From NCBI GenBank assembly GCA_963681505.1, contig OY811983.1:2772615-2836614 (forward strand): DNA of 64,000 nt. Direction: 5' to 3'. Positions within the stretch are counted from its first letter, which is position 1; the number at the start of each line of letters is the position of its first letter. The stretch is from Eunapius fragilis (lineage: Eukaryota; Porifera; Demospongiae; Spongillida; Spongillidae). The position numbers and the translations under genes were made by a program. Below are positions 1-64,000 of this stretch, piece by piece. The notes under the pieces are model-generated. The model saw nothing but the letters and a program-made list of their open reading frames with translations, was not told where the DNA came from and did not search any database.

Positions 1-110
1 ACCCGAGGCTCCCACGTTTGGGGAGATCGCAGGTTTCAACCGGACGAAGTGCAATGCACGGTCTCCACCCGGAGGGACCGCCTTGTTGATCACGGTACCC
101 TCTGTGCCAG
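1..110 (+). CDS. possible exon end of a gene entering from the left
   Basis: The first 110 bases are stop-free in two plus-strand frames, are richer in G+C and CpG than what follows, and end at a strong donor (CAG|GTAAGT, donor at 111). In the frame starting at base 2 the exon would end in ...LLITVPSVP. I do not recognise the peptide. It could equally be chance; nothing downstream up to 6300 gives a convincing partner exon. Confidence 0.25.
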
Positions 111-3100
111 GTAAGTTAACCAATCTCGGAAAGTTGCGCAAATATATACCATCAGCCAAGTCTCATCATTGTGGGTTGGGGGTAAATTTACGTTTTGTGT
201 ACGTTCATTCATTGGCCTCGTGCCCAGGCTCTGTAACCGCAGTTGCGGATGGATTACATCACCGCTACGGAACCTGAACGGTACAAGCAAATTGCTAGCA
301 TGTGCAATTAGAAGTTTTAGTTGAAATTTTCGCGCGCGTGACATGACAGTAGTCATGTGTTCGTAATCATGATTCGGACGAGATCAATCAAGCTTGGGTT
401 TCATTCTGTATCTTCTGACCAGCGAGCAGTTATTGAAGCCTTTCTTAGTGGTTACAACAGATGAGCAGGAAGAACAGACGGGTCAGAGTACTAGTCATCG
501 TAATAGTTATTCCCTGAAACGCTCTATAGTTTAAAACCAGATCGAAACACTTAGTAACGAGGAGAGGAGCTACAGCAGTGTATGCAGGTGACGCAAACAG
601 TGATGCCATCGTATTAGACAGGACCAGGGGCGGATACAGCATTTGGCTTTCAGACATGCAGGATACGTATATCTTGGAACTGAACATCTTAAATTAGCAT
701 CCACTTTGTGGCAATTATCACAGCAATTGAGGAGTCTGATTGCGCATGACTACGGGTCACGTATTTATGACTGACCAACGGCATATAACGAAATTATGTT
801 TACGGGTATCGCAAACCAATATGTGTCTTGTACTCAGACCCAAATGTACGTAGCGTCCATATAGCTTCGGTCTGGGTATAGTTAGCCCTTACTGCGCCAA
901 AATTCTCTAATACTCTAAATGCTCACAATGTGCCGTGGTGATTCTGTAATATTTTCGTTTCCGCCTGCAGTAAGTGACCTTTTGGCAAAATGGTTGTTTC
1001 GAGACACGTTTCGTTAATCCCTCGTTCTATACAATTATATGGTGAGATAGAAAACCCATCGTACGTATTCTGCCTTTTTATATTTTGTTGCAGCCCTCTG
1101 GAGGGGTACGATGTACACGCGTACGTTTGTTGCTGGTAGCCATTAATTCTACGACTGTACTAATAAGTGGCATTCTTCGTTTAAAGGGTACATGGTGCGC
1201 TGAGTAACGAGAAATATTGCTACATAGGTATGTGGTCTAGTAAGGCTCTGAAACAAGCAAGTCAAACAGGTATGAAATTAACACGATGAGGTTTGTTTTA
1301 CCCCTCGTGTCATTCACAGGCAGATTTTACAGTGCCCCTCTGTGTTGGATTGCATTTTCGTTTACACCTGCAGCAGCTAATCAGCGTCTTTTAGCAGGAT
1401 TGAATAGAAGAATTTTGATAAAGAGCTTGTATAAAAGGTAGTGGTATTGGTGAATTTTCATATATCGACTCCAATAGGGGAAGATTCAGCTAGGCGTGTC
1501 AGGCGATCCCTACAAACGTTACGGCCTCTAGCTGCGTGCATGCAGGCGGCGGGATCAAGCACATCATGAAGTAGTATTTTTTATACCAGATAGAGCAGAT
1601 CGTTTAGCATGTGTGCGTTTTATTAATGCTCTATTTAGGCTAGGGTGGGTGTCTCCCAGGCATATGTAGCCTGGGTGGAAGAGGCTTCTGCCATGATCTC
1701 TTCAATTGGCTCTACTTGTAACATTGCTATATTCCACCCTGTACATGCATATGTAAAATGGTTATTAAAATGTATTTGAAAGAAATTGCCAGCCAAACTT
1801 ATTCAAGCATGTTACTACTGGGAACGAGTCATAAACAACGTGGGGACGAGATGAAATCATGGTGTAATAACGTAGTCTTGCGGATATTGCTCACGTACTC
1901 ACGCGCAAGCACACGCGGACGGCCGCAATCCTATCCCCGTGTCAACGTAATCAGTCACGTCAGGGTTACAAATGAATATACGTGACGTTACGGGCCCCGC
2001 CAGCAGGGCAATTGAATCGCTGTGTGGACACAACCATCACATCATGAGGAGATGTTGTATCATGTCTGGAGTTGGTTGCATTGCACTGAACTGGGAAGAA
2101 AATTCACCTTTACCCTTACAGCATGGGTCCTGAGTACTGGTAGCGTAAGCACTGAGTAATGCATCGCACGTACAACTGTACTGCAGTAGCACTGGAGGGC
2201 GTGAACTCACATACTGTCCTCACTACCCATATATGGCATGGCTGATACCAATTTGGGTATAGTAATACCTGCTTGGCCTGCGCAGTGTTATGGGCCCAAG
2301 AGATGACCCACAGAAACCAGGGCAAAAACCAGGAGTCACACAAAAAATGCCTCAGTTGCTTAATCACATCAACACTATATATTGCGCCACCATAAGTTGC
2401 GGGTGTCACAAAAGGGAACCACAGTTACAGCTTGAACACTTTGTCACAGATTACTTTTAAGTGCAAATGTGTAAACAATAAATGCTGGTGCAGCCACTTA
2501 CGTACGCGTTGCACGGGCCTGTCCCTTTTTAAAGAGTGCATGGAGCCAGCCTCCAGTGTTATGGTTACATGCATGAGCATACATGTACATGAGTATAGGT
2601 ACTTGCTTGTATGGAACAATTAATGTTGTAGCCAGTTGTATGCGCCTGTATCCAATTTTGTCCACTGGACCCTGCACATTGTACGTATCTACACGCGCTG
2701 CAGGAATGCTTTGGGAAATCAAGTTGTCATTGCATATATGTCTATTGCAAAGCATGTCAAGAGCCCCATGAGGTATATATTGTCTGAGGCTCTCGTTTTA
2801 CAGTATTAAATTTTTAAAAAGCGTACTATATACAGAACTGCTGGACTTTACATTGTCATTGCCGTCTTTATTGGTGTCGCACGTTGTGCATGCACGTGCG
2901 CATTTCGCATTATATTTATCAATTACATGGGCCCGCCGCCGAGTAATCATAATCTTGCATGTCGTTCGTTCACCAGAAATTATGCTGTACTAAACCCAAT
3001 TGAGAGCAGTGTACAACGATCGCTCTTTCAGTACATTTAAGTTCTAACTGCCTCAGGGGATTTTGAGTAAAATCGGTTGCCGCCTGAGCGCTTAATAAAA

Positions 3101-3530
3101 CCTGTAAAAGGCTTGCCTGAAATGGTCACATGCGCGGCATTTTTAGACCAAATGGAGGCATATCCTTTGACTGTACCTATTATTGGTTTAAGTATAGAAT
3201 GTAGAGCAGCACAAGATTACAATGGTTGATTTCGTAGCGCCTAATTTGAACGTTAGATAAATGACCACAATACCGTAACGTTGAAACGTGTTCTAATTAC
3301 AAACCTAATGTCCCACTCAAAACACCACGCTTGCAGAGGTTGAATTAGGAAGTAAACCCCCCCCCCCCCCCCCCCCCCCCACCCCTTCCCTGTCCTGATG
3401 GCCTCTGTGAGGCGATGTAGGCAGAAGTTGGAGTCTGTCGGACTGCTGATAGCCCTTGGAATCTAACAGCGACGCCGAATTTGATGTCGATTGAGCTAGT
3501 GCGGCGGGCATATTTTTGGCGGCTATTTCA
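111..3530. other. stretch without recognisable genes
   Basis: Only short reading frames with no family resemblance are seen on either strand. A CAGGGGCGGAT motif near 625 matches the tip of the TIR element at 46508, but no partner end is visible, so it may be a solo scrap. A pure C run of about 23 bases lies near 3358-3380. Confidence 0.4.
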
Positions 3531-3533
3531 TCA

Positions 3534-3619
3534 AATGACTTGGCACCATGGGAGCAGCTCGAAGCCTACAATTTCTTTGATCTCGCAATGGCGCCTGGAC
3601 AAGGTGTCCAAATGTGCTA
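3534..3619 (+). CDS. possible short first coding exon, unknown product
   Basis: ATG at 3534 opens a frame that stays open to a good splice donor (AG|GTAAGTTAG) at 3620. The peptide (MTWHHGSSSKPTISL...) is unlike any family I know. No convincing next exon was found; a long G run follows at about 3687-3713. Low confidence; listed because the start and donor are both well formed. Confidence 0.15.
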
Positions 3620-6295
3620 GGTAAGTTAGTTTTTTTTTGGTTGTCACTATCAGTTATGCATTGTGTTCGCATTTCAACCTAGGAGAGGGGGGGGGGGGGG
3701 GGGGGGGGGGGGGTGCCGCTCACACACAACTGCAGTTCTTTTCAAGGTTGAATGAGTTGTGAAGCTTGGCTATTCTTAATTTGTCTACTGAACTGTGGGT
3801 TAATCAAAGGTTGATTGTTGTCATCTGTTACATGCTATAAGTTATGCAATGCTGTTAGCAGTTATTCTAGGTGGTGACTTTCAAACAATTGGAGAATGCT
3901 TTCTGTACTTGGCCTTCGTAGTAATTTAACGATGGGAGCAGACAGCACTGTGAAAAACCATACAAGCCTTTTCAACCCCTGGCTGTGTTACAGAGATTTT
4001 TGCACTGCACACTGTTGCATGTACTGCTGGCTAGCTTAACTGTTTGGGTCAGAATACAATGTCAACAATAAAAGTTAGTTCCACTAGTCTAGTCCGAGGA
4101 CCATATCATACTTTATAATATGGTCTGGTTCCCTAAACTATAGATAGTCATATCCAAATGTAATCATATAATAAACATCAGAAAAGCTCTTTGCCAGAAT
4201 ATTTTTTGACTGGTTGTTACAAAGGAAGAAACATCATATTTGCAGGAAACTGTTGGATAACAGATTTTGCCTTCATGAACATGTAATTGGCCAAATGCAC
4301 TTGAAAAGACTCACAAGTACTACTATCAGATACAAGGACAATGAGCTGAATGTGAACTGGAGTATTACGTCTTCGACTGTTGGACACCTCATGGGATGCA
4401 CATCAAATGCATTTTATCTGATATGCTATTCAAAGCTATTAAGCCATGTAGCTCTTGACAATTTCTTTGTTAAAGTGTTATACTGAATGGTATATAACAC
4501 AACAGAAACACAAACTTGGCAGTGAAGGCACCCCTCATTAAAAATGACACCTACTGCTGCATGGTGCTATGGAATGGATGAATGTGCAATGGTAATTTAG
4601 TGGTTTCATCGTTTGGTGCCTATCACAATGAAAAAGGTACTGTTATGCACTTAAGCTTTTCATTATTGTGTTCTGCAATAGTTTGTCTCCGAGGCTCACA
4701 GTCCTCATACCATCGACCGAGTCTTCTTGAGAGTCCAATTGACCTCATGTGTTCATCCTAAATTATTTCTGCATTGTCACTATTTCTCCTTAATGAGCGT
4801 AAGTTGTATTTTTATTTTATTTTTATTTTTAATAACAAACTATTATTATTGATACAGTACAAACACATAAATACATCACACAGACACATGATACGCACAA
4901 AAACAAGTTGCTAGCCTACTGAAGTTCAGGAGGTAGTATGGACCTGGACAGGATCGCGGTGGCATTGGCCCTGACCAGATTCATGCTCAACCTCCCGTAC
5001 AGTTGTATTATTATTGTTGTGATTGTTATGCACTATAGTGTATAACACTGTATATTGCGTATATATGCATATGATGTCCCAATATATTAATGTTATACAC
5101 TAGTGTACAAAAATCCTTTTTGCACTGTGTAATCAGAGAAAATAATTCCTTAAGAGGGTAAGATTTTGTTTTCACCATCCTGGCTTATATGAATCCTGTA
5201 TGGAACTTGCTTCCACAGGTTTTGGGACTGAAAGGAGAGAGAAATTTGTTTTGCTAACTGATCCCAGTTTAGTGTGTGTTCAGTGGTGTAAGTACAAGGA
5301 ATTCAAAATTACTGAATGGATACAAAGGTATGCCTTTGTTACTGTCACCATTACCTTACATCAACACTATAGCCATATCAGCATATTTAGTAGCATAATT
5401 GGGAAATGGTGGAAACATCTTCTCTTTCCATTCATTGCGTGCAATTGCAACATTGTATAGACTTCAACGAACATTGACATTCATTCAGTGAACTGATTTT
5501 GGAAGGTAGACATTTTTGGGTTTTGAAATAGTGATTTCCTTCTTAAGTTTAAAGCGCTAGCATGAGTACTATTTACAATCTGAAAGCACTAAATACGATA
5601 AAGTCTGGCTTTGTAATAGTAAAGTCTGCTTTGAAGAGTACTATTGTGGCCTCAGAGCTGACCAGAGAATTAATTCTGAACACATGCATGCAAACCGTCT
5701 AGCTTTGGCGGCCATGTCTGCATGACATACATGCACATAAAAATTAGTAAGGCCGGGTTATCAATGTCTTAACTGAGAGTCATGATCAAGTTTCTTTGAT
5801 GCGAATTGGGAAATTTTTTTTTACACAACTAATCTGGTGTGATAGGGCACAGAATGTGGACATAGGGCTGAGTACAGATGACTTATAATAACAAGTCATC
5901 TGTGCTCAGCATTCAAATGAGGTTGTGTGAAAAGCCTATCAGTATAGTGTATCGATCAAATTGTGTGAAGACTATATATGCTTTGGGAAAGTACTGGTGC
6001 CATGAAATCACACATGCAAAACTGATAAATTTAGAGTAAAATGTGCCTACAAGTATAACAATAAGGTCACTACTCCGTAGATGAACTTGCGGGCCGACAC
6101 TCTCCCTACGTGCATTAGTCAAACATATCATGTAACTCGCGATCAGAAGCTCGCTGAATGAAGTTAATCGTGTATACACTATAGCTCCTATATAAACAGC
6201 TCTGTTATGGGTACATCCTGGCCACGGGTGCATGGGTTCAGTATGCGGCACAACTCTATACAGTCTCGTTTCCGCATTATAAGTGTACACATATT
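3620..6295. other. gene-poor interval
   Basis: AT-rich sequence with a long G run near 3687-3713, a small inverted repeat at 4099-4125, and the hairpin at 5868-5909. Reading frames of 86-125 codons here look like chance openings: no signal peptide, domain or splice context is seen. Confidence 0.4.
5868..5909. repeat. perfectly spaced 17-bp hairpin
   Basis: Arms 5868-5884 and 5893-5909 are reverse complements with one mismatch (a G-U pair in RNA), with an 8-base AT loop. It is likely a small foldback element or its remnant. Confidence 0.6.
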
Positions 6296-6299
6296 ACTC

Positions 6300-6307
6300 T
6301 ATATATT
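6300..6307 (+). promoter_or_regulatory. TATA-like box upstream of protease gene 1
   Basis: TATATATT lies 64 bases before the ATG at 6371, a plausible core promoter with a short 5' UTR. Position only; no transcript start is known. Confidence 0.3.
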
Positions 6308-6370
6308 GTACTCCATGCACTGATTCAGTACAGAGGGGTTTTCTGCAGACACGATTAGTATACGCTAGCT

Positions 6371-8311
6371 ATGGTGGCTTCGCTCTCTAGTGTCGTCTTT
6401 TTGTTAGTGTTGTCTATCTACCTGGCTATCTCGAACGTCGAAGGAACAGAGTCCCAAGGGAGGCCAGGGAGGATCAGCAAATATGACCGATGGGAGCAGT
6501 TCGTGATGAGAACGGTTGACAAATTTAGCCCCGGTCGTGTCCTGGCAGAAGGTCTGGGCGATGAAACGGCACATATTCAGGATATTAAGTCGTACTACAG
6601 GGAAGAATTTGACAGCAGCGAAGGTTGGATAGATGTCACAAGTCGCAGCAGAGCAAAAATTGAAGCGCAGTCGACAGACGATGCGGACGAAAAATTTTCG
6701 GTTCGGCAAAAAACGATCGAAGGTCGCTACATTGTTAACTTGGCCCAGGCGTCAACAAGTCAAGTTTTGGACCGTATGGTTCACATCCTAAAAAAAGCTA
6801 CTAGGGACACGAAACAGGTTTTGCGCGCTGACCACATCGATACATTCCTACACGCGGGTAAAGGCTTCACTGCTACTATGAACAAGAACATGGTTGAACT
6901 GGTAAGTACGCATGCAGCTTCCATTCCTCTGCCATTCCGGCATGACTATATGCATGTGGCTATACTCTGTGAGTGGCGCTTCAACGCGGTTCGAGAATAT
7001 GAAAATACGATATAGGTTTTCAAAGGCGCTATCGATGCATATTTATACTCTACATGCATGACTTTAATTAGTGTGGCAAACTACCGATTATTACGTCATC
7101 ACTGTGAAATGACGAAAGGACTTATTATTGTATTCTAAACCTATGTACATGTTAATGCGTTCTACGTATACGGACGACACCGGCCTAGCTGGGAAATTAT
7201 CCACACGGGTATATATACTGCATACATCTCTTTTCTCTTAGTTGTAATGCTATTTTCTCTCCTTTGCTGTTATCATAAGGTACGAAGCCACCCATCAATT
7301 GTGAACATTGAAGAGGATATAGCTGTTCACATGAAGTTCTTTGATTATGGCGAGCTCTCCAGTGATCTTCAGAGCAATGCTCAGTTTGACAAAGAAGGAA
7401 ATGAGCCTGTAATAAGCAGCTCCAGAGTGCCATGGAACCTAGATCGGATCGATCAGCACTCCAAAGTATTAGACGGGCAATACAATCCAGAAGGCACAGG
7501 CAAAGGAGTGGACATCTACATTGTGGACACAGGAGCACGCTACACCCACCAGGACCTGGAAGGTCGCGCCAAGTATTTCGGTGTGGATATGATCGACAAA
7601 CAGACGGGAAGCAACCTGAAGGGCTATGACTGCAACGGGCATGGCACTCACATCGCTGGCACCATAGGGGGAAAGACATATGGTGTAGCCAAGGAGGTCA
7701 CCATGCACATCGTGAGGGGGCTGAATTGTGCTGGAAAGGGTGCAGTCAGTGGGGTTGTCCATGCGATGAACCTCATCGCCAAGCGTAAGTCTCCCAACCC
7801 AAAGGTGATATCCCTGTCAGTTGGCATTGAGAAATCCAATGCACTAAACACTGCACTGAAAAGTATGAATGACAAAGGGATCACCACTGTGGCAGCTGCA
7901 GGTAATCAAGGAAGCAACTCTTGCAATTACAGCCCTGCATCTTCTGGCGTTTCTATCAGCGTCGGAGCTACTGATTCCTCCGATGAGATTGCATCATTCT
8001 CCAACACTGGAGCCTGTGTGCACCTATTTGCTCCAGGTAGGGACATAGTTAGCATCGCCCATACCTGTGACACCTGTACAACAATGATGTCGGGAACCTC
8101 CATGGCCTGCCCTCACGTGACCGGCTATGTGGCAATCATCTTGGGTTTGGATCCAACCCTCACACCAGCAGAGGTCCTCCAAAAAGTAATACAGAAGTCC
8201 ACCAAAAATGCACTAAGTACCAATTTCAAGACTCTCAAGGATACTGCTGCTACCACTCCTAATCGCCTATTGTATGTGTCTGGAATACGGGCTGATGATG
8301 GCGACATGTAA
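6371..8311 (+). CDS. secreted subtilisin-family serine protease (proteinase K-like), copy 1
   Basis: Two coding exons, 6371-6901 and 7280-8311, with a 378-bp GT-AG intron in phase 0, encode about 520 aa. A signal peptide (residues 1 to about 25, ending ...SNVEG) is followed by a propeptide whose end (ELVRSHPSIVNIEED, across the junction) matches an I9 inhibitor domain. The S8 catalytic domain has the full triad: Asp260 in IVDTGAR, His298 in NGHGTH and Ser451 in SGTSMACPH, with the oxyanion Asn386 in AAGNQG. Length and order fit secreted proteinase K-type enzymes made as zymogens; the role (digestion, defence or remodelling) is not shown. The exon 2 start was chosen because the paralogue keeps the same AAG|GTACGAAGC acceptor. 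It is the upstream member of a tandem pair with 12929-15601. The family call is certain; the splice model is very likely. Confidence 0.92.
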
Positions 8312-8880
8312 TTTTTTACGACAGGGAGTGTTAAAAAAAGTGCAAGTGTATTTAAGCTGCTCTGCATATACACCAGGTTCAAATAATTTTCATTCTTGAA
8401 ATTCCCAGTTGCATGAGGACCCCCACTGCGTTTGCACATCATACTTCAGTGGCCATACATATTTTCCCATGTTTCATCTTCTATAATAGTACTAGAATGG
8501 GCTAAATTTACATCCATTTTGAAAGTACTTGGCAATATGCACTTGAAATGAAAGGCATCACGTGATATCAGTGGTTAGCTAATCTGGTCTCTCCAAATCA
8601 ACTTGTCTGTTGCGTTTCTGCCTCTAGTTAAAAGCTTAGGTCTTAATATGTTAGGCAAGGACTTTCCTCAAGTTCATTTGAGAATTTTCAGTTCATAGAG
8701 TGAGATTAGTGTTTTATCTAATTGTCCCAGACTCCCCTCCAACCCCCCCCCCCTCCCCCCTGGTATTAATGCCTCTGTTTTTATCGGGATTCCCACGCCG
8801 ATCTATCCTTGTCATCACCTTCGGTTAATTAATACATTATGCATGGTGAGGATCTTTCTGGATACGACTGTATATCACTG
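8312..8880. other. 3' flank of protease gene 1
   Basis: No further exon or recognised element is seen. It probably contains the 3' UTR; a C-rich run lies near 8740-8760. I did not see a clear AATAAA close to the stop codon. Confidence 0.4.
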
Positions 8881-9323
8881 GCAGAGGCTTAGGAACGTAT
8901 TTAAAAAGGGGGGGGGGGGGGGGGATGCTGAAGTGAACTTGATAAAGTGGGCGTGGTCATTTATGTGCCATGACATAATATTGCGTCATGGCCCGCGAGA
9001 CTAACAAACCGTACGCAACTGTATACAATGTGGCAACTAATGAACTAATCTTGTAAATTACATGGAGTGGCTAATCAGCTAACCTCCTAAGCCTTCATTC
9101 CTCCTGAAAAAAATTTAAAACAGAGGGATACGTGCCCGTTACTATCTTTCGCTTTGTCGCCATGAAGCACGTGTCACATGTATACATATACCGCAATATT
9201 TAATTATTCATACTCAATAATAGAAGTGGGGGGCTTAGCCCCCACACATTCCAAAGTGGGGGGGGGGGGTGGGGGGGCTAAAGTCCCCCCAGCCCCCCCC
9301 CCCCCCCCACCTTCCTACGCCTA
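8881..9323. mobile_element. possible MITE with degenerate ends and G/C tracts
   Basis: The left end (CAGAGGCTTAGGAACG at 8881) and the reverse complement of the right end (CATAGGCGTAGGAAGG, ending near 9323) resemble each other and the CAGTGGCGTAGGAAGG motif at 21343. Both ends lead into long G runs (C on the right). No clear target-site duplication is seen, so family and exact edges are uncertain; the hAT-like class is only a guess. Confidence 0.35.
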
Positions 9324-9877
9324 TGTAGATGGGTTAACAGGTCCGGCACACGGCGCTGTGCGGTTGGTACGGCTTTGGCCTCACCAACATTCGATCCCAC
9401 AATATGGGCATATCCAACTATGTGGTTCACAGCCCTATGCGGCCATACAGTTTGTGGACAAAAGGCATACCTTTTGAAAAAGTGGCGTAATGCCCTAGCA
9501 ACCACCCTTGACAACCGACAACTTTAGAAACCTTGCACTACATGTTAACATGTTTGAACTTGTCACCATTTTAAAGCCATACAATGAATGAAGTATCTTT
9601 GTTGCCAAAGTCACATGGCCTAGTTTTCTCTCCAACGCTTCCTACAAGCGGCTATTTTTCGACGAACGCACCGACTTCAACGTACTTTTTGGACCACATA
9701 AACAAATTCTGCACCCCAGTTGGAAGCACAAAACAAAAGGAGACAGAAGGAACTTACAGCATATAGTATGGAACTGTAGCCATACTTTTCGCGATGGTAT
9801 ACGCATGTGAAGTGTACTGTGGTTTGAGCCGTGTAAACTAGCCCAGTACATATACGTGTTGACGTGAAAATCAGCTG

Positions 9878-11405
9878 GACCCCCCTGCCCTTATGTACCC
9901 ACTGTCAGCTGGACACCCAGCCCACGTACCCACTGTAAGTAGCTGCACCCCTGCCTCATGTACATGTATTGGACCCCCTGCTTTCATGTACCCACTGTAA
10001 GCAGCTGGACCCCCTGACTGCCCCCTGCCTCCATGTACCCACTGTTACACTCTGCCCACATTCACCCACACTGTAACCCCCTCTCCCCATGTGCCCACTA
10101 TAAGCAGCTGGACCTCCTGCCCCATGTACCCACTGTAAGCAGCTGGACTCCCTCCTCCCATGTGCCCACTGTAAGTAGCTGCACCCCTGCCCCATGTACA
10201 TGTATGCAGCTGGACCCCCTGCCTTCATGTACCCGCTGTAAGCAACTGGACCCCCCCATGTGCCTACTGTAACCCCTACCCACATGTATCCACTGTAAGC
10301 AGCTGGACCCTCCATGAACCCACTTTAAGCAGCTGGACCCCTGTCCACATGTACCAACTGTAAGCAGCTGGACCCCCTCCCCCATGTACCCACTGTAAGC
10401 AGCTGGACCCCCTCCCCCATGTACCAACTATAAGCAGCTGGACCCCTCCCCCATGTACCTACTGTAAGCTGCTGGACCCCCTCCCCCATGTACCCACTGT
10501 AAGCAGCTGGACCCCCTCCCCCATGTACCCACTGTACGCAGCTAGACCCCCTTCCCCCATGTACCCACTGTAAGCAACTGGCCCCCCTGCCCCCATGTAC
10601 CCACTGTAGGCAACTGCCTCCCCCTTGCCCCCATGTACCCACTGTAAGCAACTGACCCCCCTGCCCCCATGTACCCACTGTAAGCAACTGGCTCCCCTGC
10701 CCCCATGTACCCACTGTAAGCAACTGGCCCCCCTGCCCCCATGTACCCACTGTAAGCAACTGGACCCCCTGCCCCCATGTACCCACTGTAAGCAACTGAC
10801 CCCCCTGCCCCCATGTACCCACTGTAAGCAACTGGCCCCCGTGCCCCCGTGTACCCACTGTAAGCAGCTAGACCCCCTTCCCCCCCATTTACCCACTGTA
10901 AGCAACTGGCCCCTTGCCCCCATGTACCCACTGTAAGCAGCTGGACCCCCTCCTTCATGTACCCACTGCAAGCAACTGGTCCCCCTGCCCCCATGTACCC
11001 ACTGTAAGCAACCGGCCCCTTGCCCCCATGTACCCACTGTAAGCAACTGGACCCCCCTGCCCCCATGTACCCACTGCAAGCAACTGGCCCCCCTGCCCCC
11101 ATGTACCCACTGTAAGCAACTGGCCCCTTTCCCCTATGTACCCACTGTAAGCAACTGGCCCCCCTGCCCCCATGTACCCACTGTAAGCAACTGGCCCCTT
11201 TCCCCTATGTACCCACTGTAAGCAAATGGCCCCCCTGCCCCTGTGTACTCACTGTACTCTCTGCTCCTATGTACTCACTGTAAGTAGCTGGACCCCCTGC
11301 ACATGCCCCAAAGTACCTACTCTAAGCAGCTGGATCCCCTGCCCCATGTTCCCACAGTAAGCAGCTGGACCCCCTGCCCTCATGTACCCATTTTAAACCC
11401 CCTCT
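9878..11405. repeat. minisatellite, about 33-36 bp unit
   Basis: Some 1.5 kb is made of roughly 40 copies of a unit carrying CATGTACCCACTGTAAGCA followed by a CTGG and a C-rich stretch. Copies in the middle (about 10550-11220) are closest to each other; the flanks are worn and vary in length, as expected for unequal exchange or slippage spreading from a core. Long frames on both strands are by-products of a unit length near a multiple of three, with no sign of a real protein. It lies between the two tandem protease genes. Confidence 0.92.
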
Positions 11406-12278
11406 CATGAATGCTCTCCTTTTGATCTCTCTAGCCACCAAATGGTTTCCACAAGCTCTGCAACGTTTCTGGAGCTGGTATATGTGGTGTTCCATCTAGG
11501 TTATGTGACCGAATAAAGCTTCTAAAACCGCATTATTCATAGAAAAGCAAAACCGTTTATTGTGTAATGAAAAAAAGTATGGCTTGACCTAAATGGTGTT
11601 TCTGTATACCTAAATGTGTATATTTGACAATGCGGCATGCTGACGTTCCTGAGAATTTGTCTGTGCTTGGTATTTTCAGCATGATGTACCCCCTCTCCCA
11701 TACGATATTCGTATATAAATTGGCTGCGCGTTATTAAGGATTGCGATATGAAGAGTGCGCATATGGTATAGTCTCTACTACGACGATACACCAGTTAAAT
11801 GGGAGGGATCAACAGGTATTTGATGGTAAAATGAACAAGATACAGCTATCTCAAAAAACGCCATTTTAATGAGGCCATGGCGCATCTAGCCGCAATGGAT
11901 TTTTTTGGTTTACGGTATTGTCTAATTATGGACCCTTTTGTCCAGCCGCGCAAAGGGCTGTGGGTTGCATATCATCTTGCGTTTAATAGTTAGTGGTAAT
12001 ATCATAGATTGTAAATAATCTCTATGATAATAATTAATTATGTTACCGCTATGGTTGTGGGGCCAGAGCTGGTTGTGGAGCATGGGCTGGTTGTGGGGAA
12101 ATTAAGAGGGCTATTTTTGGCCAGGGGCAAGGGTAGGACCAGAGCTGGTTAGGACTGGTTATGGGGCCAGAGCTGCAAGGTTGTGTGGCCATGGGCATTC
12201 AGGATCATAAGTAAACCGTATATAGCCCACTGTAACAGTAACACCATGCATGCTAGTTTAGAAATTAATTGCGGCATG
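11406..12278. other. interval with short direct repeats, no gene
   Basis: At 12050-12180 phrases such as GGTTGTGGGGCCAGAGCT recur imperfectly three to four times. The rest holds no reading frame I can assign. Confidence 0.45.
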
Positions 12279-12421
12279 TGTCAAGTCCAATTCCACAACC
12301 ATGCATGCACGCAGTGTTCCCAGTTCAGTTGGCATGCTTGGCATGTCTGCATCTCAACGCAGACATGCATGCCAAATGAATTGTGAACACTGCATGCATG
12401 GTTGAGGAGTTGGACTTGACA
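12279..12421. repeat. 143-bp imperfect palindrome (foldback/MITE)
   Basis: The arm starting TGTCAAGTCCAATTCC at 12279 returns as its reverse complement ending at 12421, with an 8-base centre at 12351-12358. The arms differ by several small changes and indels and are rich in CATGCATG. It lies about 500 bp upstream of protease copy 2. Confidence 0.7.
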
Positions 12422-12928
12422 CAACTTGATAACGTCGTGATCAACCGTTTGACCTAGTTGCTATCGCCTATCGGTTTCTTACACGAACTGCTAACTTTAA
12501 AATGTTAAACATGCAGAGCCATGCACTTTGAAAAAAAAACTATCAAGTTCATCCCATCTACAATACAAATCTATGCGCTGTCGTCGTGAGTTTGTATACA
12601 AGCCAATGAGTTAAAGAACTACCGCGAGAATCGAAGCGTATCTGTTTGTATAGTCAGTGTTTGAGTGCTGATGTGGCTTAAGTTACGATCATGGTACTTG
12701 CGGCAACTGATAGAGCACAAGTTTAAGAACCTTAAAACAGCTGAACTCCCATATCAACAGAACTAAGCTACGAGTGTCGTGTTCAAAAAGAGTAGCGCAC
12801 TTGTTCGATTGCACACGCAGCCATTTCAATATTCCTGACCGTATATAGGTACACTGTTTTGAAACAGTACCGGTGACGAACGGGAATTTCTGCCGGAACC
12901 AACAACTAATTACATAGCTATCGGTGCG

Positions 12929-13533
12929 ATGGTCTCGCTCACGACTGTCGTCGTTTCGTTTGTATTGTCTATCTACCTGGCTATCCCGAACGTCGAAGGA
13001 ACAGAGTCCCAACGGAGGCTAGGGAGGATCAGCAAATATGACCGATGGGAGCAGTTCGTGATGAGGACGGTTGACAAATTTAGCCCTGGCCGTGTCCTGG
13101 CAGAAGGTCTGGGCGATGAAACGGCACACATTCAGGATATTAAGTCGTACTACAGGGAAGCATTTGACAGCAGCGAAGGTTGGATAGATGTCACAAGTCG
13201 CCACAAAGCAGAAGTTGAAGCGCAGTCGACAGACGATGCGGACGAAAAAATTTCGGTTCGGCAAAAAACGATCGAAGGTCGCTACATTGTTAACTTGGCC
13301 CAGGCGTCAACAAGTCAAGTTTTGGACCGTATGGTTCACATCCTAAAAAAAGCTACTAGGGACACGAAGCAGGTTTTGCGCGCTGACCACATCGATACAT
13401 TCCTACACGCGGGTAAAGGCTTCACTGCTACTATGAACAAGAACATGGTTGAATTGGTAAGCAGTTATAAAGCATGTCGTCGGACTTCAAAACGATTGAA
13501 CCTTTTTTGAATAGGTTATGTCTCTGATAGAGC

Positions 13534-13568
<35 letters not shown>

Positions 13569-15601
13569 TGTGTGTGTATGTGTGTGTGTATGTGTGTGTG
13601 TGTTTGTGTGTGAGTGAGTGTGTGTGTGCAGCGATCATATAGGTGATCTGGTGTGTGTGTGTGCATATGTGTATTGCGTGTGTGAGTTGTGTGCGTTGTG
13701 AGTTGTGTGTTGTGTGAGTTCTGTGTGTTAGTGATGTGAGTTGTGTGTGTTGTGTGTGTTAGTGAGTTGTGTGTATTGTGTAATGTGTGAGTTGTGTGTG
13801 TGTGTTGTGTGTGTGTGTTGTGTGTGTGTGTGTGCGTGTGTGTGTGTTTGTGTGTTTAAAGTGTCCATGTGTGTGGTCAGCGGAGCAGTTTGTTGTCTTT
13901 CACGTGCGTATTCAAGTAAAGTACACACCGGATAATTTACAAATCCAGTTCCTGGTAGAAGCATATAAAATGCATGCACTCTTTGGCTTCTATTTATGTA
14001 CCATACCTTGTACCCATTCCCACAAGGGCCGCGGTATGTGCACCCCCCCCCCCCCCCCCCCCCCCCCCCCCTACCGAAGTATTAAAAAGCACTTTACACG
14101 TAGAGTGAAACTAATTATTCATGACACTAAATGCCATTTTAAAAACTGCCCAATTGAGGCTACGGGAAAGGAAAAAAAAAAGTGGATAACACCAAAGCGG
14201 TTTGAAAGCTATTGCGCATTATAGTTTGATAAGACCATTCCTCTTGCATGTAAACACAAAGGTGCCCGAGGCTCAAGGAGCTGTTTTGCGTGAGCTCTAC
14301 ACGGGTGTGGTCGGAAAATAAGCGTGACTGTGGGCGGAGAAAGTTTTAGAATAGTGTCTGGCACTTTTTAATTTGCCACTCCCTCCCAACGTCGACTGTG
14401 GTTCCTAATTAAGCAACTCCTTACTTACGCATTGCATCACAATGATAGTTTTCCCATAACATATAAACATTTCTAATGCATAAATGCAAACATTGAATAG
14501 TCAGTATACTGAGCTGGCACTATATATTACATTACCTAATACATTTTTATTTCCATGCACCTATTTTTAAAGGTACGAAGCCACCCATCAGTTGTGAACA
14601 TAGAAGAGGATATAGCTGTTCACATGAAGTTCTTTGACCATGACCAGCTCTCTGGTGAACTTCAGGGCAACATTCAGTCTGAAGAAGAAGGAAACAATGA
14701 TATCATAAGCTCCAAAGTGCCATGGAACCTAGATCGACTCGATCAGCACTCCAAAGTATTGGACGGGCAGTACAATCCAGAAGGCACAGGCAAAGGAGTG
14801 GACGTCTACATTGTGGACACAGGAGCACGCTACACCCACCAGGACCTGGAAGGTCGCGCCAAGTATTTCGGTGTGGATATGGTCGACAAGCTGACAGGAA
14901 GTGACCTGAAGGGCTATGACTGCAATGGGCATGGCACTCATGTTGCTGGCACCATAGGGGGAAAGACATATGGTGTAGCCAAAGAGGTCACCATGAACAT
15001 TGTGAGGGGGCTGAATTGTGCCGGAAAGGGTGCAGTCAGTGGGGTTGTCCATGCAATGAACCTCATTGCCATGGTTAAATCTTCCAACCCAAAGGTGATA
15101 TCCCTGTCACTTGGTATTGAGAAATCCGATGCACTAAACACTGCACTGAAAAGTATGAATGACAAAGGGATCACCACTGTGTCAGCAGCTGGTAATCAAG
15201 GAAGCAACTCTTGCAATTACAGCCCTGCATCTTCTGGCGTTTCTATCAGCGTCGGAGCTACTGATTCCTCCGATGAGATTGTATCATTCTCCAACACTGG
15301 GGCCTGTGTGCACCTATTTGCTCCAGGGAGGGACATAGTTAGCATAACCAACGCCTGCGACTCCTGCACAAGGGCAATGTCAGGAACCTCCATGGCCTGC
15401 CCTCACGTGACTGGGTATGTTGCAATCCTCTTGGGTTTGAATCCAACCCTCACACCAGCAAAGGTCCTCCAAAATGCAATATATAAATCCACCAAGGATG
15501 CCATTGGTACTGATTTCATGATGCTCAAGGATACTGCTATAGCCACTCCTAATCGCCTCCTGTATGTGCCCAGCATAGGAGCTGCTGATGCTGATGTGTA
15601 A
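12929..15601 (+). CDS. secreted subtilisin-family serine protease (proteinase K-like), copy 2
   Basis: Coding exons 12929-13456 and 14573-15601 are joined over a 1116-bp phase-0 intron and encode about 518 aa. The layout is that of copy 1: signal peptide (ending ...PNVEG), I9-type propeptide, then an S8 domain with Asp258 (IVDTGAR), His296 (NGHGTH), Ser449 (SGTSMACPH) and the AAGNQG oxyanion region. All catalytic residues are present, so it should be active after propeptide removal. The intron is three times longer than in copy 1 because it took up a GT-rich microsatellite and a long C run. Exon 1 is far closer to copy 1 than exon 2 is, suggesting local gene conversion. Differences in exon 2 are mostly conservative and surface-like. 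Confidence 0.92.
13531..13860. repeat. (GT)n / (GCGT)n microsatellite in protease copy 2 intron
   Basis: A GCGT core at about 13535-13570 grades into impure GT repeats to about 13860. Frames read through it (for example CVCVCVC-type peptides) are artefacts of the repeat. Confidence 0.9.
14043..14071. repeat. long C homopolymer in intron
   Basis: An almost pure run of about 29 cytosines inside the intron of protease copy 2, one of about a dozen such runs in the window. Confidence 0.85.
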
Positions 15602-16019
15602 TGCTTTAAGAATGTCTATTAGTGTAGATTTGTATAAGTACCTCTTTACTGAAGGATTTAGCTCAGACAATGTTTGCATTCGTACAATGCTCGTTTGATA
15701 AATTACAGTTTTTCTTAGTATAGTAAGAGTTCCAAATCATGCTACATGTATTACGGTCAAGCAACCACAACAGGTTGTGAATATATTTCACGCAACAAAT
15801 TCCAAGGTGGGATCGTGTTCGGGAACACAAATTTTTTCGGTGGAATTAAACTGTATTTCTTAATTAATAGCAGAGAATGGGTGTGGCAATAACAGAGGAA
15901 CCTCAGGGACCAGGAACGAGTTGCGTTGCAATGTTACGTCATATATATTATCCACAGGGCAAATCTGAACCTACGGCAGCAGGTTCAATATAGGATTGAT
16001 TGAGGGTTGATGAATGTCA
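15602..16019. other. 3' flank of protease copy 2
   Basis: AT-rich sequence with no further exon or recognised element; presumably it includes the 3' UTR. Confidence 0.4.
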
Positions 16020-16345
16020 TTAATAAAACTTCACTAGCGTCTGGAGGGACAACGGAGGGACAATGGAGAAACGGATCGCTTATCTCTTTATCGCGATGGA
16101 ATGAGAGCACAACGATCTACAGTTCTACGTTGGTTCCGTGTCATAAAACGGTGTGGTTATAGAGAAACAATTTCCTGTTTCTCGTGCCCATGCAGTCCTA
16201 AAATAATTCTCCATCGTCGTCGGTGTCGTCGTCTTCTTGACTTCTTCTTCTTCTTAGGAAGGTATAACTCGAGCTAGGAACGGTTTAGAAGGACGGGAAT
16301 AGTACCAATCGCTTCGAAAATTACCGGCACGTTATCCTTATATGT
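16020..16345. repeat. dispersed repeat, copy 1 (intact version of the 47.5-kb copy)
   Basis: This stretch aligns by eye with 47509-48580 once the 799-bp element there is taken out: shared parts include ATTAATAAAACTTCACTAGC near the start, a GGATCGCTTATCTCTTTATC box, and GGTATAACTCGAGCTAGGAACG near the end. A shorter relative of the middle box is found near 34255-34290. No coding capacity is seen; a SINE or MITE origin is possible. Confidence 0.5.
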
Positions 16346-16432
16346 CATATAGACACATATTAAGTTCTATTTACTGCATACAGTTAAATGAACGTTTACA
16401 TATTATTACAAATGACCATGCACCAATCTACC

Positions 16433-17508
16433 CTAACCCTCAAGCAGGTCCATTGTCGTAGCTTCAGAGATAGACCTTACAATAAAAGCGCAAGCACGGG
16501 CATTGGCTCGAACTAATAGGAGACTTAGCCTGCCATAAATGGAATTTAGCGTGGTAGCCTTTGTTGAATTGCCTTGTGCATGCCGCAAGTCGTACAGCAA
16601 GTTGTCCAAAAAAACTGGCCTGCAGTTTTTCCCCATGCACCAAATGTCTCCACCACTAGTGGAACACACTTCCAACCCAGTTCAGAGCAGATCGAATCGT
16701 TATTTGAGTGCTTTCTCTCCTCCGTTTGCCTTGCTGCTGCACCTGCAACCACACCCGCTTCGGACAAAATACTTGATTTAAGCGGAGAAGTGATGGACAC
16801 ATCAATGGCTGCAGGCTTATCACTAGTGGACCAGCTTGGAATGAGTATATCTGCAGGTCGTGTTAACCTCCATTCATGACCCAAACCAGCACCTGCTTCC
16901 AGTTTTGGGTTCAACAGAGCTCGCTTGCAAAAATCAAATATTGCATTACGCAGAGTATTATGGCGTGCAACTACATCTCCCCCAGATTTGCAGGTCACTG
17001 CATGGTGTGCATCCAGAGCTTTGTCAGGACAGTAAGCGCATACACCTACTTCTGGTGTTAGAGGCAGACCAAGCCACCATTTGATGCTCCACTGCATTTC
17101 GTTGGGAGCCAAGTCAAAACCCAACTTAGGTGACGGGACTACCTGTAGCCATGAGGAGGCATGCACAGATGAAATGGAGAGTATACGAGCCTGATCTGCC
17201 AGGTTGCCAGAGTCGTATAGTGCACTGAATTGGCAATTCTCATTTCGTTGTGACAGGTCATGCTGAAGATGAGACTTGATTGGCAAAGGGATTGATAGTG
17301 TATCCTCTGCAGAAACCTGGAGATTGAAGAGGTTAATAGCATCGATGACATAATGGCTGGACACCAAATCTGGGGAAGATGAGCTAATTGAGCCTAGGTA
17401 TGCAGCAGTGGAGTGAACAGCTACTGATCTTAAGCCAAGACCTCCTCTGCTAAGACTTAAGCAGGCTTGCTTCCAACCAGAACTTTGTGGTGAGGGCCAA
17501 ACACTCAA
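16433..17508 (-). mobile_element. retroelement remnant (unclassified, 3' part of polyprotein)
   Basis: A minus-strand open stretch of about 320 codons (17508-16546) shows the C-terminal region typical of many invertebrate retroelement polyproteins: a cysteine/histidine cluster (CPDKALDAHHAVTC), then GGDVVARHNTLR, then RPADILIPSW and a DVSITSPL stretch resembling a nuclease-type fold. No reverse transcriptase core is seen, so the element is a broken, 5'-missing fossil. Whether it is LINE-like or of another class I cannot decide. The same domain type occurs on the plus strand at 34.6-35.8 kb. Confidence 0.6.
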
Positions 17509-17631
17509 GTTCTATTTAATAATGTATTTAATAGATTTTTATTAATAATTTTAAGTCTCTAACCTGCACTAAATATATTTATCGCAGTTAGTTTAGTTAT
17601 TACTTTGGCTAGTGAAGTTGTTTTTCTAAAA

Positions 17632-18492
17632 ATGCTGTCGTGTAATCAAAAGAAGAGATCTAAGCAACGAGCGGAATACCTCCAGAAGCAAGACGAGAAA
17701 AAGTTACAGCCCGAGCGCTCTACAAGGCCAATCCCGAAAATAAGAAGGCCTCTGTTAGCAACAGCTACAAGGCCGATCCCGAAAAGAAGGTCTCTGTACG
17801 CGACAACTACAAAGCCGATCCGAAAAGAAGGCTTCTGTACGCGACAGCTACAAGGCCGATCCCGAAAAGAAGAAGGCCTCTGTATGCGACAACTACAACG
17901 CAGATATTGAATCTAAGCGATCTACTAAAAGGCGGCGATATGAAGAGGACCTCGAGGAGAACCGTGCTGCTAAAAGGCGGCGATATGAAGAGGACCTCGA
18001 GGAGAACCGTGCTGCTAAAAGGCGGCGATATGAAGAGGACCTCGAGGAGAACCGTGCTGCTAAAAGGCGGCGATATGAAGAGGACCTCGAGGAGAACCGT
18101 GCTGCTAAAAGGCGGCGATATGAAGAGGACCTCGAGGAGAACCGTGCTGCTAAAAGGCGGCGATATGAAGAGGACCTCGAGGAGAACCGTGCTGCTAAAA
18201 GGCGGCGATATGAAGAGGACCTCGAGGAGAACCGTGCTGCTAAAAGGCGGCGATATGAAGAGGACCTCGAGGAGAACCGTGCTGCAAAAAGGCGGCGATA
18301 TGAAGAGGACCTCGAGGGAAACCGCGCTGCTAACAGTCAGAAATACTAGGACAATTTAGCTGCCATTAAAGCATCTAAAAGGAGTCGGTATTGGAATGAC
18401 CCCCCCCCCCGGCACCCTGTCCGATTAGCTAAATGTGCTTCCGGGAGGACGCGGTACCGCAAGGGTCACAGAACTACCACTACAACCCAAAG
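17632..18492 (+). pseudogene. broken charged-repeat protein (KADPEKKKASV / AAKRRRYEEDLEENR type)
   Basis: The meaningful frame reads repeats of about 13 residues (Y-KADPEKK-ASVRD-S) and then nine copies of AAKRRRYEEDLEENR, which would form a long highly charged helix. The frame of the ATG at 17632 (MLSCNQKKRSKQRAEYL) does not run into the repeat frame; one repeat (near 17820) lacks a base relative to its neighbours, and a TAG at 18347-18349 interrupts just after the ninth unit. The repeat frame then runs to a donor-like AG|GTATGT at 18493. Similar arrays stand, to my memory, before helicase or protease domains of large mobile-element proteins in sponges and cnidarians (Helitron-like); no such domain follows here, so this link is inference. 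Confidence 0.5.
17921..18325. repeat. nine tandem 45-bp units
   Basis: Nine units of exactly 45 bp, nearly identical; only the first and last carry changes. Because the unit is a multiple of three, each frame stays open; the AAKRRRYEEDLEENR frame is the biologically sensible one. Confidence 0.95.
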
Positions 18493-18549
18493 GTATGTTT
18501 TGGCATGTTGTATTAACATTAAAAAGCTGTGCATGCAACATTTGTACAG

Positions 18550-18641
18550 CATAGTCGGGCGGCCCTACTACCGCGTTTGGTCGGGCATGCTTGTCACCCT
18601 ACTACCTGACCAAACGCGGTAGTAGGGTCCGCCCGACTATG
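18550..18641. repeat. 92-bp foldback with 33-bp arms
   Basis: Arms 18550-18582 and 18608-18641 (CATAGTCGGGCGG... and its complement) match nearly perfectly, with a short spacer. It is a typical small MITE and looks young. Confidence 0.8.
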
Positions 18642-18869
18642 TGCAGCACGGATCTGCACAAAACCATTCACTTCATATGTAAAGCATGCATGGTGACTCA
18701 ACTGTGTGTATTACAGTAGCGTCTATTGTTTCAACCCGACAAGGCTTCCTTACTTTATCGATCTACACAGAGCCATGTAGTTCACTTCCTGAGTTCCCAC
18801 ACTATCCATCTATACAACTTAACTGCATGTAGGCTACACCTCCATGTTTAGATGGGAGCATTTTTTACT

Positions 18870-18990
18870 GGATCAAATTTGACCAATAGATTTTTAGCAC
18901 AACTGACACACATACACCCCTTCCCTCCCTGTCATTATATTTATACGATGGAATTGGACCAATAGAATTATAGCACAGTCTACACACGTG
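18870..18990. repeat. two-copy direct repeat with CCAAT cores
   Basis: A phrase of about 35 bp (TTGACCAATAGATTTTTAGC, then CAC-rich) recurs about 75 bp later as TTGGACCAATAGAATTATAG. It lies upstream of the proline-rich frame at 19075 and could serve as paired CCAAT boxes, but a simple duplication is as likely. Confidence 0.35.
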
Positions 18991-19074
18991 TTATGGGTTT
19001 GCAAGGTAAAAACACTTTGCTTGAAAAAAGAAAGAGGTAAAAATTTAATCATACTCTCTGTCACGTACATGTAG

Positions 19075-19533
19075 ATGGCAGCTGAAGACCTCAGAGGTTT
19101 TTTCACCAACGAGGGGTCAGAGGAGGAAGAGGATGACTACATTCATCCTCCGACTCCTCTCCCCTTCACCCCGCCACCTCCTGAAGCAGCGCTGCCCCCA
19201 CCTGCACTCCCGCCGGCACCACCAGCGCTGCCCCCGCCACCACCACCACCAGTGCTGCCCCCACCACTACCACCAGCGCTGCCCCCACCACCACCACCAG
19301 TGCTGCCCCCGCCTGCGCTTCCGCCAGCACCACCAGCACTGCCCCCACCACCAGCAGTGCTGCCCCCCTGGCCTGCATGGCCACTGCCCCCTGGCCTGCC
19401 TGGCCAGAACAAGCATGGCGGGGAGGCCGGGGAGGAGGATGGCCCCGAAGAAGAAAAGGGTGTGGGCGAGGACACATCATCATACATTCTAAAAATTCTT
19501 ATAATAATAATAATTATTATTAAAGACATTTGA
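19075..19533 (+). CDS. proline-rich acidic protein, uncharacterised
   Basis: A 152-codon plus-strand frame begins MAAEDLRGFFTNEGSEEEED, runs through about 75 residues of (A)LPPP/PPAPP repeats and a GLPGQNKHGGEAGEEDG acidic part, and ends in a poly-Ile stretch coded by ATA/ATT repeats. The N-terminal acidic part looks like real coding sequence; the poly-Ile end looks like read-through into a microsatellite, so the true 3' structure is uncertain. The start was chosen as the first ATG. A 5' exon of a longer gene or a chance frame over a CCNCCN repeat cannot be excluded. Confidence 0.35.
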   Translation: MAAEDLRGFFTNEGSEEEEDDYIHPPTPLPFTPPPPEAALPPPALPPAPPALPPPPPPPVLPPPLPPALPPPPPPVLPPPALPPAPPALPPPPAVLPPWPAWPLPPGLPGQNKHGGEAGEEDGPEEEKGVGEDTSSYILKILIIIIIIIKDI

Positions 19534-19568
19534 TTATTGACTACGATAGGGCGAAAAAAAACTTATGA

Positions 19569-19866
19569 AACAAGTAAATAAAAACATTCTCTAACGAGAG
19601 AGTTGTTGGTATATAGGATTGACCAATGGTGGTGTAAAAAGCACGAAAACAAGAGTGACAGAAATCTTACTGGAAAATTGAAATAAGCCTATATTTAGCA
19701 CACTCACAATATAACAGCGCATGTCTGAATAATGGGCTAAATATAGGCCTATTTCAATTTTCCAGTAAGATTTCTGTCCCTCTTGTTTCCATGCTTTTTA
19801 CACCACCATTGGTCAATCCTATATACCAACAACTCTCTCGTTAGAGAATGTTTTTATTTACTTGTT
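19569..19866. mobile_element. 298-bp foldback MITE, 131-bp arms
   Basis: The left arm 19569-19699 and right arm 19736-19866 are reverse complements with only a few mismatches around a 36-bp spacer. A related solo arm is present at about 56500-56596. No clear target-site duplication is seen; the right edge coincides with the start of the duplicated receptor segment. Confidence 0.85.
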
Positions 19867-20462
19867 GTATGTTGCCTGTTACATTTATAAGCAGGGGGTG
19901 GACTTGATCTGATCATCGATCTCTTCCACAGGAAAAGATTATCTGAGTGGGCTATATTTGGAAGTTATTGCCATAAATCTCTTCTCTAACAGCACACTTG
20001 TATGGAAGAATACAACTCCAATCATTTGGAAAGGTAGAATCTAGTGATAATGCTGTGTATCTGCATTTCCATCAAAAGACAATATTATTAAATTTTTCAT
20101 GAAGGGTCATGATCTTTGATGTGAACAATAGGAATTTCTCATAAGTAAAAATTTATTCGTATGGTATAAACTATTGATGATGATTGCTTTCATTGTGCAA
20201 TGCAATTGATGTTGCAAACTGCATTTCACAGGAGGAGTGATCCTGCATGACAAACACATTCCAAAGTATGTCTGTCTGAGCAGTACTGTGGTGGACGCAT
20301 TGAATGGCATCATCAACATTTCTTGTGCCGTGGTCCTGGCCATCTTGATTTTCTACAATCTGTAAGTAGTGGAGAGTTTTTAATAAACTACTTCATGCCT
20401 TCTCTCTCCATTTAAGAAACATTTTCCAGAACTGCTTATATGTTGGGACTATGGCCATTTTA

Positions 20463-20495
<33 letters not shown>

Positions 20496-21271
20496 GTGGG
20501 TTGTGTATAATGCCGGGTGTAGAAAACTGAATAAGACAGTTTTTTCTTGCCGATTATACATTGTTAAATATACATTTAATACACTTGGCCTACAGCAACT
20601 CAAAACCAGTAAATAACAGCATCATGGCAATAACTGGCCCACACAATATGCATTGCAACTACCTAAGACTGTCCAAAGATTAAACTCCGGGTGCAGCACA
20701 ACGGAGTGTGTTATCTCACTTGGTTGAAGTTGCAATAAATGCATTGCTAGTAACAAGTCCCATCCACATGGAGCTATACAAGCAAAATCATTTGGCAGAC
20801 ATAAAATTTAGCATTGGAATAGGACACCTTGAGGTCAAGCTGCTTGCAGAATAATAAAATGCCAAGGTACAACCCAACTCTTCCCCAACAAAAATCATTG
20901 CAGTCCACCTAGCATAATGTAATTGACTGATTTAAGGATAGGCCAGTATTTATAGCTGCAAGATCCAAGGTTGATGCAGGGTAACCCCCCCCCCCCCCCC
21001 CCCCACTTCACACCACAATTAATCACCCTCTGCCATGCATGAAGAATGCAACAAAAAAAAAAACCATGAAATATGCAAAGAATATCCTTGTACCTGTAAA
21101 AATACCTTATCATGGTCCAGGGTCAAACGCCAGCTGGCTTGCGCAATTGCAGTGGCAAACTATTACAAATTGATATGTTCTTTAATAGCAACAGGATCCA
21201 TGCATGCACTTTACACAAATGCAAGTCCTTATATACATTACAACAACACCAATAGAACAAAAGGTCCACAG
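19867..21271. repeat. segmental duplication of the 3' part of receptor gene A
   Basis: About 1.4 kb here matches 31919-33273 almost base for base, including two receptor exons, introns, a TG microsatellite, a C run and flanking sequence. Small indels (a 10-base insertion near 20216, different TG and C run lengths) separate the two. Homology ends sharply after AACAAAAGGTCC on both sides. Confidence 0.9.
19932..20361 (+). pseudogene. GABA-B-like receptor fragment (two exons)
   Basis: This fragment carries counterparts of exons 10 (19932-20033) and 11 (20232-20361) of gene A: the end of the ligand-binding domain (LYLEVIAINLFSNSTLVWKN) and the first membrane helix (SISCA... replaced by NISCAVVLAILIF). 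Splice sites are kept, yet no upstream exons are present, so it cannot make a receptor. It came with the segmental duplication. Confidence 0.85.
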
Positions 21272-21342
21272 ATGAAGTTTATGCACTACCGGCCATGCAG
21301 CCTCCATTTCACCATCGCCTCTGAGTAACTCAGTGGCTTACT

Positions 21343-21536
21343 CAGTGGCGTAGGAAGGGAATATAAAGTGCAGCGGCCATCAACGGTGGTTCCCCCGCCG
21401 CCCCGGGAAGGGTGCGGGAGGCCTCCCGCCCAGCTAGGGGATATGGGGATCCCCCATCGGGGTCTGGGCTGGAGCCCCGGAAACCAACGCTTTTTGCGTA
21501 GAAAAACCCCCAAAACTACGCAAAAACTGTATCCAG
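21343..21536. mobile_element. possible end of a GC-rich mobile element
   Basis: CAGTGGCGTAGGAAGG starts a GC-rich stretch (to about 21530) unlike the AT-rich surroundings, with CCCCGCCGCCCCGGGAAGG and repeated GCGTAG-type phrases. The motif matches the ends of the element at 8881-9323. No opposite end was identified. Confidence 0.3.
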
Positions 21537-22026
21537 GTTAGTTCGTTCTGAGACCTTCTGCGCATGTAATATAATTATAAAACACAAAATTATCTCTGCT
21601 GTAACTCTGGTAGGCCTAAGTGCGATCGACCAGCTCGTTCGAAATGCACTAAGCGAACTAACTTTGATTTGTAGCTGGAGCTGTCCGTCGTCATGACTCG
21701 TGAAGAGAGAGATCTGTTGGCTAGTAAGTTCGAATGACTTCCTGTACATGCATCTGATCTCGTCCCCATGTATATATAAATAGTAACAACAGTGACGTAA
21801 TATAACAGTGAAGTGAAATTGCATACTCAAGCTCAAGCATCGGTCTGTGTGACTTCTTGCAAATAAGCTTTGTGCGGCTCCCTGGAGGGAGGAGCAGAAA
21901 AACACTAAGTATCAAGACACAATACACACTCAGAATGTTCTGTTAATTCTCATGGCAGCAGATACGTTTGGCCATCCTGGCCAGAGAGCTCCAACCATAT
22001 AAGTGTTAGGTTTTTGATTATGTATA
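21537..22026. other. no gene seen
   Basis: Reading frames on the minus strand (for example 21905-21516) have no recognisable domain. No repeat structure stands out. Confidence 0.35.
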
Positions 22027-22591
22027 CAGGGTGTTTCTCGATTAAGGAAAGTTGTTTATAAATTAACCACAAGCAGTTCATTAACTAAAAATTGTTGCCA
22101 AACACTTTAATAACGCGGGCTTAAATGTTGATGCAAGCAAATTTTACAATTAATTAACTAAAATCATACGCATTAAAATTAACGAAAACGAATTACTAAT
22201 TCCAGATAATACCTAATTAAAAACATACCATTTTAGAAGCATCCAAAAGCTCCATCATATCCTTGAATTTTAATGATATCAACTTGAACGAAGTTTTTAA
22301 TAAATTCATATCACTAAATCTAGATACAATAGCCCCTAAATCAAGTACACTGCGAAAATCAAAATATCAAGATTTCAATTTTGAATAACTTCTAAACGGA
22401 AGGAGTTAATCAAATACTGTTTGCAGCTTTTAACTAATCACCAACCATACATTTATTAATAGGGGTTTTGAGACTTTTATCACCATTAAAGATTAATCAG
22501 CATGTCTTCTTTTGCTGTTAGAACTATTAACCACAATTACCAGTTAATTGACTGCTTGTGGTTAAATTTTCCTTGATTGAGAAACACCCTG
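22027..22591. mobile_element. Tc1/mariner-type MITE, 565 bp
   Basis: Imperfect terminal inverted repeats of about 60 bp start CAGGGTGTTTCTCGATTAAG and end in the complement ...GAGAAACACCCTG. TA (TATA) flanks both sides as a target-site duplication. The inside is very AT-rich, non-coding, and full of TTAATTAAC-like phrases. The ends and TA target fit a non-autonomous mariner-like element. Confidence 0.75.
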
Positions 22592-23285
22592 TATAGTTGT
22601 GGGTGTATAATCTGTATTTATCACAGTGACCTCTTCCTTGAACCCTTCCATCCTAACAGCAATGAGCTTGTCTGAAGCCCCAACAGTTGGGAACTATAGG
22701 TTGGGTGTGTACCCTGTGGAATTTAGGGAAGGAGGCTAAATGCACTTTCTCCCTCACCTAGCCATCGTCACTTATTCCCACAAGTGTAAGGTTCTCAGAT
22801 CTTGCAGCAGACTTAACATCACCCTCTTCGGGCTGTGGCTAGAGCCTTACTGGCAAGATGTACACCCTCCCTTGGCCTCTTGGACATCCAGCTTGAGTAT
22901 TTATATGTATCATGATTTTAATTTTACTATTTACATGCATTATTATCTAATTTTTTATTATTCTTAGTCTAAACCAAAAGAATTCAATTCACTCCTCAGC
23001 ACAATTCAAGTTTCACAGCAGACAGGGCAAGAGTATTATCCACCTCATTCCCTCATGCCCTAGCATGGATCTATCAATCAGCCTTGGTTTGCACGTTCAA
23101 CCGCAAGAGTTTAACACAGCAATGAAATGGTGGTCGGCTTGGAGTTAATCCATCTGTACATTTAGATGAGTATTCTGAGAGCTAGGCAGCTATGAGGCAT
23201 AATGCTATATTGATTTAACAACTGGTGCACATATAGTATAAGCAGATTGGGTAGGATATGCATGGTTATAATAACTACCTAGTGC
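22592..23285. other. no gene seen
   Basis: There is no reading frame with recognisable features. Part of it may belong to the worn retroelement that follows. Confidence 0.3.
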
Positions 23286-23289
23286 TCAC

Positions 23290-23770
23290 ATTTTAGGGTG
23301 TACACCTTTAATTTTCTCTTCGGTTTATGGAGCGCAATCCAATGCCCATAATAACTCCATCTGGCCGAACTTGAAAGATGCACATTTCAAGTATACTTAA
23401 TACTAAACTGTCACCCCATACTGACACAGCCTCTTAAGCACCTCCTCAATTATCCTAAAATTTTCCTTGTCGTGGCCCCTGCAGCAATGATATCATTTTG
23501 GTGTAATCCTGTTCCATGGTCATTTGCCAAAGTGCAAGACCTAGGGAGATTTAGTTTGTTATACCGATGAAGACCCTTGTAGGTGCTAATGGTACTGAGT
23601 TCTTTTGTCTCTTAATCTTCATGTAGCTCCATCTGGAGAGTGCATGTAGGTCAATCTTGTTTAAGACTTAAAATGTACTTGCTCCAAGGGCAGCAAACAT
23701 ACCTTGGACAGTTGTACATCCTGATTGCCTTGTTCACCGTTATTTGCGAAATATAACCCAGATTTCAAGT
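23290..23770 (-). mobile_element. old Ty3/gypsy-like reverse transcriptase fossil
   Basis: Conceptual reading on the minus strand shows scattered phrases of the Ty3/gypsy reverse transcriptase palm region (such as TYKGLHRYNKL) in the right order, among heavily worn sequence. No LTRs or other domains are seen. It is broken, with many changes, and looks old. Assignment is by resemblance only. Confidence 0.45.
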
Positions 23771-24339
23771 GAAGTGCTCCAGCATTAACAGGATAATCAT
23801 CCTGTGTCATTGAGGGAATGCATTGAGATACTGAAGCCAATAGCAGTAAGAAGTCATCAGAAAGACTGCAGAATTGTGCAAAGCGCTACATGTATAATTC
23901 TGGATTGCAACCAAATTAGTGTGTTGTATGGAGAAGGAGTAGTTAAAATAAGGACGGACATAAATATATTGCCCAGTTATGCATGCAAAAACCGAGGTTG
24001 TCTTCCATCTATGATGGTCTTTAGTCATGCTAGTAGGATATCAAGCGAGCTAATGCAATGTGTGCTAAAAGGTTGTTGTACATTGAGAGGTGGTTGGTCT
24101 CTGAGCGTTGTATAGCATCTCTAGACGGTATGGATGTTCCTTGCAAAACATAGTTTGGTTGTACAAAAATCCAAGCAATTCGTACCGTGTCCATTATTTT
24201 ACTTACATACATGTAGCTATAAGACTTACATAGTTACATAGTACCGCGCAGTTGGAAGGTCCCATGATTAATAGGAATTCACTGAGGTCCACCATTTCAA
24301 ATATGTAATATGCATGTGTGCTGTAGTACTGGTCATGCA

Positions 24340-24371
24340 ATCATAGATTATGTAATTCCATAATCTATGAT
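24340..24371. repeat. small perfect hairpin next to the GNAT gene
   Basis: Arms ATCATAGATTATG (24340-24352) and CATAATCTATGAT (24359-24371) are perfect complements, 15 bp beyond the stop codon of the minus-strand acetyltransferase. It could act in 3' end formation or be a mobile scrap. Confidence 0.55.
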
Positions 24372-24385
24372 ACAATCAAGCATTA

Positions 24386-24898
24386 TTAACTTGATACAAT
24401 GCGCTTCCAGAAAATAACCTTGTCGTCGACCGGGCCGTAGAATTCTGGTATTTGCCCAACTTGCAAGTACCCTTGTCGAACGTAAAAAGCGCGCGCACGC
24501 GCCGTTGACTCGGTAGATGAAGTACTGATGAGTAGAATACGGGCACCATTCCGCGATGCTACTGCTTCGAAGTCCGCTAGCAGTAGAGCGCCCACGCCGT
24601 GACCATGATATTCCGGCAGAACCCCGATCCACCAAAGCTCCCACACTCCCTCTTCGTGTGCGTCCGGAGAAAAGTATGTCCAGCCCATCGGCGCGGAAGG
24701 ACCGTCTACGACCCTAGTCGTGTGTCCTGCGCCGAGAGAGCCCTTCAATATGCCTCCAAGGAGCTGCTCGGCCTCACCGGGGTTAAACAGAGATGTTGCC
24801 ACGGCAATTTGTAAAAGAGCTTCTGTATCCTCTGGCACAACGGCCCTAACTGGTTTGTGGAAAGCCATGGGCCTGACGGTCGGCACGCCCGAAGCCAT
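24386..24898 (-). CDS. GNAT-family N-acetyltransferase, intronless
   Basis: A single minus-strand frame of 170 codons starting MASGVPTVRPMAFHKPVRAV. Residues of about 85-115 carry the acetyl-CoA-binding motif A (WWIGVLPEYHGHGVGALLLA, an H-G-H-G-V-G version of Q/R-x-x-G-x-G/A), and the C-terminal part has ARAFYVRQGYLQVG, the usual end of the fold. It should transfer acetyl from acetyl-CoA to a small amine or protein N-terminus; the substrate is not predictable. It is complete, has no introns, and is clearly richer in G+C than its surroundings. That fits gene transfer from a bacterium or fungus, or a retrogene; I cannot tell which. The next ATGs lie inside the domain, so the first was taken as start. 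Confidence 0.8.
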   Translation of the reverse strand: MASGVPTVRPMAFHKPVRAVVPEDTEALLQIAVATSLFNPGEAEQLLGGILKGSLGAGHTTRVVDGPSAPMGWTYFSPDAHEEGVWELWWIGVLPEYHGHGVGALLLADFEAVASRNGARILLISTSSTESTARARAFYVRQGYLQVGQIPEFYGPVDDKVIFWKRIVSS

Positions 24899-25491
24899 AT
24901 GTAATTGACCACACCTCTTCCTCCTTGCACCACGGCTGCTACGTCACGTCCAGCAATTTCGGCCTTCCATACACGTCTGTACATTGACATTGAAAACGCA
25001 TGCAAAGTATTTGATTGGTTTCAAACTTTAACGCAGTAGGATTATAAATAATGCATTTGTTTATTTTTCGCTTTCATTTTGCGAGCAGGAGAATCAACAA
25101 CATTACTTTTTGCTATTACGCAATAATTTTCTTTAGAGGTCAATAATGATTAATAACATCAAATGTGGGCGCGCCCTTATAGTGCAAATTATAAGTGCTG
25201 GTGCGTGTGTGAGTGGGAGGAGCGTGTTGTTTTCTAAATGCTCGTAATGTGGTTCAATACATTTGAATATTTCTTTCATCAGCGTGAATAGACGAACGTG
25301 CGCTCGGCGTGTACATGTATATTCATTGTAACATGGGTTAATTGTGGGTACGCGTGGGTGAGAAAGGGGCGTACAGGGTGGAGGGTACCCTTTTAAGAAA
25401 TCTGAGGATGGGTGTTTTTAAAGAAATATTCCCCCCCCCCCCCCCCCCCCCAGCGCCTCGGATACATCGCTAATTAACTTCGAACCGCTGT

Positions 25492-25522
<31 letters not shown>

Positions 25523-27170
25523 TGCCGATGTGGCATAACATTGGATTTGCAACTCGTTTCCAGTCCACACTCGGTGCAAGTGCCCTCATTAATTAATTTG
25601 TCTAATCACGCATCTGCATAAATATTAATTATTGGAGCGTTGCATAATGTATAGTTTATAGAGTAGAGTCTATTCTTAAGTCTGTACTATTGGTACACGA
25701 CTCCAAAGCATTACAGCTTCTGGGGCCCCCTATGGGGGAGGTACAGGCTGATACAGCGCACCCCCCATTATTACCCCCTTGCTGGGGTATCCGACTACCC
25801 CCCCCCCCCCCCCCCCCCCCCCCTACTCCCCCAATGCTTCAGTTCAGTTGAAATTTGCAACATGCGTGGGACGAAAAAGGCGCCTTGAAGCTCTTCCCAA
25901 AATACCCTCTAGGATGACGCTGTCGAAGATGCATGTGTCGGTCCCAAAAACTGATCATGATTTGGTAACCCATGTCAAATTACCACAGTGCCCAAGAAAA
26001 TCAAAGGATCCGACTATTGTTGGATGAGTTCAAAAACTTTGTTTCAAACAGGGCCAAAGCTGTGCAAGAATCATTGCCCTTGTACATTCTCAAGCTCAGC
26101 AATTTCTGGGTTTACTCTTGCATCATTATGTGAACACGTTTGCAGCCTTACCAGCTCCACTAACTATGGACACTCAATTCAATTGGATAAAAGAATGTGA
26201 TGCACCAATTTGCAAAATCTTGCACAGGCCCTTGTACTAGTCTAGCCTAGGTGCTGGTGAGGTTGTTCCGCGGACTGGTGAGGGTGCTGTTGGGCTTGGG
26301 GCAGTACTAGTATTAGAGTAAAATGATCGTGTCATTGCATGCCTATGCCAGGGTAGCCAAGGGTATAATGGATATTTATAGTTGCAGGTTTGATTCAGGG
26401 TAAGCCTCCAGCATTTGCTGCACAATAAAAACCAGATTATCCTATTCCTTAAAAATTAGGTAGGATTGTAAATTTTTTTTTAACGACTTGACATGGCAAT
26501 GATATGCTGGTAAGAATAATGCACTGGATGGTTGTCCATGTAAACTTTGCAGTTTAGATCACATTCATCATTTACCATGCATTACAGATGACTAAATATA
26601 TAGTGCACGATTCTTTTTTATTTTCCCTCTCAAGATATCATGGCAGGTTTAAAAGATTTTATTCTGGAATCCATGCAGTACAGAATACATATTCAGCCGT
26701 GCATTTAGATGCGAGGGATTAATAATGCCCCTGTACCCATGAAACATACTCCTGTACCATGAATTAAGTATGCAGAAATATCTCTGTACCATGAAGTAAT
26801 CAAGCGTTACAACCATGCTTTCAATGAACTGCTACTTTTGCACTTGAACCATAGTTGATCATGTGGAGTTTGGGGGTGGATAATAGCTCAGATGCTCCAT
26901 CATACTATCATGCAGGTGGAGCCTACAACAGAAAGAACAGTGTGGCGCCGCAGGCGCCTCGTTCAAGGCAAGATGGCGTTTATTAAGGAGAGGGGAGTTA
27001 GTAAGTTCCAATGAAGAGTGTCGGGAGGGAGGGACTGGTGCAATTTGAGCGCGGATTCGGAGAGGGGGTGAAAAGTTGAAGGGCGTAGCGGGCCTTCGGC
27101 CCCCCCTACCCTGCCCTAAGCCCTAATTTCTTCTTCGAACACTCGGGCTAGCATGCATGACAACTCTTAC
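24899..27170. other. intergenic stretch with C and G runs
   Basis: Long C runs at about 25431-25451 and 25798-25822 and a G run at about 25493-25522. A GC-rich patch (26941-27120) has the palindrome GGCGCCGCAGGCGCC and a phrase GGGCCTTCGGCCCCCCC, probably part of a mobile element. No gene is supported; a frame at 25779-26027 begins in a C run and is not credible. Confidence 0.4.
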
Positions 27171-27174
27171 AAGT

Positions 27175-27366
27175 GAACATTTTATTTACTTATGGGGATT
27201 CAATTCAAACAGCCTTGGGATATAAAGTGTAAAGGTAGGTGAACTGCCCTATAATTTCTTTGAAATTTACACGTGCAGAGGTTGAAGTGCTTAATATGTA
27301 CAACGTGTATTATTGCGCCGGTGCTGAAATAACCCACTTGTTTAGGGCGTTCGTGCTTGCTATATC
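27175..27366 (+). promoter_or_regulatory. 5' region of receptor gene A, shared with gene B
   Basis: About 190 bp before the ATG align with 33480-33677 before gene B: shared phrases include ACTTATGGGGATTCAA, GAGGTTGAAGTGCTTAATAT and GAAATAACCCA. The tandem duplication thus carried the promoter region, and both genes may be controlled alike. Confidence 0.6.
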
Positions 27367-28925
27367 ATGGCGCGCTGCCTGTTTATATTGCTGCTTACCA
27401 CAACTGGTTGCCCATTTGTCAGTTCTATGTCTTTGCACATCCAGGGTTTTATTCCGGGTAGAAATCCAGTACAGTCTTTGCTGTACGTACGTCCAGCGGC
27501 GTGCATGGCAATAGACGACATCAACAGTAAAGCGATACTACCGAAGTACAACCTAACGATGAACATCAGTGATACTAAGGTAACCCTCGCCCCCTACATA
27601 ATGATTTTTGTGAATAGAACATGGCCTGAATTTTTTAATGCGCTCATTTCTGAATTTTTTAATGCGTTCATTTCTGAATGTTTTATTGCGTTCATTTGAC
27701 ATTTCATGCACGTTTAAACTTGCTGGGAAATATCGCTTATGTTAGGTCCTTTTCATGGCAACGATCCCATATAGACCATATATCGATGTTCGCTTAGCCA
27801 CCCCAGAGAATTTAAATTTTAAAAAAAAATTTTTTCTTCATGTGCATGCATGTACATGCAGTGCGATATGGCTGAAGCAGTTTGGAAGTTGGTTGAGACT
27901 GTCATCACAAGCAAGCCAAGCCAGGAGCAGATTCCAGTGATGTTTTTGGGCGGAGGGTGTAGCGTTTCCACCCAATCCCTGGCGGCACTTACGGGACAGT
28001 TGTACAATGCGACCCAAGTACGTTACAACATCGGAGTTGGTGGGTTAAGTTCAGCTTTTGAACACAACGTCTGCTAATTGTCAAAAAGATGCATATTGCA
28101 TGCATGGCGTTTAAGCCCTCGTGCTTTATGGATAATAAATTAGGCAAACCACGCCAACTGATATTATATTGTAAAAATCATAAGCATCTAGATCTATGCT
28201 TATGATTTTTACAATGTAATATCACTTGGAGTGGTTTTTTGCCCCAAATGTATACAGTTCCCACCAAGTGTAAGATGGATATGTCTTACTTTCTCTAACC
28301 GTACATTGTATGGTGAAAAAAATCTCCCGTTGTGAGCCACTATTGTACTCGTGATCAAAACGATATATACAACCACGGGTAATACAATGATCATCTCATG
28401 TTAATTCTCCCCCCCCCCCTCCCGGTAAGATGAAAATCAGTACAGAATACCTTTAGTATAATGACATCGAAACGGAAGCTTTGAAGACTGCATCACCTCA
28501 ATATCGTTTGCTCTCTGCAGGTGTCATTTGGTGCAGCTTCACCAGCTCTTTCTGATAGAAGCAGGTTTCCGAAGTTCTTCCGAACAATTTCATCTGAAAT
28601 CTTATCTAACAGTCTCAGATTTAAGATTATGGAAATATTCAATTGGAAGCGAGTTGCTACACTTCATCAGACAGAAGAGATTTTTTCACTGGTAGGTGTG
28701 CACTAGATAGAGTTGATTAAATTAACCTTTGAACTGATGGCTATAATACCTCAAATTCCTGCTGGATGGATGTCTGTGCAGTTATTCCAGTCCCTGTTAC
28801 GGATTGTTAGTTTCTGTTAGTTTTATAGTAACTTGCGATAATTATTAACGTGGTAGGTAGGTAGGTATCATATGTTCAATGAGCAAAGCTTGCTTTCAGA
28901 AGCATACTGGTTGGTAAATTGCTCA

Positions 28926-28976
<51 letters not shown>

Positions 28977-31900
28977 ACATCATTCTTATACAAACGTGTG
29001 TGTGTACACATCGTTTGTATACATAACTTGTAATGTAGAAGTATGATGTGTGGAAAACTGCAATGACTACTATAGACAGAGTTAAACTTTGTTGGTCAAT
29101 GCATAAAGCATAGAGAGGTCTGAGCAAGAAGAGGATGTGATACATTCTCAGTAGTCATACACTACATCTAGTTGTTCATATTAATGCATTCCTGTTGAGA
29201 AAAGGTGACATGATGTCAAATAATAAATTATCCTCATATGATTTAAATGCTTAATACCTAATCACTCAGTGTCTTGTACATTTTGCCTCACAGTTATAGT
29301 GTCAAAGGCTGAAAATGGTAGTGTTATAATATCTCTTAAAACTGATAAGAAACAATCAAAACTGCCACTCCATATCTATGAATGAGTTATATTTTTTTGC
29401 TCATCATTAACAATTCTGAAGTTATTTGCAATCATATTTGGTCCAAAAAATTTCTGGAGGTATTTTTTGCTCAAACAAAACTGGTCATACCAAAATTGAG
29501 AGTTAGATCATAGAAAGCGCATACATCGGTGACTAGCCATAACAGTTGTATCAGTGCATTGCCACACGTTATACATTTTTGTCTATAATCAAGTTGCGAA
29601 TTCCTTCATCATAGAGCAGGTACTGTATAGTAAATGATATTCACATCAATGTTGGCCATGCAAGCAATAGATGAACTAATGGATTCACGGCAATCGTGTT
29701 TCCAAGGAATGATGCATGTGCAAAACACACATATTCGTTATATGGAAGTGTCCCTTAAAGTTTGGATGAATAGGGGTTGTAGTAAAGCAACATACTTTCA
29801 TACTACTCCCCTAGACAAGTAACAACTTCGTGACAACCTATAATGCCCTTATTGGCAAAACAAACAAAGAAACAGCTACCAATAGAGATGAGACTAATTT
29901 CATTGCAAGTAGTTTCACTGCAGATCCATCAATTCCTCTTCAACAGATTCATGTAAGCTAAGATTAACGTGTATAGAGCAAGTGACTCTTTTAGTGTTGT
30001 GAAGGTGGTTTGGGAATGGGTTGGGTTTTTTTTTCCATGTGCATTGAGCTTTATTTCATTTTTAACTGTATCATTTAGGGGCTGTATATACATAAAGGAT
30101 AGCTTGCTGATATGTTAATTTTATGGAAGTGACATTTTGTTACTAAAGGATGCTGATATTCGAATCATTCATGCTTGGATGTATGCAAACAAAGCAACTG
30201 TGGTATTATGTGAGGTGAGTAATTAGATTGAAGGAGTGTAATTGGAGAAGAAAAAACCTGTAGGCAATCACAAAGGGGCTGACTTCCAAAAACCACCTAT
30301 GGATCACTCCTGGATGGTACACACATAACTGGTGGAAGACTGTGGAGAGTGATACAGGTGGAAAGTGTACAACAGAGCAGGTATGAGTGCTAATGGATTG
30401 GGCTGTTCCGAATGCTTTACTTTACCACCGTAGCAGGAATATGCATACAGTTTTTTATGATTTACAAAATGTCCCAATGGGCCATTGTAGAATGTACTAA
30501 TGCACAAGCTTGGTTTTTTTTTTTAATTTTGTGTGGACTAAAATAAATTGAGTTCATAGCAAGAAGTTACAAATTGCAATAGCAGTTTATGTTATTGTGT
30601 TGCAGTATTAACTAAACGGTAGTCTCAACACACTTTTTTGCTTTTACTTCCCTCCTTCACGGTGCAATTGTCTCCACTTTTCTATCACTTTCACTTGCAC
30701 TTATTTTTCAGATAGAAGATGCGTTGTTACACTCACTGGCAGTGGCATACTATAGCTATCCCAAAGATACCAATATTCATGGCATTTCAGGACACGTATG
30801 TTATTGTGTGCTTGCCCATTATTGTGTGCATGCATGTGTGCAGTTGTGCGATGTTCAAATGACAAATGATCTTAATATTGCATGCCTCTACATTGTACTT
30901 CCATTATGAACTGCAGGGTCCATGACTCACTAACACCAAGCTGTAATATTCATAAAGCTTTCATTATTTTGGGGTATCCAAGATTTTTAATGGCTTGCAG
31001 TGATTTTAGCATTGCTCTGGCTTTAAAATATTCAATTTCCTTTGTTCGCCATTGTCTTCACGGTTAGGACAACAATTCGTTTGTAATAAACTATTGCAAG
31101 TACCTGAAAAAATACATGGATATGGAGAATGCTGGTTTGCTGGAAAACTGTAATTCTTGTTCCTGCCTGAAGCCTGATGCAGAGTACGATCCATACCAGT
31201 GCTACCTAAACAAACACCCCTACATAACACTTGCATATGACGGCATGTGGGCTATTGCCTTGGCTTTGAAGAGAGCTGAAGAGAACCTGACGACCAGCTT
31301 CCCACCATTGTCACTGGCTAAGTTCAGCTATGATAATCCCATCATTACAGATGCCATTTTTAGTGCCTTCCAACAGACCAACTTCGTGGGAGTGTCAGTA
31401 CGTTACTGCTTTATGCTCTTTAAGTATCTTAATTAGTTAAAGGGTGTAATATGTCTAATATGTCCATTGTGGGGAGTATATAATAGTGGTGAAAAAGAAG
31501 ACATAAGGTTCGTCATTTGTTCTACACAGCTGTCCTCTTTCTAAGAAAGGAAATGGAAATCTCTAAGAAATTGGATTGTGCTATTGAATTAGTTAGATAA
31601 TGTTTTGCAATTATTCATATAGGCTCGTTACATTTTGATGTATTTTGTTGACAGGTTGTTACATTTTACTTTCATTTTTGGACTAAAATAACATTCGTTA
31701 AATGTGTTATTTTCAATAATGGCTCATTTTAACTGACAGGGCGAAGTATATTTTGACAAAAATGGTACTCGGATTGGAAATACAGTACTATATCAATACA
31801 GTAAGTACTAGCACTACACAAAACTATGCTATGCCCCATGCACATGTTGCTTGGGAAATACAGAAAATCAGAATCCATGATATTTTTATTTGAAGGATTT

Positions 31901-32403
31901 TTATACCCTTATTATTGTATGTTGCCTGTTACATTTATAAGCAGGGGGTGGACTTGATCTGATCATTGATCTCTTCCACAGGAAAAGATGATCTGAGTGG
32001 GCTATATTTGGAAGTTATTGCCATAAATCTCTTCTCTAACAGCACACTTGTATGGAAGAATACAACTCCAATCATTTGGAAAGGTAGAATCTAGTGATAA
32101 TGCTGTGTATCTGCATTTCCATCAAAAGACAATATTATTAAATTTTTCATGAAGGGTCATGATCTTTGATGTGAACAATAGGAATTTCTCATAAGTAAAA
32201 ATTTATTCGTATGGTATAAACTATTGATGATGATTGCTTTCATTGTGCAATGCAATTGATGTTTCACAGGAGGAGTGATCCCGCATGACAAACACATTCC
32301 AAAGTATGTCTGTCTGAGCAGTACTGTGGTGGACACATTGAATGGCATCATCAGCATTTCTTGTGCCGTGGTCCTGGCCATCTTGATTTTCTACAATCCG
32401 TAA
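27367..32403 (+). CDS. GABA-B-like receptor gene A, truncated after first membrane helix
   Basis: Eleven exons: 27367-27579, 27862-28017, 28521-28691, 29815-29952, 30149-30214, 30264-30380, 30712-30795, 31068-31397, 31740-31800, 31982-32083 and 32270-32403. The first eight and most phases match genes B and C exactly. The product (about 523 aa) has a signal peptide (MARCLFILLLTTTGC...), a full bilobed class C ligand-binding domain, and one helix (SISCAVVLAILIF) that is five residues shorter than in B. The last exon reads ...NP-TAA where B and C splice on (the donor GTAAGT overlaps the stop), and an AATAAA lies at 32420-32425. No exons for helices 2-7 occur before gene B starts. It may make a membrane-anchored ligand-binding protein (a decoy or partner), splice into gene B, or be inert. 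The other exons are open and splice sites intact. Confidence 0.8.
28143..28241. repeat. foldback MITE in intron 2 of gene A
   Basis: Core arms 28160-28187 and 28196-28223 are almost perfectly complementary around CTAGATCT; weaker pairing extends to about 28143 and 28241. Confidence 0.75.
28931..28974. repeat. (TG)n microsatellite in intron 3 of gene A
   Basis: About 22 pure TG dinucleotides, followed by a small inverted repeat (TGTACACATC... to 29013). Confidence 0.9.
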
Positions 32404-33273
32404 GTAGTGGGGGGTTTTTAATAAACTACTTCATGCCTTCTCTCTTCACTTAAGAAACATTTTCCAGAACTGCTTATATGTTGGGACTATGGCCATTTTG
32501 TGTTTGTGTGTGTGTGTATGTATGTGTGGGTTGTGTATAATGGTGTTGAAAACTGAATAAGACAGTTTTTCTTGCCGATTATACATTGTTAAATATACAT
32601 TTAATACACTTAGCCTACAGCAACTCAAAACCAGTAAATAACAGCATCATGGCAATAACTGGCCCACACAATATGCATTGCAACTACCTAAGACTGTCCA
32701 AAGATTAAACTCCGGGTGCAGCACAACGGAGTGTGTTATCTCACTTGGTTGAAGTTGCAATAAATGCATTGCTAGTAACAAGTCCCATCCACATGGAGCT
32801 ATACAAGCAAAATCATTTGGCAGACATAAAATTCAGCATTGGAATAGGACACCTTGAGGTCAAGCTGCTTGCAGAATAATGAAATGCCAAGGTACAACCC
32901 AACTCTCCCCCAACAAAAATCATTGCAGTCCACCTAGCATAATGTAATTGACTGATTTAAGGATAGGCCAGTATTTATAGCTGCAAGATCCAAAGGTTGA
33001 TGCAGGGTAACCCCCCCCCCCCCCCACTTCACACCACAATTAATCACCCTCTACCATGCATGAAGAATGCAAAAAAATACCATGAAGTATGCAAAGAATA
33101 TCCTTGTACCTGTAAAAATACCTTATCATGGTCCAGGGGTCAAACGCCAGCTGGCTTGCACAATTGCAGTGGCAAACTTGATATGTTCTTAGCAACAGGA
33201 TCCATGCATGCACTTTACACAAATGCACGTCCTTTTATACATTACAACACCACTAATAGAACAAAAGGTCCGT
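31919..33273. repeat. source-side copy of the 1.4-kb segmental duplication
   Basis: This partner of 19867-21271 includes exons 10 and 11 of gene A and about 870 bp beyond its stop. It is taken as the source because it is continuous with upstream receptor exons here. Confidence 0.85.
32420..32425 (+). terminator. candidate poly(A) signal of gene A
   Basis: AATAAA is 17 bases after the TAA at 32401-32403. The same motif is kept in the duplicated copy near 20380. Its closeness to the stop is unusual but would make a tight 3' end. Confidence 0.35.
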
Positions 33274-33677
33274 ATGACACAGCAGGCCTCTACACAAAGA
33301 CACAAAGAGGTAGCCTTCCAGACTTTACGATGGTGGAGGACCTGCATGTTATAATGTAAGGATTGGTTCACAGTGAGTGCTAAATTTCTACCAATCATTC
33401 TATCTTGCAGGACAGCAAAATTAAAAGATTCGTATGCATTGACGCATGCATGTGTAAACATGACAACCTCATTCTGAACTTTTCATTAACTTATGGGGAT
33501 TCAAATTAGATTAAATTGAAACAGCCTTTTGATAAAGTGCAAATTTATGTGAACCGCCCTTTAATTTCTTTGTACATGTCGCATGAAGAGGTTGAAGTGC
33601 TTAATATGTATACGTATATATGCATTAGGTGCCGAAATAACCCAATAGTTTAGACTTGTGTGCGTTCTTTCTACAGT

Positions 33678-36600
33678 ATGGCGCGCTTCCTATTTATACT
33701 ACTGCTTGCCACAACTGGTTGCTCGTTTGCCAGTGCTACGTCTTTGCATATCCAAGGTTTTATTCCGGGGAAAAATCCTATACAGCCGTTGCTGTATGTG
33801 GGTCCAGCGGCCTGCATGGCGATAGACGACATCAACAATAAAGCGATACTTCCGAAGTACAACTTAACGATGAACATCAGCGATTCAAAGGTACACCCCT
33901 TCGCCAGTCCCCAGGGCTTTGCTTCCACGTTCAGGCCCTTGGCGGTCTGAGGTGGTGGTTAGCTGTGGTTAAATAATTTATAGCACGTATGTGGCTAATG
34001 TGCATGCTGTTGAACAGCTTTTACTTTTAATGCGTGTTACTGGAACCTGCTTCAGTAGGTCCCGACACGCATTAATCATGTTCCATACACTACGACGCTA
34101 AGGTTGAGGCCACACTCAACCGGTCCATTAGTCTGGGGACCCAACTGATGGCTGTACTATCATAGTACAGCCATCAGTCGGGTCCCCAGACTACCGGTCT
34201 ACCCAGTCAGCGTCCGATACGCAGTTTAAATAAAATCATGACCGGACAACCATGTATCGGATCACTTCCCTCTTTGTCGCTATCGTACTATAGTGCAAGC
34301 AAGAAAAGTTATACGTTTGTTACCGTGTCGTTACACAGCGCCCTTATAATGCACGCAATTTTTGTCCGACTTCTATGCGAGGGACTAAAGATTTAAAATT
34401 TTTAATCTAGGAAAAAGCTTATAACTACTTTCTTCAACCTCATCAGCAGCTACGTATGTTAAGTGTCTGGGATTTAAGGTGGCTTCCATTTCTTTTTCTT
34501 TTCTTTTTTTGTTGACAGCTCTTGAAATGTATGTCTGGTGTTTCCCACGATCTTTTTAAAGCAATTCTTCACAGAACAAACTAGTCATTCAAAGAAACCA
34601 CGAGCCTTTTCAGCAACACTCAACACCTTAGGGTTTACTAGAAGTTCTTGAAGACAGGGTCTTCCAGAATTTGGGTCAGCTCCCTTAAATGTTTTGCTAA
34701 ACCGCTTAAAACACAGCAGAAGGCTCGAGTTGATACCTGACACTAACTCCAAATGAAGAGCCTGACCCACACAGCATGTGAATAATGAAATCCGGAGCCT
34801 CCTTGGTGTACAAGGGGCCAACATAGCCCACTCACAACGTATGATAATGGTGGGTGTTCCTCTACGTGGAACAGTGGCATTGGATGGGACTTACGAGTAC
34901 CATATGGTTGTCCATTGAACCCTGTACAGGTTGCGCACTGGCTCAACAACTTCTTCACTTCACTCTTCCCTTCACAATTAGGATCACATCCAAACTGCAG
35001 TCAGTGTTTCCATGACACCATGCAAGACCCACCTGTGGCAGTCCAGCACTTGAAGAGATGTGAAATGATGTTAATGGATGCTTTTTATAAGCTGTTCTCT
35101 AGTCTTCCCCTGCACCTCCATACCCCTGTACTATCCGAGAACAGCCTGAACTGTAACTTTCAATCCTGCTCAAACTTCTTATCCGGAACTAAAGTTTTGT
35201 GACGCGTTCTTAACCAGTACAATTCTGAAGCTCCTCAACCTCCACTGGTGAATCACATATTGATGTCATCATCTGTAAAAGACAAGGCACGTCTTTCGCA
35301 GTTCCCCACTTTCTTAAGAGTGCTCAGATACTTGAAGACCTCCAGTCAAGCAGTGGTGTCGCTCCTACTGCACAATGCCAGATGGGGATCCTCCTGGTTT
35401 CAGGCTACCATCAAACGGTGGCTTGGTCTTGATACCTTTGAGGGCTTCCAACGTGTACTATGCCCTGGTAATGCTGCACTTGATCACCTTGGCCATCATG
35501 CAATCACCTGCAAATATGGTTGTAATGTGGTCTCTCTCGTCATACTAGGGAGATACGACTGGGCGCTTAGTGATTTCCCTCAACATAGCAATAGTGAAAA
35601 ACAGTTCTCCATTGACCATGCCATGATGGGTGCATGCCCAATGGTTACATGCACAACAACATTAGAGATATTACTGTCTCATTGCTTGTGGAAGTTGTCC
35701 CATAATGTTACAACAGATCCAACACTACAACCTCTTAGCGGAGAGACATTTCCCTAACTCACTGCCAACACAGATGCTAAGCAAGAGGATTTTGGTCAAA
35801 TAGCCATGTTGCATAAGGGTCATCCACCGGAACGCATCTAGATACAAGCATCTTACTGCTCTCTTTAGCACCCATGAACAAGCAAAGACAAGAGAGTATG
35901 GGCAATGCATTTGAGACGTTTAATATGGATTTTTTTTACACCCATTGTTTTCTCCACCTTTGGTGCAGTGGGGCCACATTCTACTAAGGATTATTTTTTA
36001 TCAACAAGCAAAACAAGGTACAGTTGCGGCTCGCACATCAGCTCTTCCACACAGCACAAATAATTACATTTACAAGATATTTGTAGAAGCTGTTAGCGTT
36101 CATAGCAGTGTCATATAATGATTTCACTGAGCGTAAACAGTGAAATCACTAGAGGGATCGATAGAATTTGCAAAGAAAGCTACGTTTCTACAAATTTCGT
36201 GTGAATGTAATTATTTTGTGCTAATATGTGGATGTCGAGTTGCTACTGTATATCACTCATTATGGGCTGGCTGAGATGCCATCTCTCCTTTTGCCATACT
36301 GTGAAGTGCCACCATGCGCCTACAATGAAGCAGGTTGCAGGTTATCTGTCCACTAACTGGTCTATTGTGATTTGAGCAAAGGATTTAGATGGCATATGTA
36401 TGTGTGTACGTTTTGTATAGTAGTGGTTAATGAATTATTAAAAAATAATTATGAAGATAATATGCATGAGTGAAAGTATGGGATCTTGACCCAAACCGAA
36501 TACATGTTTTTAGGAGATGCCTAGGTCCTCTACAACTTTAGTCTTGTGCACTGGAAATTAGCCAGTTACAATGGCTTGAATTCTATGTGTTAATGTGACA

Positions 36601-39600
36601 TTTCAATTGCCCGCATCAACTGTGGTGCTCCTTGTAATATTGCATTAAGGTTTGGTCCTTCCCGTGGCACCGATCCTATATATTAGCCCAGGGGTGGGTG
36701 GGAGGTGAGGGGCAGAATAAGAAATAAATTATTCTTTTTCATGTGCTTGTACAGTGCCAGATGGCTGAAGGAGTTTGGAGGTTGATAGAGGCTGTCATCA
36801 CAAGCAAGCCAAGCCAGGAGCAGATTCCAGTGATGTTTCTTGGAGGTGGTTGTAGTGTTTCCACTGTTCCCCTGGCAGCACTCACGGGTCAGCTGTACAA
36901 TGCAACCCAGGTAGGTTATGCAGTTATAAAGCTGATGAGTTGGTTGTGAGGGCATTTGTAAGTTCTGATTTTGATAACATAAGCACGTCATCGTCAAAAA
37001 GATACATACCACATGGTGTGTAAGATGACTTCCTAGCTCATGGATAATAAATTAGGGAAACACCATGCACAATTTTGCCAGCTCACTTAACATGTAGGAG
37101 AAAATCACATGCATCTTAGTGTTAAGAAAACTGTTTGGGAATTATTTGCATGCATGCTCATTTATAGTACATCTATAGTTATAGGAATTGTAGTCAAGAG
37201 AGTGTATAGTGTTCAGAACACTACGACTAGAATTATTAGCCCACGAACGAATAGTTATTGCATATACGATGGATATGCTCCAGCTTGAGGTGAATAAAGT
37301 CTCATATTGTGAACTGCTACTGTACTCACAATTGACAGGATATATAACCACCAGTAATACAATCATAACTTGATATTAAGTTCCCCTCCCCTCGGTTGTC
37401 TTACATATAAGGTGAAAAATCGCAGTAGGATAGCCAAGCTCATTAAGGTCAGGCCAGGTCTACTCAGCATCTTCTGTCTCTCCAAATTCATTAGAAGCTG
37501 AACCCACACTGCCAATCACCTGGTTATCTTATGCCTTTTCACTGCAGCAAATAATAAGTCTTTGCAGGCAGGGGGGATTGCTCTCCATTGCACTTCATAC
37601 CCTACTTTGCTAACGTAACATCTACCCTCCAAAAGCCACAGTTGTGCTTGCTCCAAAAATCAAACTTGGGTTCAACTGAGGTGTCACATGTGGCTGGTGT
37701 GCTCATTGACCACAGTGGGATTATGTAATCAAACTGAAGCTATGAAGATTGCATTGTTCTCATTTGCTCCCTGTAGGTGTCATTTGGTGCTACATCACCT
37801 GCTCTTTCCGATAGAAGCAGATTTCCAAAGTTTTTCCGAACAATTCCTTCTGAAATAGCAACAAATGATGTTAGATTTAAGATAATGAAAATATTCAATT
37901 GGACTCGAATCGCTACAATTCATCAGACTGAAGAGATTTTTTCTCTGGTAGGCATGAATGTTTTTTAGATTTAACCAATGGCTACCTCAATCCATGCACA
38001 ATATCTGGATGTAGCATATTAGTGTTAGTCCAGTTCCTGTCATGTCCTGACTTTATCAATGTGGTAGGAAGGCATCATATGTTCAATGAGCAAACTTGTT
38101 TCAGAATGCTTGTGTCAAGATACATCATTTAAAACCGATGGCTAATTATAAGGACTTGTTGATAAATAACTCATACATGTGCATGCAATAAATACACTAT
38201 CTATGCTTTTGAAATCATAATTATTATAATAGGGATTAACCAAACTTTGCACAATCTAGTGCAACATCATTTTATCCCACTGATGTTCAGATGTTTTCAC
38301 TACTCCCCAGACAAGTGAAAACTTCACGGCAACCTATAATGCCCTTATGGACAAAACAAACAAAACAGCTACCAATAGAGATGAGACCAATTTTATTTCA
38401 AGAAGTTTCACCACAGACCCGTCAATTCCTCTTCAACAGATTCGTGTAAGCTGAGACATCAGCATCCTATAGGTATTAAAATGTCTAGAGCATGTGACTG
38501 CTTTCAGTGTCGTGCAAGTGGTTTTGGGAACGTGAGTGTTTGTTCTAAATGCCATTGGACGTATGTATTATGCATTATTTTAAATTACACATTACAAAGC
38601 TGCATTGTGTACATTGACTGCATTGCAGCAACAGACACTTTGCTGATAAATCATGTGTGTGGCTTTTATGAAAATGACATTTTGTTACTAAAGGATACTG
38701 ATATTCGAATCATTCATGCTTGGATGTATGCAAACAAAGCAACTGTGGTATTATGTGAGGTGAGTAATTAGATTGAAGGAGTGTAATTGGTGTAAACAAA
38801 ACCTGTAGGCAATCACAAAGGGGCTGACTTCAAAAAGCCACCTATGGATCACTCCTGGATGGTACACACATAACTGGTGGAAGACTGTGGAGAGCGATAC
38901 AGGTGGAAAGTGTACAACAGAGCAGGTATAAGTGCTAATGGATTGGGCTGCCACTCTGAGAGGATTATGTGGTTTATGAATAAAAAAAGTGTACAGAGGA
39001 GTAGGTATTGCCACACAATGTTTTTAACTCCTAAAAATTTGTTAACAGAGCCAATCTTTGAGTATTAATACATTCTACTATTGTGCCATTGGTCCTTTTC
39101 TAATGATCTAACACTTATGTCATGCATGGGTGCATTTTTAACAGTACTTACTTTTCAGATAGAAGATGCATTGTTACACTCACTGGCAGTGGCATACTAT
39201 AGCTATCCCGAAGACACCAATATTCATGGCATTTCAGGACACGTATGTCTTTGCCCATTACTGTGTTGTGTGAGTGTACCTGTAGGTGTGCAGTGTAAAT
39301 TATATTAGTATTGCATACCTCCACATATGTAAATATTACTTCCATTTTAACTGCCAGGGCACATGACTCATTAGCACTAAGCTTTAATCTTCATAAATTT
39401 GCAGTAGCACAGTGTCCAGCATAATCATGCATACAAGGCAAGCAAAAGAAAAGTAACGCTCCCATTGAAATGTATGGGTTTATTATATAAATTCAGTGCC
39501 TAATAACTTTTTGATGGATAGTTCACTTTTGGAAGCATAATGGCTATGTATGATCACAGGTGATTAAAAACTACCTAGAAAGTGGTTTTGCTGGACACTA

Positions 39601-42600
39601 TCCCATATACTGTTTCCTACTGGTTTTGCAATGATTCCATCATAACTCTAGCTTTAATTTGTTCCACAATTTTCAATTATCTCCATGGACAGGACAACAA
39701 TTCATTTGTAATAAACTATTGCAAGTACCTGAAAAAATACATGGATATGGAGAATGCTGGTTTGCTGGAAAACTGTAATTCTTGTTCCTGCCTGAAGCCT
39801 GATGCAGAGTACGATCCATACCAGTGCTACCTAAACAAACACCCCTACATAACACTTGCATATGATGGCATGTGGGCTATTGCCTTGGCTTTGAAGAGAG
39901 CAGAAGAGAACCTGACGACCAGCTTCCCACCATTGTCACTGGCTAAGTTCAGCTATGATAATCCCATCATTACAGATGCCATTTTTAGTGCCGTCCAACA
40001 AACGAACTTTGTGGGAGTGTCCGTAAGTTACTGCTGTATATGCACAAAGTATCTAATAAGTGAAAGGGAATAATACGTTTTCTTGTACTAATGCGTTTAT
40101 GTGGAGAAACCGATTTAGGTAATTTAACTATAGTTTTGTGATGAAAAGAAGGCATTTATCCAAAAGGAAAACGGAATTAGCTGAAGTGTTGGATTGTGCT
40201 ATTGTAATCAGTTCAATAATGTTTTGCAATGATTCATAATGGGCACAGCGCAACAAGCTAGTGTTTAATCTCCTGTTCATTTTAATATTGTGCCTAGATC
40301 AGTTCATTAATTTTCACCCTTAGAATGTAAAGACACATTGTAGATATACAAATCTAAAGAGTATCACTTGGACCGCGTTCACGGGGAAAGTGTGCAGAAT
40401 CACTTAGTGACTCAACAACAATCAGAAAAAAATTACACGCTTCTGATTTTTATGTTCAATCACGCAAAAATCTTCAAGAAGATATTCAAATCCTCTTAAA
40501 ATCGAAACTTGAATCGACCTGCCGCATGATTTTTGTTGACAGAATTATGTACTTTTTAAATGTTTTTAAAAAACTGTATGATATTCGTACTGTGAAGTTG
40601 TTATGCATTGAGAACCAGACATGTATTTAATTAAACATTGAAGAAATAACATTCTTTGATAAAATTACATGATAAAAATGTCTGTTGGATCCAAATAACA
40701 TTAGTGACCTCATTGGTCCCCATTGGCATTATCGATGTCAGTGTGCAAAACTTGTGAATCAATAATTCTTTGCTAACGCTATGATCAGATTATATAGCTC
40801 TTACTTGTTTGCCTTCAGTTTCCCTAGAATCATTACAAGGACTTCGCAGGTGGCTGGGAGAATTATTTATTTATCTTGACTCATGGCTACATCCTATAAA
40901 TGATAGTTATACTCATCTCATTGTTCTTGAATATCAGAATCATCTTAAAATGACCAGCATCCTTAAATAATAACGTTTGGAGATTAAACATTAACATTAG
41001 TAAATTCTATTATTCGTGTGCCATTGTATTCATTTGGCTCTCATTTTTAATTGACAGGGTGAAGTCTATTTTGACTTAAATGGTTCTCGGATAGGAAATA
41101 CAGTACTCTACCAATACAGTATGTTGTGATGGGTACTTTGCCATACCCATACATACTTGGAAGCAAACTTTGTGTTGCGTGCGTGTCTGTTTGAATAAAG
41201 ACAGAAAAATTGAAATCTATCATATTGCTATTCGAGGACTTCTTACCCTTGTCATATGTTGCTTGTGACATTTATATGCATGGGGTGGACTATGTATTGA
41301 TCTCTTCCACTTAGGAAAAAATGATCTGCTTGGGCTATATTTGGAAGTTATTGCCATCAATTTCATCTCTAATGACACACTTGTATGGAAGAATACAACT
41401 CCAATCATTTGGAAAGGTAGAACTTTTTGTTTCAAAGAATTGCATCGTAGTCAGTATATGGGATTATTTCCTTGAAAAAACAATATTATATCATTTTCTG
41501 TGATTGCCTAGTGTCATGAACTTCGATGTGCGCAATTCAAATTCCCAGATAAATAAAAATTCGTAACTCCATTTTAGGTCCATTTTCTCCCATAAGCAAC
41601 TCAAGATACTGCATTGCCAACTTGACAGCTATTCCTATGGTTTTTTTAAATTTAAAACAATGATGATATTGTACAATGTGATTGCGTGGCTTTTTATTTT
41701 TGTTGTGAACTTTCACAGGAGGAATGGTCCCACTCGGCAAACGCATTCCAATGTATGTCTATCTGAGCAGTCGTGTGGTGAACGCGTTGAATGGCATCAT
41801 CAGCATTTCCTGTGCCATAGTCCTGGCCATCTTGATTTTTAATGTTGTGACTGTCTACAAACCGTGAGTGGAGTATAGAATTGTTTATTACTGCCTTAGG
41901 GTTAGGCTGCTCTTTGAGGTTATACATAACACTTTTCGAAACTTCCAAAATATGTATAGATAATTATGGTGGTCCAGTGGGTTGTGCTATAAAGAGCTGT
42001 TGATACAGAGAGCTCATAGATCAGTTGACATATACTCAGGACAACAGAATTGGTTGGATAAATGGATTAAAGCAAAACATACAGCTATTAGGCAAGCACG
42101 GAATTTAAAATGGTGCTCCACTGTGCCAATGTGGAAGTTGACACAAGGATGGTAGAAGAGAGGGGTACTGGGCAAATCTTAATAACCGAACTGATAAAGG
42201 CATAACTTGCCAAAATTGCAAATGCAAGTTCATATTGGTGCAATGTGAGTTAATATAGGTGCAATGCTACTTAGGAATGTCACAACGACTTCAGACTTTT
42301 ATATAATATTACCCATACTAATTACAACATATGAGAGCTATTAATGAACTGAAAGTGTTAGATAAATAATCAAAACTGTGATTTTTTTTCAGACCAACTT
42401 CTTAAAGCAAACCAGTAAAAAACAACTTTCTATTTATGTAGGACATAGTTTCCACAACTTAACAGGGATTTATTTTTTATGTGTAATTAAAAATGGCCAA
42501 TTACATGTTTGTCAAATGCTCTATGCTCTAAATCAACTGCTATATGCTTTAATGTCAACAGCTTTGTGTGTTCTATGTCAACAGCTTGATGCTCTTTATA

Positions 42601-45600
42601 GTCCACTTATGTTCTATGTCCATTGTTTCATTGCACAACCAACCAGGCCATCATAGGTAATACCCATTTTAGTCACTAGTTATTATATTATCTGAAGCAA
42701 GAAAATCATTGATACTGACATGAAGTATATATGCTGTTTGTGCTCATGAAATATGTTGATGTTGCCTTACATACCAGAAAAAGGATACTAGGGAGCCTAC
42801 TGATCTTGCATCATCGCAGGGGAGGCTCCAAGTACTACCAGAAATAGCATACCGGGGTGGGGGGTGGGGTCTGATGGTACCAGAAATAGCACTGCAGGGT
42901 CATATGCTCCTTCAGGTACCACCGTGAGCCTCCCCTTCCCATGATTGAACATCAGTAGTGTGGGGTTCATCTCATCATGCAAGAGTTGGCTACACTCACA
43001 AAAATGATCAGTATCTCTTGGCAAGGCAGCTAATTGCCGAAGCAGATTGATTATAATCCATAGAACACACAAATACCCATCAGAGCCACATCAAGTGACT
43101 CACAACAAATCAAATTAAAAATTCTGAACATGATTTTGGAAGTTGCAGTCATGTGTATAAAATATTATGCCCAACAACACATATATGGTAGCAAATGTTA
43201 TTGAACTTGTCTAAGTGCCTTGGGTGATGGTAAAGTTTTTTAATGAGATTATTGAGGCAGCAACAAGGAAACAAATAGGTTGCTAACAGTTCACAATATA
43301 GATGGGAAACAATATCCTTTCATGGCCATACTAATAAAATGATATTTTCCCAGCAGATTTTATGGCGGAGATAAAACTAAAAGTATGGACCCCTTAGGCA
43401 ATTAAATGAATATTGACTTTCAGATAGGAAAACACCTTCTGCTAAGACTGTGTAGGTGCCGTTGTACATTCATTTTCCAAACATCTTTTCTCCGCATTTT
43501 CCACAACTGCCAGATTAATAGCAAACTCGGCCCCACACATCAATACATTGGTTATCCTTGGATGTCTCCTCCTTCTGGTCGCCTGCTATCTCCTGGGTGT
43601 TGACTCCAACAATCCACCTACAGACTCCAAAGATGCTGATGGACGCAATGCCATAATATGTACAGTAAGTAGCCCCATTAGATTGTGGTCTCATTATTTC
43701 ACCATTCTTTGAACTGATCATTATTGATGGAAGGAAATGATTTTTTCTTTGGCTTGGGGTTAGGGTGGGCAAGCAGATCACTTCCAACTAACTATATTAT
43801 CTGAAGTTGCTTTTCCTACTTTGCAGATGGTGCTGTGGTTCCTTACTATAGGCTTCACTTTATCCTTTGGTGCTGTCTTCGCCAAAACCTGGCAACTGTA
43901 TCATGTATACACCAACCCTAAGCAGAGGAATGAGGTGAGTGGCTAGATCATGGAGTGGAATAATGTGCTTTATGTAGTCACTATCAAATAACATCAGGCA
44001 GGTATTATCCCCCCATATTGCAATTTACCTCAAGGTTGAACTTTTCCCCTTGTACAAGATCGAAATAATATCATTTTGTAAGCAAAAAATGTTATGGATT
44101 TTTTAAATCTTACGTGCACAATATATAAAAGTGTTACACACACAGCACCTGTTCATACAGATAAAAATGGATGTACTTTTACTAACAATGCAGTGATAAT
44201 AAGGTCTTGGGACGATTAAGATACATCATTGGTTCTAAGACCAATAGTTAGCCTGTTGCTCTGCATGTGCCTATAATGCACTACTTCATAAACCAATTTT
44301 GCCATTATCATCATCATTGAATTTAGTGAGCGATATTGATATCCTAAATTATATTATGTTTTCTGCACAATGAAATTGTGCGCATACCTGTAACAGTTAG
44401 TGCATAGAAACAGATATGTGTACATTAATTTAACATCTGAATCAAATAATGATGGGTGCAAAAAGCTATTTGCTTAAGTTGTACCGCATTCACTGACAGT
44501 AAGTTAGTTTTCTCAATTTATGTACAGCCTGTCAAGATGCGAAACTTCTTCATACTTCAAGGCAGCTTTGTGCTAATTGATGTGGTTTACCTTACAATCT
44601 GGACAGCAGTGTGGCCTTTTAAACTAAAGAAGGAAATACGTAATGTGAGCATTATATATCTTGCCGCATACAGTAAGCTATTTGCTTAAGTTGTACTGCA
44701 TTCACTTGTAGTAAATGGTTGTAAATTAGTTCATTAAGCTCTCTTGTGTTTACCAGTTATTATTACCAGTTACAGAAATTCATAAATTTAGCACGTCAGA
44801 ATGATAGTAGTGTTCAGATCTTATTTTTTCTAATGATGGTAGAGCTTGTTTGAACAGAATAACATGTATTCATTTCATGGTTACTAATCAAACAGGAGTA
44901 AATCATTCAATCTCTAGCATCATTTATTTTAGCATTAATTTCACGCACTTCATTGTACATCGCATCCTCATGTGTCCAATTTTTAGGATATGAATATTGA
45001 TTTGGAGTTCCACTTTGAGTACTGCCACTGCGAAAAGTTGAACTACCTGATAGGTGCTCTCTTTGCATACAAAGGCATGCTGGTGCTGTTTGGACTGTTC
45101 CTGGCCTACGAGAGTCGCAATGTCCGTTACCTATTTATCAATGACTCACACTATCTCAACATCGCTACGTACATGGTGGTGATCGTGGTGGGCATCGGGG
45201 CTCCCCTCAGCCTTGTCCTCTCCAAAAACCTGTTCCTCGATCCAGCCTATGGACTTGCGGTGCTCACTATTGTTACCTCAAGTGTAGCAGGCCTTCTGAT
45301 CTTGTATGTACCAAAGGTGAGAGGGGGTCTTACTCATGACATGTGCATACACCATTAGCAAAAAAAAAAGCTGACTGCTGTTTTCTTTGTAGTTTGTGTG
45401 CATGGCAAAGGGGAGGACCACCTTGATGACTGAGAAGATCTGCAATGTAGCAGTGGTGGCCGCTGATAGACTTCAGATGGGTACATTAGCCCCTTCACAG
45501 CAACCGACTTCACAGCAGCCTAATACAGCAGACACTCCACTTCACCTGGGTACATTGGAACATTCAATGCAACTGGTTACATCGGAACCTCCACTGCAGT

Positions 45601-45707
45601 TGAGTACAACAGAACCTCCATTGCAACAGGGTACAACAGAACCACCATTTCAGCTGGGTACAATGGAACCTTCATTTCAGCAGGGTATAATAGAACCTCC
45701 ATTCTAG
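33678..45707 (+). CDS. GABA-B-like class C G-protein-coupled receptor, gene B
   Basis: Sixteen exons: 33678-33890, 36755-36910, 37777-37947, 38311-38445, 38694-38759, 38809-38925, 39159-39242, 39693-40022, 41058-41118, 41315-41416, 41719-41863, 43514-43664, 43827-43934, 44528-44644, 44987-45316 and 45393-45707; about 866 aa. A signal peptide precedes a bilobed ligand-binding domain (to about residue 470). Exon 11 holds helix 1, exons 12-14 helices 2-4, and exon 15 helices 5-7, with the GABA-B hallmarks YKGMLVLFGLFLAYESRNV and the class C PK motif (YVPK) closing helix 7. The tail has decapeptide repeats (TTEPPLQQG type). It should bind a small ligand outside and signal through G proteins; the ligand is not deducible. 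The second ATG (33678) was preferred over 33660 because genes A and C start at the matching place. Intron 1 holds a retroelement remnant. Confidence 0.93.
34130..34192. repeat. 63-bp foldback in intron 1 of gene B
   Basis: AGTCTGGGGACCCAACTGAT and its near-complement meet around CAT at the centre. Next to it (about 34210-34390) lies sequence resembling the dispersed repeats at 16020 and 47509, as also seen for the hairpin at 47448. Confidence 0.75.
34580..35760 (+). mobile_element. retroelement remnant in intron 1 of gene B
   Basis: A plus-strand stretch near 35380-35540 matches in order the domain at 17.1-16.9 kb: W-S/A-SW, then IKRWLGL, then a cysteine/histidine cluster with HHAITCK and a degraded GGDVV-like site. 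Upstream sequence from about 34580 probably belongs to it. It is broken and older-looking than the 16.5-kb copy; class uncertain. Confidence 0.5.
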
Positions 45708-45800
45708 TAGGGTATAATAGAACTTCCATTGCTGCAGGTACAATAGAACCCACACTGAAGCTGGATACAATAGAACCTCCAATGCCAGAAATACCAAAGG
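45534..45800. repeat. 30-bp coding repeats in the tail of gene B
   Basis: About eight imperfect 30-bp units code GT(T/M)EPP(L/F)QQ-like decapeptides. The array goes on past the gene's stop (two adjacent TAG codons where earlier units have CAG CAG), and after a one-base offset reads to ...KPLLIMA and TGA at 45853. The tail was therefore once longer. Confidence 0.7.
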
Positions 45801-45875
45801 AAGAAGAGGGATTACAAGAAAATACAACCACTAAGCCACTGTTAATTATGGCGTGAAGCAACAAGGAATGGTAAG

Positions 45876-45881
45876 AATAAA
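45876..45881 (+). terminator. candidate poly(A) signal of gene B
   Basis: AATAAA lies 169 bases after the stop at 45705-45707 in otherwise unconserved sequence. Confidence 0.4.
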
Positions 45882-46507
45882 GCTGCAACTCAGAACAAAC
45901 AGTGCATGCATGTTTTTTCTAACCCTGATTCAGTACTACTATATATTATAAAAGGAACCACTGGCTAATAATAGTTATTTAGATTTTTGTGCATTGCTAT
46001 GTAGCGTGCTATTAAATGTATCTGTAAGTTTACGAATGAATTTCCCCTAAGATGTAGACGCTAAAGTGACAAGTATCTTTCTGATGAAGAGCTCAAAATA
46101 CACTTCCTGATAATATTGTAATCAACAATTGTGCATTTAATGTTACGTTCTTGCTAACAACAAATTATTTCATATTTCAAAGAGACACCGATGCCCTATA
46201 CAACTTCTTTCTTATGCACTGAAAATTATTAGATTTATTTTTGGTGTTTGGTGTAGGTGTATCTGTGTCAATGACTTTATATCAAAAAAACGCTTCCACC
46301 TGAGGAGTCCAATTCCTTAATCAGTGCTAGCCCTACCTCCGCTATGAGCGCAATACCTTCAAAGAAAATGTTTCCACTTATGAATCAGTGCCACCTGGTC
46401 TTGCTCCGAGCCTTATGCTGTGAGCTACCTCAACATGAGGTGGCGTGCATGACATAAACATCAATTAGTGGAAGTAATGGTGCATGCATGCAGCAATCCT
46501 ACTTATG
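45882..46507. other. intergenic, nothing recognised
   Basis: AT-rich sequence between gene B and the TIR element, without credible frames or repeats. Confidence 0.4.
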
Positions 46508-47420
46508 CAGGGGCGGATGCAGGATTTTGGCGAGGGGGGGGGTCCGACATGAATAATTGATGAGGAGGAGGGACGCGCGCGAAGCGCGCGAAAAATTTTG
46601 TGGTACGCATTCTAATTTTTCCACAGATTGTACATGTAAGGGGGCGGCCGGGGATTGGAAACTAAGGCAATCAACACCAATAAATGAGTGACATTCCGTT
46701 ACATTTCTGCCGGCTATTGTAGTCTTATGGATTTAAATGGCTGTGTTGTTACATGCATGCGGTTCCATTGCTATTTGAACCACTTATAATTTACCATCGC
46801 ACTCCGGTAGATGACCTACTTCAAGCAGTGAACAGTATAACATTCGCGCGCGAAAAAATTTTTTGCACACATTCCACAGATTGTACATGTAGGGGGATTA
46901 GAAACGGAAGCAATCATAACCAATTAATGCGTGCCACTCCGTTACGTTCTGGTTTCCAGGCTATTGTGGTTTTGCGGATTTAAACGGCTCTAGTGTGTTT
47001 CGTCGCAGATTTGCATTGTACGCCGGCTTAGTTTCTTTGTTAAAATTTATAATTTAAAATTTAAATTTGCAATGGTCTTGCAGCAAGGTGCATTCAACCT
47101 TGATGGGTACTAATAATAGAACACGAATCAAAATAACTGCGGAAAGAATCGCTCTATAATACGACCGTGGGTTAGCATTTTGGAATACATTTACCTTACG
47201 TATAAATACCAGCCTACTACGTATCTCGCAATTTACAGAACTAAAATATAGTACTAACCAACGAATAAGCAATAAGAATAAGCTATTTAGCAACTTCACG
47301 AAGTGCACTCCGTAGAAATGTATATCTCACGTGCGACGCGTCATATGCTAATTATATTCATATTCAGGTTCGAGGGGGGGGTCCAGACACCCTGGACCCC
47401 CCCCCCTGGATCCGCCACTG
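46508..47420. mobile_element. 913-bp TIR element with internal duplication
   Basis: The ends CAGGGGCGGATGCAGG and (reverse complement of the right end) CAGTGGCGGATCCAGG match, and both run into G tracts followed by GTCC. TTATG flanks both sides, a possible 5-bp target-site duplication. Inside, about 150 bp is present twice (46581-46742 and 46845-46988), with CGCGCGAAAAAATTTT-type starts and GGATTTAAA-type ends, diverged by perhaps 20 per cent. Non-coding. CAGNGGCGGATCCAG ends are common in animal hAT-like MITEs, but the 5-bp duplication does not fit hAT (8 bp), so the superfamily is open. Confidence 0.7.
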
Positions 47421-47447
47421 TTATGGACATGGTTGCAGTTATCGGAA

Positions 47448-47508
47448 CCTAACGCGAGTAGGTCCATGTAGGAATCGATCCCTACATGGAACCTACTCGC
47501 GTGGGTTA
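47448..47508. repeat. 61-bp foldback
   Basis: AACCTAACGCGAGTAGGTCC and its near-complement enclose a palindromic GGAATCGATCC centre. It directly precedes the dispersed repeat at 47509. Confidence 0.75.
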
Positions 47509-47664
47509 TTAAAAAACGTCACTCGCGTCTAGCGGGACAGCCAAGAGTCGGGTCACTTCGCTCTTAGTGGCAATCGAGCGATATCAAAAAGGAGAACAGT
47601 TGTATCTGTTTCATAAGGCGGTAGAACAAAAATACTCGTCCCCATAGTCCGTACCCAGTCCCAT

Positions 47665-48463
47665 CATAGATAGTATAATACATGGATTGGAAACGCTATA
47701 CCTAAATACGTACGTGACGTCATTACCCGCGTACAGTCCGCTACTCGTTTTTTGAGGTACTTGAAATTCCCTGGAGTCTTTGTCAGGTGAGTTTTTTTAT
47801 CGTGTTTCCAAACTTACTAATACTTCAGATAGCTTTTCTGGCACTACAAACGGAAGGTACGTGTGTTGTATTGTAGTTAGGAGAGAAGGCCATATTTGGG
47901 CCGAGTTTTGGTTGTGTACTTTTCCTCATTGAACGTAACAACTCTGCTAGATTTTTTATGACCTAATACTTGTTGCTGCACAAGACGTATTGCCCTGTGG
48001 TATTCTTAAGGCTTGAAAGCCTTCGCATACGAAGTTACATTCAAAAATAGGTGTTTTCTGTACTACAAGTGATCACTTTTTGTGGGATTTTACTCACGAA
48101 ACATTGGTACTTCATGAACTAGAAGCTATTTTAAACTGATCTATAATCATTCTAGAATTGTTTAGTCAGTATTCCATCTATAAATTGTCATTTGTGTCGC
48201 AGCTTCTTCTACTGGAAGTTAATTGATTATCGAACCGGTGGGCCCGAAGCCCATGAAGTTTTCTATTTCTTTGGCCAGCTTCACCCGCGGGGTGACTTGT
48301 TTAAACGGGACCCTTCAACTTCCAGGACCGAGGCAATAGCAATCAGAACGATACCTGTAGACATCTACAAGAAACCTGGAGGTCAAATAGTTTACGGAAG
48401 TCGAAACGCGGATGAAACTCCGTAATCTCTCTCGTTTCCAATCCATGTATTATACTATCTATG
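47665..48463. mobile_element. 799-bp nested DNA transposon, perfect 31-bp TIRs
   Basis: The ends 47665-47695 and 48433-48463 are perfect 31-bp inverted repeats (CATAGATAGTATAATACATG...), flanked by GTCCCAT on both sides (47658-47664 and 48464-48470): a 7-bp target-site duplication, or 8 bp if the edge is placed one base differently. Inside are a donor-like CAG|GTGAGT near 47786 and an acceptor-like GTCGCAG before 48201. No transposase is seen; it is non-autonomous and, given the perfect ends, young. The superfamily is undecided. Confidence 0.8.
48192..48425 (+). CDS. exon-like 77-codon frame inside the 799-bp element
   Basis: The frame (MCRSFFYWKLIDYRTGGPEA...GGQIVYGSRNADETP) begins just before a good acceptor (GTCGCAG|CTTCTTC at about 48201) and has protein-like composition, unlike typical MITE filler. 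I do not recognise it. It may be a captured host exon or the worn end of the element's own gene. Confidence 0.3.
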   Translation: MCRSFFYWKLIDYRTGGPEAHEVFYFFGQLHPRGDLFKRDPSTSRTEAIAIRTIPVDIYKKPGGQIVYGSRNADETP

Positions 48464-48580
48464 GTCCCATCTAAAAATTCTCTTCCTTCGGGATAGTATA
48501 ACTCACGATAGGAACGTTTGTAAAGTGTACCAACCGCTTCAGGATGTGTCCGCAGGTTATCTTCAGGGGTCTGTTAGACG

Positions 48581-49403
48581 CCTAACCGATCGGGCAATTA
48601 GCTGAAGCGAGTAGTGCCTTATTTGGTGTTGTTCTACAAATAGCACATTGCATCAGCTATCACAATGTCCATGACGCACCAGTAAAAAATAACCAGCGTT
48701 ATCAAATTCGATGCCGGGTTTTTTACGCGGCATGCAATCTCAAGGACAATTCTGATTCCATTCGAGCATCTAAAAGTGGAAAGACCAGATGCTGCCAGAT
48801 CTGCCAAACGAGTGCATGTCATGCAAGCGCGCTACCGAAAGGACCAACGGTACGTGGATAAATGTTGGATCCATAAATTATGAGCATGTATGGTATATCG
48901 CTAAAATGGAAGGAATTATAGTTTCTGCAATAGTTACAGCGGTAGATATTGCATCCTACATGATATATTGATTCCAACAGCGATATATAGCAACTGATAT
49001 CTATTTTGGAAAGACAGTGATCCAGGTTCTATAAGAGAAACTCAGCTAGCCCATGTGCAGGCATTCAAAGATTCAAAGAGCCGGCTATTCGAAACTGAGT
49101 AATTACTGTGCAATCGTGATCCCATTGTATGTATATTAAAGCAAGGAGACATCTAGCTGCATTGCCAATACACATCTCATTATACCAGCCTGTTTGATAC
49201 ATCATCACAAGTGGACTTTCAATTCTGCTATAGTATAAAATAATACGTTGCAGGGGCATACACCCTCGCAGACCAAGTGATAAATTTATCACAGATATCA
49301 AAGCAACAGTTGGGCATTCTGAATCAACAAACGCCTGATACGTACATAGAGTAAAGGGTCATTCTGAAGCAATCACCCAAGACGATACGTGCGAATTTAA
49401 TGG
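48581..49403. other. intergenic, nothing recognised
   Basis: Short frames only. It may include flanks of the transposon remnant that follows. Confidence 0.35.
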
Positions 49404-50996
49404 GTGGCTATAATCCATGCCCCACAACAAACACGGTATCGTGCCAAGTTGTGCATAGCAAGTGGTTTTGTGAGTTTTGACGCAAAGCTAGGTCTTTTCC
49501 TTGTAAAGGGCACAACTGGTACAGCAAGAGTAGTAACAGTCTTTCCAACTGAAACATGTAGCTGTCCCTCTAAATGTGATTGCTACCATATACTTGCAGT
49601 GTAGATGAGCATCGGCATCCCTGCAGTTAACGAGCGTAGAATTACTAACCTGTCTCAGCTTCAGAAAAACACCAGGAGCAAGGGAGATAAGAGAAGTGGC
49701 AAGAAACGTCCTCATCATAATGATGTTGAAAGTGAGTTATGTTTCATGCGTTAACTGTGTTGATATGACTAAACTTATTTTAACTCCAGGCAATGCACTT
49801 CAGATAGATGAAACTGATGAAACAGATCAGCTAAAGCAATTAGTGGGTGTGGGTGGTAGTCTAACAGAAGAGAAGAAATCACCAGATGATGAAGCAGCTC
49901 AAACAGAAGAAGTGAAACTACCAGCAGGGGAAGGTGATAGCACCACTGAGGTGGAACTACCAGGTGATGAAGATTATTAATAGAACTGATGAAGTGAGAC
50001 AACCTGAAGGTGAAGATGTTAGAACAGATGAGGTGGAACTACAACAAGGTGAAAATTATCTAGATGAACACATGAAACAGCCTGAGGATTGTACAAGTGA
50101 GTAAATATGGACTATAATTGTTTTATGAGACTTAGCTCAATCTATCATGGATGTATGTATTTTTGTACATAGGTTTGGAGATTGTTGGTCAGTCAAATAC
50201 ACACAAAAATGCATCTAGTGGGCATGCTTCCCAAGAACATCAAAAGCCTAACCCAGTTACTGTGTCGGGAGATTGTGAACAAATGGTTGAATCAAGAAAT
50301 CACTTGGCCATGAATTTGGCGAAGGTGACCCGTGAAAGAGAAAGAAAAGAGTTATCAGTCTAACTCAACTTCAAACATTCCTATAACTTTAGATTATGGT
50401 GAAGACCTAAGTACAGAAGATGAAAAAGTTTGGATTGAACGATTTCAACTATATGAGCATGACAAAAGAATTCTAACGGTTGATTATTTCCAATATAGGA
50501 GCAGAGGATCCTGCATCAATCCTTATATATGACAGTCTTTTCCATCAGTGCTCTCCACACGTCCAGCAGCAAGTAGCCACTATTACCCGGACCAAATCAA
50601 GTGAAATAAATGTTCACTTTGTGGATGTCAGCGTCAAAGTGGAGGTGGTGATTGTGGACTTTTTGCAATTGCATTTGCCACTTCTATCTGTTTTGGAACC
50701 CACCCAGAAACAAAGTTTTATTTCAGGCAAAAATGAGGCAACATTTGATGAAGTGCATTGAAGAAGGTGTAATGACAGAATTTCCAGTGCAGCGCACAAG
50801 ACGCTGTACAGCTAAGATAAAGAACAAACAAGTCATAAAGGTTTATTGTATTTGCAGAATGCCTAGGATGGCACTTGAAGCTATGATTGCCTGCAGTCAA
50901 TGCAAGGAATGGTATCACGGTGACATTTGTATTCAAGTCCCAAAAAAGGCATGGGAGCACAGTACCAAATGGCTATGTGACAAATGTAGTGTGTAG
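49404..50996 (+). mobile_element. KDZ/Zisupton-like DNA transposon remnant (SWIM, ULP1, PHD)
   Basis: Three domains follow in order on the plus strand. A SWIM zinc finger (CSCPSKCDCYH, about 49548-49580) is followed after an in-frame TAG by MSIGIPAVNERRITNLSQLQ and a basic KRSGKKRPHH stretch. An acidic linker follows (49790-49978). Then comes a ULP1-type cysteine protease end with QRQSGGGDCGLFAIAFATS (catalytic Gln and Cys, about 50630-50690), and, in another frame, a PHD finger (CICRM...CSQCKEWYHGDIC...WLCDKC, 50848-50990). SWIM plus ULP1 is the known signature of Kyakuja-Dileera-Zisupton transposases; a PHD finger at the end fits a chromatin-reading targeting module. The reading frame changes at least twice, so the copy is dead. 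No terminal repeats were identified. Confidence 0.6.
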
Positions 50997-51032
50997 TTGC
51001 TGTTGTTATTTTCTTTGTTTTTAATGTCTTTT

Positions 51033-51066
51033 TATCGCATGCATGCATGCATGTATGCATGCGATA
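51033..51066. repeat. GCATGCATG-rich palindrome
   Basis: TATCGCATGCATGC and its complement form a nearly perfect 34-bp palindrome just after the transposon remnant. Confidence 0.65.
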
Positions 51067-51715
51067 GTAACCCTTTTGGTTGTAGAAGTGTTTGGGGGAT
51101 GGAGAATTGAAGCTATCAATGTACTTTCAACCTACGGAAAAGTATCCACACAGCTATGTCGACCTCAGAATGAGGTTATAAAGGTAAATGGTACTATATC
51201 AGCTTATATTTCAACGCATGCGCATTTGTTCCGTGGAATAGTCACGGAACGGGACGGAATATTTCGTGGCGTTCCGTTCCGTTCCGTGTTTTAGTAACGC
51301 CCCTTGGCAACACCTAGACAACCGATGACCTGTGGAATTCGCTGTACAACAAAGTACTTAAAGGGAATAAACACATCAATGCTCTTACATGATTTGGTAC
51401 GCCTTTGAAATTTATAGAAAACTTTAAATCACGTGCTCTTAGCGTGTTACTACCTGGCTGTTGCCACTCGAAAGCAGCCACCCCCGATCGGATATTGGGG
51501 ACCTACCGAGAACAAATTTTTGGCTTATGTTTTTGGAACGTAGGATGGCAGAAATAAACCTTTCCTGGTAAGCTTGATAGATTGTGCTATCATTTTTTGC
51601 CTAGAACTAAGCTTGACGCATTTTCTGAAGTGGTTTTTAAGTTATGTAAAATCGGCCATTTTGATCCACAAGGTAATGTGATCGCGTATGATGGTGGATA
51701 AGTACAAGCGATAGT
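51067..51715. other. interval with TTCCG repeats, no gene
   Basis: Near 51225-51290 GGAACGGGACGGAA and its complement TTCCGTTCCGTTCCG form a small imperfect inverted repeat. Nothing else is recognised. Confidence 0.4.
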
Positions 51716-53601
51716 CTAGGTATCATCAAGTGACTTCTTCAGAGGTGGTATAGCTGCTACCATGTCAGGAGCTATATTGCTGACTAAATGTTCCTTCAGG
51801 ATACACTTCAGCCTTTCTACCTTGTCTGGTATTGCAGTGGATGCTCTTCCTAGGGAGTTGAACATAGCATTTACTTTTCTAATTGTATTTTAGTGAAGCT
51901 GTCATCCGCTGCAAAGCAACAAAACACACAGATGTTTTGAACAGAGTTTGGAGCTGCTACATTCACTATTTGAAATTTTGCTTTAAATGTCCCTCCTCTT
52001 TTTTGTCCCCTCCAAGTTTTAACCACACCTCATTTTCAGGTATCATGCCATTGTGCCATGTCAACCTGCCTGTCCTGCAACAGTCCACCATTATATATTA
52101 TGTTGTAGATGAATTTCTGTTACCTGTGGTTCTCGCCAAGAAGCTGAGTGACCTTCTGGATCAGATTTGGTATGAACACAAGGGGGGCAGCCTGCAGTTC
52201 TTCTCCACCAGAGGTTAGTGTAAATGAAAATGGTGCCAGTTCACCTTGTATGTTGTCACCCACTATCCTTTTTGAGACCTGTCGCATTCTCTCCTCACAA
52301 GCCAGGGACACATCTGGTGCCTTTAGCCATCTGAAATGTTGGATATCATGGTGAAAGTGACTGTTAATGACTTCTACGTACCTTCTGAGCAGTCGTATCG
52401 TTTTCCATGGAATGGCAAGTCCTACTTTTATGGCTAATACCTCATCTTTATTTCATCAGCGATGCCTACCTCCTTTAGCAAAGACTTCCGTTCTTCATCA
52501 TTAAGAGAGAGCACATCACTTTGAAGCAGAGCAGATGGCTCTCCAATTCTTCGAATATCCTGCAACTCCGAGCATCTCGACTGGAGTGTCCTTGTACATA
52601 TGGTAGTGGACACTGCAGTTAGATTGTGGGCATTGGTTACATGCATGAATGTTATTGGCTATAATGAGTGAGAACATAAAATTATGCAACAGTGCATGTT
52701 GACATTAAATATGCTTAACTGTTCCCCCTGTAGAAAGTTGAAATACACCTTTCTCAGGACTGATCCTTTTGATGAGTTTAGCAGCTGATCGTTGCTCCTC
52801 ATGTTGGGGTGCACTCATGATGCTCATATATACCAGCCCTCATATCTCTTGTACAGATTGTGCAGTGGACCAGGACATCCTTCAACATCAGGATCACTAG
52901 GTTTGATACTGGCTTAATGTGCATTGCCTCACATGAACAGCAGCAAGGACAATGTACTGAGCCTGTAGTTCTTACCCAATGTATGATGCACTGGGCGCAA
53001 CAGGGAAGTTCCATTGGCTGTGTAAGAATGTCCAAATATACTGGGCACTCAAGGTGGTCTTTGCTAAATGGAGGTCTTGGATAAGGATGCTCAAATGAGA
53101 TGACTGGAGGAGGGGCACTCTTATTGACACATCGCAAGAGCGCCTTTTGCATTTTCATGAATGTGCTCACACATCTGTATGCATAGCAACACTTCATTTT
53201 ATGTTGGCACATGTGTAGTCATCCACTACCTTGCATTCCTGGTCTGAATGCCTCTCCCACTGGAAGGGGGCAGTGCCACATTTGCAGTGAATTTTCCTGT
53301 GCATGACACTGATCGCCTTGTCTAATGCACATTTGCAGAATGGACAGAAGTGTTCAGGATGAAATTTCTTGTCATCGTTGTTGGTATCAATACCAACAGT
53401 ATTTAGCAATTTTGCAGCATATGGTTTGAAAAGATATATGGGGGATGTACATTTGCTCTTTGCCTTTAACAACCTTTTGGCACACACCCTGCAGTGTACT
53501 GCGCATGCGTAATGTGATAATCCATTCCTGATATGTGTTAACAAACGCATGTATATACGTATATATAGTAAGAACAACCGCAACGCATGTCGATTATTCA
53601 T
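51716..53601 (-). mobile_element. N-RAG-type DNA transposon remnant: RAG1-like N-terminal zinc region plus transposase-like core
   Basis: Reading on the minus strand, 53601-53194 carries a CRVCAKRLL cysteine pair, then HPEHFCPFCKCAL, then FQWERHSDQECKV, in the order of the RAG1 N-terminal zinc-binding region. Next, 53212-52799 has a RING-like LECPVYLDILTQPMELPC...HCPCC and VSNLVILMLKDVLVHCTIC...EHHEC, matching the RAG1 RING and its following zinc finger; the RING has lost its second Cys and the central His. Further on (52646-51716) lie LAIPWKTIRLLRR, ACEERMRQVSKRIVGDNI, LTWHNGMIPENEVWLKLGGD and a C-terminal end (ERLKCILKEHLV...KKSLDDT, stop at 51716-51718). These are unlike the RAG1/Transib core. 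The layout fits molluscan N-RAG-TP transposons as I remember them. Frames shift several times; the copy is dead. Confidence 0.6.
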
Positions 53602-54050
53602 ATAAAAAGCCTAACTACTTCGTGTCTCCGTCAACGGTTAAGGATTGGGTTTTCTAGTTGTTCCAGGTCGGATGGTGAAAGGATAGGATGCCTACCTTTA
53701 TCGGTCGTTCCCGGAGTCCGCTCGAAAAAGTCTTGCAACGCAACCTCCATTTTCGCTTCCGCGTGACCGTATATAAACAAGTTGCGCAGTATTGTTGCAT
53801 TGTATTTGGGGAGTGCGTACCGAGTGTTTAGAATAAAGAAATGTGTTAGAAATAGTTTTTATATTATTTATGTGCATATTTAAAGGTACCGACAACATTG
53901 GATCATATGCCATTCTTAATGAGTGGTCTCCTTTTCTGATTTGGTCACGTACCGTAATGTTCTAATTATAAGCATAGTTTCCAGCCGCAAACAACCGTGG
54001 TACCCATGAAATAATTAGTAGGTCACATTGCGACGTGACGTAGCCGTCCA
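53602..54050. other. 5' flank of gene C
   Basis: There is no gene here. The last 100 bp have promoter-like features listed separately. Confidence 0.4.
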
Positions 54051-54064
54051 TGGATATATAAAAG
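54033..54064 (+). promoter_or_regulatory. core promoter of gene C: CRE-like motif and TATA box
   Basis: TATATAAAAG at 54055-54064 is a strong TATA box 29 bases before the ATG at 54093, which would leave a very short 5' UTR. GTGACGTAG just upstream (about 54035-54043) resembles a cAMP-response element. Confidence 0.45.
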
Positions 54065-54092
54065 CACAAATCAGTTCCTTTGTTGTAGAGAA

Positions 54093-57000
54093 ATGGAGCG
54101 CTCGACTCGTCTATTTCTTCTCTTCGCGTCCCTTCTCACTGGCACTTACGCCAATGTACTCACTATTTACGGGTTTGTTCCCGGGAATAATGAGATCTAC
54201 TCCGCTCTTTACCACGTTCCCGCTGCCTGCATGGCACTTGATGACATTAACAACAGTTCACTGCTTCAAAACTACTCTCTACAGCTGATTGTTGCGGCGC
54301 CAGAGGTATCGATCTATAGGCATGTTGTTCCTGCATTGTAGTTTGTGTATATACACATAATTCAGTGCGTGAGTGACAGAGCGCAGGAATTTTCCGTTGT
54401 GTGCATCATGCATGCAGTCTAACATGCATTTGTGTATGTTTGTGCATCTAAGCGTGCATGTGCATTTGAGTAAGTGAATGAGGAGTGAGTGAGCGAGCGG
54501 GTGAGTGGGTGGGTGGGTGGGTGGGTGAGTGAGTGTGAGTGAGTGAGTGAGTGAGTGAGTGAGAGAGTGAGATCTAGAGAGAGTGCAAGAGAGAGGGAGA
54601 GAGAGAGACAAGAGAGGCAGAGAAGTGACAGACAAGACTGCGCATATCTAGTGATTCCTTCTTTGAATTGTGTAGTGTGATATGTCCGAAGGGGTGCTCG
54701 GCTTGATTGAAGCGGTTATCACAAGGAATCCCACTCGGGAGCAGTTGCCTGTGATGTTCCTGGACGGTGGATGTAGCGAGGTCACGGAATCCCTAGCAGC
54801 ACTCACGGGACAATTGTACAACGCCACAATGGTTAGCCTTAAACCATCCGAGGAATTGTAATTTAGTGAGAGCCGGGGTGCGCTATTTAAAATCGGTTGT
54901 ATTGCAAACCCATGCACTATATATACCAGCTGTTATCCTACTGGCAAACACCTGGAAATTAAGCATTCTACCTTGGCAACTTGAATGTAACTATTGCGTC
55001 ACTAATTCAGTTAGAATTATAGGGAAAGGGTTTGGAATTAATTGCACGGTCCAAGGGGTTCTCCATCCCTCTTGCCACACGTTACTTTGATTGAGTATAC
55101 CTTATCGTTCTATGCATGGAATCAAATATTTTGCTGTGTATCCTGATATTCTGATAATAATATTTCACGGTCCATTTTTTGTGACATGTTATTTTATCAT
55201 GGAAACACACGCGTTGTGTTTTTAGGTGTCGTTTGGTTCTTTGTCGCCGTCCCTCTTTGATCAAGACAGGTTTCCGAAGTTCTTTCGGACAGTTCCATCT
55301 GAAATCCAGGTGAACAGCCTACGGTTGGCCATCATGAATATGTTCAATTGGACTAGAGTTGCTACACTGCATCAGACTGATGATGCATTCTCTGTGGTAT
55401 GTGCAACCAGCATATATTTATTCGAATTTTAAAGACGGGAATCAATATTGTGATATTCACAGGACACCATAGCCATAAGTACAAACTTTTGGCATGTTTT
55501 ACAAAGCAACTGCTAATGATAATGCTAATATTGAAGTACTTCATGTAATGCATGTGTAATAACCTTTCTGGCCATGAAACGTACAATGTAATTATGTGAT
55601 GTGCTCCAGTTATTGCCTATTTTAAAAATGTAATTTTAAGTAAACACTTCATTTTCTTTACAGAGCAGTGATGATTTCAGTGCAAGTTATAACTTAATGT
55701 TTCAAAATGTCACAACATCGAACAAAGATGATGTATTGCTGATCTCCAGAAGTTTCACAGATAATCCTAGCATTCCTCTTCAACAGATGAAAGTAAGTAT
55801 TATTTGACTTGGTTCAAATAACTTCATATCTCGATCCTGATTTTCAACATTTTGCATGGGTGCATCTACATTTACCTTTTTTGTAACAGGCATTGCATAT
55901 GCCACACAGCAGTAGCTGGAAATAATGGTGATGAGGTTTGGGGGGGGGGGGGGGGGGGGCATTAAGGAATCATGACCGCCGTTCCGTATGTACTATGCAA
56001 CAAATGGCTGTCCTGTCCCCCTGCATGTGCAGTAATTATGATGCTACTTGATTACATACAACCTTTTAGCAACATTGCACAAATACAATCGCAACCCTCC
56101 AATGCAGTGTTTGGGTTTATGTTTAAAAATCTGGCTTTCATCAAAATCATCACTACAGGACGATGACGTCCGTATTATATTTGCTTGGATGCACGAAGAC
56201 AAAGCAGTTAAGGTATTCTGTGAGGTACGTGTTTCGTTGTAAACACATTGTGTACACATTTTATGTGTAGGAGTGATGGTTAGCTGTTAATGAGGGTGAG
56301 AATTCAAATTCCACTGATCCCAAATTGCATTATGGTAATGATTGTGTTATAGAATTACGTTGACGGTAATAAGCTAAGGAAGATGAACTTCCCTTTTAAT
56401 AGTTGTTATCCTTTAATCACAGATTGACCTATTGTGACTTAAGTCACAATACACTTTAATGAAGATACATTAAAAAAGAAATATAGGACTATTACATTAT
56501 TGGACCCTTGCTTCCTTCCTTTTTACACCATTATTGCCTTCCAATCCTATATGCCACCAACTTTCTCATAGAGAATGTTTTTATTACTTGTTAAATACAA
56601 AACTGTGACTTTGAAACTTCTAGCTCACACACTGGATGCATGTCTGTAAATACATGTATAAACACTCTGCTATGCATACCTTTTACAATACATGGCATTC
56701 TCTGTACACGCAATCTTACATAAAATGGATTGTGACTTATTAACCCATGTCGTGCGTGGTGTTGTATTGGGAGAACAGATTCGGCACCCTGTTCTCCAAG
56801 GAGACCAAACCCGATGTGCATTCTGTTGGCCCATTGCAATGATGGTTTTCCAGGAGGGGCATTTTGATGGAAGTAGTGGCTTTTGGAAATGCTTTCCTGA
56901 AACTCTTCCGGCATAAAGCAGGGTATAAGATATCATTTAACAGCAATATTATAAAATCAGAAGCTAGCCTCATGAAAGCCAGTGTTATAGGAACTGCTGA

Positions 57001-60000
57001 GTGGCAGCATGGGCACAAAACAGTAGCTGAAACTTTTAGCCATATCCAATGACACTGCACGGCAGCTCAATAGGCTAAGAAATGATCTTGAAACACAAGA
57101 GCATTCCAGCTCGCTCGGGGCAAGACAAATTGTCAGGTGCTACTGGTGGCCTGGGACAGCCAGGACCCTGATAAAGTAGCTGGTGCCATGACCTGGATAT
57201 GTTTGATCACAGTTTTGATTAATGGACTTGAACATCCCCCCCCCCCCCCCCCTCCCCTTTTTGCTGGTTTTGTGAAAATGCTCACAAATCTGATATTTTA
57301 ATTTCAACAAGCATAATTATATATTTGAACTTTATTTCTTACTATGCATCCTTAAGCTTTGTGACCATACCGCTGAAAAGGCTTCTTAGGGACACCTATA
57401 CTGCGGGCATCATGTCCCTGTCAATATAGTTATCTTGCATATAGGGTTTCAAACGTATTCTGAGTGCACGGCAGTATTGTGCATTTTGAGGCTATGACCT
57501 TGGCATCTCTGCTACATTTAGATATGATAATTGCAAGTAAGTTGTATTCAGAAACTGTTCTTGAAACGTATATCACAAAACCGTACGCGATAATGAGCTC
57601 ATTAAACACTGCTTAGATAGAGTTGCATGTATTCTGTTTAGAACCTTATTTTCCAATCCGAAACATACGTGGAAACAAACTAATGATTTATTCAAAGTGT
57701 ATTCATATATTGTAGAATCAGCCACATCATTCGGATCTGTTTATATAAAGGGTTTGAATGTTAACACCTTTGGTCAATCTATGTTACTAATTCCATGCAT
57801 TAGGCAATCAGGTTAGGGCTGACTACGAAGAATCATGTCTGGATCATTCCTGCATGGTACACACAAGACTGGTGGAAGAAAACAGCTACCGTTACCAACG
57901 GAAACTGTACCACTGAGGAGGTAAAGTGCTTGGCATTGATTGGATTTTATTTAATGCTTTTACACTATATTTCCATGCAGTTAGAAGAAGCACTGGATTT
58001 TGCCTTAGCTGTTGATGTCTACAGCTATTCTCTGGAACCTAACCTTCCTGGTGTGTCAGGGCATGTAAGTATAATTGATGGTTTTTATTCTGTGCAATAG
58101 CGTCTAAATGTGCTTTGAATATTTAACAAGACCTTGAAGAAATTCGTTGTGCATTTTTTGAACCTATTCGTCAATTCTAATATGTATTATTTTGCAAAAC
58201 TCTTTGGGTCATTTACAAAATTATAGAGGCACATTGATGTATCAACAGTACCATTTGATACTGTATTGCTCCATTGTCCTGCATTTCTGGAGCTATAGAA
58301 GTGTAGTATATATTTCCACTAGGATTACTCCCACATGTAAGACTTGTTGACAATTTAAGGTCATGACGAAGATTTAAGAACTTTGAACCTGGGGGATCAG
58401 AACATGGCGATTAGAAATATCTGTATCAGCTACGTTGATTTGCCTTGCCGATATATCTTTTGATCTTGTAATTATAAACCCACTTTTAAAAATAACGTTT
58501 CTTTGAAACCAACAAATGCTACCTTGTTCATTTTTCTGCACAGGATGCGAATCTATTTGTTAAGAATTACTGTCGTTATCAAACGGCATTTATGGACCTA
58601 GTAGCCAGAAACCTCACAAGCACTCCATTTTCATGCTTGGACTTAAAGCCAAACCAGGCTGCTAACAACTGCTCCATGAACAAGCATTCCTATACCCCCT
58701 TCACATACGATGCCATGTGGTCCATGGCCCTGGGCCTCAAGAGAGCTGAGGACAACCTGACTTCCAATTTCACAATGTCCCTCGCCAACTTCAGCTACAG
58801 CAACACTTACGTCACGGATGCCATCTTTGATGCCATGAAATTGACAAATTTCAGGGGAGTGTCTGTGAGTGCATGTATTGGGCAATAGGTTTAGTAATAC
58901 AATGAATTACTGTTGTTTTGTTACATGTTTTAGGGTAACTTGTCATTCGACTCCACTGGTACCAGGAATGGATTGAATGCACTGTATCAAATTAGTAGGT
59001 TGAATTGTTATCTGTACCCTTTGAACTGGCAGACAGTGATGTTTGCATATAATATAGATCGTATTACATTGCAGGAATGTTTCATGTTTGTAGTATGACA
59101 ACTTATACATGCTTGTAATTGTACCAGTGCTAGCTAAACACAGCATGGCAGACGAGCATGCCTTATTCATGTCCTTAATGCTCAGGGCGTGTTAAGTCAA
59201 ATGGTCTATGCTTGAAGATAATTGCTGTCCATGACCCACTGCGAGAAAACTACACATTTCAGAATTCAACTGACATTACTTGGAAAGGTAAGTACTTCTG
59301 CTTTGTGTGATTTCAGTCCATGGACATAATGGAATGAATATGTTATTCATTCCTCTCATATATATAACATAATTCCCTGTCATTGGAATAATTTTTTTAA
59401 AACATACTGAAAAAAATACCAATCATTTAATGTCACCATAATGAAATGATCTTAGTAATGGTTATTCTATGTTTATTAGTTTGTCTGCAAAAAATAATTA
59501 GCTACAATATTGTTATGAAAGTAAAGCATCAATATTTTTTGGCCTTGAAATTCTTTTTACCAATGATGGGATTTTAAATTGTTCACAAAACATTTTGTGA
59601 TTAGGTATGATAGCTGTCCACTAACAGTTAGTTAAATTGCACCAGCATCTTGTCAGCTTCTTGCTCTCAGCTGACCAACACCCTTGATTTTTACCAAACA
59701 GGTGGCTCAGTACCGTATGACAGGGTACTTGTTAAGCCAGTCTATCTCAGTTCAAAATTGGTGACAACATTCAACAGTTTCACCACCATTTGCATTGCCG
59801 TTCTTCTTGCCATTCTGGTTTTCAACACTGCTGCAATTCGTAAACCGTAAGTCCTTTGTGCATACATGTTAGCAGCATTGAGTGTCAGCTGCACAGCCTG
59901 ACTTGTCATGTGTTGCATTGGGGGTTCACCAGTGGTCAGTAATGAGAGTAATACACTTCTTGCACACTGGTTCATTCTGTACAATGATTGACCTGTTAAA

Positions 60001-61820
60001 ACACCCAGGCTGATTGCTGATTCTGCACCACACATCAATGCCATTGCCATTATTGGATGTTTGCTCCTGTTAATTTCCTGCTATCTTCTGGGAGTGGATT
60101 CACATAATCCACCATCGGCTTCCTCAGAGTACCTGAACCAACGTTACTCAAAAATTTGTATGGTATGTATTGGAATATCGACATGTCAATACTTTCCATA
60201 TGTACTGTGCAACCTTTTAGTTCCGGCTGTGGTTTCTGACAATTGGTTTTACCATATCCTTTGGTTCTTTGTTTGGAAAGACTTGGCAAGCACACAGGGT
60301 TTATGTGGACTCTAAATTGCAATACAAGGTTTGCATTTTGGACATGGCATCATTGCAACCTGTGTAGTCGTGTGGTGTGGTTTATGTGGACACGTGGATG
60401 AAATCTTTTACATCAAACTTATATATTTTTCTTAGCCATTTAAGATGTGGAACTTCTTAATAATCCTGACTGTTCTGTTGATGATTGACGTGGCCTATCT
60501 TTCTATCTGGACTGTTTTGTGGCCTCTCCAACATGGCACAGATGTGAGGTTCCCTGTATAGTATTTTATGCAGCTGGGTTTAGGTTAATGCCGTGACACT
60601 GATGTGGACTTTGTACTGCCCTATTGTTATAAAGCTGGTGGTCAACAGCTTGTGTATTTGTTGTGTTCCCACTGTCCCATTCCGACCCTCTGTGCTGATT
60701 CACCATCTATTTGTGCGTTAGGCTGATTGATAGACTGGTATCAGCATTCTAATGGCAAAAATGTGGCAAACCATTAGAAAGGAAGCCCTGTTGTAATTTA
60801 ATTATAAAGGTGTGTTTGCTAATCTAGTGTGGGAGGAGGGGGATTATAGGGGGCATGTGTATTAAGTTCTCTATATAAATCAACAGTTGTATGTGTGTGC
60901 TGCAACCAATGCACGTTTTCCTATGAATTATTTAATCTTTACTCTCACCCAGGTTCAAGACTTTGGAGATATACAACTGCGATATGAGTTCTGTACTTGT
61001 GACAAATTTAGCTACCTAATTGGTGCACTCTTTGTGTTCAAAGGCTTGATAGTCCTCTGTGGTCTGTTCCTGGCCTACGAGACAAGAAATGTTAACTACA
61101 AACATATCAATGACACCAAATATGTCAGCATTGCGACATACGTGGTGGCCATCATGGTGGGGGTTGGTTCCCCCATGAGTCTGGTCCTCACTCAGAACTT
61201 GTTTATAAATGTTGCCTATGGCCTTGCCGCCAGTATGATAATATCAGCCTGCCTGTCATGCATCCTCATAATACAGATACCAAAGGTAAAGAAACCCTTA
61301 AGTGTTTTTTCTCTCCCCCCCCCCCTTTGTTCTTTTTTGGGGACTAGAGTAGTGAGGATACAAGATTGCATGCATGTGGAGCAAATCTTCTTGCACTAGG
61401 TCGTCTACGTGGCCATGGGAAAGGACACAATGCCTGTAACTGGCACTAATAACGAGGACAAGGTCGTAACTGCTAATGAACTTCAGATGGGATGGATTGA
61501 TCCAAAGCAGGAGAGGGGTGAAGTCTGCACTAGTGTGCAGGTAGTGTGTGCGTGTGTGTTGTGTGTGCGTGTGTGAATTAAAAAAATTCTCATTGCAATG
61601 CAAGTTATTTGTTCAGTAAAAACTGCTCCTCACGTTTCAGAACCATCAGGGAACGAAAGGTGATGATGAAGCAAAAACTTCTAGTTCACTAAATTCTGAG
61701 GCTGACAGCGGTGTCAACATGAATATTGATGATACAACTAAAGATATTGCTGTTGAAGATGGCAAAGAAGGCCCTCATGCCGCCCATAGTTGTGAAACTG
61801 TGATACATTTTTCAGAGTAA
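54093..61820 (+). CDS. GABA-B-like class C G-protein-coupled receptor, gene C
   Basis: Seventeen exons: 54093-54305, 54676-54831, 55226-55396, 55664-55792, 56159-56224, 57804-57920, 57981-58064, 58544-58864, 58934-58994, 59186-59287, 59702-59846, 60009-60162, 60221-60328, 60436-60543, 60953-61285, 61400-61540 and 61641-61820; about 862 aa. The plan equals gene B apart from a divided tail. A signal peptide (MERSTRLFLLFASLLTG) leads into the bilobed ligand-binding domain; helix 1 is in exon 11, helices 2-4 in exons 12-14, and helices 5-7 in exon 15, with FKGLIVLCGLFLAYETRNV and the closing IPK motif. The tail (about 106 aa) is acidic, with ELQM shared by gene D and no decapeptide repeats. It is more diverged than A is from B, so the duplication is older. 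Exon 2 uses a weaker donor (ATG|GTTAGC). Intron 5 holds transposon scraps. Confidence 0.93.
54470..54625. repeat. GTGA/GTGG and GAGA microsatellite in intron 1 of gene C
   Basis: Runs of GTGAG, GTGG and GAGA repeats, imperfect. Frames read through them are not genes. Confidence 0.85.
55938..55959. repeat. G homopolymer in intron 4 of gene C
   Basis: A run of about 20 guanines inside the intron. Confidence 0.85.
56500..56596. mobile_element. solo arm of the 19.6-kb foldback family
   Basis: The sequence from TTTTTACACCATTATTGCC to TTTTTATTACTTGTT matches the right arm at 19770-19866 at roughly 85 per cent by eye. No left arm is seen nearby. It lies in intron 5 of gene C and abuts the RAG1-like scrap. 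Confidence 0.6.
56600..57180 (-). mobile_element. second N-RAG-type scrap in intron 5 of gene C
   Basis: Minus-strand reading near 57030-56830 gives VLCPCCHSAVP, then LASDFIILLLNDILY, then ALCRKSF and LLENHHC. This is the same order and spacing as the RING end and following zinc finger of the 52.8-53.2 kb element (HCPCC, VSNLVILMLKDVL, CTICTRDM, EHHEC). The two copies differ strongly, so they are separate old insertions rather than a local duplication. Only this part is recognisable. Confidence 0.45.
57181..57803. other. rest of intron 5 of gene C
   Basis: It contains a C run at about 57237-57252 and otherwise no recognised elements. Confidence 0.5.
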
Positions 61821-62499
61821 TGCATCATTCAGTGAATTTGAAAACTGAGGCAATTATAAATCTCAACTTTTTCCCCTCATACTACCATATGTGTGCATGT
61901 ACATATTCATGCCTATATGTATATGTCTTGTTGCCAGTGCATGCATGCCTAAATTGTTGTGGTACGATTCAAGCTGTTAGTGCCATCTTGGCTGTTTTCA
62001 CTGTACAGGAAATTAACTATAGTTTGGTAAATATAGCACACCATGTGAAAGATTTATCAAAAGTACATTGTTCTGTAATGGAAAACGTCTGTATGTGAAG
62101 TGATGGAATGGGAGCAAGAGTCATTTATGCATTCTGCCACAAAATTAAATACAGTAGCGGAACTGGCCTGCAAACTGTTTCTACTATCCATATTATTATT
62201 AATTAAAATTTTTAAACAGAAGCCAGCAATAATTGTGTTGATTTCCACAACTGATCATGCACATAACCTCCAGCCATCCCCATTTCACAGCCCAATCCAT
62301 GCAGACGTAAGGAGCAGCTCTAAGTTGTCTGCCAAAGAGCACACGCTGGCACTAATAAACAACATACATGTAAATGTGTTCAAGTAGAAGCTAAATGTCA
62401 CTATGTACAACGGGAGAAAAAAAAAAACGCAGAGAGGTTGAACACAAAATAGTAGTCCATGTGAGAGTCACCAAAACAAGGAGTGATTTAACGGGAGCA
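61821..62499. other. convergent interval between gene C and gene D
   Basis: The two genes end tail to tail 680 bp apart; this stretch must hold both 3' UTRs. No canonical AATAAA is obvious near either stop. Confidence 0.5.
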
Positions 62500-62943
62500 C
62501 TAGGCCACATTGTGTTTTGTGTCTGTAGCGTCCTCGCTGTTTGATACTGGTGATTCTGGAACGTTTTCATCGACTCCGCTGTCCCCATCTGAGCCATTGT
62601 TGGGATGCACAACAGAGGTGTTTGCCTTGGGCTCATCCTCCGCCTGGCAGTAAGGAAAAATTTCTTTTAATGATTCAATTATGAACCATACTATCACCAG
62701 CACACTTCCACACTATCACCGGTACACACTCCCACAGTACCTGTGCCCATACGTACCCTAGCACGTCCCTCCCCACAGTACACTTACCACAGTATCATTA
62801 GCACACTCCTCCACAGTGCGCATGTCACTGGCGCTCGGTTGCTCGGTGATGGTCCTGCCCATCTGAAGGCCCTCAGCAGTGGTCACTTCATCCTTCGCAT
62901 TCTCCACCACCATAGTGTCCTTCCCCTTGGCCATGTACACAAA
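62500..62943 (-). CDS. GABA-B-like receptor gene D, last two exons (partial)
   Basis: On the minus strand, exon 62943-62788 (FVYMAKGKDTMVVENAKDEV...) and terminal exon 62643-62500 (AEDEPKANTSVVHPNNGSDG..., stop at 62502-62500) match in kind the tails of gene B (FVCMAKGRTTLM) and gene C (VVYVAMGKDTMP), including the shared LQMG phrase. Both lie after the class C helix 7. Splice sites are canonical (GTAG|TTT acceptor, GTG|GTAAGT donor, CCAG|GCG acceptor). The membrane and ligand-binding exons must lie beyond the right edge, since 62944-64000 shows no exon 15 counterpart. The tail is acidic and ends ...DTKHNVA. Confidence 0.82.
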
Positions 62944-64000
62944 CTACAATGTGAGTGGATGGGTGCATAGAAACAAGTGCAACCAATCTGATAAGATAAG
63001 ATTCGATTGGATAAGAGAGGTATATTTGCATTTTACCTTTGGCATGATTTAATTGTAAATAAAAATGAGCAAAACAAGATATTAAAAAAAATTGGGCAGA
63101 CTGAGGATTCATGTGCACAAATTGAATAGGCCTACATTTCTGAGTAGCAAGTACAAGAAATTTATGAACGTTATTTCCTATATGCAGGTCTGTAATATTT
63201 TATGAATTCATAATTGCACAATTTCAATAACCCTTGTTTCGTTACTTTTATTCCATTGGTGGATAGGAATCCTACATTTGCATTTGAAATAACTTGTTTC
63301 ACTTCATATTTATAAAAAAATATGAAATCATTTCCGTGTAAATGGACTAAACACAAATTCCCAATACGTGCAATAGATGGTATGCTTGCATTGAAATGTA
63401 TGGCTAAATTAATGTTTGCATTGTAATGATTCATCATTATGCGTCATCAGGGGTAATAACAAGTCACAGCTTAGAAAAGGATATTACCAAATCCATACAG
63501 TATTGAGACCATAAGCCTAACAGTATCCAGTTGGACGGATGAATTAGCAGATGGGTGTGCCAGTTCACCACGCATCCCATGAGGAGATAACACCACCCAT
63601 TGCTATTGCTAATTAACTACATTGAAATGTAATTCGGCAGTCTATCCCTTTCCATAATTGCTCATATTAGGCTTCAATTGTGGTACAAGTACGTATGCAA
63701 AATAGCTCTTATGTGACCAAATCATATCTTATACCAGGAGGAGAAGTATCTTTTCTACATGTAGGTTCGAGTGTTGGAATGGGTGAGCGTTATCTCTGGT
63801 GCCAGAGCATTCTAAGCGTCGGCAGTTTCACTACGTTACAGTAGGCATTTGCCAGCTCTATTCAAATACGTTTTCTAAAGTCCAATTCAGCCTTCAGTAC
63901 AACGTACATGTATATAGGCCATAATGGAATCTTGTATTTTGCTAATGTTATCCATGACACTTAGGGAGTACCACAATAACGATAAAGTCACTATAGGTAC
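62944..64000 (-). other. intron of gene D
   Basis: No exon resembling the helix 5-7 exon of genes B and C is found on the minus strand. A chance MPK|GTAAAA near 63040 has a stop just upstream and was not accepted. Confidence 0.5.

What the first reader, a model, noticed from the sequence alone, without database searches (positions are those of the whole stretch)
51716..53601. RAG1-like N-terminal zinc/RING region in a transposon remnant of a probable sponge
The minus strand shows, in the RAG1 order, a cysteine pair, an HPEHFCPFC site, an FQWERHSDQEC site, a RING (LECPVYLDILTQPMELPC...CPCC) and a following CTIC...EHHEC finger. Behind it is a transposase-like part (WLKLGGD, LTWHNGMIPENEVW) that does not resemble the Transib/RAG1 core. 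This supports the idea, known from molluscan N-RAG-TP elements, that the RAG1 N-terminus comes from a separate transposon family, and would place that family at the base of animals. Domain order is seen; family naming rests on memory.
Basis: partly seen in the sequence, partly recalled or inferred. Interest (0 to 1): 0.85.

Follow-up and report, generated by a model that had tools for sequence, protein, structure and literature searches.

The report
Chapaev transposon with RAG1-like front end
The window holds a dead copy of a jumping gene of the Chapaev superfamily whose enzyme carries the same zinc and RING-like modules, in the same order, as the front end of the antibody-gene recombinase RAG1; an unbroken sister copy exists in the same genome, so it is a new member of a known kind that can help test how RAG1 was put together.

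Summary
Window 53999..51300 (minus) is a decayed DNA transposon with the RAG1 N-terminal zinc sites and a damaged RING in RAG1 order. It kept exons 1-5 and the tail of the last exon; the middle of its transposase is gone. A sister copy (L027) has an unbroken 11-exon, 956-aa gene. The sister family's first exon passes Pfam's RAG1 importin-binding cut-off. A four-row profile of the protein finds RAG1 first in the PDB, as one stretch over both N-terminal modules (E 2e-8); the RING alone is about as close to RNF125 in a single-sequence search. Elements are 4.5 kb with CACGG...CCGTG ends and 4-bp target duplications; the transposase shows C(2)C, LH and H(4)H. These are published Chapaev hallmarks, and Chapaevs with Chapa plus RING domains were described in 2015. 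So this is a Chapaev element, of a superfamily already grouped with Transib/RAG1, rather than an unrelated family. Homology of its core to RAG1 was only weakly supported here. Unexpected detail: the inner block of the ends sits 11 bp further in at the 3' end than at the 5' end, the offset of 12/23 recombination signals. Host phylum was not tested; the genome server stopped answering.

The parts
51300..53999 (-). decayed copy of a RING-bearing Chapaev-type DNA transposon; 5' end at 53999, last ~70 bp of the 3' end lost
   Evidence: matches of copies elsewhere in the genome start and stop here
53987..53999 (-). 5' terminal repeat CACGGTTGTTTGC
53973..53983 (-). inner terminal block TGGAAACTATG, positions 17-27 from the 5' end; the matching 3' block (lost in this copy) lies at 28-38 in other copies
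53230..53499 (-). exon 1: RAG1-like zinc region (CRVC, HPEHFCPFC, FQWERHSDQEC)
   Evidence: 39% identity to exon 1 of L027; the same exon of L026 matches PF12560 above cut-off
52808..53122 (-). exon 2: damaged RING and following CTIC...EHHEC finger
   Evidence: 46% identity to exon 2 of L027
52455..52658 (-). exon 3, region after the GGT motif (RAG1 nonamer-binding/dimerisation position by order only)
   Evidence: 51% identity to exon 3 of L027
52129..52332 (-). exon 4
   Evidence: 66% identity to exon 4 of L027
51880..52050 (-). exon 5 with the first catalytic Asp (KLGGD, Asp codon 52007-52005)
   Evidence: 52% identity to exon 5 of L027
51874..51880 (-). internal deletion junction: residues about 524-906 of the L027 protein missing (second Asp, C(2)C, LH, H(4)H, Glu)
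51728..51874 (-). 3' part of exon 11 (C-terminal tail of the transposase)
   Evidence: 53% identity to L027 residues 907-954
56681..57155 (-). second Chapaev-type remnant: RING part, then GFGLLGEQGAES catalytic end
   Evidence: tblastn with the L027 protein

Best explanation
It is a non-autonomous, dead copy of a Chapaev-superfamily cut-and-paste DNA transposon. A sister copy (L027) encodes one 956-aa, 11-exon transposase made of a RAG1-type zinc region (taken to be the published 'Chapa' domain), a RING-like module with a following zinc finger, and a DDE core with C(2)C, LH and H(4)H motifs. Shown: domain order, an open spliced reading frame (splice sites chosen by hand), CACGG ends with a second conserved inner block, 4-bp target duplications, near-identical copies at different places, purifying selection on every part of the protein including the N-terminal modules. 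Inferred: the transposase binds the bipartite ends, pairs a short end with a long one, cuts at CAC, excises and inserts with a 4-bp stagger; the zinc/RING module serves dimerisation or control, as in RAG1, rather than catalysis. The window copy lost the second half of its active site and one terminus, so it can no longer make an active enzyme.
For: 57 DNA matches in the genome and 150 protein matches to the catalytic exon (150 of 333 candidates scored). Ends CACGG...CCGTG. 4-bp target duplications: perfect in 3 of 5 copies with both ends (L025 ATCT, L026 ACTA, L027 CCCC, the last in a C run) and 3 of 4 letters in the other 2 (L010, L019). Unbroken gene in L027: 11 exons, ten GT-AG introns, no stop. 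L026 and L027 are 98.8% identical over the element. RAG1 N-terminus: PF12560 28.1 bits for the exon-1 ORF of L026 against a cut-off of 23.3, 24.2 for the whole L027 protein; phmmer of that protein: best PDB hit RAG1, E 4.6e-5; four-row profile A2: one stretch 12-259 on RAG1 119-374, E 2.3e-8, best non-RAG1 hit RNF125 3.1e-4. dN/dS between L025 and L027: 0.16 overall, 0.27 zinc exon, 0.15 RING exon. Chapaev hallmarks as given in PMC4079192: 3-4 bp target duplication, CAC/GTG ends, C(2)C, LH, H(4)H; here CLYC, GLH, HVLEDH. Chapa plus RING in Chapaev: PMC4411706.
Against: No reference Chapaev sequence could be compared, so the name rests on hallmarks. Generic RING models stay below their cut-offs, and the His zinc ligand of the RING is K or Q here. 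Single-sequence scores of the RING alone are equal for RAG1 and RNF125. Profile comparison of the core with RAG1 failed (hhalign probability 0.1; no PF12940 hit). The window's own ORFs alone give no RAG1 match. L026 carries a 4-bp insertion in exon 11, so only L027 was read as fully unbroken.
Confidence: 0.86

Rival explanations
1. An independent N-RAG-TP-type family: RAG1 N-terminus carried by a transposon whose transposase has nothing to do with RAG1, later fused to Transib to make RAG1.
For: The core gives no significant sequence match to RAG1 (whole-core shuffle test 73 of 300). A review says N-RAG-TP of Aplysia is composed entirely of RAG1 N-terminal-like sequence (PMC8355894).
Against: L027 has the C(2)C and H(4)H motifs shared by Chapaev, Transib and RAG1 (PMC12730594). 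The second Asp lies 19 residues before the C(2)C in both proteins, and that segment aligns so that D708/C727/C730 match (8 of 1000 shuffles as good).
Confidence: 0.08
2. Chance clustering of cysteines or an unrelated TRIM/TRAF/RNF-type RING gene picked up by a transposon.
For: RING fragments match TRIM and RNF RINGs too, RNF125 equally well in one search; the CRVCG site alone also draws EGR1-type fingers (E 0.0018).
Against: RAG1 is matched over the zinc region, RING and following finger in one stretch. The zinc exon alone reaches the RAG1 family cut-off.
Confidence: 0.02
3. A true RAGL or Transib transposon (RAG1L with or without RAG2L) that has diverged.
For: Same N-terminal order as RAG1; CAC ends.
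Against: 4-bp not 5-bp target duplication; no PF12940 match above cut-off in the genome (one sub-threshold match). The one gene fills L027:1825-5305 of the element 1406-5935; no search for a Kelch gene was made.
Confidence: 0.04

Closest known systems
Chapaev transposons with Chapa domain plus RING finger (Kapitonov and Koonin 2015, PMC4411706, passages; Repbase Reports 2007, not seen)
   Same: zinc domain then RING then DDE transposase; CAC...GTG ends; 4-bp target duplication within the stated 3-4 bp; C(2)C, LH, H(4)H
   Different: RING His ligand replaced; ends carry an inner block offset by 11 bp (no statement on this seen for Chapaev); sequences themselves not compared; host unnamed
RAG1 / RAGL (ProtoRAG) transposons
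   Same: order of N-terminal zinc sites, RING and finger; DDE with C(2)C and H(4)H; CAC start; asymmetric ends in some
   Different: no RAG1-core profile match; 4-bp instead of 5-bp target duplication; a RAG2-like partner was not searched for
Transib
   Same: CAC ends, DDE with C(2)C/H(4)H; some Transibs have 12/23-type asymmetric ends (PMC8355894, passages)
   Different: Transib lacks the RAG1 N-terminal region and makes 5-bp duplications (PMC7204232, passages)
N-RAG-TP of Aplysia
   Same: transposon-borne RAG1 N-terminus
   Different: not available for comparison; described in a review as N-terminus only (PMC8355894), whereas here the module is fused to a transposase

Membership tests
[quoted passage not shown]
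   CAC at both ends in L019, L025, L026, L027; L010 has CAC at the 3' end but CGC at the 5' end
Chapaev superfamily | 3-4 bp target site duplication | tested here: met
   4 bp perfect in 3 of 5 copies (one in a C run), 3 of 4 letters in 2 of 5
Chapaev superfamily | DDE with C(2)C, LH and H(4)H | tested here: met
   L027: D482, D552, C571-x2-C, GLH, H879-x4-H884, GEQGAES; lost in the window copy
Chapaev superfamily | clusters with reference Chapaev transposases in a tree | not testable with these tools
   no Repbase or eukaryotic protein collection on hand
RAG1 N-terminal (importin-binding) family PF12560 | score above curated cut-off | tested here: met
   28.1 (exon-1 ORF of L026) and 24.2 (whole L027 protein) against 23.3; window ORFs themselves: no hit
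RING (C3HC4) | score above Pfam cut-off and all eight ligands | tested here: not met
   best 19.8 against 30; the His position is K in L027 (CGKLAC) and Q in L025 (CRQLAC) by eye
Transib/RAG1 core PF12940 | score above curated cut-off | tested here: not met
   no hit for the L027 protein at E<=1; whole genome one sub-threshold match, 21.3 against 25
RAGL transposon | 5-bp target duplication | tested here: not met
   target duplication is 4 bp
RAGL transposon | RAG2-like Kelch gene beside RAG1L | not tested
   no Kelch search was made
N-RAG-TP | similarity to the Aplysia element | not testable with these tools
   sequence not held
12/23-type signal ends | terminal block and second block at spacings differing by 11 bp | tested here: met
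   inner block at position 17 in 8 of 8 5' ends and at 28 in 8 of 9 3' ends, with substitutions in some; no function of the offset tested, and the block is not the RSS nonamer sequence

The most novel reading that the evidence does not exclude
The two ends form a 12/23-like pair. A terminal block CACGGYTGT is followed by an inner block TGGAAAYTAGG that begins 11 bp (one helical turn) further in at the 3' end, and the block ends at positions 27-28 and 38-39, where nonamers of 12- and 23-signals end (28 and 39). If a RING-bearing, RAG1-ordered transposase outside the RAG/Transib branch also demands one short and one long end, then both the RAG1 front end and the 12/23 pairing rule would be older than RAG and Transib.
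Probability: 0.2. Interest if true: 0.82.

Novelty: new member of a known kind. Interest (0 to 1): 0.5.

Why it matters
RAG1's N-terminal zinc/RING half is missing from Transib and its origin is debated (fusion with N-RAG-TP, or inheritance from a Chapaev-like ancestor). Here is an apparently unbroken element, with a 98.8% identical sister at another site, in which that half is fused to a DDE transposase and kept under purifying selection. That is what the 2015 proposal of an early Chapa-RING-core fusion predicts, and it gives material for laboratory tests of an N-terminal RAG1-type module in plain transposition. The one-turn offset between the two ends, if functional, bears on the age of the 12/23 rule.

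Tried and rejected
Pfam on three window ORFs: nothing relevant. phmmer of the window RING: 9 weak hits, RAG1 not among them. hhalign of the Chapaev core (rows of A2) against human/mouse RAG1 core: probability 0.1 and a wrong register; too few diverged rows. Shuffle tests by segment: NBD-like 79 of 1000, D1-C(2)C 8 of 1000, H(4)H-Glu 251 of 1000, whole core 73 of 300; mismatched controls 667, 141 and 996 of 1000: suggestive, not proof. Viral contigs: no match; genome contigs: 9 pattern hits, none confirmed. PF12940 over the genome: one sub-threshold place (ORFs of L029), not pursued. PF12560 over the genome and a survey of all ends: not completed. A neighbouring PHD finger (50652-50996) was considered as a RAG2-like partner and set aside: matches of other copies stop at 51294-51300.

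Papers: passages only of PMC8355894, PMC4411706, PMC7204232, PMC4298943, PMC12730594, PMC8289069, PMC11844651, PMC4079192, PMC12220107; all others only as listings. 'Chapaev' with 'sponge': 7 papers listed, one opened, where the sponge passages shown concern a transposon named Spongebob. The listings showed no report of RING Chapaev in sponges nor of asymmetric Chapaev ends, but they show 15 of 880, 12 of 93 and 10 of 104 papers; not exhaustive, and Repbase is not held.

Full report
Observation. The stretch is repetitive: 57 DNA matches in the 219-Mb, 24-contig genome of the window (40 of 90 candidates scored). Twenty places were fetched (L009-L028; L009 is the window copy itself).

Element boundaries. 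Matches of other copies begin near 54000 and stop at 51294-51300. Comparing ends showed that the true 3' end lies about 70 bp beyond 51300 and is missing from the window copy; the complete ends are CACGG(C/T)TGTTTGC...GCAAACAGCCGTG, with variants. Five of the 20 fetched loci have both ends within two mismatches of the search pattern (L010, L019, L025, L026, L027): 4-bp target duplications are perfect in three (ATCT, ACTA, CCCC; the last lies in a run of C) and match at three of four letters in two. L025, L026 and L027 are 4550, 4530 and 4530 bp; L026 and L027 are 98.8% identical at different sites, from which recent movement is inferred.

Gene. L027 reads as 11 exons with ten GT-AG introns and no stop, 956 residues; the splice sites were picked by hand from the reading frames and the start codon is assumed. 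L026 carries a 4-bp insertion in exon 11. Each of the 11 exons has a match in L025, without stops except in exon 1 upstream of its second Met. Matching the exons to the window shows that the window copy keeps exons 1-5 and the end of exon 11 and lacks residues of about 524-906. L012, a decayed copy closer to the window family, still shows parts of all 11 exons. Of the 20 fetched loci, eight show both the RING exon 2 and the catalytic exon 5 (L009, L010, L011, L012, L019, L025, L026, L027).

Relation to RAG1. The exon-1 ORF of L026 passes the curated cut-off of PF12560, RAG1 importin binding (28.1 against 23.3 bits), and its best PDB match is a RAG1 N-terminal chain (E 2.3e-4), followed by EGR1-type zinc fingers (1.8e-3). 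The whole L027 protein finds mouse RAG1 first among 177,635 distinct PDB sequences (E 4.6e-5); for the RING alone the RAG1 chain 1rmd (1.3e-4) and RNF125 (1.4e-4) are equal. A profile from four rows gives one continuous stretch, residues 12-259 on RAG1 119-374, E 2.3e-8, with 1rmd at 1.2e-5 and the best non-RAG1 hit, RNF125, at 3.1e-4. RING models of Pfam stay below their cut-offs, and the His ligand of the RING is replaced by Lys or Gln, so ubiquitin-ligase activity should not be assumed. For the core, PF12940 gives no hit and hhalign fails. By position, D552 lies 19 residues before C571 in L027, as D708 before C727 in RAG1, and in both the second His of H(4)H is five positions after the first (the distance between the two Asp differs, 70 against 108). 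The D1-C(2)C segment aligns in register, with 8 of 1000 shuffles as good; the flanking segments are not significant (79 and 251 of 1000), nor is the whole core (73 of 300). The core is therefore compatible with, but not shown here to be, a homologue of the RAG1 core; published work groups Chapaev, Transib and RAG1 (PMC12730594, PMC4411706, passages).

Filing. Published Chapaev hallmarks are 3-4 bp target duplications, CAC/GTG ends and C(2)C, LH, H(4)H motifs (PMC4079192, passages). All were met in L027. Kapitonov and Koonin (PMC4411706, passages) wrote that two subgroups of Chapaev carry the Chapa zinc domain followed by a RING, and inferred that both were fused to the core in the common ancestor of Chapaev, Transib and RAG1. 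The window element fits that description. DUF1280, hit by exon 5, is named by Pfam as a family of unknown function.

Selection. Between L025 and L027 dN/dS is 0.16 over 948 codons; 0.27 for the zinc exon, 0.15 for the RING exon, 0.11-0.17 for the rest; dS is high (0.61-1.22). The N-terminal half was thus maintained in the lineage, not a passenger.

Ends. Beyond the terminal block both ends carry TGGAAA(C/T)TAGG, starting at position 17 from the 5' end and 28 from the 3' end; in L025, L026 and L027 the pattern occurs with no mismatch only at these two places, and 0 of 400 shuffles of one L027 end reached its 12-of-12 match (best 11, twice). Counting all ends printed, the block is at 17 in 8 of 8 5' ends (TGGAAACTATG in the window and L010, TGGAAAGTAGG in L016) and at 28 in 8 of 9 3' ends (one substitution in L013, L024 and L028; L010 has lost it). 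Copies of one family are not independent; three subfamilies are represented (window type, L025, L026/L027). The 11-bp offset equals the 12/23 difference. A review states that the only transposition with 12/23 asymmetry outside V(D)J is in some Transibs (PMC8355894), and ProtoRAG has 27/31 (PMC8289069). The plainer reading is an 11-bp insertion in one end of an ancestral symmetric repeat, carried along by descent. The inner block does not resemble the RSS nonamer in sequence. No function was tested.

Limits. Fetches did not complete from then on and searches of the genome, so the 622-aa open relative on contig 12, the end survey and the PF12560 survey could not be read. No Repbase or eukaryotic protein set was available.

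Noticed in passing
window 50652-50996 (+): PHD finger (PF00628, 30.8 bits) about 300 bp beyond the truncated 3' end of the element, opposite strand; other copies' matches stop before it, so it is probably unrelated.
   Followed up: partly
window 56681-57155 (-): A second Chapaev-type remnant: RING part followed by the GFGLLGEQGAES end, i.e. probably another internally deleted copy; no terminal repeat within 2 mismatches was found near it.
   Followed up: partly
G000 contig 12, about 711732-711998 (+): Catalytic-exon relative inside a 622-aa open frame, 73% identical; could not be fetched, would be a good candidate for a structure of the core.
   Followed up: no
L029 1483-1926 (+): The only PF12940 (RAG1 core) match found in the genome, 21.3 bits, below cut-off, with a GLGSLSEEPLEHNNKNLRRYR end; perhaps another CMC/Transib-type transposase.
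   Followed up: no
window 6359-8311 and 12863-15601 (+): Two similar copies of a subtilisin-like protease gene (named by eye from the ORFs).
   Followed up: no
window 24386-24943 (-): Single open frame of 185 aa that looks like a GNAT acetyltransferase (named by eye), in a stretch of GC 0.47.
   Followed up: no
window 58496-58888 (+): Weak receptor ligand-binding region match (PF01094, 22.2 bits, below its cut-off of 25.4); the element may lie near receptor-like genes.
   Followed up: no
window 10325-11204: Minisatellite-like array by eye in the translated ORFs, in a stretch of GC 0.54 with strong strand skew.
   Followed up: no
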